Assembly: GCA_934045905.1 (NCBI GenBank) | Contig: OW203770.1 | Span: 2,046,001-2,110,000 of the forward strand | Length of the DNA stretch: 64,000 nt | Source: Leuctra nigra | Lineage: Eukaryota > Arthropoda > Insecta > Plecoptera > Leuctridae | Reading direction: 5' to 3' | Shown: positions 1-64,000 of the stretch, piece by piece | Layout of the letters: each line of letters opens with the position of its first letter | Position numbering within the stretch: position 1 is the first letter of the stretch | Translations under genes and position numbers: made by a program | Notes under the pieces: model-generated | Seen by the model: the letters and a program-made list of their open reading frames with translations, nothing else | Told to the model about the DNA's origin: nothing | Database searches by the model: none

Positions 1-97
1 CTCTGTATTTTGAAGTTTTTAAATGAAAAATAGATCCACTTTATTATTTCGATCAAGTAGAAATATTGCAAGATCAAAAGGCCATATTGTAATGTGT

Positions 98-657
98 GAT
101 CCCCATAAAAAACACTCCGTGTAAAAATACCAGCCAAGTCTCTTCAACTAAAAAAAATAGAAGAAATCTACAAATTCAGCACTGAAAAGTACCTAGTGAA
201 ATTAAAAATTGGGCCAAGTCAAAACTTAATTTTAAAAACCAAAATATACTTGGCGCATCGTATCTAAATAGTAAGAAGCATAATGTCAAAAATTAAATAT
301 ATCTAAACATACATAATATACCTAAAATGCCCTTAAAAATGATGCGCCAAGTATTTTTGAGTTTATAAAATTAAGTTTTGACTTGCCCATTTTTTGATAT
401 CACTACTTTTCAGTGCTGAATTTTTAGATTTCTTCTATTTTTTTATAGTTGAAGAGACTTGGCTAATTTTTTATACGGAGTGTTTTTTATGGGGATATCA
501 CTAATTATTTTAGTTTATTTAAACAACTTGTAACACACATCGGAGCAACAATGACTAATTCCTTTTAAAAAAATACGCCATTTCCGAATTGGTTTCTAAG
601 AAAAAGTACGACTTGAAAAATGACGACTTAGCTGGGTGGAGCGACCGCTCCACTAGA
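98..657 (-). mobile_element. Foldback family F, internally deleted copy
   Basis: This is one of four related copies in the window. The left part (98-495) is a long inverted repeat whose arms begin CCCATAAAAAACACTCC and contain the phrase CAGCACTGAAAAG. The right end is the small hairpin GTGGAGCG-AC-CGCTCCAC followed by CTAGAT. The body present in the longer copies (repeated TGACGTCA boxes) is missing here, so this looks like a deletion derivative. Ends TC...CTAG recall Helitrons, but the long foldback is unusual for them. Confidence 0.7.
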
Positions 658-740
658 TCAGTTCCCAAATTTCATTAATACCTCAATATTATTTTTCAAT
701 ATGAATTCTTCAATCGAATTATCAACCATACTCTTGGGAA

Positions 741-1240
741 CAGTGTTGTGATTAGATAATTTTATTTTTATCTAGATAAAGATCAAGATAACCTGTCAAA
801 ATTTTATCTAGATAAGATAATAGATACATTTTAAAGAAATCATCTAGATAATAGAAAAAGATAAAAAATAATTATCTAGATAATTGTAATAGATAATAGA
901 TAATATTGTTACCAAATACCATTGTTCCCCAATTTTTTTCGAAACCTTTATTTGGAACTCAAGTTTTTTAAAAATAGGGCCGTCAAAACAAGCCAACTAA
1001 TGTGACTAAAATTAAGATGATTTTCCTTTTTTTCATATCATCTGACATTTGAGGTTTGTGCATGTTGATACACACAAATACATGTTGAAATTTATATTTT
1101 TTATCTAGATAATTGCCAATAGATAACAATATTTTTTATCTAGATAAAGATGAAGATAACCAATTATTTAATTATCTAGATAAGATAATAGATAAAAAAT
1201 ATTTATCTACATAATTTTATCTAGATAAGTCACAACACTG
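741..1240. mobile_element. hAT-type MITE, copy 1
   Basis: The ends are CAGTGTTGTGA and its complement TCACAACACTG. An exact 8-base target duplication, CTTGGGAA, flanks both sides (733-740 and 1241-1248), which is the hAT hallmark. The interior has no coding capacity and is made of degenerate repeats of the palindrome TTATCTAGATAA. It lies about 40 bases before the odorant receptor exon at 1284. Confidence 0.88.
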
Positions 1241-1283
1241 CTTGGGAACGACCAAGTTTGACAATATTTTTTCTTCTTTACAG

Positions 1284-1383
1284 GGTTGTACATTTGTTCG
1301 AGGCCGCAATGGAGCCGACTTCCCAATCATGTATTTTGCTATTAATGATCATCAGTACATCGTGGCTGTTGTTTTCTCAGACG
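1284..1383 (+). CDS. Odorant receptor, internal exon (partial gene)
   Basis: Candidate exon of an insect seven-transmembrane odorant receptor, a ligand-gated cation channel subunit of olfactory neuron membranes. It follows a pyrimidine-rich acceptor (ttcttctttacag) and ends at a GTTTGT donor. Read with one leading base, it gives 33 residues starting VVHLFEAAMEPTSQS and continuing into a hydrophobic stretch (ILLLMIIST), which fits the TM4-TM5 part of the family. Its end phase (0) agrees with the exon at 6241. The preceding exon must end in phase 2 and is not visible. The exon is short and identification rests mainly on its compatible downstream exons, so an unrelated ORF remains possible. Confidence 0.55.
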
Positions 1384-1891
1384 GTTTGTAATCATGTTTG
1401 GAAGCTCAGACCAGAGAGATGTATTACAGAGAGATGAAACTACTAGTTGCTGGACTCATTTTGAAGGATCCTTTTTCTCCATATTGGAGATATTTAATAA
1501 TTCATTGCCACTGATAAAGAGACTAAACCTACACTTCCCCCGCCCCACCACACGTCAAGAGCGTCAACTTCCAGATTTTCGCGGTCTGAAAATGGCCAAT
1601 ACGAATAGTTCTAAAATCTCAGTTACAAACGGTAGCGCTCCTGAAACGCTGTGGTGGTGGGAACTGAGAGAACTATTCGTTACGTATATAATCTAAATAT
1701 GTAAATATGTATATGAATATTTACGTATATATTTATAAATAAATATATAAATGCATAAACAAATGTATTTTTAATTACATTTTACGTATTTAATGCGTTT
1801 ACTATTCATAGTTTGCACGAGCTTCTTTTGTTTTACATCAACAATGTAAAAAAAATTATATTTTCGGCCAACAGCTGTCAAATCGATTTAA

Positions 1892-2378
1892 GGCTGATGC
1901 ACAATTGAATTAAGGTTTATGGTTTAATGTTTAGTGATTAGTGTTTAAGATGTTATAACAGAGTCCAGTGCACAACTGCTTATTTCACGAGGTTATTTCA
2001 CCACGTGATAAAATTAAATAATTGATCGAAAAATGATATGTAAACAAATATATGAGCAAGATTAGGCACAAATATCAAATTAAAATGCTTCCAATGACAT
2101 TAATTCAGACGACTTTTCATTTTCCCGTACGAATTTGACATTGACATTTACTCTGCTCTCTTCTGATTGGTTCGTCATAAGGTGAAATAGTGTTTTGCAA
2201 TAAGAAATGGATTTTGTTGATTTCTTATTTCAGCTTAAACCTTAAACACTAAACCTTATAACGCTTATGACAGTTGTGCATGGTAACGTAATAACAGCAC
2301 CTTTCATTTCTCTTAAACACTAAACACTAAACACTAAACACTAAACCATAAACCTTAATTCAATTGTGCATCAGGCTT
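1892..2378. repeat. Inverted repeat with TTTAGTG-type tandem arms
   Basis: The left arm (GCACAATTGAATTAAGG, then TTTAGTGATTAGTGTTTA) returns as its complement at the right (AACACTAAACACTAAACACT, then CCTTAATTCAATTGTGC). The 7-base unit AAACACT is tandemly repeated in the right arm. A second inner pair (GCACAACTG and CAGTTGTGCA) suggests a nested or rearranged MITE. No coding sequence was seen. Confidence 0.65.
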
Positions 2379-2481
2379 TAACTAATTATTATCGGTTAGT
2401 CGAAGATATAGTTTGTAAATGAGTGGTTTTATACCTACAAGAATTACTTCTGCGACCTGTAATTGCACAGGTAACCATAAA

Positions 2482-3784
2482 TCTAGTGGAGCGGTCGCTC
2501 CACCCAGCCAAGTCGTACCGTACACTCACACTCACTCAACATACCGTAAATGCCTAATAAACTGAGGAGCAGACCAACCACTTTTACTGTAAGCAACAAC
2601 ATGGCATTTTCGGCCTACTGGATCTTAAAATTGGAAAATCTCACATTGTTGCAAAATATCTTAATTTCGAGCTATGGCCCACCCCACCCCATATACCGAA
2701 TTTGGGAACAATAGGGTATGTCATTTTCGTGCTAGAGGGCCGTGAAATATGTAAAATTACACCACTTTCCGATTCTGAAGATGATGATTCTGATGATATC
2801 AGGAAACACTGTTGACAGCGCCACAGCCTAAACGGCTGAGCCGATCGATCTGAAATTTTTACCATATATGCACTTTTGGCGTCTGATGATACCTTGTCCT
2901 TACGAATTTTTTGTGCCACCATTTTGAAACCGGAAGTGACGTCATATCTTAAAAACTGATGGACCAATTGGGACGAAACTAGCGCCAAACGATTCGGATG
3001 GTCTTCTCAATGAAATATCAATAGTCAAAATAGAAATGTACTTTTACCGAAACCGGAAATGACGTCATAAAAATGCCAAATTTGAATGAAATCATCTCTT
3101 ATAACAATAACTACATATTCAGAAGGCTTATAATGTTACATAGCATTTAAAGACACAAATTTTAGGTGGCAGTGAAGTCAGCCGCCATTTTGAAAACCGG
3201 AAGTGATGCCATAACTCGAGAACGGCTGGACCGATTGGAACGAAACTTGCGCTATACTTTATAGCATATCATTTATGGCATATACATAGTAACAAGCACA
3301 ACTTTTCTTAGCAACCAAATCAAAAAGGCTTATTTTTTTAAAGGAATTATAGTCTTTGGTTCCACAATATATGCTACAAATTGTAAGAATAAACTGAAAA
3401 AAGGAATGATATCCCATAAAAAACACTCCGTGTAAAAATACCAGCCAAGTCTCTTCAACTAAAAAAAAAATAGAAGAAATCTAAAAATTCAGCACTGAAA
3501 AGTAGTGATATCAAAAAAAGGCCAAGTCAAAACTTTTAAAAATTACTTGGCGCATCGTTTTTCTATGGGATTATAGATATATTTTATGTATAGATGAGTA
3601 TATTTGATTACCGACCTACTTCTATACTATTTATATGCACGATGCGCCAAGTAATTTTTAAAAGTTTTGACTTGGCCTTTTTTTGATATCACTACTTTTC
3701 AGTGCTGAATTTTTAGATTTCTTCTATTTTTTTTTTAGTTGAAGAGACTTGGCTGGTATTTTTACACGGAGTGTTTTTTATGGG
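2482..3784 (+). mobile_element. Foldback family F, long copy with CRE-like boxes
   Basis: The copy begins ATCTAGTGGAGCGGTCGCTC (8-base terminal hairpin) and ends in a 380-base foldback (about 3411-3784) finishing in ATGGG. The body repeats a module of GCCATTTTGAAACCGGAAG, TGACGTCAT and a target-like phrase ACCGATTGGAACGAAA at roughly 250-base intervals (2880-2990, 3040-3070, 3180-3250). The ORFs inside are short and shift between modules, so I see no gene. Confidence 0.75.
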
Positions 3785-4603
3785 TATTAAATACTATGAA
3801 AAATATACTGAGAAACAGATTGACAGCGGTTCTGACATGTTACCTCCAAGATGGCCGCACAACATATCGACTGAGCCATTGACTGTTTATTTACTTCCAT
3901 TGTCACGTGGAAGGTGACGCTCGAGGTAGTAGCTCAGATGGCTGTTTTGTGCTTCAAGAATTAGCATTGGCAGCATTGGAAGTTGACGCTCTTCCCAGTG
4001 GTGGGGCGGGGGAAGTGTAGGTTTAGTCTCTTTAGCCACTGAAATTGAAAATTATTTCGGAAGGCAGTGATTTTTTTTGAGCTGTCAAATTCTAAACTTC
4101 TGAATATTACTTGATAACACTTGAATATAGAAGACTATTACAATATTATACCTTGATATTACTGTACATTTATTTGTTCTGTGTTGTTTGTTACTGTGAA
4201 GTATGCACTGAAGGTCAGTACAAAGTAACATTCAAGTCTCTTGCCAACTAATCTCATTCTCGTCACAATCGAGGGGGTGCCATATTTAAAGTCATTGCTT
4301 GAAAAGTCTCCAAGATGGTGGCTGAGCATGCTCAGATCTACCCTCAGTCGGGTGCCACGCATCATACCACAGCCTCCCATCCTTGTTGCGTCTCTCTGAA
4401 GGTAATACATCTCTATGCTTAGACGAATATATTATGACCTCAGAAGAAGAAGGTCTGAAGTCCAAATAAATGAAACTTGATTTTACCTCAAAGACCTGTT
4501 CTGCCTTCAAACAATAATTTTTGTAAATGTTGACTCTTATTAAAATAAAATGAAATTTTTCAATAAAACTGTATTTGAAGGGATGTGTGTTGTGAAAAAT
4601 ATC

Positions 4604-4688
4604 CGACCGAACCGGGGCTCGAACCGGGGCTCGAACCCGGGACCTCTCACTTGCCGGGCGAGAGCTCTACCAACTGAGCTACCCGATC
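4604..4688 (-). pseudogene. tRNA-Ala(GGC)-like pseudogene with T-arm duplication
   Basis: On the minus strand this matches the tRNA at 4991-5063 base for base, except for a 12-base tandem duplication (CGAGCCCCGGTT) in the T arm. The insertion makes a canonical T arm impossible, so it should not yield a functional tRNA. It sits in the left arm of the palindrome. Confidence 0.7.
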
Positions 4689-4990
4689 GGACGGACGGAC
4701 ATTAGACACAACACACTGATGAGGATTAGAGATCTCCGAGGAGAATGGAATGAAGGTAGAGAATGCTTCTACGAACTGTCATACCACCGGTGACGATGCT
4801 GTCACCATGTCTCATTGCTCATTGCACCATGTCTCTTTGCACTGAGACATGGTGCAATGAGCAATGAGACATGGTGACAGCATCGTCACCGGTGGTATGA
4901 CAGTTCGTAGAAGCATTCTCTACCTTCATTCCATTCTCCTCGGAGATCTCTAACCCTCATCAGTGCGTTGTGTCTAATGTCCGTCCGTCC

Positions 4991-5063
4991 GATCGGGTAG
5001 CTCAGTTGGTAGAGCTCTCGCCCGGCAAGTGAGAGGTCCCGGGTTCGAGCCCCGGTTCGGTCG
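4991..5063 (+). tRNA. tRNA-Ala(GGC)-like gene or tRNA-derived repeat
   Basis: It folds as a complete 73-nt cloverleaf. The acceptor is GATCGGG/TTCGGTC with G-T pairs, then TA, a D stem GCTC/GAGC, an anticodon stem CTCGC/GTGAG and a T arm CCGGG-TTCGAGC-CCCGG. The anticodon loop CCGGCAA places GGC at positions 34-36 (Ala codon GCC). Position 33 is C instead of the near-universal U and the acceptor has three wobble pairs, so activity is doubtful. Arm sequence resembles metazoan tRNA-Ala. Internal A and B boxes are intact. It could equally be part of a tRNA-derived repeat. Confidence 0.6.
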
Positions 5064-5289
5064 GATATTTTTCACAACACACATCCCTTCATATCATCCT
5101 GACTCCATGGAAGTTTTCCAAAGAAACCTACATTCTCAAAACTGTATTTGATTACTAATGTAGTAATTAAGCTTGATTTCTTCATTTCGAAAGTACGTAA
5201 AATCGAGAAATTGGGCTTAGGGCATTCAACTTCTGATGTTTAGAACAATTTGTGACAAGAACTGTACAAATCAATATCAGATAATGAGG

Positions 5290-5665
5290 TTAAGACGGCT
5301 GGGTAGTGAGTTTGACCTTGAAGAGTTTTTTAATCGATGTGTATCAATATCTTTTACCAATGTAATTGTTAATAAAATAAGGCTAGTACGAGTATTCAGA
5401 ACAGTTCAATGCAAATAATTTCATAGTTTGGAATAAGTTATTAGTTTTATTTTTTCCAACAGATGTTTAGAGCCCAAAAATTAGTAAAATTATGGCACTA
5501 AACATCTGTTGGACGAAATAAAACTAATAACTTATTCCAAACTATGAAATTATTTTCATTGAACAGTTCTGAAGACGCGTACAAAGCCCTATCACTGGTA
5601 AAAGATATTGATAAAAATCGATTAAAAAACTCTTCAAGGTCAAACTCACTACCCAGCCGTCTTAA
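5290..5665. mobile_element. TTAA-flanked palindromic MITE, family P, copy 1
   Basis: The ends read TTAAGACGGCTGGGTAGTGA and the complement, ACCCAGCCGTCTTAA, with TTAA at both edges as target duplication. Nearly the whole element is a hairpin, with a second inner inverted pair around CCAACAGATGTTTAG. Two more copies are at 46801 and 53123. Confidence 0.8.
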
Positions 5666-6240
5666 AATAAAAGGAAATTTTTCAATACAACTGTAATTAT
5701 TACTTGTAGTAATTCTACTTTGATTTACTGATTTCTTAATTTCAAAAGTCGAGAGAATCGAGAAATTGGACTAATGACATTCAATTTCTGATGTTTAGAA
5801 CAATTTGTGACAAGAACTGTACAAAACAATATCAGTAATAATTACGTTAAAGTTCGTTCACGATAAGAATATCACTGACGTTTTAGTCGATCACGTCGTT
5901 CATTGGTCAGTCACTTGAACACTGCCCTGTCAATGGCAAGACTTTCTTCTTTGTATTATTGAAATTTTATAAATTATGTCAAATACACAATTTTTAATAG
6001 TAGTAAATATTATAAAAATTCAATAAAATTGATTTATTTTTATCTACAGCCGTATTATACACATTTTTTGATTATTCTATTGATATTTACATGTTTAGGT
6101 ATACGTTCACTTGACTATGGTAGTACACGCCGCCATTACGGGTTGCAATTCTAATCGTGAATGAACTTTAGCTGAAGTTTATTAGAAGTGGATCTGATTT
6201 TAAATTCGAAAACTAAAAATGATGTTTAATTGTGTATCAG

Positions 6241-6345
6241 GTGACAAATTATGGAGGAGAGACTTTGATCGTCGCGCTAAATTCTATTTCTCTTCTTCTG
6301 GTCGCTTACGTCATAGCTTGGCTCTCCCAGAAAATTGTTGACGAG
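6241..6345 (+). CDS. Odorant receptor, TM6-region exon
   Basis: This exon encodes 35 residues in phase 0 between an acceptor (tgtgtatcag) and a GTTTGG donor. The peptide starts VTNYGGETLIVALNS and runs through a hydrophobic helix to the polar end QKIVDE. Insect odorant receptors carry this pattern at TM6, just before the short exon with the YxxxW and R..L motifs, which is exactly what follows here. The donor is weak (GTTTGG), and a 29-base T run directly downstream in the intron may affect splicing or assembly quality. Confidence 0.7.
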
Positions 6346-6358
6346 GTTTGGAATTATG

Positions 6359-6389
<31 letters not shown>

Positions 6390-6446
6390 GAATTATGTCT
6401 TTTTATTTCTAAGCACAAACTTGAATGATCTCTTATGTTCTTCTAG

Positions 6447-6602
6447 AGCGAATCCATACGGGAGGCTGCGTATGATACACAGTGGTACGCAGCAACAGAT
6501 GGGTTCAAGAGGTCAATCCGTATCATCATGTCACGTGCTAATCAACCTGTTGTACTCAAAATAGCTGGGTTTGTACCTGGAACCATGGAGACCTTTGCAA
6601 AT
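6447..6602 (+). CDS. Odorant receptor, conserved C-terminal exon
   Basis: This exon encodes 52 residues, phase 0 at both ends, between acceptor ttcttctag and a strong GTGAGT donor. It contains the signature of the insect 7tm_6 odorant receptor family: SESIREAAYDTQWY, then an R-rich loop and IIMSRANQPVVLKIAGF, corresponding to the family pattern of Y..W.......R..L.I.M...Q.P..L.AG.F. The residues after it (PGTMETFAN) lead into TM7. The final exon, usually about 15-40 residues, is not recognised in the repeats downstream. Either it lies far away or the gene is broken by the Helitron-like insertion that starts about 35 bases past the donor. Confidence 0.82.
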
Positions 6603-6635
6603 GTGAGTGTAAATGAGCGAATTGTTTGTTACATT

Positions 6636-7374
6636 ATTCAGTGTAACGCGTTGATGAGCGAGCACGGATACGCGCAACACCTCGAACCGAAATCTTGTAT
6701 GAAAATCTTAAAAAATTCAAAATATATTGGTCCCAATAACCATACAAAGTTTTAAGTCGATCGATTGAACCTTTATGATTTAATTGTTCCTTGTTAATTT
6801 CCAAAAATCACAGAACCTTGTTCCAAAAATATACCTGGGACCACTCATATGATATAAGTGTGTGTACACAATATCAGATCAATCTGTTGATTATTAGGCT
6901 GCGTTTCACCAAGATTCCAAACCCGGGTTAGAGGCGGTAAACCTGGTCATGTTTGAAGTGTCATGCGTTTGAAAGTTTCTGTTCTAACTACCTTGGAACA
7001 TTGGAACTGAGGCGTCAATGTTGCCGTGATCCATAGCAACAAGCAAAATGTCCGTAAAATGTCAATAACTTTTGGATTTAAACACAGATGTGTCTGAACA
7101 TTGTCAAAACCACAGATAATGTTGGTCCCAATGACCATGCAAAGTTTTAAGTTGATCGGTCAATCGGTTCTAGTTTAAATTTCAAAAATCACAGTTCAGA
7201 TGGTTTTAAATTTTAACCAATTGGAGGATTTGGCTGAAACTTTGTATGAATGGGTAAAATGTTAGTGGTAATGACTTGTAACAGAATCGTCAGTAACAGA
7301 AAAAAACACACAAAAAAAATACAGAGGTCCGTGCCAAAAGAGCCAAAAGGAGACGCTCTCTTCGCTCGCTCAAT
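6636..7374 (-). mobile_element. Helitron-like non-autonomous element H, copy 1
   Basis: On the minus strand it starts TTGAGCGAGCG, with the GGCACGGACCTCTG block, and ends in the hairpin region GCTCGCTCATCAACGCGTTA. The final CTAG is lost in this copy. It contains repeated noncoding phrases such as GATCGATCGGT. It starts about 35 bases beyond the odorant receptor donor at 6602 and could have damaged the intron. No gene was seen inside. Confidence 0.7.
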
Positions 7375-7419
7375 TATTCATTTCTAGCTCCATTTGTTCA
7401 TGGGGTTGTTATCAGGTTG

Positions 7420-7485
7420 CTAGCAAATCGCTCAGTGTAACGCGTTGATGAGCGAGCACCGATACGTGCAACTTCTCAAGCCAAA
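7420..7485 (-). repeat. Isolated Helitron H terminal hairpin
   Basis: Only the 3'-terminal segment is present: CTAG, then the hairpin region CGCTCAGTGTAACGCGTTGA and GAGCGAGC. A similar solo end in opposite orientation lies at about 10138-10197. These may be relics of rearranged H copies. Confidence 0.5.
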
Positions 7486-7532
7486 GACGATCCACCCTAC
7501 GACACGGTGATAATCTTTGCAACGTTCTAATG

Positions 7533-7745
7533 TACACTCCTGGACACTGAAATTGGCCCGCGGTCAATGTTCAAGTGGCACTACGGCTAGTATTTAACAT
7601 TTATTTTAATGTAATTTTTTTACACAAAGACCGGATGGCTAGTGTGAGTTTAGGGCCGAAAAATTACTTTAAATAAATAAATAAATACTAGCCGTAGTGC
7701 CACTTGAACATTGACCGCGGGCCAATTTCAGTGTCCAGGAGTGTA
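7533..7745. mobile_element. TA-flanked palindromic MITE (mariner/Tc1-like ends)
   Basis: The arms begin CACTCCTGGACACTGAAATT and are almost perfectly complementary over about 75 bases, with TA at both edges. The loop contains AAATAAATAAATAAAT. The ends and TA duplication suggest mobilisation by a Tc1/mariner transposase. No coding sequence. Confidence 0.8.
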
Positions 7746-7911
7746 AACACGCTAGTTCTGAAAAAATTGATATTATGATCCATTTGCCTTGGTTTACCAA
7801 TAAAAAAATATTTATACCAAAAATCTCTTTTGACAAACTATTTATTTTTAAACTATTTTATTGGCAGAAAGTCGGTAAATACTTCACCGAATGGGTTGAA
7901 AATATATACAG

Positions 7912-8315
7912 TTAAGAGACAAACGGAAGCGAGCGGGAATCGCACGGTTCGTAAGAGTGTTTTTTTTGAAATTTTGTCTTCCCACTAAATAATTTTAAAA
8001 AATCAGATAGTAACGACCCATAACAGCATAATATACTAAATAATGCCGAAAACCTGAGTTCATTATGACCTCTGGTGCGACCTCAAAGTGTTAAATACGA
8101 TATTTTTTATAAAATAATCGAAAATAATCGAATTTAACACTTTGAGGTCGTACCAGAGGTCATAATGAACTCCAGTGTGCGGCAATATTTAGTATAGTAT
8201 GCTGTAATGGGTCGTTACTATCTGATTTTTTAAAATTATTTAGTGGGAAGACAAAATTTCAAAAAAACGCTCTGACGAACCGTGCGATTCCCGCTCGCTT
8301 CCGTTTGCCTCTTAA
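7912..8315. mobile_element. TTAA-flanked palindromic MITE, family Q, copy 1
   Basis: The terminal repeats TTAAGAGACAAACGGAAGCG and the complement lie inside TTAA on both edges. The arms extend almost to the centre (near 8111), giving a hairpin of about 190 bp. TTAA duplication is typical of piggyBac-type transposition, though the TIR does not match the classical CCCTAG end. Other copies are at 26728 and 52310. Confidence 0.8.
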
Positions 8316-8507
8316 GCGAGCGGAGCGATCCACTCCACTGTAAACTGATGGCTAGAATTTCTGTTTCTTATTTTGTTCATCTGTGTTTTCCGCATTGCAT
8401 TTTAAGCAAAGTAATTTAACCGGTAAATTTTTTCACAAAAGATTCATTACTAACCAGTTCACGGTGCTAATGATGGAGACTTGATTTGTTCAGTTCATCA
8501 GTTCAGT

Positions 8508-9105
8508 TTCAAATCATTTATTTCTCCAACAAAAACAAGTAAATACACACAATTCGCTGTTATAAAAATAATGAAAAGAGAAGCCCGCATAAGAAAATAT
8601 TCTTGTGTGCGGGCTGTCTAAATAAAAGTACAAATTATAAATAATCAGCCACAGGCAGTGAGAGAGAGAGAGAGAGAAAATAAATATAAAAGAAACATAC
8701 TAAGTACATATTATAATACAACAATAATAATAATAATTACAATAATATAATTACGATATAATATTACAATATACAATATATAATATATAATTAATGATTA
8801 TTCATGGTTAATTTTTATACTGTTGAAAAGAAATTGTCTCGCATCCATTTACTGAGGGTTTTCTTAAATATGTACATGCTATTACTTTTCCTAATTTCAA
8901 TAGGAGTTTTATTATAGTGGTACGGGCCCAGGTAATCAACGTGCCGTTGGCCAGTGAGTTTAATTTTTTTGGGGACATACAGAGTATAATTAAAGTTACT
9001 TGTTTGTACTTAGCTTGGCAATATGACAGAAAATCAACTCTGTATGTCAATCAATCTGGAATCCTACAACGGTCATCACCAAATTTTGCATGCTCATTAT
9101 GGTAG
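8508..9105 (-). mobile_element. Non-LTR retrotransposon 3' end
   Basis: On the minus strand, 8940-8818 reads PYHYNKTPIEIRKSNSMY and ends ...KWMRDNFFSTV before a stop. That is the usual C-terminal tail of jockey/CR1-type reverse-transcriptase polyproteins (a PxEI..s.s...FK..L..w pattern). A roughly 300-base AT-rich 3' UTR with microsatellites follows. The element is severely 5' truncated. Confidence 0.65.
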
Positions 9106-9213
9106 ATTCCAGCACTTTTTTTTTTGTTTTTTTTTGTTTTTATTTACAAATCTCTATTGAAATTTAAGAGTAATAGACATTTTACTGACTTTTTATTTAT
9201 TACCAATTATTTA

Positions 9214-10086
9214 CTAGGAAAACGCTCTGAGTAACGCGTTGATGAGCGAGCACGGATACGCGGAACACCTCGAACCGAAATTCCGTCTATCGAAAATATC
9301 ATTAAAAGCCAATAATTCTTGAATTTCGTCAGACTTGAATAAAAATCTCTAAATATTCCTAAAATGTTAGTATCAACCTTTATGATTGAACTGTTCCTTG
9401 TTAATATTCAAAAATCACAGGACCTCTTTAAAAAAAATATACCTGGGACCACTCAAATCATATGATATTAGTGTGTACACAATATCAGACCAATCTGTTG
9501 AACGGTCATTATTGGTATCATTTCGTTTGAAACTTTATGCTCTAACTACCTTACCTTGAACTGAAGATTCGAAGTCGCCGTGAATTTGACAGCCAACACG
9601 CAAAATGTCCCTAAAATCACAAAAACTTTTGAAAATAACGACAGATTTGACTGAAAATTGGCAAAAATACCTTAAATGTTGGTAGTAATGACCATGGAAA
9701 GTTTTTAGTTGGTCGGTCAATCGGTTCTAGTTTAAATTAAAAAATCACAGGAAAAATGGTTTCAAATTTGAACCAATGGGAGTATTTGGCTGAAATTTAT
9801 TATGATTGGGTACAATGTTGGTTGCAATGACTTTGCTAAATTTCAAATTGATCGAACCAACCAATCGAAAGATTTTTTTTTTAAATTTGAACCAATCAGG
9901 GGATTTAAAAAAAATTAGGGTCTGCAACGCCCGGAAATGGTCAGTACATGTGTGCAAATTTTCAGCTTGATCGAAGAAAAACTGTGACTTGTATATCGTC
10001 AGTAACAGAAAAAAAAAAAAAAAAACACAAAAAACAGAGGTCCGTGCCAAAAGAGCCAAAAGGAGACGCTCGCTTCGCTCGCTCAA
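9214..10086 (-). mobile_element. Helitron-like element H, copy 2
   Basis: A complete-looking copy: on the minus strand it runs from TTGAGCGAGCGAAGCGAGCG to the hairpin CGCTCATCAACGCGTTACTC and GAGCGTTTTCCTAG, followed by a T. A stem-loop then CTAG|T is the Helitron/Helentron 3' terminus. The interior consists of related noncoding modules and a poly-T/A stretch; the ORFs are not gene-like. Confidence 0.78.
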
Positions 10087-10307
10087 TTAACATTTAGGTG
10101 TTTATCCTGCACTGATATCGTGACAGCAATTGAGATCAGATGTTGCACGTATCGGTGCTGGCTCGTAAGTGCATCTCACTGAGCGTTTCCATCTAGGTTA
10201 TCATTTTCAATATTACCTAATTAGAAACGATGTTCTTTTGCAGGTCACAAGCTTCATATACAAATGTTTTAACACTTTAAGAGTTAAGACACGTTTTCAA
10301 AGTCAAT

Positions 10308-11575
10308 GAAGTTTAATCAGTGAAGTTTAATCTTGACCATTGACTTACTTTCCCCTAAACTGTACGAGTGGGGATTGCGGTCAGTGTTGGAGGCGATTGA
10401 AGCTTCATTAAGAAGAACAGTGTTGTGAAGTTCAAACTTTGAACTGTACGAGTGGGGATTGCGGTCAGTGTTGGAGACGATTGAAGCTTCATTAAGAACA
10501 GCGTTGTGAAATTTAATCTTGATCATTGACTTACTTTCCCCTAAACTGTACGAGTGGGGATTGCGGTCAGTGTTGGAGACGATTGAAGCTTCATTAAGAA
10601 CAGTGTTGTGAAGTTTTATCTTGACCATTGACTTACTTTCCCCTAAACTGTACGAGTGGGGATTGCGGTCAGTGTTGGAGACGATTGAAGCTTCATGAAG
10701 AAGAACAGTGTCGTGAAGTTTAAACTTGACCATTGACTTACTTTCCCCTAAACTGTACGAGTGGGGATGCGGTCAGTGTTGGACACGATTATAGCTTCAT
10801 TAAGAAGAACAGTGTTGTGAAGTTCAAACTTTGAACTGTACGAGTGGGGATTGCGGTCAGTGTTGGAGACGATTGAAGCTTCATTAAGAACAGCGTTGTG
10901 AAGTTTAATCTTGATCATTGACTTACTTTCCCCTTAACTGTACGAGTGGGGATTGCGGTCAGTGTTGGAGACGATTGAAGCTTCATTAAGAACAGTGTTG
11001 TGAAGTTTTATCTTGACCATTGACTTACTTTCCCCTAAACTGTACGAGTGGGGATTGCGGTCAGTGTTGGAGACGATTGAAGCTTCATGAAGAAGAACAG
11101 TGTCGTGAAGTTTAAACTTGACCATTGACTTACTTTCCCCTAAACTGTACGAGTGGGGATGCGGTCAGTGTTGGACACGATTATAGCTTCATTAAGAAGA
11201 ACAGTGTTGTGAAGTTCAAACTTTGAACTGTACGAGTGGGGATTGCGGTCAGTGTTGGAGACGATTGAAGCTTCATTAAGAACAGCGTTGTGAAGTTTAA
11301 TCTTGATCATTGACTTACTTTCCCCTAAACTTTACGAGTGGGGATTGCGGTCAGTGTTGGAGACTATTGAAGCTTCATTAAGAACAGCGTTGTGAAGTTT
11401 AATCTTGATCATTGACTTACTTTCCCCTTAACTGTACGAGTGGGGATTGCGGTCAGTGTTAGAGACTATTGAAGCTTCATTAAGAACAGCGTTGTGAAGT
11501 TTAATCTTGATCATTGACTTACTTTCCCCTAAACTGTACGAGTGGGGATTGCGGTCAGTGTTGGAGACTTTTATT
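10308..11575. repeat. Minisatellite with higher-order organisation
   Basis: Thirteen units share the core TGTACGAGTGGGGATTGCGG. Core starts at 10361, 10445, 10547, 10649, 10754, 10837, 10939, 11041, 11146, 11229, 11331, 11433 and about 11534 give spacings of 84, 102, 102, 105, repeated exactly once as a 392-base block, then plain 102-base units. Open frames on the minus strand (repeat peptide containing NTDRNPHSYS) come from the 102-base units but break at the 84-base units, so coding is unlikely. Confidence 0.92.
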
Positions 11576-11797
11576 GATAAAACTCAAGGATCTCAATCAC
11601 ACGATGAAGAAGATGAATTATTATATCAAACCTAATAGCGTTTCTCACTTGGATTTTTAATTTATAATATTTACTTTGTAAAAGCGTTATAAAACTATTG
11701 TTGCTTTACTTTTCAACAATTAAAGAGAATTGGATACAAACGCACCTACACACTTGAAGTATGTATGTAACCAAGGTGACAAACTGTATCTCAGTGG

Positions 11798-12307
11798 GAG
11801 TGTTGTGATTAGATAATTTTATTTTTATCTACATAAAGATAAAGATAACATGCCAAAAATTTATCTAGATAAGATAATAGATAAATTTCCAAGGAATCAT
11901 CTAGATAATAGATAAGGATAAAAAATATTTATCTAGATAATTGTAATAGATAATAGATTTAAAAAATCACCAAATTCTACTGTTCCGTAATTATTTTCGA
12001 ATCCTAAATTCGGAACTAATTTTTTTTTTAAATGGGGCTTCAAAACAAGCGAATTAATGCGACTAAACGGAGATGATTTTCCTTTTTCATATCATATTTG
12101 ACATTTGAGGTTCGTGCATGTTTATACACACAATGAATTTTGAATTTTATATTTTTTTATCTAGATAATTGGCAATAGATAACAATATTTTTATCTAGAT
12201 AAAGATAAAGACAACATATAATTTAATTATCTAGATAAGATAATAGATAAAAAATAATTATCTATATAATTATCTAGATAATTTTATCTAGATAAGTCAC
12301 AACACTG
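11798..12307. mobile_element. hAT-type MITE, copy 2
   Basis: Same family as 741-1240: ends GAGTGTTGTGA and TCACAACACTG, with TTATCTAGATAA-rich interior. The 8-base target duplication CTCAGTGG flanks it at 11790-11797 and 12308-12315. The terminal C has become G on the left. Confidence 0.88.
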
Positions 12308-12354
12308 CTCAGTGGTGATGCCTTATCACTATTCGGATTTTGTGTAAATAGTGA

Positions 12355-12790
12355 GAAAGATATTATACAACTCCATTTTTTTTTTAGAGAATTTGTGAAA
12401 TTTATCAAAAAGAAGATCTCTTTAGGGGGTCCATTCAGTTTTTGGGGTTTTGGGGACGTCTCGTCTCCGGTAATGACACGTTTCAAAACGTTTTCGTCGT
12501 CATTTTGCCATTACAAGAAGTTGCTGACACACCATGTCTACAAATTATAACTGAAGTTGCAGATGAGATGAGTGGCTGAAAAGTTTGTTACCGATAATTT
12601 TGACCGAGGAAAAAAAACACCGAGCTTTGGTTTGTCAGCAACTTAAAATGGCAAAAAGACGATGAAAACATTTTAGAACGTGTAATTACCGGAGACGAGG
12701 GGTCCCCAAAACGCCCAAAACATAAGAGACCCTCTGAAGAGACCTTGATCGTTTTGATCAATTTCACAATTATCACAATATCGAAGAATA
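12355..12790. mobile_element. Palindromic mariner-like transposase remnant
   Basis: Imperfect inverted arms (about 12393-12535 and 12600-12790) both encode DDEN(V/I)L-RVITGDE, on the minus strand in the left arm and on the plus strand in the right. That matches the conserved block around the second catalytic region of mariner transposases (family pattern F..R.VTGDE.W). The downstream W-Y motif is lost and stops surround the block. It is a snap-back relic, not a working gene. Confidence 0.5.
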
Positions 12791-13070
12791 CAAAAATCTT
12801 GTTTCACCATAACTTTACAATAAATATGGTTATCGGGAATCTGAAAAAACAGTTGTGCTCAGGAAGAGTCATGCTAAACAATGCTGCCAACCGCACTGCT
12901 CTCCTATTGCCGCGAAATAGCCTATTACCGCGAAATTCATCAAGTCCTGGAAGTTTTTGATCAACCCATGTATGTGTCATAAGTGGTTGGTATAACCTCA
13001 ATATATTCTCTTGGTTTGTAGCGCAATAGTAAAACAATTCCATAATATACTACTATTCATACGCATTTAA

Positions 13071-13175
13071 TAAAAACTTCCGGATAAAATTGTGGGCAAT
13101 ATTTTATATTTATTTTTAATGTGCCAATGTTTCGACGAGTGAGTCTTCCTCAGCGCCAACAACTTATCCGGAAGA
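13071..13175 (-). other. Possible Penelope-type terminal fragment with hammerhead-like core
   Basis: On the minus strand a CTTCCGGATA inverted pair brackets GCGCTGAGGAAGACTCACTC followed by GTCGAAAC. CTGAGGA fits the hammerhead CUGANGA box and GAAAC the second conserved box, with a short GAC/GTC stem between them. Penelope-like elements often carry such ribozymes near their ends. The stem II junction pair is imperfect, so activity is uncertain. Confidence 0.35.
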
Positions 13176-13179
13176 TTCT

Positions 13180-14700
13180 ATTATGCATTAAATATATTGA
13201 TTGAAGTGAATTCATGCTGCTATGGTGAACTCCTGCGTCCCTGATATTATTTCATAAATGTTTTATGATCTAGTGAATCACACACTAGCTTGAACGAAAA
13301 TACGATTGGTTTCGTTGAAATACTTCCAAGTCGAGTCTTGATAATTCAACCAGCCAGATTCTGTGCTTACATAATCAAGAAACTATCAACAAGCAAATGT
13401 TTTTTTTCGAATCACCGCTGGGAGTGTTTTAGAATTTATACAATTTATAACTGATTCTGGGATGATACATTTGATTTATTATCATGAATGAGGGGTCAGA
13501 TTGCTCGGGGGGAGATAATCCCCCCTCATACGCGCCTGGTGTGAAATACATGTTCGCTGGCGAAATCCACCTGATTTAGGAATTGTAAAGCATGACAATA
13601 AGTTTAGCAAGATTCCTTGTAGTTCAGAAACTAGTTGAAAAAATGGCCTGTGATTTGTTTCGATTTTCTTGAAACCATCCTTCACCCTCATTTTCCCCTT
13701 CTTTTGAAATTCAGAAACGATCCCCTCTCAAGGCATACCTTTTCATAGTTAAAAATTAACGCATTCATTAATGTATAACTATTCCAATATTAATTGCAAT
13801 ATTTAATAATATTGTTATTGATAATTAAAAAGTTGAGCGATGAACCCATTATTAATTTTTATTGTTCCTATTTTAGCTTATAATAGATGTGTAAATAATA
13901 GGCAGTTTAATGTCAATAATTTTAATTGTATAGTATGCTGGAGCCAAGCGGTAAACGTTTTATATAAGGACAGTTATCAATAATAAAGTGATTTATATAT
14001 AATTTTAGTTAATAACAAAATGGCTACAATATCGAGGATAACAATTTGTTTCTATTCCCATTGATTTATAATCGGAATTCAACTCAAAAGTGGGACTTTA
14101 CCTTGACCCTTTTCTTTTCTTGGAATTGTACAGAAGTCATACATTTTTTATATCATCGATCCCTAAAAATGTTCAAAAGAATATTGATATCTTGACATGG
14201 AAAACACGCATAGACAAAGATTTTATTTCGAATTCCGCTACCGATGACAAGTTATGTAATTGTTGAATTGTTTAGTTATAGGTAATATATATGCAGAAAA
14301 TAACTGCTTCATAATGGTATGACTTTTGTTTGTTTCAAATTAAGATGTAAGTTTTATGCAAAAGTTTATGAACTGTAATATTTGTGTTCATACAATGCCT
14401 ACGAGAGCAATGGACGATTTGGGGGGAGGGCCCCACGCGCCTCTTCCGTCTCTCGGATTCAGTAAATTTGTACCTGGAGGTCAAGTCTTTAAACTTACGC
14501 TTTCAGGACGCAAACGCTCTAGGACGTCAACAAGTCCCATTTACTGTAAGAATGATAACCTTGAAATCTACTGTTAACTGTTAAGCTTAATTTTGAATAA
14601 GGTTTTATGACTGTATTATATCTGTAATAGTAATAATTATAATGTGATAAATTGTTTCCAATAGATTGCTGGATGACAATCAAATAAGTGGCTTGACTTG
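13180..14700. other. No gene recognised
   Basis: AT-rich stretch with short unsupported ORFs. One segment (14456-14530, with TTACGCTTTCAGGACGCAAA) recurs inverted at 16567-16600, so at least that part belongs to a repeat. Confidence 0.6.
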
Positions 14701-14713
14701 ATGTTTGATGTCG

Positions 14714-16528
14714 ATCTAGTGGAGCGGTCGCTCCACGCCAGCCAATCGTACGGCGCGCGCACACTCTCATATAAAGGCTGGAGCAAACCCACTTTTACTG
14801 TAGGCATCAAAGTGGCATTTTCGGCCTACGGGATCTTAAAATTGGGGAATCTCACATTGTTGGGAAATATCTCAATTTCGAGCAATGGCCCACCCTACAA
14901 CATATACCAAATTTGGGAACAATAGGTTACGCCCTTTGCGAGCTAGAGGGCCGTGAAAACCTTGTTTTAGGGCGGTTTTCATAATAATAATAATAATAAT
15001 AATCTTAGTAGTTGTAGTATCCTGGAATACAAATCCGGTAAACAGGCCACAGCCTAAACGGCTAAACCGATTGATCTCACATTTTTACCACGTGTGCACT
15101 TTTGGCGTTTGATTTGCCCTCCCCCCCTTGACTTTTTTTGTGCCGCCATTTTGAAACCGGAAGTGACATCATATCTCGACAACGGCTGAGCTGATTGGAA
15201 CGAAAATAGCGCCAAACGATTCGGACGGTCAACTATATGGATTATACATAGCAACAGACTAAAATTTAAGTTAACGAAACCGGAAATGACGTCATGAAAT
15301 TTGAAATACATCGATTGGCATTTCGGCAACAAATTTGATCCGATTATTTTGATATTTATGTAACGTATGTACTTTTGATATCTCATTTGACTTGTTATAA
15401 AACCAACCGGAAGCCGCCATTTTGAAACCGGAAGTGACATCATATATCAATAACGGCTAAATAGATTTGAACGAAACCAGCGCTAAACAATTTAGACGGT
15501 CAACTTTATGTATTATCATCAATAATATTTGCAGTTTTCCATACCAAAACTGGAAATGACGTCACACTTTTTAAGAATCTCACAAATTTACATGTTGATG
15601 CAATAAATATACTATTTCAGACAGCTTATAATAAAATGTAATCATGTTTAAATTATAATTCAAGGAGTCAGTGATTTCAGCAGCCATTTTGAAACCGGAA
15701 GAAACGCCATATCTCGAAAACTGGTTGACAGATCGGTATGAAACTAGCGCGAAACGATTCGGAAGGCCATCTCTATGGAATAGGAACAGTCAAACTAGAA
15801 TGTTCCTATTTATGAGACCGGAAATGACGTCATTCAAATTTATAAATTATTATAATCCCCTCCTATACAATAAATACATATTCAGAAAGCTTAAAATGAT
15901 ACACATCATTTATAGTTATAAATTCTATGTGGCAGTGCAGAAAGTTCAGCAGCCATTTTGACAACGGATATGTTGCCATATCTCGGAACTTGGTTGACCG
16001 ATTGGAATGAAACCTTTGCTATTCTTCATGAAAATAACCAAATTGTAAAGGGTGATTTTTTTTAAGGATATAGTAATTGTTCATTCGATTGTCACAAGTT
16101 GTAAGAATAAACTAAAAAAAGTAGTGATATCCCATTAAAAAACACTTCGTGTAAAAATAACAGCCAAGTCTCTTCAACTAAAAAAAAATATGAAATCTAA
16201 AAATTCTGCACTGAAAAGTAGTGATATCAAAAAATGAGCCAAGTCAAAACTTTATTTGAAAATCAAAAAATACTCGGCGCATCGTTTTTTTAGGGCATTA
16301 TAGGTGTACTATGTATTTGGATATTTTATGTATATTTTATAATTGGTCTATACTTCCAAGCTTTTTATATACACGATGCACCAAGTATTTTTTGATTTTC
16401 AAATAAAGTTTTGACTTGGCTCATTTTTTGATATCACTACTTTTCAGTGCAGAATTTTTAGATTTCATATTTTTTTTTAGTTGAAGAGACTTGGCTGTTA
16501 TTTTTACACGAAGTGTTTTTTAATGGGA
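14714..16528 (+). mobile_element. Foldback family F, longest plus-strand copy
   Basis: The copy starts ATCTAGTGGAGCGGTCGCTC and ends in a foldback (16129-16528) with AATGGG. The body holds at least four modules of GCCATTTTGAAACCGGAAG, TGACGTCA (15287, 15556, 15826 regions) and GATTGGAACGAAA, at about 270-base spacing. No intact coding frame runs across the modules. Confidence 0.75.
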
Positions 16529-18055
16529 TCACTCTTACAGTTAATGGGACTTTATGACGTCCGAGAGCGTTTGCGTCCTGAAAGCGTAAGTTTCAAGACT
16601 TGGCCTCCAGGCCGACAAGACGACTTCAGCGCATAGGAACTTTATTTTGAGTGGGGGGGGGGGGGTCAAAATTATCGGGGATCGATGGAAGTCAGGAAAA
16701 GGACGTGCGCCGTTACAAGGGGGTCTGGGGGTTCGTCCCCCAGTTAGCCCCGTAGGGCCTTTTTAAAAATTTTGATACAAAAGAATCGAATTTGAAGCTA
16801 CTTTATCATTATATTCAAAGAAATTTAAAATATTTTTTGCAATATTCTGTGGAAACTTAAGACAAATTGTTTTTATAGAACCCCCAATTACTGCTCAGGA
16901 CATTTTTTTATTTTTGATAAAAAAAAATTATCGACTCGACGCTGTTTTGGCAGCCTTTTGAAAGAAATTTAACATGTGGGATATGCAGTATTCTTGGTGA
17001 AACTTTAGACAAAATGCAATAAAATCTGTTAATTTTGTTAATTTATAGCATCCCCAATGGCCCCGCAGGGAAACTTTTGAATTCTAGTAAAAGTGAATCG
17101 ATTATGAATCGATTTTTTAAAAAGGTTGCAATAAGCTATAAGAAAGATCTGAATAGGTCTGTTCGTTTTGCTTACTGCACTTTACTGCTCACTGCAAATC
17201 CGTTCGTTTTGCATCAAACTTGCTGTTCCGTCACTGCGATTGTGTTCGATTTGACACTGACAGTAGCTGCGCAGTGACTGCTCTTACAGCTGGGTAGGGA
17301 GGTGATGTAAATGCAGTAACTTTGCAGTAGGCGGCAAAATGGCCCATGTTTGAAATGTAAAATGTGTTTCTTATGGATGGATAGTGAAAAAATGCCTAAG
17401 GAGGAGGGAAATGAGTATTTGTTTCAGAGTTTAGTTTAGTTATATGTTATGAAATGATACATATTTATATACTAGGAAAACGCTCTGAGTAACGCGTTGA
17501 TGAGCGAGCACGGATACACGCAACACCTCGAACCGAAATTATGTCTATCGAAAATGTCATTAAAAGCCAATAATTCTTGAATTTCGTCACAGACTTGTAT
17601 AAATATCTCCAAAATTTCCAAAAATATTGGTCCCAATAACCTTGCTTTTTTTTTATTATTATTTTTTTTATTTAGAAACACACATAATAAATACATTGTA
17701 TACAGTCACTAGACCACGAAACACCTAGGAGGTGTTTGTCCGTGGTATTATACACAAAAATATAAATTGGTAAATAATAACATTAACATAATATAACAAA
17801 TAAAATACACAATCGGAAGAAACAATCTATCATGATATTGATACTAATTAATCAAATTACTAATACTAATTACTAACAAACACATAATAAATCCTGAACA
17901 GAGGAAGAAAAATCAAACATATCAAATGAGAAAAATCATGGTAACTTATAATAATAATAATACTTAAATAAGAGGCAACACATCAGCTACTCCAAGGAAC
18001 GTAATAACCAATTTTTGATTTCATATTTAATTTTCTGATAATTTCTTAACTTTTT

Positions 18056-20948
18056 TTAATCTGTTGGTATTTTATTAAAAATTGCTGGAACCACATACCT
18101 TAAAGCTCTTTTGCCGTACTTATTATTAAATTGTGGAACGGAATAATTGTAGAGGCTATGTCTAGTATTAATTTCATGGTCTATATCTAATTTATAAGTT
18201 GAATCAAAATAATATTTTATAATAAATCTATATTCGAATAAAACTTCGACGGGAAAGAAATTACAATAGCGATACATAGAAACTAAATCGTGCTCACACT
18301 GTTCTCTGAAATGGCTGGGTACTATAAATTTAATCATTTTATCATTTTATTTTGAAGCGCTCTAATAGAATTTAAATTTGATTGTGAAGTGTAAGTTGAA
18401 ACCAGTATACCATAAGAAATTATTGATTCGGCCAAGGCAAAATACACCATTCTTTGGAGATTATGAGGCAATATGTTTTTTAGAGTAAATAATTTCAAAG
18501 CACATGATCTTAGTCTACCACACAGAGATAAAATATAAGGTTGCCAAGAAAATTTGTGATCTACTAATAATCCTAAATATTTATAATTTTGGACAAAGTC
18601 AATTTTAGAGGTACAGCCAATACACTCTGAAACTGGACTCATTTGATGTAAACAATCATATGTATGATAAATAATATTAGCATTTATAAATTGATCTTTA
18701 TTATATGGTGAACGAATATGCAATATTTTGGTCTTGTCAGCATTAATTACTAAATTTTGATCGTGAGTAAATTTTAGTATACTTGTGAAAGCTTGTTGCA
18801 AGGACTCCGCAGCTACTTCAAACGAACGATGGGAAGAGATTAGTATTGTGTCATCAGCATACATATAGGTTTGACAATTTAACACGTGGTTTGACATCTC
18901 ATTTACATAGATTAAATACAATATCGGTCCCAAAATCGACCCCTGAGGTACTCCAGATTCAATTTCCTTAACACTGCTGTAAGTATCTCCGACTCGAACC
19001 AAAATTTTCCTATTTTCTAGATACTTTAAGAACCATCCTAACAGAGGACCTCTTATACCAACTTTCTCCAGTGCAATTAATAATTTAGCGTGGTTCAAAG
19101 TATCGAACGCTTTAGAAAAATCTATAAACAGTACCAACACATGCATATTAAGATTTAATCTTGTATTTACATAATCCGAGAACAGTGCCAACAAGTCCCC
19201 CGTACTCTTACCTTTTTGGAAACCGAATTGAACAGAAGTAATAATATTAAATTTTATCAAGTAGTCGGATAGTTTAATAGCTATACATTTTTCCACAATT
19301 TTATTAATAATAGGCAACAGTGCAATAGGTCTATAATTACTGAACGACATGTGGTCACCTTTCTTATAAATTGGCCTGACAATAGAGATTTTTAACTTAT
19401 CAGGCACAAAGCTAGCTTTTACGGACATGTTTACAAATTTTGCTAATAATGGACTGATATCTTTTGAAACGATTTGTATATCCTTCACCCTTATTTTATC
19501 TAACCCCGGTTGTTTATTGACATCCATGTCACTTATAACCTTCATTATTTCTTTCGAAGAAATTTGAGGCATGTACATTGATTGCATAACTGAGTCACCA
19601 ACATTTACCGAAGTTATCAATTGACAATCGTGCCTGATGTCTTTAATTTCATCAATAAATGATTAAGCGAACCTATTTACAATAACGTCGTCTGACAATT
19701 TTGAACCCAAATAATTTTTAATGACTTGATCCACTGAGTTTTTCTTTTTTTTACCAATAATTTCATTAATCGCTTGCCACATCGCCTTTGGATTATTCTT
19801 CGCTCTTTCTAATTCATTTTTATAGAACATTCATTCATTTTCTATCTTTAAGTTAACATCTCTCCTGCATTTCTTATATTCATTGTGATAAAATAATCTC
19901 ATGGTATTCTTGCAATTTCGCCATTTCCTAAATAGCAAGTCCCTGTTACGTAATAAATCCATTAGTTCTACTGTCATCCAAGGCTTGCGTGGTATTTTCC
20001 TGGTGCTGAAAGATTTAAAGGTTGCAGATTTATAGCACTCTTGAAATCTTACTTCAATCTGATTATACAACTCACTACAGTTATCAATCCCGGACAAAAG
20101 TTGCCAATCAATTTCCTTTAATTTATAACACAACATGGACTCATTCAAGCAATATTTAGATGTCATTTCATTTTTAACAATATGTTGTATTTCCTTAAAG
20201 CAAATATCGACCCCAACAAGATAGTGATCAGATAGTTTCGTAGTGTAAATAACAGAATTAGTTTGTACGGCATTACTTCTAACATTAATATGATCTATGC
20301 ATGAAATTGTGAAATAGTTACATTTCCATTCCTCACGAGTAGCATCCGTGATAGCCTTGACAAACCCATTAATTGCCAGAATATTTTCGTATAATTGTAC
20401 TGCACCATCCTCCCTATCCAACAAGTTCAGATTGACATCACCTATAATAACAACATTTTCATAATTTAACGGCCTGACTAATTCTTCTAATTCATTGACA
20501 AAGCCTTGTTTACTAAGAGAAGGTGGTCGGTAAACAGCAATTAAGAATACCTTTTCATTGTTTGCTGTAGTTAGAACGCCACAAATGCTTTCAAAATAAC
20601 TGGAGTTAACACATAAATTAGAAAAATTTAAATTATTTCTTATAAACAGAAGCAATCCTCCACCTCCTTTATTACATCTAGTTTTTGCAAAAGAAATATA
20701 ACCATCCAAACAATAATAATCATCCAGGCCTCTTTGACAGATATCTCTGAAAGTACCAAAACATCGAACTGACCAATATAACTATTCAAAATCACCTTTA
20801 ATTGATCAAAGTTCTTTCGTAGTGACCTGATATTTAAATGAAGTATAGTTAAACCATTCACATTCCTTATCCAATTATCAATGTCATCAACAATTACTCG
20901 ATTTACGTCATTTTCTTCATCTATAATATCTACATCATTACACGTCAT
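18056..20948 (-). pseudogene. Non-LTR retrotransposon ORF2 (endonuclease and reverse transcriptase), broken
   Basis: The reading frame starts at 20948 with an N-terminal endonuclease-exonuclease-phosphatase domain: LHLNIRSLRKNFDQL, then NVVIIGDVNLNLLD and LSDHYLVG, the catalytic D-N and S-D-H blocks. It changes frame between 20709 and 20640. A stop interrupts it near 19660. The reverse transcriptase follows (19620-18334): SFSNYRPIALLP, IDFSKAFDTLNH, SGVPQGSILGP and the catalytic YADD in TYMYADDTILIS. The C-terminal part shifts frame again at about 18334 (18337-18056). These breaks make it non-autonomous. Confidence 0.85.
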
Positions 20949-21034
20949 ACAAAAAACAAATAATTAACAGAAGCTGTCGAGCTAGGTACAAGTTTAAGTT
21001 TGAACAAAAGCAAAAGCACTCTTTGAGCAAAATC

Positions 21035-21946
21035 TTAACAAATCTTATTCAAATCCGCAAATGATAAAATTTTTATGATTTTCTTTGCGTTCTCGTCTTT
21101 CTTCGCGAAAATTTTACCACTCACAAACCAGACGAACTTAAAACCAGCAGCTTTTGCTTTCTCTTTAGCTTTCCACAACAACTCCTTAAAGTAGGTGTTC
21201 AAATTTTCGTTGATATACACTCTTTTCTCACCAGCGCTACTCACACCCCCTGTGAGCAAGTTGCTGGATATGATAGTGCTTCTTTTCTCAAGGAATTCGT
21301 CTCGCTTCTTCCGGGAACTGAACTGGACGATAATACGCGATGTTTTGGTGACGTCCCTATACGGCAAGCGATGCGCAGCTTCAATGTCACTCTCGGCTAA
21401 CACAATATCCAGGTCTTTTGCCAACTTAAAAACTAAATTGATAACATTTTCTCCTGGAAGGGCCTGTATGTTGAATAGTTCAATGTTCTTGTTTCTCCCG
21501 TATTGATCTAACTTATTGATATGGTTAGACAACGATTCAATAATACAATCCTTTTCAATGTTTTGTTTTTTCAAGGTTTCCACGTCGGTTTGCAAGACTT
21601 TTACCTCTAACGCAAGGTCCTCCCTTAATTTCTTAATTTCCTCACTGATTGACTTAAAATTTTCACGGGATTCAGCTCGAAACTCTGCCATGAAAGCGTT
21701 AAACGCAGCGTCGCCATACGTAAATACCTGCGTTGCGTCTGGTGTAGTCAAGGGCGTAGAGCTGCCTGTCTTCTTGTTGTCAGACTTGCACTTCGCACAG
21801 CGCCACGCTAACTTGCTTTCTTGCGACTTAGCCACGTACGTAGCTTTTTTAATTCCCGAACAGGTAAAATGCAAACCTACATCACACCCCGAACACGTCA
21901 AGAACTCATCTTGACCCAAGATACCTGTACATTTACCGCACGACAT
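21035..21946 (-). CDS. Non-LTR retrotransposon ORF1 protein
   Basis: The 303-residue ORF is intact. It begins with a PHD-like zinc finger (CGKC ... CSGCDVGLHFTCSGI ... WRCAKC, residues 3-53), followed by a linker and a probable coiled coil rich in E, K and L (about 90-145). The C-terminal half resembles the RNA-binding module of retrotransposon ORF1 proteins (residues about 150-290, including ELFNIQALPGENV and EAAHRLPYR). The protein would bind element RNA as a chaperone. The ATG sits just after the presumed 5' UTR (21947-22040). The PHD-finger ORF1 type is known in CR1/L2/jockey-group elements; the exact clade is not decided. Confidence 0.8.
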   Translation of the reverse strand: MSCGKCTGILGQDEFLTCSGCDVGLHFTCSGIKKATYVAKSQESKLAWRCAKCKSDNKKTGSSTPLTTPDATQVFTYGDAAFNAFMAEFRAESRENFKSISEEIKKLREDLALEVKVLQTDVETLKKQNIEKDCIIESLSNHINKLDQYGRNKNIELFNIQALPGENVINLVFKLAKDLDIVLAESDIEAAHRLPYRDVTKTSRIIVQFSSRKKRDEFLEKRSTIISSNLLTGGVSSAGEKRVYINENLNTYFKELLWKAKEKAKAAGFKFVWFVSGKIFAKKDENAKKIIKILSFADLNKIC

Positions 21947-22404
21947 AACTCGAAAAACACAATGTTATTCAATACCAACGATCAGTTACTACAGAGCAAA
22001 TCAAATCAGAGACCGGTCTGCTCTGCACGGCTGACAGCGACCGAAAGTTTTAAATTGATCGATTAAACCTTTGATTGAACGGTTCCTTGTTAAGTTTCAA
22101 AAATCACATGATATCCTTCAAACAATTTACCTGGGACCACTCATATGATATGATATTACTGTGGACACAATATCAGATCAATCTGTTGAACGGTCATTAT
22201 TAGTTTCATTTCGTTTGAAACTTTCTGCTCTAACTACCTTGCCTTGAACTGAAGATTCGAAGTCGCCGTGAATTTGACAGCCAACACACAAAATGTCCCT
22301 AAAATAACAAAAACTTTTGAAAATAACTACAAATTAGACTGAAAATTGGCAAAAATACCTTAAATGTTGCTACCAATTACCATGCGAAGTTTTTAGTTGG
22401 TCGG

Positions 22405-22640
22405 TCAATCGGCAATACCCGCTGCACGAGAGCGGGTATTGCATTGATTGTTTGAGTATCTCCTTGCAGCAGTCTGGTCGGGGGTCTCTTTGCTCCTTGA
22501 TGCTTTATTATTAACGACATTTTGTTTCAACCTTTTAGATTTAGCTTCGTCAGTTTCTTGATCTTCAATTTCACGCAGACGCTTTTTCGCCTTTATGGCT
22601 TTCATTCTAGCAGAAGTCTTTCCATTTTTCGGTATGTTTA
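22405..22640 (-). pseudogene. Possible N-terminal remnant of a Helitron protein
   Basis: A minus-strand frame reads PKNGKTSARMKAIKAKKRLR and continues with DQETDEAKSKRLK and SKETPDQTAARR before a stop. Such R-, K- and E-rich repeats with an ET.EQ.A-like rhythm occur at the N-terminus of Helitron replicase/helicase polyproteins. It lies inside the large H copy in the same orientation as that element. It is too short to be sure and may be a chance basic ORF. Confidence 0.3.
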
Positions 22641-23718
22641 AATAGGGATAAGTTAGGTAATGAAAAAGTAAGAAGTAGAGTACCTACCTAATTAAAGTAC
22701 AATAATATTTGTGTGATCAATGTTTGAAATGCACGAAATGTGTGCTCAAAGACGTAATGTATTCAATGTCTTAATGTTACGAAATGAATCTTGAACAAAA
22801 CTTCGCAAATATGAAAATAAAGTAAACACCTTTCAACTAATAAGCGAAAGGAATCAAAGTTCCACACAAAAAAACGGATCAGGTAAAATAGTAACTACCT
22901 AGTTTAGAAAGGGAATGATTCCAACGTTCCACAATTAAAATAAGACAACGTAATGTTTTGAACTGAATGAATAAAAACTTTCAAAAAAAAATAGCAACCT
23001 TCAAGGAAATGTCAGGCTAGACAGAAGCTCAGAAACGGAATAAATCCAACGTTTCTAAGAAGAAAATAATTTGAAATAATCAATCCCCTGGACAAAAACT
23101 GTAGATACCTAATATCTATGCTTTAAAAGCAATTCAATTTTACTAATACCTTCACAAAGAACACCAAATTGCCAAAATTATCAACGAAAAGAAGCAAAAT
23201 GCAGGAGAGATTTTGAATGACGTGTGAACGCTAGAAGAGAACAAACGCCACTCAATGATATTATTGAAATGTGAGCTTATGTTTCTAATCTCTCCTGGAT
23301 GCAAAATCAGCCAAGTAGAAACACGGGAGGCACGGCCATCAGAACTACGAATTGACGAAAAGACAATCAAGGTCCTTAAAAACTCGAAATGATTTGTTGG
23401 AAACTATGATCCAAATTGAATTATTCAAATTTGATCAACTCAATAAACATAAAAATATCTGCTTTTCACTAAAAAAGTGTACATACCATCAAAACACTCT
23501 TGTACCTAAAGCAAATCAGATTCAGTTGCATTGGAAAGACATTCATTTTCAATGTTTCATTTCTGACAGCTTTTAAAAATGTCAATAAGTGCATACTTTC
23601 TTGACAGATTCGGCTGAAAATTTGTAAAATAAGTGACATTGTTGGTCTTACTGACCATGCTAAATATGAGTTTGATCACATTCCTCGAAGACCATTTTCA
23701 TTTTTTAGGCTATCAGGA

Positions 23719-24373
23719 CACTCTATCGATTTCGAGGCAATGAAGCCACTCGCCTCCATCGAGCATTACGTCGTCCGCACCATCCGAGAGGCAGTCGAAA
23801 TCGAGAGGCGTCCCGGCAACCTCAACAAGCGCGACGACAGCATCCGCCTTCCACACGCGTGGAAGCCCGTCATGTCCAGGATACTCGTGCCGCCGACCGA
23901 GCCACCAGCCAAGCCAGCCGCGGAGAACATCTCGCAGAGTTCACTGTTGGGGCCGTGCACGAGAAGTCGAGCCCGCCTACAGCCGGCACCGAGCATCAGC
24001 GGAACGAGCCTCGCGGGAAGGCCGAGGAACACCGAGCGTCCGCCGCGGGCACCGACAGGAGCGCTCCAGCCGGCACGTCTTACCCGCAGCAGAGCGCGCG
24101 CTCAACTGAAGAAATGAAGGATGAAAATCATCGCGAATCCAACCTCTGCGATTAGTCGTCCACTCTCCACCAACGGGAAACCAGACCAACCCGAAAACGA
24201 ATAAGAGACCGCGCTGCCAGCAACATCGTCGCAGTCAACCGCCAGAAGATGAAGGAAGTACATCCTTCGAAACGTCGCGAACGGCCCTTATCAGGGCCAC
24301 CAGCACCTCCAACGGAACAAACCGTCACCACTGCCATGTCATTACAAGATGGTTCCGAAAACGTCCACGACAT
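23719..24373 (+). mobile_element. Penelope-like element fragment with 8-base target duplication
   Basis: This GC-rich 655-base insert is flanked by TATCAGGA on both sides (23711-23718, 24374-24381), where uninterrupted copies have it once. It opens in frame with HSIDFEAMKPLASIEHYVV and continues VRTIREAVEIERRPGNLNKR, ending LPHAWKPVM. That is the C-terminal end of a Penelope-like polyprotein (GIY-YIG endonuclease tail with the REA.EI....N.NR..G..LS..W pattern). The plus-strand frame stays open to 24117. Upstream endonuclease and reverse transcriptase parts are absent (5' truncation). Confidence 0.78.
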
Positions 24374-24959
24374 TATCAGGAGATACTTATTTTAACAATG
24401 AACCAATGGATGGATTTCAAAAAAAAATTGGGTCTGCAAACAGAGAAGGTTGTCTTTACATGTGTGCAAAATTTCAGGTCGATCGGTGAAACGGTGCGAC
24501 TTCTATTGCTTCCTTTAGCATACAAAAACAAAAACAAAAAAAAACAAAAAAAAAACAAAAAAAACAAAAACAAAAAAAAAACAGAGGTCCGTGCTAAAAG
24601 AGCCAAATGGAGTCGCTCGCTTCGCTCGCTCAAAAAATGCATTGGGATTAGACAAGAATTCTATAAATGCCGCACATAACCTCACTTATTTTTACATTCT
24701 TCCCGACAAATTCACAAACCTCCCTACCAATAGGAAAAGGCCAGCCTGCCATCCTGCTGCAAATGCGTTCGTTTTGTGTTGGTACAGTAAGCTACTGCAA
24801 GAGTTACCAGGGCCTACTGTAAGCTGCTGCTACTGCAACTGCAGTAAGCAAAACGAACAGACCTAATGTGTTTTGGTATCCCCTTGCGGTTAGGCAATAA
24901 GCAATACACAGTACGCCACCCCGCTTTCATACTCCTCTAGTTACAGAACCAGAAGACCA

Positions 24960-25215
24960 GAGAGACTGGGGTGTTGGGGGTTAGTGTGACGACCTCCCTC
25001 CACCTGTTATCAGTCTCTCGACGGCGTGGGTTGTGGAGGCTCGTGCTGTGAATGTTACACCGTCCTTCGGAAGGGACGTTAAGCCGTTGGTCCCCTTGGT
25101 ATCTTTCGTCAGGAGTAGGCTACATGCCGGTACCGGGTTTCCTCTCCTCCCTTCTCTATTACATTCTCACTAGTGGAGCCTCGGCTCTGTTGAGAATATA
25201 GACTTAATAATAAAG
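24960..25215 (+). mobile_element. SINE- or LINE-derived 3' fragment
   Basis: The segment contains CACCGTCCTTCGGAAGGGAC, then GTTAAGCCGTTGGTCCCC, a module shared by many insect short retroposons, and ends in an A-rich AATAATAAAG tail. No RNA polymerase III promoter is obvious at its 5' side, so it is probably truncated. Confidence 0.5.
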
Positions 25216-25774
25216 AACAACATAAATCCAGAGCCAAACGCTGGATCTTTCAAAGGAATGAGGAATGAAGTCCACAAGCAAATGAGACATGTAGTTTAAC
25301 CTGTAATTATTTAATTTTATTCATGATGATGCGATCATGTTGGACAAACTAGTAATAGACTTGTATCATTGGATCACACTGTTCAATTAGTTTTGCAAAA
25401 TTTGAGAAAATATTGAGAATTTGACCTCATAATGAAGCAAAACTGTGTATATTTGCATCTAATTATCAACATTTGTGTATATCTGGAGGTGTTCATGATA
25501 TGCCCTTGTTCCACTTAACTAATTTGTTTGTGCGCAGTGCAGTCTCAAATCTTCCTGACTTCAACTGAGTGTATGTATGTTGTTGTTTCAAGAAAGCTAC
25601 AACACATGGCCATAATCAAACATCTTTGTTCTCAGGATTCTGGAGTGATGACAACAAACCAAGCAGACTCAGCATTCCAATAAAACTCGACTATTTCACG
25701 GCTCCATTGTTAATAATATCTCTCGCTGGAAGTGTCTTCAGACACGACAAACATTGCAGAAATGTTGACTTAAT

Positions 25775-26557
25775 TGAGCGAGCGAAGCGAGCGTCTCCTT
25801 TTGGCTCTTTTGGCACGGACCTCTGTTTTTTTTTGTGTCTTTTCTGTTACCTGAGGTTATACAGGTCAGAGTTTTTCTTCGATCGAGCTGAAATTTTGCA
25901 CACATGTGGAGACAACCTTTTCTGTTTGCAGACCCTAATTTTTTTGAAATCCATTGATTGGTTAAAATTTAAATAAACATCTCCTGATGGTAGGTTGAAA
26001 AATGAAACTGGTCTTCGATAAATCTGATCAAATCATATTTTGGCTATACAGGTCAGAGTTTTTCTTTGATCGAGCTGAAATTTTGCACACATGTAAAACC
26101 AACCTTCTCTGTTTGCATACCATAATTTTTTTTGAAATCCATTCATTGGTTAAAATTTAAATAAATAGGCTGAAAAATGAAAACGGTCTTCGATAATTCT
26201 GACCAAACTCGTATTTTGCATGATCATTAAGACCAATATTGTCTCTTATTTTACAAAATTTCATCCCAATCAGTTAAGAACGTATGAACTTATTGACATT
26301 TTTAATATCTGTCAGTAATGAAGTATCGAAATGAATGTTTTCCAGTGCCAATTGAATTGATTCTGATTTGCTTTATGAACCAGGTGCTTAGATGCTATTT
26401 TAAAGTTTCGATGAAAAGCATGTACTTTTAAGTTGATATCATAATCAATTCAATATGGATGTATATGTTTTCTGTGCGTTGTGTACGCATTTCCGGTTCA
26501 AGAATTTGCACGTACCCGTGCTCGCTCATCAACGCGTTACACTGAGCGTTTTTCTAG
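25775..26557 (+). mobile_element. Helitron-like element H, copy 3
   Basis: It reads in plus orientation from TTGAGCGAGCGAAGCGAGCG through GGCACGGACCTCTG to the 3' hairpin CGCTCATCAACGCGTTACAC-TGAGCG and TTTTTCTAG|T. The interior contains two tandem variants of a roughly 130-base module (25860 and 26045) with GATCGAGCTGAAATTTTGCA. No coding capacity. Confidence 0.8.
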
Positions 26558-26727
26558 TATATTGATGAGCAGAAAGAAACATAGATATGACAAATCAACT
26601 GCGAACATTTATGAAAAAAATGAGCGAATTGTGAAGAATCATATGAATCATAGATCATAGATCTAAGATCTATGGTTCATATTGATCCAGAGGGATCATA
26701 TTGTTTTGGGTTGGTTATGATTTATTC

Positions 26728-27129
26728 TTAAGAGGCAAACGGAAGCGAACAGGAATCGCACGGTTCGTCGGAGCGTTTTTTGAAATTGTGTCTTCCCACT
26801 TAATAATTTTAAAAAATCAGATAGTAACGACCCATTACAGCCTTAAAGACTAAATAATGTCGCACATTGGAGTTCATTATGACCTCTGGTGCGACCTCAA
26901 AGTGTTAAATACGATATTTTTAATAAAATAATCGAAAATAATCGTATTTAACACTTTGAGGTCGCACCAGAGGTCATAATGAACTCCAGTGTGCGGCATT
27001 ATTTAATATATTAGGCTGTTATGGGTCGTTACTATCTGATTTTTTAAAATATTTAAGTGGGAAGACACAATTTCAAAAAAACGCTCTGACGAACCGTGCG
27101 ATTCCCGCTCGCTTCCGTTTGCCTCTTAA
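26728..27129. mobile_element. TTAA-flanked palindromic MITE, family Q, copy 2
   Basis: The ends TTAAGAGGCAAACGGAAGCG and complement, with TTAA at both edges, flank almost perfectly complementary arms meeting near 26925. The sequence is very close to copy 1 (7912). Confidence 0.82.
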
Positions 27130-27532
27130 TAGTTTTGCATTTCGTTATTTTTCCGTCAAACTGTCTTTCTGAAAGAAAATTTCTTCATAGGTAAGTCTAA
27201 AACCTACCATCAGTATACGACATAGGAACTAAAAATCCCTGAAATTCGGCCAAGATATTCACTGAATGGACAATTGTTATCTGAAGTCAAACCACCCACA
27301 CAGTAAAAAATGTTTAGTTGCGCCAACAAAAATAAAGTTGGGACAACAAAACTGTTTAGTCAATGTACGTTCAACTAAAGGCTTAGTCGTCTCTACTAAA
27401 CTTTTTGGTTGGCTATGTTTAGTTGAGTTACGAAAGATTTAGTTGTTTCAACTAAACTTGGTATATAGGTATATTAGGTATTTAGTTGTGAGAACTAAAA
27501 AGAAATTATAAATGGTTGTGGTAACAAAAATC

Positions 27533-27576
27533 CCCATAAAAAAACACTCCGTGTAAAAATACCAGCTAGTTTCCCT
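27533..27576 (+). repeat. Foldback family F end fragment
   Basis: An isolated terminal piece (CCCATAAAAAAACACTCCGT and AAAAATACCAGC) with no partner arm nearby. Confidence 0.5.
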
Positions 27577-27617
27577 TCACATATAAAAAAATATTGTTAA
27601 TATTTTTTTCCTCGCTT

Positions 27618-27808
27618 TTTTTCAAAAGCGAGGGAATATGAATGTGAAATCAAGTCAAGATTATGCTATCATTTGAACCAAAACAAAGCTATCTAAAACC
27701 AAGTTTTTTTCAAAAGCGAGGGAATATGAATCAGGTCAAGATAATGCTATCATTTCAACCAAAACATAGCTATCTAAAACCATGTTTTTTAAAGCGAGGG
27801 AATATGAA
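27618..27808. repeat. Short tandem repeat, about 93-base unit
   Basis: Two and a half units of TCAAAAGCGAGGGAATATGA followed by AATGCTATCATTT.AACC and AGCTATCTAAAACCA. No known family was recognised. Confidence 0.7.
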
Positions 27809-28123
27809 GGTGATAAATGGTGATAGCCGGCGACCTGACAAAGCATTAATTATATCTGACATAGTGCTTGGGCCCTGTCGATAAAATAAGCAGAAATGTG
27901 CGTTTCGATTGAACAACTTTTCCTTAAATTGCATGAAATTGCATATAGTCCAGTCAGTTAGGTAAACAATTTGGGGTTTGATGATAAACCTATAAAAATG
28001 TCATTAAAAAAAGTAAAATAAGTTTAAAAAAAGTTTTTAAATAAGTTTTTTAAGTAAAAAAATAAAAAATATATAATAAGATATTTTTTTTTAGGTAACA
28101 GATAGCACTTATGCAATTATAAT

Positions 28124-28333
28124 TTGTATTATTTGTTTTCTTTTTTACCGATGAGTCTCATGAAGTTATTATATTCAGCGTTGGTCGAGTCTATTTTAAC
28201 TTACGGAATTTTAGGATGGGGAAATGCATTTGCCGTGCACATCAATAAAATATATCAGTTGCAGTGTAAGATTTTGAAAATTATTATGTCTTTAGCGTTT
28301 ATACATAAAATAGTTAGTATTTTCAGTATTTAG
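28124..28333 (+). pseudogene. Non-LTR reverse transcriptase fragment
   Basis: The frame reads MSLMKLLYSALVESILTYGI followed by LGWGNAFAVHINKIYQLQCK. This matches the thumb/C-terminal segment of non-LTR reverse transcriptases (pattern LY.ALVES...YGI..WG......L...Q.K.L). A stop follows at 28331. The fragment is short and isolated. Confidence 0.6.
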
Positions 28334-28619
28334 GATAGTTAGTTATTTCGGATATTTTTGAATAAATTAAATCTTAAATAATATTTTAGCTGTGAGTTCA
28401 AAATTATATATGATTGAGAAGCAGGGCCGTAACAAGGGGTGTGCGGGCGGTGCGGCAGCACAGGGCGCCGCCGACAAGGGGGCGCCAGGAAGCCAAATTT
28501 GTATGTTATGACTTTTTTGCATCCAAAATTAATTTTTGCGTATTGAAAAACACAAAAACGCCCTGCGGGGCATGGTTGATGTCGGTGATATTTCAGGATA
28601 CCCAAGAGGTCTAACCCCC

Positions 28620-29220
28620 CCCCCCCTTCACAAGTTAATGCACCCTTTAAAGAATTTTGAATAAAAGTTTTGAAATAAAAATTACTGCTGATTTTTTTTT
28701 TAGTGAAATTGAACGTTAAAAATGATTAAAAACCATTAAAATCCTATCAAAAAAATCTAAATTTTCCGTTTCCGGGCCCTGGACCCGCATATAGTTAAGA
28801 GGTTCTCCCCCCCCCCCCTCTCAGGCCCTTCATTGCTGTCATATAATGTTTCTACTGATAAACATAATTCCTTTTAAACACATAAACACCATTTAATGCT
28901 AATCATACGTATTTCATATCCATGCATATATAATATTGCATGCAAACTGCAATTTTAACCCTTCCCGGTTGACAATTTAAATCATAGCTTTGATACCAAA
29001 AGCGTGCCCACTCTAAAAATATCAGGGATTGTGTATTATTAAATAACAACAACGAGGTATATTATTTTGAGAAAATTAAAAAAACAGTTTTTTTGGGTGG
29101 GCCCTTTGAAAGTCAAAATTTAGATTTTTCTCCCTTAATTAACCATCCTTAGAATTGACCATCCATTATTTAGAAAACTCATGCTCTAAGCTTCAAAACG
29201 TAAAAAATTGAAGTTCCTAA
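28620..29220. other. No gene recognised
   Basis: AT-rich sequence with two pure C tracts (about 28616-28627 and 28808-28818). No splice-supported exon or named repeat was found. Confidence 0.5.
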
Positions 29221-29222
29221 TA

Positions 29223-29630
29223 GTGCAGGTTCAAGTGTAGAAAAAATTGCTTTCCGCTCGATTGGAATGCCGAATCAATTTTTTCATAATTATCGATTGT
29301 TTACATCATTCTTAATATTACCTGACGTGCCTCCAATTTTTTGGTGGCCATCTTGGAAAATATGGCGGAAAACGAACATTTTACAAATTATTTAATTGTT
29401 TGAGTTAGTTTTAGTGAATTATTTCATAATTTTTTAATCTTTCCTCTACCAACAATTAAACAATTTGTAAAATTTACGCTTTCCGCTCGTTTTCCGCCAT
29501 ATTTTCCAAGATGGCCACAAAAAATATTGAAGGCACGTCAGGTAATATTAAAAATTATGTAAACAATCGATAATTATAAAAAAATCAATTTCGGTACTCC
29601 AATCGAGCGGAATTACATTTGCTCCCCTAC
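29223..29630. mobile_element. TA-flanked inverted-repeat element, family G, short copy
   Basis: The left end GTGCAGGTTCAAGTGTAG and right end GCTCCCCTAC are each preceded or followed by TA. The arms share TCGATTGGA(G)TGCCGAA and CCATCTTGGAAAATATGGCG in opposite orientation. It lacks the roughly 320-base middle found in the other two copies. Confidence 0.75.
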
Positions 29631-30491
29631 TATAAGTTAAACGGTACAGAAGTTAGAATAGTTCAAGTGAAGGGCTAGTGAAAATGCTGTTTTTTATGAG
29701 TCTGAATTTCATAAGTACTCAATAATTGGACAAACCAGAAAATAGGTATGTGTTTCTTTTGTCTTGGGACCAATCTCGCCAAGTTTTATCACAATCGGAG
29801 AGGGTCATGTAAATTCCTGGGTGTAAATTCCCTCCTAATTTAATCATCTTTCGAAAAAGTATTGTCTCCAGAAGTCCGTAGAGGGAATGGGGGGGGGGGG
29901 GGGTGGTTGCCAACTGAGCGATGGACAAAGAACAAAAAATCTGTATTATCTAAATGAAGATAACCAGGTTTGGGCAATAATTTGATTAGAAAAATACATG
30001 TGTGTATGTTTATTATTTGTGTGTTTAAATAATTTGAAGCTATTCGATGTTTCTTAAGGCTGAATTACACGATTCAAGACTTGGATCATCTAAATGAAAC
30101 ATTGAAGCATATAACACGCGTCCAATTCTTGAATTCAAGAAATCTCTTCAACCTTTTCAATTAGAACATGTCCTATTTTTCTTCAAGTCTTGAAATACTT
30201 CAAGAAATTGTTAATTTCACTGCACTTCAATCAACAATAAACATTAAATCGTCTAAATTCCCTTTCAAGTTTATTTGAAATCAAGGGTTGAATTCAACCT
30301 TTTCAAGTAAACTTGAACCGTGTAATTCAGGCTTTAGCGTGTTCAAAACAACATTGAAAAACAAAGTTATATCGTAAGTAATATACTTATACAACACAGT
30401 ACGAATTATTTTATATTAGGTATTCGAAAGATAGCTTAGTAATTATCTACAATTTTATTGTTGCTTATCAAGTTTGGTAGATAAAACCGGG

Positions 30492-30527
30492 TATAAAAGC
30501 AGCTTAGGTTGTGCGTAGCAGGTCAGA
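30492..30527 (+). promoter_or_regulatory. TATA box and initiator of the C-type lectin gene
   Basis: TATAAAAG at 30492-30499 is followed 31 bases later by TCAGA (30523-30527), an arthropod initiator. Transcription would start near 30525, giving a 5' UTR of about 56 bases before ATG 30581. The arrangement fits a strongly inducible or tissue-restricted promoter. Confidence 0.75.
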
Positions 30528-30580
30528 GCTCTACCAGAACTACCAGATTACCTACCAAGCTACCAGTGTTGCCAGTCATC

Positions 30581-30608
30581 ATGAAGCTGCTTCTTGGTTT
30601 GGTGTTGG
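30581..30608 (+). CDS. Secreted C-type lectin-like protein, exon 1
   Basis: This exon encodes MKLLLGLVL plus one base (phase 1) before the donor GTGAGA. Joined to exon 2 it gives the signal peptide MKLLLGLVLACFYLQEATA. The ATG is the first one downstream of the predicted start site. Exon lengths 28, 552, 282 and 170 sum to 1032 bases, exactly 343 codons plus stop, supporting this gene model. Confidence 0.85.
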
Positions 30609-30635
30609 GTGAGAACAAATAAATAACTTCATTGA

Positions 30636-30870
30636 TGTATTGAAACTTCATTGGACTTTCACAAACTATTTTATTATTTATAAATGCAATATTTCGTCTA
30701 CTTTCAGCAAACTTCATCAGGCATTTGACATAACAACAGATGGATAGTTGTAGGAAACAATGTCAAATGTTGTTATGTCAAATACCTGATGACGTTTGCT
30801 GAAAGTAGACGAAATATTGCATTTATAAATAATAAAATAGTTTGTGAAAGTTCAATGAAGTTTCATTAAA
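30636..30870. repeat. Palindromic MITE in lectin intron 1
   Basis: The arms (about 30636-30728 and 30780-30870, with GCAATATTTCGTCTACTTTC) are almost exactly complementary, and the centre has TGACATAACAACA twice. It begins about 28 bases after the exon 1 donor. No coding. Confidence 0.75.
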
Positions 30871-31468
30871 TAATCTCCAAACTAAGAACTGGAACTTTGA
30901 TAACTTCGTTGATGTTATGCCATTGATTAATATAATATTAAAAAAATTCCAGTCACTTAACGGCCGTACTCATACTTTATTTATTTTTCTCAAAACATTT
31001 TTGTTAATTTCTTTTATCTGCTTATCTTATAAACGAAAGTTTACCAAATTTGGGACCGCCACTTTGTTTAAACTTTTTGAAGGCAATTTAAAAACAATTG
31101 TATTAAAATATTTTTCACAACAATTAAAAATAATCGGCAATTGCATAGGTATACCTATATTGTACACAATATTTCCTAGTTTACAAACACAGCATGGATT
31201 TTTTTTAATGAAGTTCGTTTTAAAAAATGACTGCGTCAAAGTTGTATAATTATGCCCCCTTCTCACCTGCTTAGAAAAGGCACAACGATTCTTTTCTTTT
31301 TTGTTTGAACACTTATTTAATTGACACAAATAATAATATGCAATGAACACTCTTCCACTAAGTCCCTGATAAGGACTTATCTGTGGATTAAATACATAAT
31401 GATAATATACAGTACAGTAGTCATTTTTATTTATCGCTTTTAATTTTTATAATTATGTTAAAGTTTTA

Positions 31469-32203
31469 GTGCAGGTTCAAGTGTAGAAAAAATGCTTTCC
31501 GCTCGATTGGAGTGCCGAAATTGATTTTTTCATAATTATCGATTGTTTACATAATTCTTAATATTACCTGACGTGCCTTCAATTTTTTGGGTGGCCATCT
31601 TGGAAAATATGGCGGAAATCGTTCATTTTACAAATTATTTAATTGTTGGTAGAGTGAAGGTTGAAAAATTATGAAATAATTCACTAAAACTAACTCAAAT
31701 ATGGGGACTTGAAAAAAAAATACGCCGTGAACGAATTTTATTTTTTCATTGTTGGAATTGACCAATCACGTTTCTGTGTTTTTTTGCTCTCAATTTATTA
31801 TGAAACGCGTAGACTTAGACTAAAATATGTAGAATTAAAATTTGTAGACAATTTCATTTTGAACAATATGCGTTTTAAAAAAAATTATGTTTTTTTAGAA
31901 AAAAACTTTAATTTTTTTTAATTTTTTTAAATTTTTTGTTTACGGCGTATTTTTTTTTTCAAGTCACTATATTTGAGTTAGTTTTAGTGAATTATTTCAT
32001 AATTTTTCAATATTTCCTCTACCAACAATTAAATAATTTGTAAAATTTACGTTTTTCGTTCGTTTTCCGCCATATTTTCCAAGATGGCCACCAAAAAAAT
32101 TGAAGGCATGTCAGGTAATATTAAGAATGATGTAAACAATCGATAATTATGAAAAAATCAATTTTGGCACTCCAATCGAGCGGAATTACATTTGCTCCCC
32201 TAC
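31469..32203. mobile_element. TA-type inverted-repeat element, family G, long copy in intron 1
   Basis: Same termini as 29223-29630 (GTGCAGG ... CCCCTAC), plus an extra middle of about 320 bases beginning GGGGACTTG and containing AATACGCCGTGAACGAATTT, which is shared with the 61.8-kb copy. One ORF in the middle (31709-31921, MKKKYAVNEFYFFIVGIDQS) recurs in that copy but is low-complexity and not recognised as a protein. Confidence 0.75.
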
Positions 32204-32460
32204 CTAAAATGGTTCACATAGAATTTTTTCTTCGAATTTGGGCACAACGTTACGATTATAGTATTGTGCTTGGCGGCAGTAACAGGGCAAAATGATTTCA
32301 CGAATTTTAAGTGCGAAAAAGTTTCAACAATATATTATTGCTTGGCCCTTCTTTTAGATCTCAATCATTTTAGGTGGAAAGGTGCTTGGCAGTCTATTCA
32401 CAAGTTTTTGTTTTTGTACAGCATACTATTACAACTAGCTCATTACAAGACTGTGTATAT

Positions 32461-32735
32461 ATTTTTTTTTGTCTGGGGCTTAACGTCGCACTGTTTTGCA
32501 GCGAGGCTAATGGCGACGGATGAATGATTATGATGATGATGGTGAAGAGTAGGTAAGGATGGAAGGTGGGAAGGAGGCGGTCGTGGCCTATTAGTAGGGT
32601 ACCTTCCCAGCATTTGCCTGCCGACTGAGGGAAAACCACGAAAAAACCCCAGTCAGGAAGGACGGCCGCGGGAATCGAACCCGGGCCTCCGGAATACAAG
32701 TTCAGAGCGTTATCCACTCACCCAACCTGTTCCGT
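32461..32735 (-). mobile_element. tRNA-derived SINE, family S, in lectin intron 1
   Basis: On the minus strand it starts ACGGAACAGGTTGGGTGAGT, has A-box (TGGGTGAGTGG) and B-box (GGTTCGATTCC) motifs, a body with CGTGGTTTTCCCTCAGTCGG and GGCAAATGCTGGGAAGGTAC, and ends GCGACGTTAAGCCCCAGACA plus an A tail. The architecture is that of arthropod tRNA-SINEs. It ends only about 25 bases before exon 2. Confidence 0.88.
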
Positions 32736-32760
32736 ATATTTTTCCGTATTTTTGTTGCAG

Positions 32761-33312
32761 CATGTTTCTACCTTCAAGAAGCCACCGCTGCTGGCACTTG
32801 CATTCCCACTACAGCTCGCATTGTAATCATCAGCAACAACCCCGCCAACATTCCGGCTCAAAACTGTGTCGGAACTTGCGTCTACTTCCCTTACTCCAAG
32901 TTGGCCACTTTATCCAGTCTGAACCTGGGGGCCTCGGACACCTTGATCGTCATCGACGGACCTTGCAACAATCCGTCCAGCAATGCCTTGATCCAGTCAT
33001 TCGCAGCTCAGGTCAATTACTGGGCATCAATCACCAACGTCTATTTCTTCACAAACCCGGTTAACTCTAATCTCAATAACGGGAATGCAATGATGATGAG
33101 TCAGAATCCACACATTCCTTCGTCTGCGCATGTGATGGATTATGCTGCGTACGCTACGGCGAATCCCGGAATCGATCCTTGTGCCTTCGTTAGTGGTCAT
33201 ATCACCACTTCAACCACTACGTCCACTACGAGCACTTCTACTACTACCACCCCTCCTACAACCACGGCGTGTCCAGTGTGTACGCCGCCGAGTTGTCCAC
33301 CTACCACAACAG
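32761..33312 (+). CDS. Secreted C-type lectin-like protein, exon 2 (N-terminal domain and Thr stalk)
   Basis: Acceptor TTTTTGTTGCAG and donor GTACAA, phase 1 at both ends. It completes the signal peptide and encodes about 140 residues of an unrecognised domain with several Cys (TAAGTCIP, AQNCVGTCVYFPYS, IDGPCNNP, GIDPCAF) and a hydrophobic core TLIVIDG. A Thr/Ser-rich stalk of about 45 residues (HITTSTTTSTTSTSTTTTPP) follows with a Cys-Pro cluster (CPVCTPPSCPP). The stalk is a likely O-glycosylated, mucin-like spacer that holds the lectin domain away from the N-terminal domain. The N-terminal domain could be a lineage-specific recognition or assembly module. Confidence 0.85.
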
Positions 33313-34382
33313 GTACAAATACAAATATGTATTCTAAAATATATATTACATACCTATACCTCATAATTATTGTGGTTATCAATAACTATTTTGACGTTAG
33401 TAACCTCTTAACCCTTTCCCGGGCGGTGGGATACGGTTTTCCCAGTAACTTCTATGCGTTGTATGGGCGACGGGTAATATATTTCCCGGGTCTTTGATGT
33501 GGCGCTATCTATGTGCATATTACACGACTTTAAAAAAAAATGTTTGGTCAGTAAAATTGATCTCTAGACCATCAAGAAAGCCGTGGCAAGTAGCGGATGA
33601 CACACGGTACGCCAAATTTCGTCAAAAAATCGATTTATATCTCAATATCTATATGTAAATTTGGATTTATAACCTAAAGAGTAAATGTTTTATGTAAGGT
33701 ATCATGTAAGTTATATTAGATAAATATTTGATGCACATTTGACCGCTGGATTTTTTTTTATTACGTAATCATTTACAAACGGGAAGGCCCAACCTATGGT
33801 CTCTCTTATTCGAAAATGATAGGTTATGTTTAAGATAATCATGGATATTTTCTTTTCTTTTAACCATAAATTATGTATTTAAGTATGTAGGTCTAACAAA
33901 ATCAAAATCTCAATTCAAAAATATATCATATTATTCAAAAAAAAAAAAAAAAGTTTTTACAACGCTTTTTTTTCTTATATGGGCGGTGGGAAGTATTTAT
34001 CCCACCAAATTTTTTAAGTGAAAATTAAAAAAAAAAAAAAATTGAAAAAAAATAAGTGCCAACATGCTTTAAATGTTATCTAATTCACTTATTCGCTGTT
34101 GTCACTGGTTTCCATCAGCTCAAATAATTTGCCCGGGAAAGCGTTAAGTAGTTCCAGTGGTCTTTATCACGCAGTGTGTCACATCGGGTAAAGCTGGGTC
34201 CACAAAGACCGTTTTTGCGTATTGTTTTTTTTTCTCTTGACCAATTTCAAGCCCGCAGCGCGCGGATTTCTTTTCGCCGCGCCGCATATACTTCATCGAG
34301 GATTTTAAAAAAGACGCGCGGCGGAAGTGACGTAAAACATTTAACATCCAATCACGCGCGACTACGTCACATGATCAAATAA

Positions 34383-35655
34383 GGTCCGTGACTTCAGCAC
34401 CCACTTTTTGGAAACTTTGAATTCCGAAAACGGCATTCGTTTGGGCTTCGTGAGTGCTCGTTTGTGCACTAAAAAAGTTTTGTTGTGCCTAACCCCTTCA
34501 ACTCCTATAATTAATAAATTAAATTTTTTGGAAAAACGTGACTTCAGCACCCCCTTTTTGGAAACTTTGAATTCCGAAAACGGCATTCGTTTGTGCTCGT
34601 ATGTGAACTAAAAAGTTTGGTCACGTTTTAAAAAAATTTGATTTGCTAATTAGTTGTTGAAGGGGTTAGGCGAGGGGTCGGCAACCTTTTTTGGTGAAGG
34701 AGCCAATTTCCCGAAAATTCATAAATTAGATAATAGGCACCGAGTGTTCGCTACGAGTGAGAGAAATTAGCAACTTTTGTGGGAAGATCGTCAACTGTTT
34801 TATTTCTCATTGGCCGTGACCTAGCAACCGATCAGATGTCAACAAATGTACTCAAAATATTTCGGAATCAGAACTTAGTCGCGCAAATTAATATTGTGAT
34901 CAGATTCAGTGAAATTGTGAACACTTTATTATTAATATTTTGTAGGCGAATAAACATTAGATAAACATGTGTAAATTTTAAGAATTGATAATGCGTAATA
35001 TGTGCAGCAACATAACATATAACTGCAGCGACTTGGACGCCTTGCCAAAAGGTAAGCTTCCTTCCCACAGATTAGGTGGCTCTGTCTGTACTTTTGCAGT
35101 GCCATCTGTTGTCTAAACACGCTGCCTATAATGGGAGCCGCAGTAGAGGCAATCAAATATAATACACCGAAAATATAAAAATTAAAAATTAGGTACCAGC
35201 TTATTTTGATATTTTGACGCCCCGCAGGGCGTTTTTCAGAATTTAAATAATTTAAAAGTGATTTCTGGGACTCTAAAATAACAAACTCAATCAAATAACC
35301 TTCTAATTGTTGCCCCGCAGGGCGTTTTTTGTCGAATTTTTAAAATGTTCGATTCCAGGTATTTTTTTTTAATTATCAAGAGCCGCGGGTTCCCGACCCC
35401 TGGGTTAGGCTGAAACGAAACCTTTTAGTACACAAACGAGCACAAACGAATGCTATTTTCGGAATTCTAAGTTTCCAAAAAGAGGGGTCCTAATGTCACG
35501 TTTAACAAAATTTTGATTTGCTAATTAAGAGTCGAAGGGGTTAGGCACAAACCAAACTTTTTAGTGCACAAAAGAGCACAAACGAAGCACAAATTCCACA
35601 TTTCCCTAATGGGGTGGTGAAATCACGTTTTTCCAAAAAAATATTATTAATTGGG
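34383..35655. repeat. Foldback repeat interrupted by a hAT-like element
   Basis: The left arm (34383-34663) has the phrase CGTGACTTCAGCACCC twice and AAACGGCATTCGTTTG. The right arm (35411-35655) carries the complementary phrases, such as CACAAACGA.GCACAAACGA. The central 34672-35402 is a later insertion. Confidence 0.65.
34672..35402. mobile_element. Non-autonomous hAT-like element
   Basis: Ends GAGGGGTCGGCAACC and GGTTCCCGACCCCTG are imperfect inverted repeats of the CAGGGGTCGG type. The 8-base duplication GGTTAGGC flanks it on both sides (34664-34671, 35403-35410). GCCCCGCAGGGCGTTTTT occurs in the right half (35218 and 35311). No transposase was recognised. Confidence 0.8.
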
Positions 35656-36692
35656 GGTTGAAGGGGTTTGACCAAAATTGGACTTAAACAGTTTCTCCTC
35701 CAAGTCCAGGATATAGCAGAACACTAAATTAAACTGAAACCTAGAATAGATCGTTTTTAATTTTGTCTGTTAGTAGGTGATGGGTGATGGTCCTATGATG
35801 GTTAGTATATTTGTATAATTGAGTACAAGTAGTGCTATGGGGTTGTGCTTAAAGGACGTCACGCTAAAAATGAGATATTTTGACACCCCCCCCCCCTCCC
35901 CCCCAGCCCCCTGTCACGCTGTGTCACACTTTTCGAGACCCCCCCCCCCCCTAAAAGGACGTCCCAAATCTATCTCTACCCCCCCTTAAATAGAATATTT
36001 TTTACTGTAAAATGTATCAGAATTTCTCGTTCTTAGCGAAATTTCCGGTCACGACGTATCAACTGAAATTTAAAATGCTTGAAAATATCTATATCAAAAC
36101 GTGACGTCCAATAGGGAAGTCTCGTGAAGATTAGAATTCAGAATAATATTTATTTAATGAAAGTTGAGATGTTGCTGAACACAGATGTGGTATTATTTTT
36201 GTTGTTGGACGAATAGTTCTCATGTAATTAATTTACAAAGTTTGATAGATCTCCTCTCATTTAAAAACAGGAAAATTAGCAATGACATGACAGTTTGCTA
36301 TATTGCCATGGCAACAAGGGAATCCCCATGTCAACACAATGTTCAAGACTTGGAAATGACATCACAGTTCTGATTCTTGTTACAGGCCGTTTTTCCCGCC
36401 AAAAATCATATGATATTTGAACTCGATTTTTATGAATGAAAATTTAAGATTTCACAGGTAATAAGTGTATTTGTCATTATTATTTGTGTTTATTTATAGA
36501 AATTTACTAGAATAAAATTTCATGAGACTTCCCTACTGCCTCCAGTACCCACCCTTCTCCTTTCACACTGTGTCCTATACTGGTGCCCCTCCCCCCTCCC
36601 CCCCTGACGCGTGACGTCCTTTATGCACAGCCCCTATCTGCTGAGAGCTAAACATATACATTGTTGAGAGTGTTCAACCGTGACTGTCCCAG

Positions 36693-36974
36693 GTTCCACA
36701 ACCGTTGCCTCCACTAAACCCGGCTACACGTTCATCTCTGGTCTCGGCAACTACAAGTTCGTTTCTAATGCCGCCACCTGGTCGGATGCCAACATCGCTT
36801 GCATCGCTGACGGCGCTCATATGGTCATCATTAACTCAGAGGCAGAGAACACAGCAATGCAATCCTTATTCATATCCAAAGAGGGCACTATTGTCGGTGC
36901 CAGTGATGAGTTGAGCGTATGGTTGGGATACTACGAATCTGCAACCACTAACGGGGTGCTATTTGCTGTCGATG
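36693..36974 (+). CDS. Secreted C-type lectin-like protein, exon 3 (first part of the lectin domain)
   Basis: Acceptor ACTGTCCCAG and donor GTAAGA, phase 1 on both sides. After a short Thr linker it enters a C-type lectin-like fold: YTFISGLGNYKFVSNAATWS, then DANIACIADGAHMVIINSEA and ENTAMQSLF. The pattern W..A...C...GA.L..I.S..E is the family's first conserved half, and the Cys in IAC should bond to the last Cys (YIC) in exon 4. WLGYYESATTNG covers the strand that is usually WIGL in the family. Insect relatives act in hemolymph pathogen binding, a role inferred here and not proven. Confidence 0.88.
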
Positions 36975-37383
36975 GTAAGAGCAAAGATGTTATGTTTCTT
37001 TGGTAAGAGTAACTACATAATGACGTCATTTAATGTAACTACATCGTACTTCTAGAAGTAAACTGCCGTGTCATTTTTCACAGTTTTTAGTAAAAGCGAA
37101 AACAAGAAATTATTTTGTACTTTCATGTGTTTATTGGTCGATTTTCTCGAAATTTTTATCACATTTCGTCGAATTTCTATACCCATTTATCTGTTTCCGC
37201 GCTAAAATCTAGATTTTTGTAGCCCAAAAATAAAGGGATAAGTGTATTTTACAATGAATGGAATTTGGATAATAATAGATTTTATTCAAATCAGAAACTG
37301 TCAAAGTTTTTTGTACAGCATCATTAGAATTGAAACATTATTTTTTTTCGGTAACTGCACGTGAATCCAATTGAGACGAATAA

Positions 37384-37989
37384 TTGAGCGAGCGAAGCGA
37401 GCGTCTCCTTTTGGCTCTTTTGGCACGGACCTCTAATTTTTTTTTCTGTAACCTGAGGGTATACAGGTTAGAGTTTTTCTTAGATCGAGCTGAAATTTTG
37501 CACACGTGGAGATAACCTTCTCTGTTTGCAGACCCAAATTTTTTTGAAATCCATTTATTGATTAAAATTTAAATAAATATCTCCTGTAGACTGAAAAATG
37601 AAAACGGTCTTCGATAATTCTGATCAAACTCATATTTTGCATGATCATTAAGACCAACATTGTCTCTTATTTTACAAAATTTCGTCAAAATCAGTTAAGA
37701 ACGTATGAACTTATTGAAATTTTTAATATCTGTCAGTAATGAAGTATCGAAATGAATGATTTTCAGTGCCAATTGAAATAAATCTGATTTGCTATATTTA
37801 CCAGGGTGCTTAGATGCTATTTTCAAGTTTCGATGAAAAGCATATTATCCTTTTATGTTGATTGATTGATCATATTTCAATTAAATATGGATGTGTATGT
37901 GTTCTGTGCGTTGTGTACGCATTTCCGGTTCGAGAATTTGCACGTACCCGTGCTCGCTCATCAACGCGTTACACTGAGCGTTTTCCTAG
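37384..37989 (+). mobile_element. Helitron-like element H, copy 4, in lectin intron 3
   Basis: Plus orientation, from TTGAGCGAGCGAAGCGAGCG to the 3' hairpin CGCTCATCAACGCGTTACAC-TGAGCG and TTTTCCTAG|T. The module GATCGAGCTGAAATTTTGCA is present once. It is one of the cleanest examples of the Helitron-like 3' end in this window. Confidence 0.82.
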
Positions 37990-38214
37990 TTAGCATGCGG
38001 CACATGTCAATGATTCGGTTGATGAAATATGAACGCGTTTTGAACGTTTTAGCTTTTTGACAAGATATTTTCTAAACTATTATAGCTAGAGTATTGAAAT
38101 TATTTGTGTTAATACATGATAGCGTAAACAGCAAGATAGACTAGAATGAACTTTCTGGGTGCTATATTTTGTCTTTAATAAAAAAAATTAGGGTAAAAAA
38201 ATGTGACAAAATAT

Positions 38215-39340
38215 ACCCAGCAAACACAGGAGCTCCCTGGGAGGTCCTAATATTAGGATGGTGCTCCTTAAATAGGGATATCCTTACAAGGATGTACTGG
38301 GGACCTCCCTGGTACATCCTAGTAAGGAGGACTCTTCCAAATTCAAGATGGCTTATTCTAAAAATGGCAACTGCCAAATTTAGGGAGGGATATCCTAAAA
38401 AAAGGCAGAATTCTTCCTAAAAAAGGCAGAATACCTCCTAAAAAAGGCAGACCTTCCTTTTTTTAGGACGGTCTTCCCTAAATTAGGCAATTGCCTTTTT
38501 TTAGGATATATTACACTAAAAATGGCCGCTATTGAAATATTTATATAGGTTTCGTTAGCTGTCAACAGAGTACTCTGCCCTTCAACTTCAATATAGATTT
38601 ATGTTTTACTCAGATATCTTTATTGTTTGTTTAAAGTAGGTAGGTTTTATTATTACCAAAATCTGGCAAAAATTATAAGAATTTGTAACAAAATGAGACA
38701 CGTTGCTTTACATGATAGGACAAATGTGTATTTCCTCTTTAGTAGTTGTCCCCTGCAAGTTGTCCCCTGCACTCCGATCCATATTGTTTGTAGGTATGAT
38801 GCATTCAAACTATAAATGAATAAATTCCTTCAAAGAAATGAATGGTAGCAGCTAATCTGACGCTGTCATGTTGGTGTTTGTTGTCGGTGTCCCGCGTGAT
38901 GCAAAAATGCTTCACTTTTTTGGTGGAGTGAGCCTACCCCTGTCCTGTCAGTGTTAGTGTATATCTATCGATCTATATATTATATCGCTCTGTCGTGTAT
39001 TAAATATATTAAATAAGGCATTTTGAAAAGGCACTCAATTGTAATATCGTGGAAAATGATCTACCTTATCTAGGAAATTATGTCCTAATTTAGGAGATGG
39101 ATATCCTCAAAAAGGCAGAATTCTTCCTAAAAAAGGCAGAATTCCTCCTAAAAAAAGGCAGACCTTCCTTTTTTTAGGATGGTCCTCCCTCCCCAGGATG
39201 TACCTGGGAGCCATTTAGGATCCCCATAAGGAAGCTGTGGGGAGGCTTTTAGGATCATTTTAGGAAGGACTGGGGATATCCTACATCCTTAATTAGGAGG
39301 GACTGGGGAGGTCCCAGGTACAACCTTGTGTTTGCTGGGT
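38215..39340. mobile_element. TIR element (ACCCAGCAAACAC ends) in lectin intron 3
   Basis: Left ACCCAGCAAACACAGGAGCT and right CTTGTGTTTGCTGGGT form the ends, with ATAT outside on both sides. Subterminal arms contain many CCTAAAAAAGGCAGAATTC-type units in both halves. The 1.1 kb contains no recognised transposase and probably moves in trans. Confidence 0.75.
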
Positions 39341-39929
39341 ATATGTTTACTAATACATTCATACAAACAAATATTTAAAAGTGTAATGTTTGATTCTAGT
39401 CTATTTTAATATTTATATCTGTTGCTATATCACATGAAAATTTCAAATGTCTACCTCAAACCGTTTCCAAGAAAAATTGTCCCAAAATTGTCCAATTTAA
39501 CACGGCGTCATTAGTCAATTTCAATAGATAACAGCTCATGTATCTAAGCTCATAAGTTGACTTTACAATATTACGAAAATCTGAGAAATATTCTCGTTTC
39601 ATCAAACAGATGAAGTAACAACAAGCATATTCATTTTTTATTTGAAGAAATCGGAAGAAAAGTAGATGAATTTGAGTTCAATTTGACGAATTTATTTCTT
39701 CGAAACAACAGAATAGAGACACAACTTGAAATTGTGGCTGGTCAGGAATCTGAGGCAGGATGTAGTTTGGAATTTAGATCCCCCTCTGATAAGGAAGTGC
39801 AAAACATCACAAAGCGTTTACAAGTTTGTCACAAAACAAAAGTACCTGAGCTCACCACCTGAGCGCTGAAGTCGACGAGAAATTGTTGGCTCTCTGATGA
39901 CTCCTCTTAAGTCACAACACTGTTCACAG

Positions 39930-40099
39930 GTTCGTCTGTGATTTGCGCCGGATACACACCGTTGTGGTTCATCACGGTTGGTGGCACTTCCACTACCCCA
40001 GGCTCTTTGTTCGCCATGCACATGGAGACTGGGTATCTCTGGGACTTCCCATACACTGTGTCCGCGACCTTCAAGCTGCCCTACATCTGTGAGATGTAA
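39930..40099 (+). CDS. Secreted C-type lectin-like protein, exon 4 (end of the lectin domain)
   Basis: The acceptor GTTCACAG begins phase 1, and translation runs SSVICAGYTPLWFITVGGTS to FKLPYICEM and TAA. The ending F(K)LPYICEx is the typical C-terminal strand of C-type lectin folds. The calcium-sugar EPN or QPD motif and the WND motif are missing, and there are few Cys, so sugar binding by the classical calcium site is unlikely. The acceptor region contains GTCACAACACTG, resembling the hAT MITE end. Confidence 0.88.
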
Positions 40100-40306
40100 A
40101 CCAATGAGTGTTATCACGTGTTAAGGCCAATGCATATCACGTGACTTTATTTCTCTACATCCGATCAAAAGAAATAGTTACCTATCAGTACATACCTTAC
40201 ATCGTTCATGTTCAGTAATCCAAGGTGATTTATGAAGGAAATTCACTGCATACTGGAGCTTAACAATATTTTCAGTCAATATTATTTAATTTTGCAGTGA
40301 TTTAAT

Positions 40307-40312
40307 AATAAA
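40307..40312 (+). terminator. Polyadenylation signal of the lectin gene
   Basis: AATAAA 208 bases after the stop codon, the best match in the downstream region, implying a 3' UTR of about 230 bases. Confidence 0.55.
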
Positions 40313-40329
40313 AACAACACAAATCTCGT

Positions 40330-42000
40330 GTATAAGTACGCGTGTGAAGACTGTCAAAACCAAGTGCTGTTCGTTTAATCATTACATTCATAATAGTGGA
40401 TATAATTAATATCTCAACATTTCATTGGAATGATGAAGAAAGAGCGCATGTTATACATTAGACATTGTGTCAGGTTTGTGATGCAATGTTTGCTGTTCTT
40501 GGCAACTCGTAGAATTTCCTTCAACTTCAGGTCTTGATTTGAGAATATTTAGGTGCAAGGAAGTAAAATCATCTAATATGTTATTTTCGCAGTTCTTTTC
40601 TGCGTAGATTAGTTCCAACAGATGTGTCCTAACTTATCTGATGAGGGAGAAGTCTTTGCTAAACTGAACCCTTCCAAGTGAAAATGTGTAGCTTTTTGGT
40701 TGAATAGTCACGTGATATACAGCCACCTTAATCTGGGTATCTTCTGCGACATTGGTCATCTCAACGGTTGTCATTTACTTAACAGTTAAACTATAAACGA
40801 GAGATACAATCTCTCGTTAAGTTAAAAAGTACTTTTCTATGAGTGCAGTTCAAAAGTCTTTACAGAGTCATGGCAATTGTCTAGATGACTAACTCAGGTC
40901 AGAAGAACACATGTATTTTGATTTTTATGTTCCTTTTTTGAACTTTTTGCACCGAAGAATTGTATTAGTATTTTGTTTTTAACATTATTACAACCACTGT
41001 TATTGTTTGTGTGAATTTGGCTGTAGGAAGTTCGTTATGTATATGAATAATTATTATTATCTAATGGTCAGCTTTTCAATGCTCTGCTGAATTTTAAACA
41101 GTTGATAAGGTCTATATTGAACATACTCTGCGGTTCCAATATGGTCACTTAACTATAACTGTCGATCACAGTACCGATCATGAAACAGGGACGAATATAA
41201 CAAAGCACCTGACAATATACACTTAGCCAAATGACATATTTAATAATTATGTCTATGTTTTCAAAAAAAAAAAATCACAACGGGATATACTTCAAAACCA
41301 CCATCTTATATTCCATATCCCAACAATGGGAAATATAATAGACCAGCAATGTATAATTAGGTATATTATTTCCTCAAAACATGTAAGCCAAATTAAATGC
41401 AATGCAGAATAACCTTGTATTTTATTTCATTGAAATCCTTAATCACACAACAGCAAAAATCCTGCCTCATGAAGATTCCATCTCTTACTTTTTTAAATTT
41501 GTTGTATATTTGTACAGCACAAACAAATTGCAAAAAAAACATGGAATACTAAAAAACAAGAGAATGTTAGGTTCGAGGTAAGCCTTGCGAGCTGCATAGA
41601 GTACTGTTTCGAAAGTAGCTTGCACCGAGTCTATTTTGAATGGCTTCAATGCTGGTATCACACTGCGAGTTTAATTACGATAGCTTCTTCTTGCAAAACT
41701 TCGAAATCTGCTTCCAACTAAGAACATTGTTTAACGAGTGAAGTCATGACAAGCTCACGACAAGCTCATGACAAGCTCAAAGCTCAACAGGTCCATATTC
41801 AATACAAAAGAACTAAACAAATGCAACAAAACTCGGCATGCATGCATACATTCGAAATTATACAACAAATTTCCAGGCTAAGGATATCCGTGCATTCAAA
41901 AATTCCCTCGTAACTCTCCTAACTACAGTTGCTTATTACTCGATTAAAGAGTTTCTTGTTGTCAAGAACATTAGTTAATAGCTATAGTATAGACAATACT
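40330..42000. other. No gene recognised
   Basis: AT-rich intergenic DNA between the lectin gene and the reverse transcriptase fragment. A triple CTCATGACAAGCTCA-type short repeat is at about 41755-41785. Confidence 0.55.
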
Positions 42001-42014
42001 AATACTAGGGATGT

Positions 42015-42078
42015 GAGTTGTGAAAAATATCCGACCGAACCGGGGCTCGAACCCGGAATCTCTCCCTTGCCGGGCTGA
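42015..42078 (-). pseudogene. Truncated tRNA-Ala-like copy
   Basis: GACCGAACCGGGGCTCGAAC (plus strand) is the complement of the T arm and acceptor of the 4991 tRNA. It stops within the anticodon arm (CTTGCCGGGCTGACTCC) and continues into the same flanking sequence seen right of the 5.1-kb palindrome. Confidence 0.7.
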
Positions 42079-42209
42079 CTCCTTGGATGTTTTCCACAGA
42101 AACATACATTCTCATTAATTAATTAATTACCTATAATAATATAAGTATTGTAATTCTTTATTTATTCTATATTATCTGTATTTCCATTCAACATGTGTTT
42201 TCCATTTTA

Positions 42210-43085
42210 CATTTGAAAACAAATGTAAGGCCATGTCAATAACCAAGTCAAAAGTAAATACCAATATTCAAAACTATATACTTAATGGTAAAGCTCTAGA
42301 ATAGGTGGATTCATATAAATACCTAGGGCTAATACTGGACTCGAAGCTAAATTGGAAGGATCATTATAAATATATTAGGAGTAGGCAAGCAGAACTTTAA
42401 ATTTCTTAAAACGCAATTTATATGAGGCATCTGAAAATACGAAGAAAAATGTATACTTGTCAATTGTGAGACCTTTACTTGAGTACGCATGTGTAGTGTG
42501 GGATCCGTATGCAGTTGGTACGTGCTCCGATCTTGAAATGATTCAAAGACGAGCGATTCGATTTATTATAAATAGATATTATACTAGAGACCTAAGTATA
42601 ACGGATGAAATGAAAAGATTAGGTTTAACACCGCTGGAAAAGAGACGTACCAAATGTAGACTCATGTTGTTATTTAAGATGTACTTTGACCTTGTAAATA
42701 TTAACAAGCATTTATATTTTAGGGAGCCTGCTTATTTCTCAAGAGTCGATCATAATTTAAAGATTGAACCACATTTTGCGGCAACTAACTTTTTTCAGCA
42801 ATCATTCTTTCCAAAAACAATTAATGACTGGAATAGGCTGCCACTATCCAGGGATGTCAGTGATGTAAATAGTTTTGAAACATTGGTAGACTTATTTATA
42901 TTTAGTGAAACAGGGGTAAATACCTGAGCGAAAAGGTTGAAATTTGCAATTAGTTATTATTTATAATTAATGTTATAATAGGTTGTAACTGATAATTTAT
43001 TATGTAATTGTTGTATTATTGTAGACTATAGACTCACATTTATGTTATATTCATGTAAATGAATCTAGAAATAAAATACTTAAAA
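42210..43085 (+). pseudogene. 5'-truncated non-LTR reverse transcriptase
   Basis: Stops interrupt the first part (42228-42420, VDSYKYLGLILDSKLNWKDH). An open frame from 42457 to 42927 then encodes SIVRPLLEYACVVWDPYAV, RAIRFIINRYYTRD, LGLTPLEKRRTKCRLML and the tail FPKTINDWNRLP. These are the thumb and C-terminal motifs of CR1/jockey-type enzymes (YLG..LD..L.W..H; R..LEYA..VW.P). Finger and palm domains are missing. The 3' UTR ends near AATAAAATACTTAAA (43069-43083). Confidence 0.82.
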
Positions 43086-43089
43086 AAAT

Positions 43090-43960
43090 ACATTATGTCT
43101 ATTGTCTAATATTCTATTTAACCTACTTTTAAATAAATAAATAAACGACTTTTAAAACCTAATTATAAGGAATGCTTTCCTAAACACCCAAAGATACGAG
43201 GGCATCAAAGTAATTTGAGCCCTCAAGGTTCATTGAATCTTTATTATTGTAATGTGAAAAGTAAAATATTAAAAATAAACCATTAAATCAAGTGAAAAGA
43301 GAGGAAAATCTAAGTTTAGGTTGATCTTGTTGACTCTCTACTTGTGCAGTCCATACTTCCAACAATAGTGCAAATAGTGATAGAAACATGAAAATGTGTG
43401 TACTTTCTAATTCGACCATGAGAAAACCAAAACTTTATGGATCCAAGCTGAGTTCCTGCAACTTTTCAAGTAATTGACTAATTAAATTAAACAACTAAAT
43501 GTCAAATAACACAAGAAATTGTCGACTTTTTGGAAATTTTAAAATTAATATTATGTAGAATTACTATTTTAAATATGAACCGACGATTGTTTTATTAAAA
43601 TTTGAATAAATCAGATTTTAATTAAATAATTAAGATAATCAATCTCCGAATCCTTAATTTGGTAATTCATTCATAAAGAATGAAAATCTAGAACGCTCTG
43701 ATTGAATCAAGGTACTTATATTATAGGTTTTAATTACTTGAAAACAGCGTGTAATTTGACAACTTTATTAAAAAATATGACATAATTTATTAATTACTCA
43801 AAAAGTTACAGGAATTTAGCTTGGAGCCATGAATTTTTGGATTTCTTATGGTCAAATTAGTAATTACACAAATTTGCATGTTTCTACCAGTATTTGCACT
43901 GCTGACCCCTAAATTGGGGTTTATGGACTGCACTATAGTAAATGATCGCCGCCAAGTGAT
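43090..43960. other. 3' flank of the adhesion receptor, no other gene
   Basis: AT-rich. On the minus strand AATAAAGTTGTC (43760-43771 region) is a candidate polyadenylation signal for the receptor, about 200 bases past its stop. Confidence 0.45.
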
Positions 43961-43971
43961 TTTTAATGTTT

Positions 43972-45767
43972 TCAACACAAAATCCCCCTCCAATATGCAC
44001 GGACGTCGGCGTCTAAAGCCACGAAGAAAAGCGCCAAGATGAAGATGTGTGTCGTCGCCGTCATCAGAAACAAGTACTCGAACAAGAAGTCGCTCTTCAC
44101 GGCTTTAGCTTCAGAGAGGAAGTCAAAGAACCAGGTGAAACCGAACACGAAGAACATGAAGATACTCGTGGTGATGCGCCGCATCTGCGCAGCTCGATCG
44201 TCCTTCGTGTTGCGACGAATCACCGGACCGTCTCCGAACTTGACCCACTCGTGGATGTGGTTCACGACCATCAGGAAGACGAAGAAGTTGACGATGAGCA
44301 CAGCGGCTACAGGTGTCAGGACAGTGACGATGAATGCAGCGCCCCCGAGATAACAGCCCCCGCTGTTGCTTTCAGTGGACCTGTAGAAACTCGTGTGCCA
44401 GGAGAGAAGAACAGTGATGGGGACGAGTGGAACTCCCCAGGCGAATGCTGACGCCTTCCACAGCAGATGGTCGATGTCCTTGGCTCCGACAATTGTCATC
44501 AGTCTCTTGACCTGCAGGCCGGACAACACTAACATCCAGCAAAACATCGCTAGGAAGGAGTGATGTCGAATTACTCCCAGAGCAATGCACAATCCACTGG
44601 ATGTGTCGACAGTTACAATGTTGTTCACGAAGCCAAGAAACAGATTCGACGCCAAAGCCAAGATCATAAGCAGAAGTACTTTGTGTCCCATGTCTTTAAG
44701 CCATTTACTGTGGAATATCGCAGTTAGGAAGATACTGGACAAACCCATCAATGATATGATGCAGTTGACGGCCATCATGTAGGCAAAGGTCACATTCCTG
44801 GCGAGATAATCATTAAAAGTAGGTGTGTAGAAGTAGATTTTAAAATGCCCACGAGTAACCGTGTTGTTGTGTCCCAGATTGCTGCATCGGAAAACATCAA
44901 GGTTGCTTCTAGTGGACCTCAGAGGATTGCAGTTGACCAATGACCATGACTTGGAGTCGAAGTCCCAAGAAGCGCACGTCCTGTGTGAGTTGGGAGCGTC
45001 GAGTCTGTTGTTGATCCACACGTCGATGTAATCAGTCGAGGAAAATGGCGTCTCATCGCCGTTGCTCAGCGCCACTTGGAACACATATTCATGCAGGCCA
45101 TGAGACTCGGAATCACTGACTATCACGAAATCCACGAACGTGGTGATTCCTAGACGAGTGTTGGCCGAATGCAGAGCAGGCGACACGGTCACTTTGAAGT
45201 CGGTGCCATGAGGAGCTTCGGAACTGTCAGTTGACGGCTGGAAGTCAATATGTCCATGGCCGGTTTTATTAAGAACTGCCTCGACTCCTACAATGTCACT
45301 ATCATCTAGAGCGTCAACAACAAGAATTCCATTGTACATTCCTTGACCCGACATCAATACATTGTCACCGCTCTGGAGTACAAGGTTCAAAACCAGTTCG
45401 TCCATGGACACCAGAATCCCGTAATGAATGACAATGTAACTGAGGCGCGAAATCTTTATGTGCGAATAGTAATAATCTAGAACATTGTCAATGATGATGC
45501 TCGTCTTCTCAAGGCTGGACCGTGTGACGTTACCATTGGCTCTGTAATTTAGTAACAAAGACAGAAACACTTCCTGTCCTAGATGTGTCTCGTAGATTGA
45601 AACGAACATCTCGATGTCGTTGCGTGCCTCGTCGTCTGTGCAGGGTTTCCAAGTGACTCGGAAGTACTCGATGTCCCGGTACTCGGAGTCCAAGAACATG
45701 AGGTCCATTGAACATTTCCTCACAGCGACATTCGGAGTGCCGGGCACGATTTGCGACTGTATTGACT
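43972..45767 (-). CDS. Adhesion GPCR, last exon (GAIN-like region, degenerate GPS, 7TM)
   Basis: The exon starts at acceptor TTTCCAG (phase 1) and runs 1796 bases to stop TGA. Its first 260 or so residues resemble a GAIN-type beta-rich stalk. A GPS-like segment follows (CASWDFDSKSWSLVNC ... FRCSNLGHNNT), then seven helices: TM1 about MMAVNCIISLMGLSS, TM2 LLLMILALASNLFLG, TM3 FLAMFCWMLVLSGLQ, TM4 WGVPLVPITVLLSW, TM5 FIVTVLTPVAAVLIV, TM6 IFMFFVFGFTWFFDF and TM7 YLFLMTATTHIFILA. HHSFLAMFCWML and FGFTWFFDFL match adhesion-family signatures. The cytoplasmic tail is very short (about 12 residues ending RGILC). Couples presumably to G proteins at the plasma membrane. The canonical HL/T cleavage triad is absent. 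Confidence 0.9.
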
Positions 45768-45789
45768 CTGGAAACAAATTATACGGTGT

Positions 45790-46795
45790 AGGCGAAAGAG
45801 ACCTGAACTAGTATTCATAGGTTGCATGTGATGTCATCCATTGTTGCCACGCCTCCATCTTAATGGCACGCAGATAGCTGTGATTCTCTGCTTTTTTGAC
45901 GATATTTTCTAGTTAATGGGAACCTGGGAAATTGTATAGGCTCCGGAGATATCTTTAGTACGCAGAGGAATCACTCACATTACAAAAATACATCGATTTA
46001 CCTCAATAAAGTTATAAATCTTACCCGTCAACGTGCCAACGTAATGTCCGTGATCAGGTGGAAAATTCAATAATTTAGCATTGCTAATATAAAACAAAAG
46101 AAGTTCGTGCAAGCTATAAATACCCTAATCACAACAGCTGTCATAATTTATTCAGAATTCAGAATTCTTATTATTATTGTTGTTGTTGTGGTTAACATTT
46201 TAAAATCTCAGACTAAATCTGGCACTCTCGGCAGGGACTTTTACCCCAAAGCCTTAACTATCTAATATTTAAAAAATTTCTTGTCAAAGGACATGTCTGA
46301 AGCAGGGTTGCCTTTTGAAACATTAAAATAAAACGCTCTGGAAAATTCAATCCTTTTAAATTCCTCTTCAGGCTCTGAGGTACAATAGACTAAGCTGCAG
46401 ACATGCTTTTACAGGAATAATGTAAAATATCACTGTCAGTTGCCCTAAAGATATCACTTAACTATTAAGACAAAATAAAGCTCTCGTCAAGTTTGAGCCT
46501 AGGCTAGAGTTGCCCGTCATGGCGGCCAAGAATCTCAATGACATGTCACGTGCATACTCCAGAGCGAATGCAAATCACAGCCTTTTATACATAAAGTGAA
46601 TAGTGTATCCACTTTTAACATTGGGCCGAATGTAGATCATTTTTGGCGGCGAGTTTGGCTTTCGCTCGATCGCAGCGCTGCGGCAAAACGCAAAACGCAA
46701 AACTAGCATAACCTCAGTAGTTCCCCCATATGCCGCTAGGATCGCGTCGTTCACACAACAATTCAAGGTTATATTTTAATCTAAAAAAATTTCAC
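45790..46795. other. Adhesion receptor intron, no exon seen
   Basis: AT-rich intronic DNA. Short ORFs here have no domain match and fit no phase; the 47244 donor joins directly to the 45767 acceptor in phase 1. Confidence 0.55.
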
Positions 46796-46800
46796 ACGTT

Positions 46801-47190
46801 TTAAGACGACTGGGCAGTGAGTTTAAATTTGGAGATTTTTTTAATCGATTTTTATCAATATCCTTTACCAATGTAATTGTTAACAAAATAAGGCTATGTA
46901 CGGGTCTTCAGAACAGTTCAATGATAATAATTCCATAGCTTGTAATGGTTTATTAGATTTACTTTGTCCTACAGACGTTTAGTGCCCGAAAATTAGTACA
47001 ATTATGGTACTAAACATCTGTTGGACAAAATAAAACTAATGACTTATTCAAGCCACGAAGTTATTTTCATTAAACAGTTCTGAAGACGCGTACAAAGCCT
47101 TAATTTGTTAACAAATACATTGGTAAAAGATATTGATAAAAATCGATTAAAAAACTCTTCAAGGCCACGCTCACTACTCAGCCCTCTTAA
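46801..47190. mobile_element. TTAA-flanked palindromic MITE, family P, copy 2
   Basis: TTAAGACGACTGGGCAGTGA and the complementary right end CTACTCAGCCCTCTTAA define it. Its right edge is 53 bases beyond the receptor donor at 47244, on the intron side. Sequence has diverged more than in copy 1. Confidence 0.8.
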
Positions 47191-47243
47191 GGCTGTGATT
47201 TCCATTCGCCCTGCATACTATGATACATATTATGCTGCTGTAC

Positions 47244-47823
47244 CTGGAGCTACTTCCGGCCAATCATACACATCACCAGCAGAACTCGTCGTCGTTTCGC
47301 CTCCACATATTCCAGGACTCCAATACTTCGTCATATCAAACTCACTGTATGCCGCTTCTTCGTCACAGAAAAATACCACTTCTTTTACTCGTACTTGAAT
47401 CACCAGGCGTTGGCTCTGATCAACAGATGCTTTCCCCACATAAACTTGTTCTGTTGGAACTTTCAGAAAACCACTAACTTCTCTTTTAAAATCATCTATC
47501 AATATTATATGACAGTTTTCGTTAAAATCAAATAATTGATGATTTTTGATATCGGCTCTGTTGAGAGATTCCACCCAAGCGCTTGCGTTCACTTGTGGTT
47601 TCTTACTGACGAAGATCGCGTTGTATCCCGGAAACTGTGATATGTCATCAGAACTTGTGTATACTAATTTGCTCAAGTCTTTGCTGAAATCTGCTCTCTT
47701 GCAGATCGCACAATATGACCCATCGTCGTCGTCAGGTTTGACGAATTCTACGTCACCAGAAGATAGGTCGACCCTACCGACCCAATCGTCCCCCGGTTCT
47801 AAGTCAAAATCTGTCGGGTCCAC
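47244..47823 (-). CDS. Adhesion GPCR, exon with unrecognised ectodomain region
   Basis: Acceptor TTTTGCCCTCAG (phase 0) and donor GTACAG (phase 1). It encodes 193 residues: acidic start (VDPTDFDLEPGDDW), YCAICKRADF, then a mixed alpha/beta-looking segment (YNAIFVSKKPQVNASAW, CHIILIDDFKREV) and a C-terminal STAGDV-like acidic stretch before the donor. It fits no family I can name with confidence. The phase agrees exactly with the exons before and after, so it is part of the receptor ectodomain. Confidence 0.8.
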
Positions 47824-47894
47824 CTGAGGGCAAAATCACTACGGTTGAAAAGATTCATCAAATCCCCAAGAAGCAAGTAAAACGATTAAATGAA

Positions 47895-48701
47895 CAGTGT
47901 TGTGACTTATCTACATAAAATTATCTAGATAATTTCTAGATAATTATCTAGATTACGGAACAGGTTGGGTGAGTGGCAACGCCCTGAACTTGTATTCCGG
48001 AGGCCCGGGTTCGATTCCCGCGGCCGTCCTTCCTGACTGGGGTTTTTCGTGGTTTTCCCTCAGTCGACAGGCAAATGCTGGGAAGGTACCATACTAATAG
48101 GCCACGACCGCCTCCTTCCCACCTTCCATCCTTACCTACTCTTCACCATCATCTCCCAATCATCATCACAATCATTCATCCGTCGCCATTAGCCTCGCTG
48201 CAGAACAGTGCGACGTTAAGCCCCAGACAAAAAAAATTATCTAGATATTTTTTTTTATCTATTGTCCTATCTAGATAATTTTATAATTTGTTATCTTTAT
48301 CTTTATCTAGATAAAAATATTGTTATTTATTGCCAATTATCTAGATAAAAAATATAAAATTCCAAATGCATTTGTGTGTATTTACATGCACGAACCTCAA
48401 ATCTCAGATGGTATGAAAAAGGAAAATCATCTCTGTTTAGTCGCATTATTTCGCTTGTTTTGACGCCACATTTAAAAAAAAATTGAATTCCGAATTTAGG
48501 ATTTTTAAATATTTACGGAACAGTAGTATTTGGTGAAAAAAAATATCTATTCTCTATTACAATCTAGATTTAAAAAAAATCTTTATCTTTTATCTAGATG
48601 ATTTCTTAGAAATGTATCTATTATCTTATCTAGATAAAATTTTTGCAGGTTATCCTCATCTATATCTTGATAAAAAATAAAATTTTCTAATCACAACACT
48701 G
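47895..48701. mobile_element. hAT-type MITE, copy 3, with nested SINE
   Basis: CAGTGTTGTGACTTATCTAC and TCACAACACTG ends, flanked by 8-base TAAATGAA on both sides (47887-47894, 48702-48709). The TCTAGATAA-rich interior is split by SINE S at 47955. It lies 70 bases past the exon at 47823. Confidence 0.9.
47955..48235 (+). mobile_element. tRNA-derived SINE, family S, nested in a hAT MITE
   Basis: Complete copy: tRNA-like head with A-box TGGGTGAGTGG and B-box GGTTCGATTCC, body (CGTGGTTTTCCCTCAGTCGA), tail GCGACGTTAAGCCCCAGACA plus A run. Flanked by AATTATCTAGAT on both sides (47942-47953, 48235-48246), which is a plausible 12-base duplication, although the host MITE is rich in that motif. Confidence 0.88.
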
Positions 48702-48714
48702 TAAATGAAGAAAG

Positions 48715-49430
48715 GAAATGCATAAGTATTACTATTAAGTGGGTATTCCACTATACAATTCAGTTGGCAATATGGCTAGTGTGAAAGATAAGAAAAATCA
48801 AACTCTTGGCAATTCTTGGTTTTGAATCGGTTCTATTTTCGCAACTGCAATCGGACAATTCGAGATCAATTGACACTAGAATTGAAGCAAATATAGAAAC
48901 GGAGAACACAACTTCGTTTTATTTAATCACTCCTTATAAAAAGATCACATATTAACAAAACAATAGAATGCTAATTGTTATGAAAAAACATAAATCAAAC
49001 CTAACCTCAAACCATGAAAGTTACGCATTGAAACAAGATTTCAAATGGGACAATTTGAATCTCGAAGATTTGAGTTGCCCAGCCTGAATTGCATAGTGTT
49101 ATCCACTTTAGAACTGGCTTAAGTTGTAGTAATTGTAGATAAATCTGCATTCTCAAAAAATTATCTTTACGGTTATTTTACCAAACAATTTTACTGTAAT
49201 ATTATGTACCGTTTTTTTTTATATTTTTTTTACTAAAAAACCAGGTACATTTTTTTTAAACTTTGAAGGTTCGTATAAAGTAACCACAATTTTTTTAGGC
49301 ATTATGTGATTGAAAGATGACTAATAACATTATCGTTTTTCTGTACTAACTATTAGTTTTACGATCAAGTAAGGAAACTGCATTCTCTAATGATAATTAC
49401 CAACGAAAGAAGCCCATCTTCTGATTTGTT
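48715..49430. other. Intron, no feature seen
   Basis: AT-rich intronic sequence of the adhesion receptor; no exon and no named repeat was found. Confidence 0.5.
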
Positions 49431-49436
49431 AGCAAA

Positions 49437-51807
49437 TCCCAGAAAAAACACTCCGTGTAAAAATACCAGCCAAGTCTCTTTAACTATAAAAAAAAATAGA
49501 AAAAATCTAAAAATTCAGCACTGAAAAGGAGTGATATCAAAAAAGGAGCCAAGTCAACGAATTTTCCAAATTTTAATCGTACCATTGAAATAAAAGTATC
49601 AACCCCCGAGAAATACTTAAAAAAAGGACTTGGCGCATCGTTTTTTTAAAGACACTTTTCTATCCTAAAAGTATAGGAAGAACTCTACAAGTATATTTTC
49701 CTGAGTATATCACATTCATTATCGACGAATCATACTACGTTTTAATATAACTAGTACTCTTACCTACTGGCAGTTTTGGTATTTTGTCAATATTCAGAGG
49801 AAATAAACGGATAAACGAATAACGAATAAACGAATAACGAATAAACGGAAGCGGCCTAGTCTATTCGTTATTGCCACTATTTCTAGGGTCATATTAATCA
49901 ATCATACTTCTCAATATCGTGACTGAGGGAAATAGCGAAAGCGCTCATTACAAGAAGGCCGTCAATGAGATTTGTATAAGTGACTAGTGCACTGAGCCAT
50001 GCTGCTCAAATAATTACTGACTAGATTTTTATCTAAAGTAATACGTTATGTAATTTATTAATTTTTTTGGTATAAAATGTTAATTAATAGCAATTAATTA
50101 CACGGCGAGAAGGTTCAAAGTATAATGCTGTAGTAGGTATGTTGATGTACCCACAAAACTATAGGTACCTACCAATCACAAACACAACTGTTCTGTATTT
50201 ATTGCTTGTAAGACAATGCTATGTTTCTTTGCGTACTTATATTTAAATTTAAAATATTTTACAGAATGTTCAATATTTAATTTGAAAGTTTTGTCCCAAT
50301 TTTTCTAGGCATTTCTGAACTACGTAGTATGTGAGTGGCATAAGCTTAAGAATAGAAAAATGTCTTTAAAAAAACGATGCGCCAAGTCCTTTTTTTAAGT
50401 ATTTCTCGGGGGTTGATATTTTTATTTCAATGGTACGATTAAAATTTGGAAAATTCGTTGACTTGGCTCCTTTTTTGATATCACTCCTTTTCAGTGCTGA
50501 ATTTTTAGATTTCTTCTATTTTTTTTATAGTTAAAGAGACTTGGCTGGTATTTTTACACGGAGTGTTTTTTCTGGGATATCTCTTCTTTTGTTAGTTTAT
50601 TCATACAGCTTGTAGCACATGTCCGAGCAGGGACTAATTTCTTTAAAAAAATACGCCTCAACCGATTTGGTTACTATGAAAAGTTGCGTTTGGTATAAGA
50701 TGAAAATGATTATCCAAGAAGAATAGCTTAAGTTTCGTTATAATCGATCCAGCCGTTTTCGATACATGACGTCACTTCCGGTTTTGAAATAGCGGCCGAA
50801 TTCCGGTATAGGTAATAAGAAAACAATCTAGTTTTATCTAGTTGATACCTTCATGAACGACCATCTGAATTCCTAATCCCTATATTTCCGTAAAATCGGT
50901 CATGCCGTTTGTAATATATGACGTCACTTCCGGTTTTATTTAGTGGTTCCTGCCGCCATTTCCGGTACCATTAATTTATTTATTCATTTTTCACAATTGA
51001 TTTGTCAAATAAATAGCAGAATGAATACGCAGGAGCTAGTTCAGTTGCAATCGGTACAGGCGTTTTAGATATATGACGTCTCTTCCGGTTTCAGGAATGG
51101 CGGCCGAGAACACTGCTACCTTGAATATATAAATTGTATTGTCTATGTTACAATGTAAGTTAATTATGTACGTATTTTAAGTATAATTTGTTGAAATAAG
51201 TTAAATATTGCGTATTTATGACGTCACTTCCGGTTTAGAAAATAAGAAAATAATATTTTTTTTATTGATACTTCATATAGATGACCATCTAAATCGAATG
51301 GCGCTAATTTCGTTCTAATCGGTCCAGACGTTTTTGAGTTATGACGTCACTTCCGGTTTCAAAATGGCGGCTTCCGGTTGGTTTTATAAAAAGGCACCTC
51401 AGACGCCAAAAGTGCACATGTGGTAAAAATTTCAGGTCGATCGGTTTAGCCGTTTAGGCTGTGGCGGTGATAGCGACGTTTCGTGATATCATCAGAATCA
51501 TCATCATCTTCAGAATCAGAAAGTGGTGTAATTTCACTGTTTTCTCGGTCCTCGAGCGCGCAAATGGCATAACCTATTGTTCCCAAATTTGGTATATGTA
51601 GTGGGGTGGGCCATAGCTCGAAATTAAGATATTTCGCAACAATGTGAGATTTACCAATTTTGAGATCCAGTAGGCCGAAAATGCCATGTTGTTGCTTACA
51701 GTAAAAGTGTTTGGTCTGCTCTTTAGTTTATTAGGCATTTACGGTATGTTGAGTGACTGTGAGTGTATAGTACGACTTGGCTGGGTGGAGCGACCGCTCC
51801 ACTAGAT
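49437..51807 (-). mobile_element. Foldback family F, largest copy
   Basis: TCCCAGAAAAAACACTCCGT at the left, a foldback of about 1.14 kb (49437-50578) that includes ATAAACGAATAACGAATAAA tandem units at about 49801-49850, then the CRE-like module body on the minus strand (TGACGTCACTTCCGG repeated at 50769, 50919, 51216 and 51341), ending GGTGGAGCGACCGCTCCAC with CTAGAT. The module order mirrors the plus-strand copies. Confidence 0.78.
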
Positions 51808-52309
51808 TAAAAATTTTCCCATGCAATGACAACAAGTTTCAATTACCACTAGAAAAATAAGGTCGGAAAAAACAGGAAACTTTGGGAAAAAACAGTGTTT
51901 TTCCGTTTTTTCCCGAAGACCAGGAAAAGTTGCATTTTCGAGAAAAAATTGAAAAAAACCCTATCTCCTTGTTTGAGTAAGATTTTGACACAAATTCACA
52001 TTTATTTAGTGAAAAGGTTAACATATTAATATTGAATGCCTAACATTGTTACCTACCTATTTGTAGATACATATTCCTACAGGTTTCTAATTTATATTTT
52101 TATAATTATAAACAAGTGTAATTAAATGAGAACATAAGAATTCAAGTTTTGATTTGGTATTGAATTGGCCCCGATAGTTTGACAAAGTAAATTGCAATCA
52201 AATAAGTTGTACTGAAATTATACAATATTTACGAGAATCAATATTAAGGTATGTTATAATCCTGATATCATGGCATGGCCATTTGGCAAAAAGTCACTTG
52301 GAAAAACTC

Positions 52310-52712
52310 TTAAGAGGCAAACGGATGCGAACGGGAATCGCACGGTTCGTCAGAGCGTTTTTTTTAAATTTTGTCTTCCCACTTAATAATTTTAAAAAAT
52401 CAGATAGTAACGACCCATTACAGCCTAATAGACTAAATAATGCCGCACACTGGAGTTCATTATGACCTCTGGTGCGACCTCAAAGTGTTAAATACGATTA
52501 TTTTTTATTATTTTACTAAAAATATCGTATTTAACACTTTAAGGTCGTACCAGAGATCATAATGAACTTCAGTGTGCTGCATTATTTAGTCTATTAGGCT
52601 GTAATGGGTCGTTACTATCTGATTTTTTAAAATTATTAAGTGGGAAGACAAAATTTAAAAAAAACGCTCTGACGAACCATGCGATTCCCGCTCGCTTCCG
52701 TTTGCCTCTTAA
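52310..52712. mobile_element. TTAA-flanked palindromic MITE, family Q, copy 3
   Basis: TTAAGAGGCAAACGGATGCG and complement, with TTAA at both edges, near-perfect arms meeting at about 52511. It inserted in the receptor intron about 150 bases from the exon donor at 52860. Confidence 0.82.
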
Positions 52713-52859
52713 AAACCTGAACACCAGAACACCAAATTTTCACTGCTACTTCAAGGACAGTTATTTTTCAATTTTTACAAAATTTCCAGAAAAAAAACAG
52801 GAAAAATTTAGATTTTTTTCCAAAGCAATTTTTCCAGGAAAATTACCATCCCTACTTAC

Positions 52860-53116
52860 CACTCTTGTGTAGGTATCACCAGTGGCAAAATACACGCTCA
52901 CTTTGATATTGTAAGGAACCAATCCATTGTCGCAAAACATTGTCTCTGCCGGACTCAGCTTGTCAAAGTCCCACATCATGTGGCAGTTGATACAGCTTTG
53001 GAACTGACAGAAGTCTAGCCAATAAGACCACGGGTAAGGAGAATCAATATTATACTCTTTGTATGAAGAGTTGTCCAGAGGGTCGATTGAGGCGATGCAA
53101 GTGTTGTCCAAAACAT
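52860..53116 (-). CDS. Adhesion GPCR, Cys-containing ectodomain exon
   Basis: Acceptor AATTCCAG (phase 1) and donor GTAAGT (phase 0). It encodes NTCIASIDPLDNSSYKEYNI, then DFCQFQSCINCHMMWDF and AETMFCDNGLVPYN, ending SVYFATGDTYTRV. Six Cys suggest disulfide bonds outside the cell. No family was recognised. Its first codon combines with the base left by the WSC exon at 54333 (A + AT = Asn). Confidence 0.82.
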
Positions 53117-53122
53117 CTGGAA

Positions 53123-53485
53123 TTAAAACGGCTGGGTAGTGAGTTTGACCTTGAAGAGATTTTTAATCGATTTTTATCAATATCTTTTACCAATGTAATT
53201 GTTAACAAAATAAGGATTTGTACGAGTATTCAGAACAGTTCAATGAAAATAATTCCATAGCTTGGAATTGTTTATTAGATTTACTTTGTCCTACAGACGT
53301 TTAGTGCCCGAAATTAGTAAAATTATGGCACTAAACATCTGTTGGACAAAATAAAGCTAATAACTTATTCCAAACTATGATATTATTTTCATTGAACTGT
53401 TCTGAATACTCGTACAAAGCCTCATTTTGTTAACAATTACATTGGTAAAAGATATTGATAACCTTCGATTAAAAATCTCTTCAAG
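53123..53485. mobile_element. TTAA MITE, family P, copy 3 (3' truncated), abutting a splice acceptor
   Basis: Starts TTAAAACGGCTGGGTAGTGA only five bases from the acceptor AG (53117-53118). The right arm ends before its TTAA (CTCTTCAAG at 53485), where a Helitron H fragment begins. Confidence 0.75.
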
Positions 53486-53720
53486 AAATAAGAGATGTTG
53501 GTTTTTTAAAATACGAGTTGTTCAGATTTTTCGAAGACCATTTTAATTTGTCAATCTATCAGGAGATATTTATTTAAATTTTAACTAATTCAAAAATATT
53601 GGGGTATGAAAACAGAAAAAGTTGTCTTTACATGTGTGCAAAATTTCAGATCGATCGGTGAAACGGTGCTACCTGTGTATCGGTCAGTAGCAGAAATAAA
53701 AAAAATAAAACAGAGGTCCG
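53486..53720 (-). repeat. Helitron H fragment
   Basis: Contains the module CGAAGACCATTTTAATTTG, GTGTGCAAAATTTCAGATCG and a degraded CAGAGGTCCG block. Both true ends are missing. Confidence 0.6.
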
Positions 53721-53734
53721 ACTCCGAAAAAAAA

Positions 53735-54300
53735 AATCAATATTCCAGCTGAACTTTTCTTAACGTTTTGGAGATCTTGTTTCCCAATACGGTAGAACAA
53801 AGGCTTATGGTGTGTGTAACTCGGTAACGGACCCTTTACCGACTTTTTTATGATATTTTACAAAAAAAAATAAAAAAGAAAGATTTTTAAAAATAATGAA
53901 AAAATTATGAAGCAAAATTAATATTGCAATATTTTTGTTAAGGAGTTATGTATTTAAAGTTATTCAAATATTAAATATTTTTTTATTTTCTGGTGGTAAT
54001 TTTACAACTATTTTTGTGAATAATTTTTTTTTATTTTGTTTTACGTTCGGTTCATTTTTAAATTTTTGAAAAAATTTAGCCAAAACTTTGTAAAATTAAA
54101 GTGTCTTATTAAAAAAATTACAAAAAAATAATAATTTTAAATACCTACATATAAACTACATTAACTAAAATATTGCAATATTGATTTAGCTTTTGTTTTA
54201 GTATTTTTATAATTCTAAATTAAAATGTGAAAATTTGAAGAGATTGTGGCTAAACTTTGTAAAAAATTTCAAATAAAAAGTCAGAAATCTGTCTGTCGGT
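53735..54300. other. Very AT-rich intron, no feature
   Basis: Dominated by A and T runs (for example AAAAAAAAATCAATATTCC and many TTTTTT blocks). No coding exon was seen other than the neighbouring WSC exon. Confidence 0.5.
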
Positions 54301-54332
54301 AAGTGCATAAGTGCCATACAACCGTAACTCAC

Positions 54333-54481
54333 TTGACGGTTCCTTGTACGGCGTGGCGACGTAGACTTCCAGAGCATAACTCCCACCACAAGATGAGTTC
54401 GGTTGCGCCGAGCAGATCCTGTCACAGCGATGATCCGGTAGAAGCGTAGGCGGCAGGAAGTTGCCACAGTAACACTCTTCA
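54333..54481 (-). CDS. Adhesion GPCR, second half of WSC domain 2
   Basis: Acceptor TTTTGCACCAG and donor GTGAGT. Encodes EECYCGNFLPPTLLPDHRCD, then RICSAQPNSSCGGSYALEVY. The pattern CYCG....CD..C...P...CGG...LEVY is the C-terminal half of a WSC domain, a Cys-rich fold proposed to bind carbohydrate. Phase 2 to the exon at 55745 and phase 1 to the exon at 53116. Confidence 0.88.
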
Positions 54482-54679
54482 CTGGTGCAAAAGTAGAACA
54501 TTCATGCATCATTTCAATCATTACTCATTAGTCCAGTAATTTTGAGATAATACCCACCACTAATTGCAACAGAAGGTTTCAATACATGAATCGATTCAGA
54601 AAAATCCCTCTACAACACATAAAATCGCCCAAAATTCGTGCACCGGAAGTACTTTTTAATCACTTTTTAAGTTAAATTT

Positions 54680-55740
54680 CCATGTTAATTCCATCTTGCA
54701 AAAAATACTTTTTTTCATGTAACTCCGATTTTGACGAAACTTGGCAGAAACTTTACTACGCACCTGGAATGAACCTACCTGATCACATGGGCATTATTGT
54801 GATAATTTTTAAAAAACGCGGCCCACCAACAAAAGCAAATTCGTATTATTGGTCCGCAAGTCAAAAGGTTGAGTACCATCTGGACTAAACTGAACCCTTC
54901 CAAGCAGTGTTGAATTCAGACTTTTTTGTGCGGGGGGGGGGGGGGGGCTATTGACATTCTCGGGGGTGCACACCATGTCTGAGCAGTGGCGTGCGGTGTA
55001 TTTTTGTAGTGGGTACGCAGAAAGTCTAGTGTTTTACAAGACATCAATGGGGGGTCTGGGGGGAGGGCTCCCCAGCTACCCGCGGGTCCGGGCCGCGTAG
55101 GCCCGGAAAATTTTTCAATTTCGCAATTGCATGTAGTGCATTTTTACGCGGTTTAGACTAATCTTTTTCGTTATAACATATCATCATGACATAACGACAT
55201 GATGAAAACATCACTGAAAAGTGAAAACTGAACTGCGCCCCTGTGTATTCTTTTGCAATACACGAGTGTGTTGCAAAAGAATACTTTAACTGCAGGAGAG
55301 CAACAATTATAAAAAAAAACAGTTCAAATGACATTTAAAAATTATTAATTTTAATAATCAATTCGAGATATATCTAAATCATTTGAATCAGACGCGGGAA
55401 TAAACGATGGGATAGGGAGAAGAACAAAACAAAGAGTTAAAACTTTCAACCACCCATTATATATTATGAACGTTATCTCATTATCACATCTTTTAGATTA
55501 ATCAACTAACTGGCTCGACATAACATTTTAAAGAAAAAAAAAAATTATTTATTTAAAATTTTTGATATTTTGTAAAATGCTTAGTTTATTTTTTGATATG
55601 AGGAAAATTTGCCCCAGGGGGGCAATGGCCTACCTGCGGGGGGGCTTCGCCCACCCGCAGGTATGCCTGGATTCATCGCTTCCAAGTGAAAATCTGTAGC
55701 ATTTTGGTTTGAAAAGGTCACGTGATATGCATATTTCAAC
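54680..55740. other. Receptor intron with old GC-rich repeat relics
   Basis: Contains a G run (54938-54957), a GGGGGGTCTGGGGGGAGGG-type segment at 55040-55090 and an inverted-looking GCCCACCCGCAGGTATGCC (55650-55670). None has coding or mobile-element termini I can define. Confidence 0.45.
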
Positions 55741-55744
55741 TCAC

Positions 55745-55871
55745 TTAGTCTCCAGGCCGGCGTAGTTGAAGCCCGCGCATGCGTGGACGCACTTGGTCGG
55801 CGTGTTTCCGCTCAGCTGAAGAATGTGCTTCAAAACCCTCTCGGATATGTCCTCAAAGCATCCAAGTCTCA
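55745..55871 (-). CDS. Adhesion GPCR, first half of WSC domain 2
   Basis: Acceptor CCTTGTACAG and donor GTGAGT. Encodes VRLGCFEDISERVLKHILQL, then TPTKCVHACAGFNYAGLET. The family pattern LGC(F/Y).D...R.L.........C...C...GY.YAGL is clearly met. The phase-2 end joins to EECYCG at 54481, making one continuous WSC domain. Confidence 0.88.
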
Positions 55872-55919
55872 CTGTACAAGGAAACATTCGAATCACTTAT
55901 TTGAGAAGAAATTGCATCA

Positions 55920-56047
55920 GGGGACCTATTCTAGAACTTTTAAATTCCCAATTCCACTAGAATTCGATTCCTTGCAATGTTAATCCTTATGGCCGTGACC
56001 GGATTCCATCAGAATGGAATTGGGAAAACGTTCTAGAATAGGCCTCC
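55920..56047. mobile_element. Short TIR MITE (CCTATTCTAGAAC ends)
   Basis: GGGACCTATTCTAGAAC and the complementary GTTCTAGAATAGGCCTCC bracket 128 bases, with a second pair of TTCCCAATTCCA. It lies 50 bases outside the WSC exon at 55871. No target duplication is obvious. Confidence 0.6.
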
Positions 56048-56517
56048 GCAGTCCAAGTTTGGCGAAATCGAGTTGAGACTTAAAAAATAATTTTTTTATA
56101 CACCTACCCAAATGATGAGAAAGGGCATCTTTTAATTTTGTTAAAATTTAAAAAAAAATGCTGAGGACATCTAAGAATTTTTTAAACGTAAATAATATCA
56201 AATACCAGGCTGTAAAAAATCTAGATTTTCGGAATTTCGGAATAATTTTTTTAACAATTTTGATGGTGTTCATTAATCCATATTAAATTAGTATTAAAAC
56301 AGTAAATTATCATAAAACTTAAAGAAATAACGTGAAACAAAATTGAGAAATGAGTCCAAGGGGTAAATCAACCCCCTTACACCACAGGGTAGTTAATTTT
56401 AAGAACATGTCAATTATTACAATTTAAAACCAACAGTTAAGAAATGCCGAATATTTATTTAATTTTGTATTCAGTTTTTCCTATAATTATCTCAAAACTA
56501 TTCGAGAAAATTAGGGA

Positions 56518-56704
56518 ACACGACTGACCTCTGGTGGATTCTTTGTTACTAGACATAAGGGGGATAATGGAGGATATCACGGGGATTTTATATAAATAAA
56601 ATATATTTCATTTGCTTTAATTGTTTGTTATGGCTGAAAAAGTAAACTTGTAGCTAAATCTAAATTTCAATTGTTCTCCTTTTTCACTGCCCTATGGAAA
56701 CACG
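56518..56704. repeat. Dispersed repeat, member 1 of an inverted pair
   Basis: ACTGACCTCTGGTGGATTCT through TTCACTGCCCTATGGAAACAC recurs in inverse orientation at 60775-60967, with a few differences. It could be an inverted duplication or two insertions of one element. Confidence 0.65.
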
Positions 56705-56820
56705 AACTTCGAAATAAAAAGTGCATCTAAAAAGTTTCCTGCCAGAAGTGGCTCCATCACATATCTCTTATTTGTTCGAATTGAAAGTATCCAGTATATT
56801 GATAATAGTAATGTTCATAC

Positions 56821-56969
56821 CTGTTGTGTTCAAATCTTGTGTTACATTGTACACCTCCATTGCCAGATCTCCGCCACAAGTGTGTCTCGGGTCACCGGGA
56901 CAGCTCACGTTGCAGCGTACACTTGGCAACGTTGTGTTAGGCAGAGTGTCTCCGCAGTAGCATTGCGTT
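56821..56969 (-). CDS. Adhesion GPCR, second half of WSC domain 1
   Basis: Acceptor TTTCTTATACAG and donor GTATGA. Encodes TQCYCGDTLPNTTLPSVRCN, then VSCPGDPRHTCGGDLAMEVY, ending NTT. Same C-terminal WSC half pattern as 54333-54481 and equal in length (149 bases), suggesting tandem exon-pair duplication. Confidence 0.88.
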
Positions 56970-56989
56970 CTGTATAAGAAATCAAACAT

Positions 56990-57180
56990 AATAGACCGAT
57001 TTAAAAATTATCTAGGTGGCTCTGATTTTCAAAAAATTTCACATGCAGTTTGGTTTTCCATATATCTATTGGTGTTTTACAACAATGGATAGAAACGCTA
57101 ACAGGTATATGGAAAACCAAACTGCATGTGAAATTTTTTGAAAATCAGAGCCACCTAGATAATTTTTAAATCGGTCTATT
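56990..57180. mobile_element. Perfect-arm hairpin MITE next to the WSC1 exon
   Basis: AATAGACCGATTTAAAAATT and its complement form arms of about 80 bases with few mismatches. The edge is about 20 bases from the exon 56969 acceptor, so the minus-strand intron end is largely this element. Confidence 0.75.
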
Positions 57181-57587
57181 CGTGAGCATGACATCAAGCG
57201 ATAGAATCACGGTCTTCTGAAAATTTCCACAAATTTGAAAAGAAATTCGAATTTCTAGAAGGCCGTTTCACTATGGCAAGACAATTTTATATGTAAAACT
57301 GCACTTTTCAGATGGAAAAACGTATAAATAAAGCAGTAAAACCCTCATAGCTCGGTAAAACGTCCACGAACGTATATATTTAAAAATATTATAATAAAGT
57401 ATTGAATCTGATACACGCTATAGTAGTTTTTCAAAAAATCTATACGTAGAAAAACAGCTCAATACACTTTTGAAAATCAGCATGACTTTTTCCGTATGGT
57501 CGCAATGTTAATCTGAGAAAAATCTGTAAACTTTGAAGTGATATATCTCGAAAATTAGTTAACGTTGATCATTTTTTCTCGCCATAT

Positions 57588-59805
57588 TGTCACGATGTGT
57601 ATTTTTGCTAATAGTGTATCGCTTGTGCAGGATATTCTGGCAACGAACTCTATTAATGGCGTGAGGTCAACACGAGGTCAGCTAAGCAGGCGACACATGT
57701 ACCTGAGCCTGACGCCGTGCCGACGCCACACGACGCCGCCGACGCCTGAGCGAGACAGACCTTGATGCCGCACACGCTGAGCTCCTGATGGACCGGATCT
57801 CAGTCATGAGGTCATGCTGACGTCACAACTCTTTGGTCAACTCTTTGGTCAACTCTCAGCCCCTCATCACACGACCGAGATGAAACGTTCAAGATTCAAG
57901 ATCATCTTCAAGCTCCATGGCGACTTCGTGTGTGAGTGATACGTGATAAGCTGGGAAGACATCAAGTGTCAGTGTTCTAGTTGTGAACTCGCTCAGACAA
58001 GGCAAGGCCGTCGATACACGATCTAACTACATCTCATCTTCAGACTCATTCATTCATCCCAAGAAACGCATTTGCATTTCTTGTTCTTGTTGTTAATGTT
58101 ATTTACATTCTTTGATTTTTAATTGTATGAGTATGTAATTAGATCGACGCACGAAATATTTATTTCGTTGTTTTTATTCATCTACTTTCATCGTTTTCAT
58201 CGTTTTCATTAAGTTTTTATTCATGCGTATTTGACTTGAACTCAAATTTGGTTAAATAAGTTTTTCTCTTTTAAGTTGTATGTTCAACTTCGGAATTTTT
58301 ATTTTTTCCTTCTTCAGTTAGGGGAGGATAATGTTGAATGAATTCAACATTGTAGTTTAATTATGTATTACAAATGATCAAAAAAAATTGTCTATTGCGT
58401 CATTTATTAATATTTTTACTAACATTTTCAACAGGATCAACCCACAAGTGCAATACCTTCATTAAACACATTACTAAATTAACAAGTCAAAAAATATAAT
58501 TAAACATTCCGAATTTAAAAGATTACAACTGATGATTATTACTAAAAAGTCTAATTCCAAAGAAAAACTTTGAACTATTGCAATTCTCAAAAATGTCACA
58601 GGAAATTATTCTTATTTACATGTCTAAATCACTGGGTAAGAACATTGTAAGTGGACACTATCCTATTAAAAGTTGGCAACGTTTTTCAATGATAATTTGA
58701 ACTGATGTTGAAAAATAAGCAGTATCCTATTAAAAACAAGACGTTTGAAAAATAGGCGTTAGAATTAAGTATTAGGGTATTTCAAAAAATTTCTGTTATT
58801 ATTACATGAAACAAAATTTAAAAGGTATGAAATCGTTTTAATTGATAATGAGTTATTTGTGTAAATTGCTCATGAAATAACAAGGAATAGATACACATTC
58901 ATTTTATCTATACCCATCATTTTGTTTTTATGTAACACTTTGCATGCAAAATTGCTCTCCACATGAGAGGGGGTGAAACTGGTCACTTGGTCACGTCTCT
59001 TCACGCTAACAAATTCTCAGAAGATAGAAAATACGTACACACAGAGGTATCTAAGAGAGAAAAACAATCCATTAGAGTGATCAAGACATAAATTACAGGA
59101 TGATTACAAGACATCAACCCTCGGTTCGACACCACAGTCCAGTACCGCGGCAAATGACACTCTACCACTTTCGCTCGCACAAGAACATAACATCATCCAG
59201 AAGAGGGGCCACGAAATCGGGACGATTTCGGCTTGCAAGGAGGAGTGTCACGATAACTCGTATTTCCCTTACATACCCCACTTTCTAAACCCCTTTGTCT
59301 TACACCCTAGTTCACCCCAATAACCCGCCATCCTTCTAGAACCACCCTAGTGTTCACTCGTATCCCGAAACTTCGTGACCCGCGGTACAATCCTGCGTGG
59401 CGGGCTGCCTATCAGGAAGGACTGTGGCAGCGGCCAGTGCACTCAGATCACGCGATACATCTGATACTGCCTGGTCAGTTATTGAGAAGTCGAACCTGGG
59501 AGCCCACGAGGCGATCTGTCGAGGAGTCGGCGACAAGATCTAGCCAAGACAACACCTGGAGGACTCCACGGGCGGGACGCAGGACAACCGCGAGGCGCGG
59601 GACGGACGCGGGACCACGTGGCCAATGAGATAAGTGACAGTTTCGCCCCGTAGCTTCACTACACCATTGTAACCCTTTCCGTATTTTATACCTTAATAAT
59701 AAATTGCTCTACATTTACATGTATTTCTTCTACATCTAGCTACAACCCTCCCCCCCTATAACTATAAGTATCAAGATCCCAACGAGAACGATTATTCTCG
59801 TGACA
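57588..59805. mobile_element. Possible degenerate LTR retrotransposon or long solo LTR
   Basis: Begins TGTCACGATGTG and ends TATTCTCGTGACA, flanked by ATAT on both sides (57584-57587, 59806-59809). TGT...ACA ends and a four-base duplication are typical of gypsy-like elements. A second TGTCACGATAACTCG at 59227 is preceded by the purine tract AAGGAGGAG, so 59227-59805 may be a 3' LTR. No gag, protease or polymerase motif was seen, and no matching 5' LTR. It lies between the two WSC1 exons. Confidence 0.4.
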
Positions 59806-60099
59806 ATATTATGATGCAGAACATAAAAATCTATTTATGGATCTATTCTATAAATATAATCTATTTTCAGGACTTAACGCATCGTTTGTTAAAGACTTTT
59901 CAAAGTTAGCTTATTTATTTCCATCCGGTGTAGGTTACGGACTGATGTCACTTCTTCAAAATATGTGCGTCTATCGTCAATAATGAGATTTCCACAATAA
60001 AGTTGATTTCGTAATTTTGAGGACTAATTCCCTTACTGGAATAACTGATTCAATTTCGGAATGACTTAGCAACTTTCAATAAATATTCCTACCCCCCCC

Positions 60100-60545
60100 C
60101 CCCCCCCCCCCCCCCCGACGGCTGCCACCTTATCGCGGTGGTGGGATTTGTGTTGGCCAATGATCCACTGCAGCTAAGCCGGCGAGCATATGCTCATGTG
60201 TAAGGGATGCCGGACAGGTCAGTGGTGAGGCCCAGACAAAGAGCAGCCAGGGTCGGCCTAACCATGCTCTTCCTTGAATTTGCGGTCCCCTCGAGCCGGC
60301 CTTCCCCCTCGAGATGGTGATCCCCCTGAAATCGGGTTCCGCCGGCCCGAATCCTCACACCCCCCGGTCCGTCCCCATTCCGGCCTGGCCTTCCCACCAG
60401 TGCTGGACTCCCCCGGATTGGGCCCGTTAGGTCGACCCCTCTCCATGTCCTCCACTTTTGATCAACAAAGTTAAATATAAAAACTAATGTGCGCAATATA
60501 ACCTCGTCGTTGACGCGCCGTTAAACCACAATAATCTAATCTAAT
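60100..60545 (+). mobile_element. GC-rich retroposon 3' end with ATCTA-type tail
   Basis: After a C run (60093-60117) there is a GC-rich body and then a CGTTGACGCGCCGTTAAACC end with a short tandem tail AATCTAATCTAATCTA. This is the usual 3' terminus of certain insect LINE/SINE families. It lies immediately downstream, on the intron side, of the WSC exon donor at 60556. Confidence 0.55.
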
Positions 60546-60555
60546 CTATTCCTAC

Positions 60556-60685
60556 CCTGCTTCCAAGCCCGCATAAGTATGTCCAGAGCAGATCATCACA
60601 CACATTTGTGGAGAGTTCAGAGTAGACAGATGTTGCCCTCCCCAGATGTGTTCACTGCTGTCTTGATAGCAACCAACAGCTACAT
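60556..60685 (-). CDS. Adhesion GPCR, first half of WSC domain 1
   Basis: Acceptor TTTCTGTTGCAG and donor GTAGGA. Encodes VAVGCYQDSSEHIWGGQHLS, then QMCVMICSGHTYAGLEAG. Joined to 56969 it gives GLEAGTQCYCGD, the centre of a WSC domain. It starts in phase 1, so at least one further 5' exon (with the signal peptide) lies upstream, not recognised before 64000. Confidence 0.85.
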
Positions 60686-60774
60686 CTGCAACAGAAACTT
60701 GACTGATATATTCATAAAAATATGGTATTACTCATGGAGTAACGTTGATGCACTTTTTTTTGTTGATGTTCGTG

Positions 60775-60967
60775 TTTCCATAGGGCAGTGAAAAAGGAGA
60801 AACAATTGAAATTTAGTTTTATTTACAATTTACTTTTTCAGCCATAACAAACAACTAAAGCAAATTTTATATACTTTATTTATATAAATATCTCCTTGAT
60901 CCTCCATTATTCCTTTGGCTAGTACCAAATAATCCACCAGAGGTCAGTCGTGTTCCTTTTTTTCTCG
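60775..60967. repeat. Dispersed repeat, member 2 of an inverted pair
   Basis: Reverse complement of 56518-56704 (CATAGGGCAGTGAAAAAGGA ... CCACCAGAGGTCAGTCGTG). Confidence 0.65.
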
Positions 60968-61785
60968 CATTTTAACGTCGAAGTAATTTCGTTACTTTTT
61001 TATGAAAAGTAGAGTAATTTCATTACTTTTAATGGCGGTAACGATCAAGTAATTTTACTACATTGTAACCCATTTAAGGTAATTGTATTACTATTTAAAA
61101 GTAATTTACCTCAGTCTGGTATTACTAAATAAACACGTTTAAAACTATAAATTTGTGTTCTGGAGTCCGACTATCTGGTTTGACAATCACAGCAGTTATC
61201 ATACAAGGTCGAGTCCAATTGCTTAGAATCGCTGTCCCCGGTCTGTTTTCAAATTAATTGCCTACAAGTATGTTAACTGCTTCCGATATGACGTTCTTGA
61301 ATATTGTATTGAGATAACACACATGGAAACCTTAATATTCCTCCTAATATAACATATTATTCCCTCTGTTAAAATGGTGGCTGGAGCGATCGAGGCATAG
61401 TCTCAGATCTTCATAACTTTTTGTGTGTTTATTGATATTCATGCCATACACAATCCATGAAAAAATTATCAACTTCTCGTGTCTAGTTTCTGAGATAATT
61501 TGAGTTTTCTCCCGTTATCTTATGGCAGCCAAGTAAAATCGAGACATTTTTAAGCTAATGAAGTTATAATTTTTTTGATCTGAGAGATTTGAACAAAAAA
61601 CTTTTTTCTTGTAGATATACGGGCGCACTATTAGGAAAAAATTTAAAACAATACCAACGTGTGCTTTTTTAAAAGTTAGAAACCAAATTCGAAATGATTT
61701 TACTATCTCTACCATGTTAAAGATTTGCATACATTCTCTGATAACATAAAATTGAAACGTCACTTTTGGACTGGAGTTGCAAACT
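60968..61785. other. No gene; possible transposon end relics
   Basis: A run of GTAATTTCGTTAC / AGTAATTTCATTAC / AGTAATTTTACTAC segments at 60980-61110 looks like an eroded transposon terminus. The rest is AT-rich and featureless. Confidence 0.45.
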
Positions 61786-61790
61786 TAATA

Positions 61791-62525
61791 GTAGGGGAGC
61801 AAATGTAATTCCGCTCGATTGGAGTGCCGAAATTGATTTTTTCATAATTATCGATTGTTTACATCATTCTTAATATTACCTGACGTGCCTTCAATTTTTT
61901 TGGTGGCCATCTTGGAAAATATGGCGGAAAACGAACGAAAAACGTATATTTTACAAATTATTTAATTGTTGGTAGAGGAAAGATTGAAAAATTATGAAAT
62001 AATTCACTAAAACTAACTCAAATATAGTGACTTGAAAAAAAAAATACGCCGTAAACAAAAAATTTTAAAAATTTAAAAAAAAATTAAGTTTTTTTTCTAA
62101 AAAAACATAATTTTTTTAAAAACGCATATTGTTCAAAATGAAATTGTCTACAAATTTTAATTCTACATATTTTAGTCTAAGTCTACGCGTTTCATAATAA
62201 ATTGAGAGCAAAAAAACACAGAAACGTGATTGGTCAATTCCAACAATGAAAAAATAAAATTCGTTCACTGCGTATTTTTTTTTCAAGTCCCCATATTTGA
62301 GTTAGTTTTAGTGAATTATTTCATAATTTTTCAACCTTCCCTCTACCAACAATTAAATAATTTGTAAAATGAACGTTTTCCGCCATATTTTCCAAGATGG
62401 CCACCCAAAAAATTGAAGGCACGTCAGGTAATATTAAGAATTATGTAAGCAATCGATAATTATGAAAAATCAATTTCGGCACTCCAATCGAGCGGAAAGC
62501 ATTTTTTCTACACTTGAACCTGCAC
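61791..62525. mobile_element. TA-type inverted-repeat element, family G, inverted long copy
   Basis: Starts GTAGGGGAGCAAATGTAATT and ends GAACCTGCAC with TA at both edges. It is the reverse orientation of the lectin-intron copy (31469-32203), including the same roughly 320-base middle (ACGCCGTAAACAAAAAATTT, CACAGAAACGTGATTGGTCA). Confidence 0.8.
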
Positions 62526-62529
62526 TATA

Positions 62530-64000
62530 AGGACATAAAAAGAATCTATTATACATAAATATTGTTGAAATATTGGAAAATGTTTTTTGAACTTTTACTT
62601 TCAAGAAAAAATATTTTTGTATACATCGACCGCTCCAGCCACACTTCTGTGTCACACTTCTTGAATGGAAATTAGAACATGTTATAAGTTCTGTGACAGA
62701 AAGTTACGTCGTGTAAATACAAAATTGTATGAAAAATGGGAATGTGACACAGAAGTTGTTCAAGAAATTGCAGCGTGTAAATGGGGCTTTAGAATAACAT
62801 TGTGACGGGGGGGGGGGGGGGGAGGGGGGAGTGAAAGAAGCATGTAAATGTCACAAAATGCTGCTCGTAAAATATATCTTTGCATAGTGCACTAAAAATG
62901 AATAATATTTTGGGGTGTACGAGGGGAAGACGATATTTTCATTTGTGGCATAGGCAAACAAGGAGGTTGGTGTGTATCAATACCGTAACACAATGTATGC
63001 GAAGGGATTGATGGTCTTAATACATCACAATGTGCAAAATAAGTCTTATTATATTTCAAAACGTAGTAGAAACTCATGCGGCCGGGATTACAACTGGCTT
63101 TTTATTGATTTCTCAGTAAGGATGTGGAGAAAGATTTTGCGTTTCGTCGGTTTGTTACCAATTTTCAAGTAAACATAAAATACTTCGCAAAATTAACTTG
63201 GCCGTATGATTTACGTATTTTTAAATAATTGTGAAGAAGATTTTTTATTTGAGCATAACCAGTTTCCAATATATTTTGGGTCAGGTGGTACATACTACAT
63301 TATCGAACCAATTATCTAGGGCTATTGTATTTCTTAACCGGGTACGCGGGCCGCGTATTTCCAAAGTATACCCAGCCCCAGCGCATCGTCTCCTGTGATC
63401 CTGTGATTGGTGTGTCTTGCTCACGCGGTCCAAGATTAAATGATCGCTTCAGTTGCGAAACTGAAAGGTATCTGTCAAAACATCTCAACCTACGTAATAT
63501 GAAATAATATCTTCGAAATATATAATGTGAGAAAATCCTTTCATTGATGTCTGTCCACATAGATGACTTGGACATTGAGACCTACAATCTTATCGATATC
63601 ATATTACAAACCAATCGTTATTACCTACTACTATCAAAGAAATCTTGGCAGAAATCTTCTGAACTTCAACGTAAGCTGCAAACTATAGATTGGTGCGAAT
63701 AAACGTTGACCTTGGGTATCTAGAACTCTAATACGATTTTATTGCATCTCTCATCTATATGCGCTCAGATTATTCACATCGCAATTTGCAAAATACGAAA
63801 TGTCAGTCACTGAAAGTGTGGTGTGAATTGACACTTACTTTTGTGAGGTTAAAAAGTGTCCAACATGTTAGTCTTTTATGGAAGCAACTATACTACAATA
63901 CTCAGGCATTATAAACATTTAAAGATGCAAAATTAATTCGTATCTTATTCGTTTCCTCTGTGGATAACCTAACTTATTTCTCTTTGTGTTGATGGGTTGA
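62530..64000. other. No gene recognised
   Basis: AT-rich sequence with a long G tract (62807-62829) and short unsupported ORFs. The missing 5' exon of the adhesion receptor, if present here, could not be identified. Confidence 0.45.

Follow-up and report, generated by a model that had tools for sequence, protein, structure and literature searches.

A gene of adhesion GPCR descent with two WSC domains and a decayed GPS in Leuctra nigra, one of a family of related copies

For the most part, adhesion GPCRs form small conserved receptor sets whose activation works through a tethered agonist linked to the GPS, and their cleavage residues are H-L-[T/S]. The WSC domain is also carried by the fungal Wsc stress sensors, which are single-pass proteins and, unlike the receptor described here, have no 7TM. 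Polycystin-1, SpREJ6 and SpREJ7 combine WSC with GPS in surface proteins, according to the available excerpts of PMC1934368 and PMC9672506, and the present receptor shares this combination with a GPS remnant; for the sea urchin protein SpREJ10, which carries WSC too, the same excerpt of PMC1934368 makes an exception as to the GPS. Polycystin-1 and the SpREJ proteins also have REJ, PLAT and up to 11 TM, whereas neither REJ nor PLAT, the marks of the polycystin-1 family, was listed for our receptor in the Pfam scan (limit E 10). The CTL and WSC domains of PC1 were reported to bind Wnts (PMC9672506, excerpt). Methuselah and Methuselah-like proteins, too, are 7tm_2 receptors that have expanded in arthropods and acquired their ectodomains (PMC4768249, in part), and Methuselah carries Methuselah_N where our receptor has WSC.

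Among the matches listed in the open-licence PMC literature we found no WSC adhesion GPCR described, from arthropods or otherwise, which agrees with the original prediction on described insect adhesion receptors. The terms "WSC domain" and "adhesion GPCR" co-occurred, among the matches listed, in a polycystin-1 review (PMC9672506, available portion) and a Fusarium Ste2 paper. WSC and 7tm_2 were both among the invertebrate domains accompanying SRCR in a table of PMC10855680, whose accessible part does not show them in one protein, and "WSC" was not found in the accessible part of a 2026 adhesion GPCR review. None of 51 hits in a sequence database (4 + 3 + 44) had both PF01822 and PF00002 in the listed domains; this is weak evidence of absence because candidates must share exact 5-residue words. 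The locus places WSC in a receptor with seven helices; otherwise, the WSC proteins with a GPS described in the portions of these sources are polycystin-1 and the SpREJ proteins.

The window analysed is a 64,000 nucleotide stretch of Leuctra nigra (assembly GCA_934045905.1, contig OW203770.1, positions 2,046,001 to 2,110,000). Seven minus-strand exons with GT-AG borders were rebuilt from the sequence, from 60685 to 43972, with phases 2, 1, 2, 1, 0, 1; joined, they encode 1061 residues with the stop at 43972. The features are as follows, with exon identities in the paralogue at C9:3.67 Mb given in brackets.

60685-60556, minus strand: exon E1, WSC domain 1 (97.7%)
56969-56821, minus strand: exon E2, WSC domain 1 (98%)
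55871-55745, minus strand: exon E3, WSC domain 2 (85%)
54481-54333, minus strand: exon E4, WSC domain 2 (90%)
53116-52860, minus strand: exon E5, Cys-rich juxta-WSC module (71%)
47823-47244, minus strand: exon E6, Cys-containing module (86%)
45767-43972, minus strand: exon E7, GAIN-like ectodomain, degenerate GPS, 7TM and stop (96%)
56821..60685, minus strand: WSC domain 1 (E1 and E2), Pfam PF01822, residues 3-76
54333..55871, minus strand: WSC domain 2 (E3 and E4), second PF01822 stretch
44851..45423, minus strand: GAIN-B-like region, E7 residues 115-305, by hhalign to canonical adhesion GPCRs of the same genome
44872..44976, minus strand: degenerate GPS, CASWD..W..C..FRCSNLG, by the cleavage-position residues in 25 E7 exons
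44056..44787, minus strand: seven-transmembrane bundle, Pfam 7tm_2 E 9.6e-15 and ADGRG6 E 4e-14 by sequence

Matches within its own genome give good support to the window gene being one of dozens of related copies and not a single gene. E7 had 75 matches at E 0.001 (one being the window), E6 had 70 at E 0.01 and E5 had 57 at E 0.1. Identity was at least 37% in 74/75 of the E7 matches and 28% in one short piece; 53/75 spanned from residue 9 or before to residue 590 or beyond, and 52 of these 53 had no internal stop. Leaving out the 28% piece (C12:25480870, an N-terminal piece beside another match), we counted 74 E7 places, and places are not exactly genes, since a single gene seems to be divided between C12:12732238 and C12:12731359.

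Paralogues repeat these exons in matching order, strand and splice phase, and between the window and its nearest copy dN was lower than dS for each exon in the comparison, namely the six from E2 to E7, so the join is more than chance. Conservation likewise gives good support to a single gene that includes both the WSC exons and the 7TM exon. The paralogue at C9:3.67 Mb contained E1 to E7 in the same order and strand. The E6 donor was conserved in place and phase at 30/30 loci, and the E7 acceptor in 25/25 aligned E7 exons, which are a chosen, non-random part of the 75 (the window's own included in both counts). E5, E6 and E7 were collinear at 53/74 E7 places, taking up 53/57 of the E5 places. 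At no fewer than 31/74 E7 places, WSC exons lay upstream in the same orientation, at most 60 kb away and with no intervening E7; the controls gave 3 on the wrong strand, a lenient count as an E7 was allowed in between, and 4 downstream. Counted by Pfam search alone, such places numbered 19/74, whereas 2000 random draws averaged 0.32 and never exceeded 4.

These results bear on another arrangement, in which E1 to E5 encode a secreted WSC protein and E6 and E7 a separate 7TM gene. The E5-E6 intron is 5 kb and bears repeats, and 72/168 WSC places (from lower-bound counts) were away from any E7, so that WSC proteins without this 7TM probably exist. However, E6 contains no in-frame ATG from its upstream stop to its acceptor, whose phase 0 matches E5, and the collinearity at 53/74 places, the WSC upstream of at least 31/74 and the retention of all exons in the C9:3.67 Mb paralogue also count against two genes; we consider this arrangement extremely unlikely. 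The original prediction had given the seven-exon join with the same phases and a single gene from WSC to 7TM, and both stood; its gene extent held for the seven exons and failed at the start, since the gene begins outside the window.

An upstream exon in phase 1 is required by the E1 acceptor. When the DNA beyond the window was compared with the paralogue, an eighth, signal-peptide-like first exon was located at C9:2110712-2110640, equivalent to window positions 64712-64640 and beyond the window end. It reads MCCLLMMTWLVAGVLFSLATVHGS, the paralogue version differing at two residues, and both copies have a CAG|GTGAGA donor in phase 1. By eye it looks like a putative signal peptide. No convincing first exon was found inside the window.

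In hmmscan of the 1061 residues, two WSC stretches were found (PF01822, E 1.1e-29, 102.9 bits against a curated cut-off of 27.8) together with 7tm_2 (E 2.1e-14). Pfam GPS (PF01825) and GAIN were not listed at the limit of E 10, at which HMMER filters nevertheless drop most matches above about 0.1; the GPS of ADGRG6 scored E 2.2e-16 in the same test. Of the predicted WSC-WSC-GAIN-like-GPS-7TM order and the HMM scans proposed with it, the two WSC domains and the 7TM were thus recovered by Pfam, and the GPS was reduced to a degenerate remnant that fails the Pfam test. Descent from adhesion GPCRs, also predicted, was upheld by the 7tm_2 match, the ADGRG-type relatives and the GPS remnant.

Against PDB sequences E7 found ADGRG6 first (E 4e-14), and NCBIfam gave no match for E7. 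Among the 25 chosen E7 exons, 18 contained 7tm_2 and five matched Frizzled (best E 4e-06). The 7TM is common to the mammalian adhesion GPCRs ADGRG6 and ADGRG2, and with ADGRG6 the GPS position is shared too. The 7TM also resembles those of two receptors from ticks, P0005 and P0006, named respectively ADGRG6-like and uncharacterized protein; P0006 has C-type lectin and Ig domains as well. Unlike our receptor, P0005, P0006 and ADGRG6 have a Pfam GPS, and no WSC was listed for any of them or for ADGRG2.

Methuselah-type receptors are the class B group known to have expanded in insects, with their ectodomain swapped. Such a receptor would follow the same logic of 7tm_2 plus a lineage-specific ectodomain in an arthropod expansion (PMC4768249, in part), and a Somatomedin-B 7tm_2 protein, P0007, gave a weak 7TM match (E 1e-5). 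But Methuselah_N was not listed in the Pfam scan (limit E 10), the best relatives among the sequences compared are ADGRG-type and a GPS remnant is present, making a Methuselah origin very unlikely.

At the GPS position the family consensus is about CASWDF..SWSL.NC.PLRSTRSGLDVFRCSHL. Pfam GPS was listed in 0/25 of the E7 exons examined (limit E 10). None of the 25 had T, S or C at the +1 cleavage position (G in 13, D in 10 and N in 2). H was found at -2 in 12/25; the window reads N-L-G there, so it does not follow the H-L-[T/S] cleavage rule. An intact GPS, considered as a candidate, was rejected on the two counts of 0/25. Six residues past +1, Thr was found in 24/25 and the next residue was Arg in 24/25, starting a TRGYF-like stretch which may be a candidate remnant of the tethered agonist.

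The GPS and, by profile likeness, GAIN-B are decayed and not absent, as judged from the following comparisons. One family member, L078 (42% identical to E7), scored 24.2 bits in Pfam GPS against the cut-off of 22.5 and kept all four cysteines; it was the only one of 34 genome-wide Pfam GPS matches to fall on an E7 place. Three other receptors of the same genome, L079-L081, have the canonical full CxCxHLTN motif. In hhalign, the family ectodomain profile matched these three with a probability of 98.3% (E 2.2e-14); the alignment spans 190 columns and has the GPS at its end. The profile of L079-L081 in turn reached solved GAIN structures (6v55, E 5.9e-11; 4dlq, E 1.8e-5). Searched by itself against the PDB, the family ectodomain profile hit nothing but spurious Kelch repeats, with no GAIN among them, and no match was found for the first ~115 residues of E7. 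At the level of profile likeness, these comparisons show the GPS and GAIN-B part to descend from a canonical adhesion receptor, and the receptor is likely uncleaved. L079-L081 are likewise encoded in a single ~600-aa GAIN/GPS/7TM open frame, but differ in an intact CxCxHLT GPS (Pfam E 6e-11 to 2e-12) and a longer C-tail. The AF2 model of E7 had a mean pLDDT of 41.6, too low in quality to search for similar folds; the succession of four helices, some ten strands and eight helices in it fits GAIN plus 7TM and is not proof of it.

The WSC counts are lower bounds, as 150 of 311 candidates were scored (limit E 1), and 150 of 218 in another WSC search. With these counts WSC was not found at 43/74 E7 places and so is not a family-wide trait; it was found at 27/37 places with at least 49% identity versus 4/37 among the others. 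In a tree of the 25 E7 sequences the window grouped with L039-L042, all WSC-bearing, and the WSC label needed three changes against a shuffle mean of 8.1. On C3, a paralogue carries four WSC units ahead of its E5, arranged as two cassettes (two of the four units were Pfam-checked), and the first of these cassettes may instead be part of a broken neighbouring gene. Upstream of E5 in the WSC-less L074 there are repeated Ig-like stretches, weak and below cut-off (Ig_3, E 0.004); in the WSC-less L073 no Ig-like unit was seen by eye. The WSC exon places not near an E7 (72/168) were in many cases arranged in tandem clusters (C1, C4, C7, C11 and others).

Between the window and L040 (C9:3.71 Mb), E7 residues 1-150 had dN of 0.42-0.46 with saturated dS, and residues 150-597 had dN of 0-0.02 and dS of 0-0.15. 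L041, on another chromosome-size contig, was similar, with dN of 0.01-0.04 and dS of 0.05-0.22 in the second part. This sharp shift of synonymous distance inside E7 points to gene conversion or recombination, which would keep the stalk/7TM half alike. No signal of diversifying selection was found, dN being lower than dS in all exons and segments with unsaturated dS.

We think it fairly probable that the gene belongs to an adhesion-derived receptor family, lineage-specific and probably uncleaved, whose heads are of lectin type and whose role is recognition, contact chemosensory or immune. The large copy number, the varying WSC number, the exchange by which the stalk/7TM half is kept alike and the differing distal half fit such a family. 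The predicted product would be a class B2 (adhesion-derived) GPCR with two WSC domains behind a signal peptide, followed by the Cys-containing E5-E6 module, a GAIN-B-like region with decayed GPS, a 7TM and a short C-tail. For ligand, pathway and biological role, we infer the following, as the original prediction did for glycan or matrix sensing and control through the stalk: the WSC heads would bind a glycan or glycoprotein on another cell, matrix or microbe; the receptor would remain in one piece; and the binding or pull would be relayed via the intact GAIN-like stalk to the 7TM and then to a G protein. WSC proteins are found within a parasite-resistance locus of Daphnia (PMC9894429, available portion), which makes an immune role worth testing and does not itself count as evidence for one here.

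An ordinary developmental adhesion receptor, whose WSC would bind matrix and sense force as proposed for other adhesion GPCRs, with copies arising by neutral duplication, is possible though unlikely. By sequence, the nearest relative with a solved structure is ADGRG6, and six exons have dN below dS, as this would have it, but 75 core-exon matches in one genome and varying heads would be unusual for single-copy developmental receptors, and the cleavage site is lost.

Returning to a recognition family, we might speculate, with rather more doubt, on an undescribed pancrustacean class: dozens of uncleaved adhesion-derived GPCRs with swapped heads (WSC of varying number, perhaps Ig-like) and a gene-converted stalk/7TM, serving as G-protein-coupled lectin sensors for contact chemosensation or immunity. 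Dozens of copies that combine lectin-type heads with loss of the cleavage site would offer a natural test of how such receptors signal when autoproteolysis is lacking and, in arthropods, a candidate repertoire for recognition.

Several other features were detected in the window and genome. Palindromic repeat copies are located at window 46801-47190 (just after E6) and 53123-53485 (just before E5); one copy comes to within 7 bases of E5 on the upstream side, so that the repeat may have supplied part of the E5 acceptor region. A LINE-type element at 18334-21964 on the minus strand contains a reverse transcriptase (PF00078, E 3e-35), an endonuclease-like frame below cut-off (E 0.00013) and, in an ORF1-like frame, a PHD finger together with a Baculo_FP_2nd domain. 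At 36668-37006 on the plus strand we found a C-type-lectin-like exon just under cut-off (Lectin_C, E 0.0012), possibly in a plus-strand gene that runs from about 32.6 to 40 kb in the window. The minus-strand region 10317-11164 has open frames of a repeated unit, PHSYSLGESKSMVK..., resembling a minisatellite array. No telomere repeat arrays were found at six contig ends. The genome gave 149 RR cuticle matches, and a mitochondrial contig has code-5 frames and the gene order I-Q-M-nad2-W-C-Y-cox1-L2-cox2-K-D (protein genes named from their frames); both point to Pancrustacea, and of the insect-like genome in the original prediction they support this wider level. Besides the mitochondrial contig C144, a full-length COX1 match was located at C13:51651552-51652892 on a nuclear-size contig, either a recent nuclear insertion or an assembly join.
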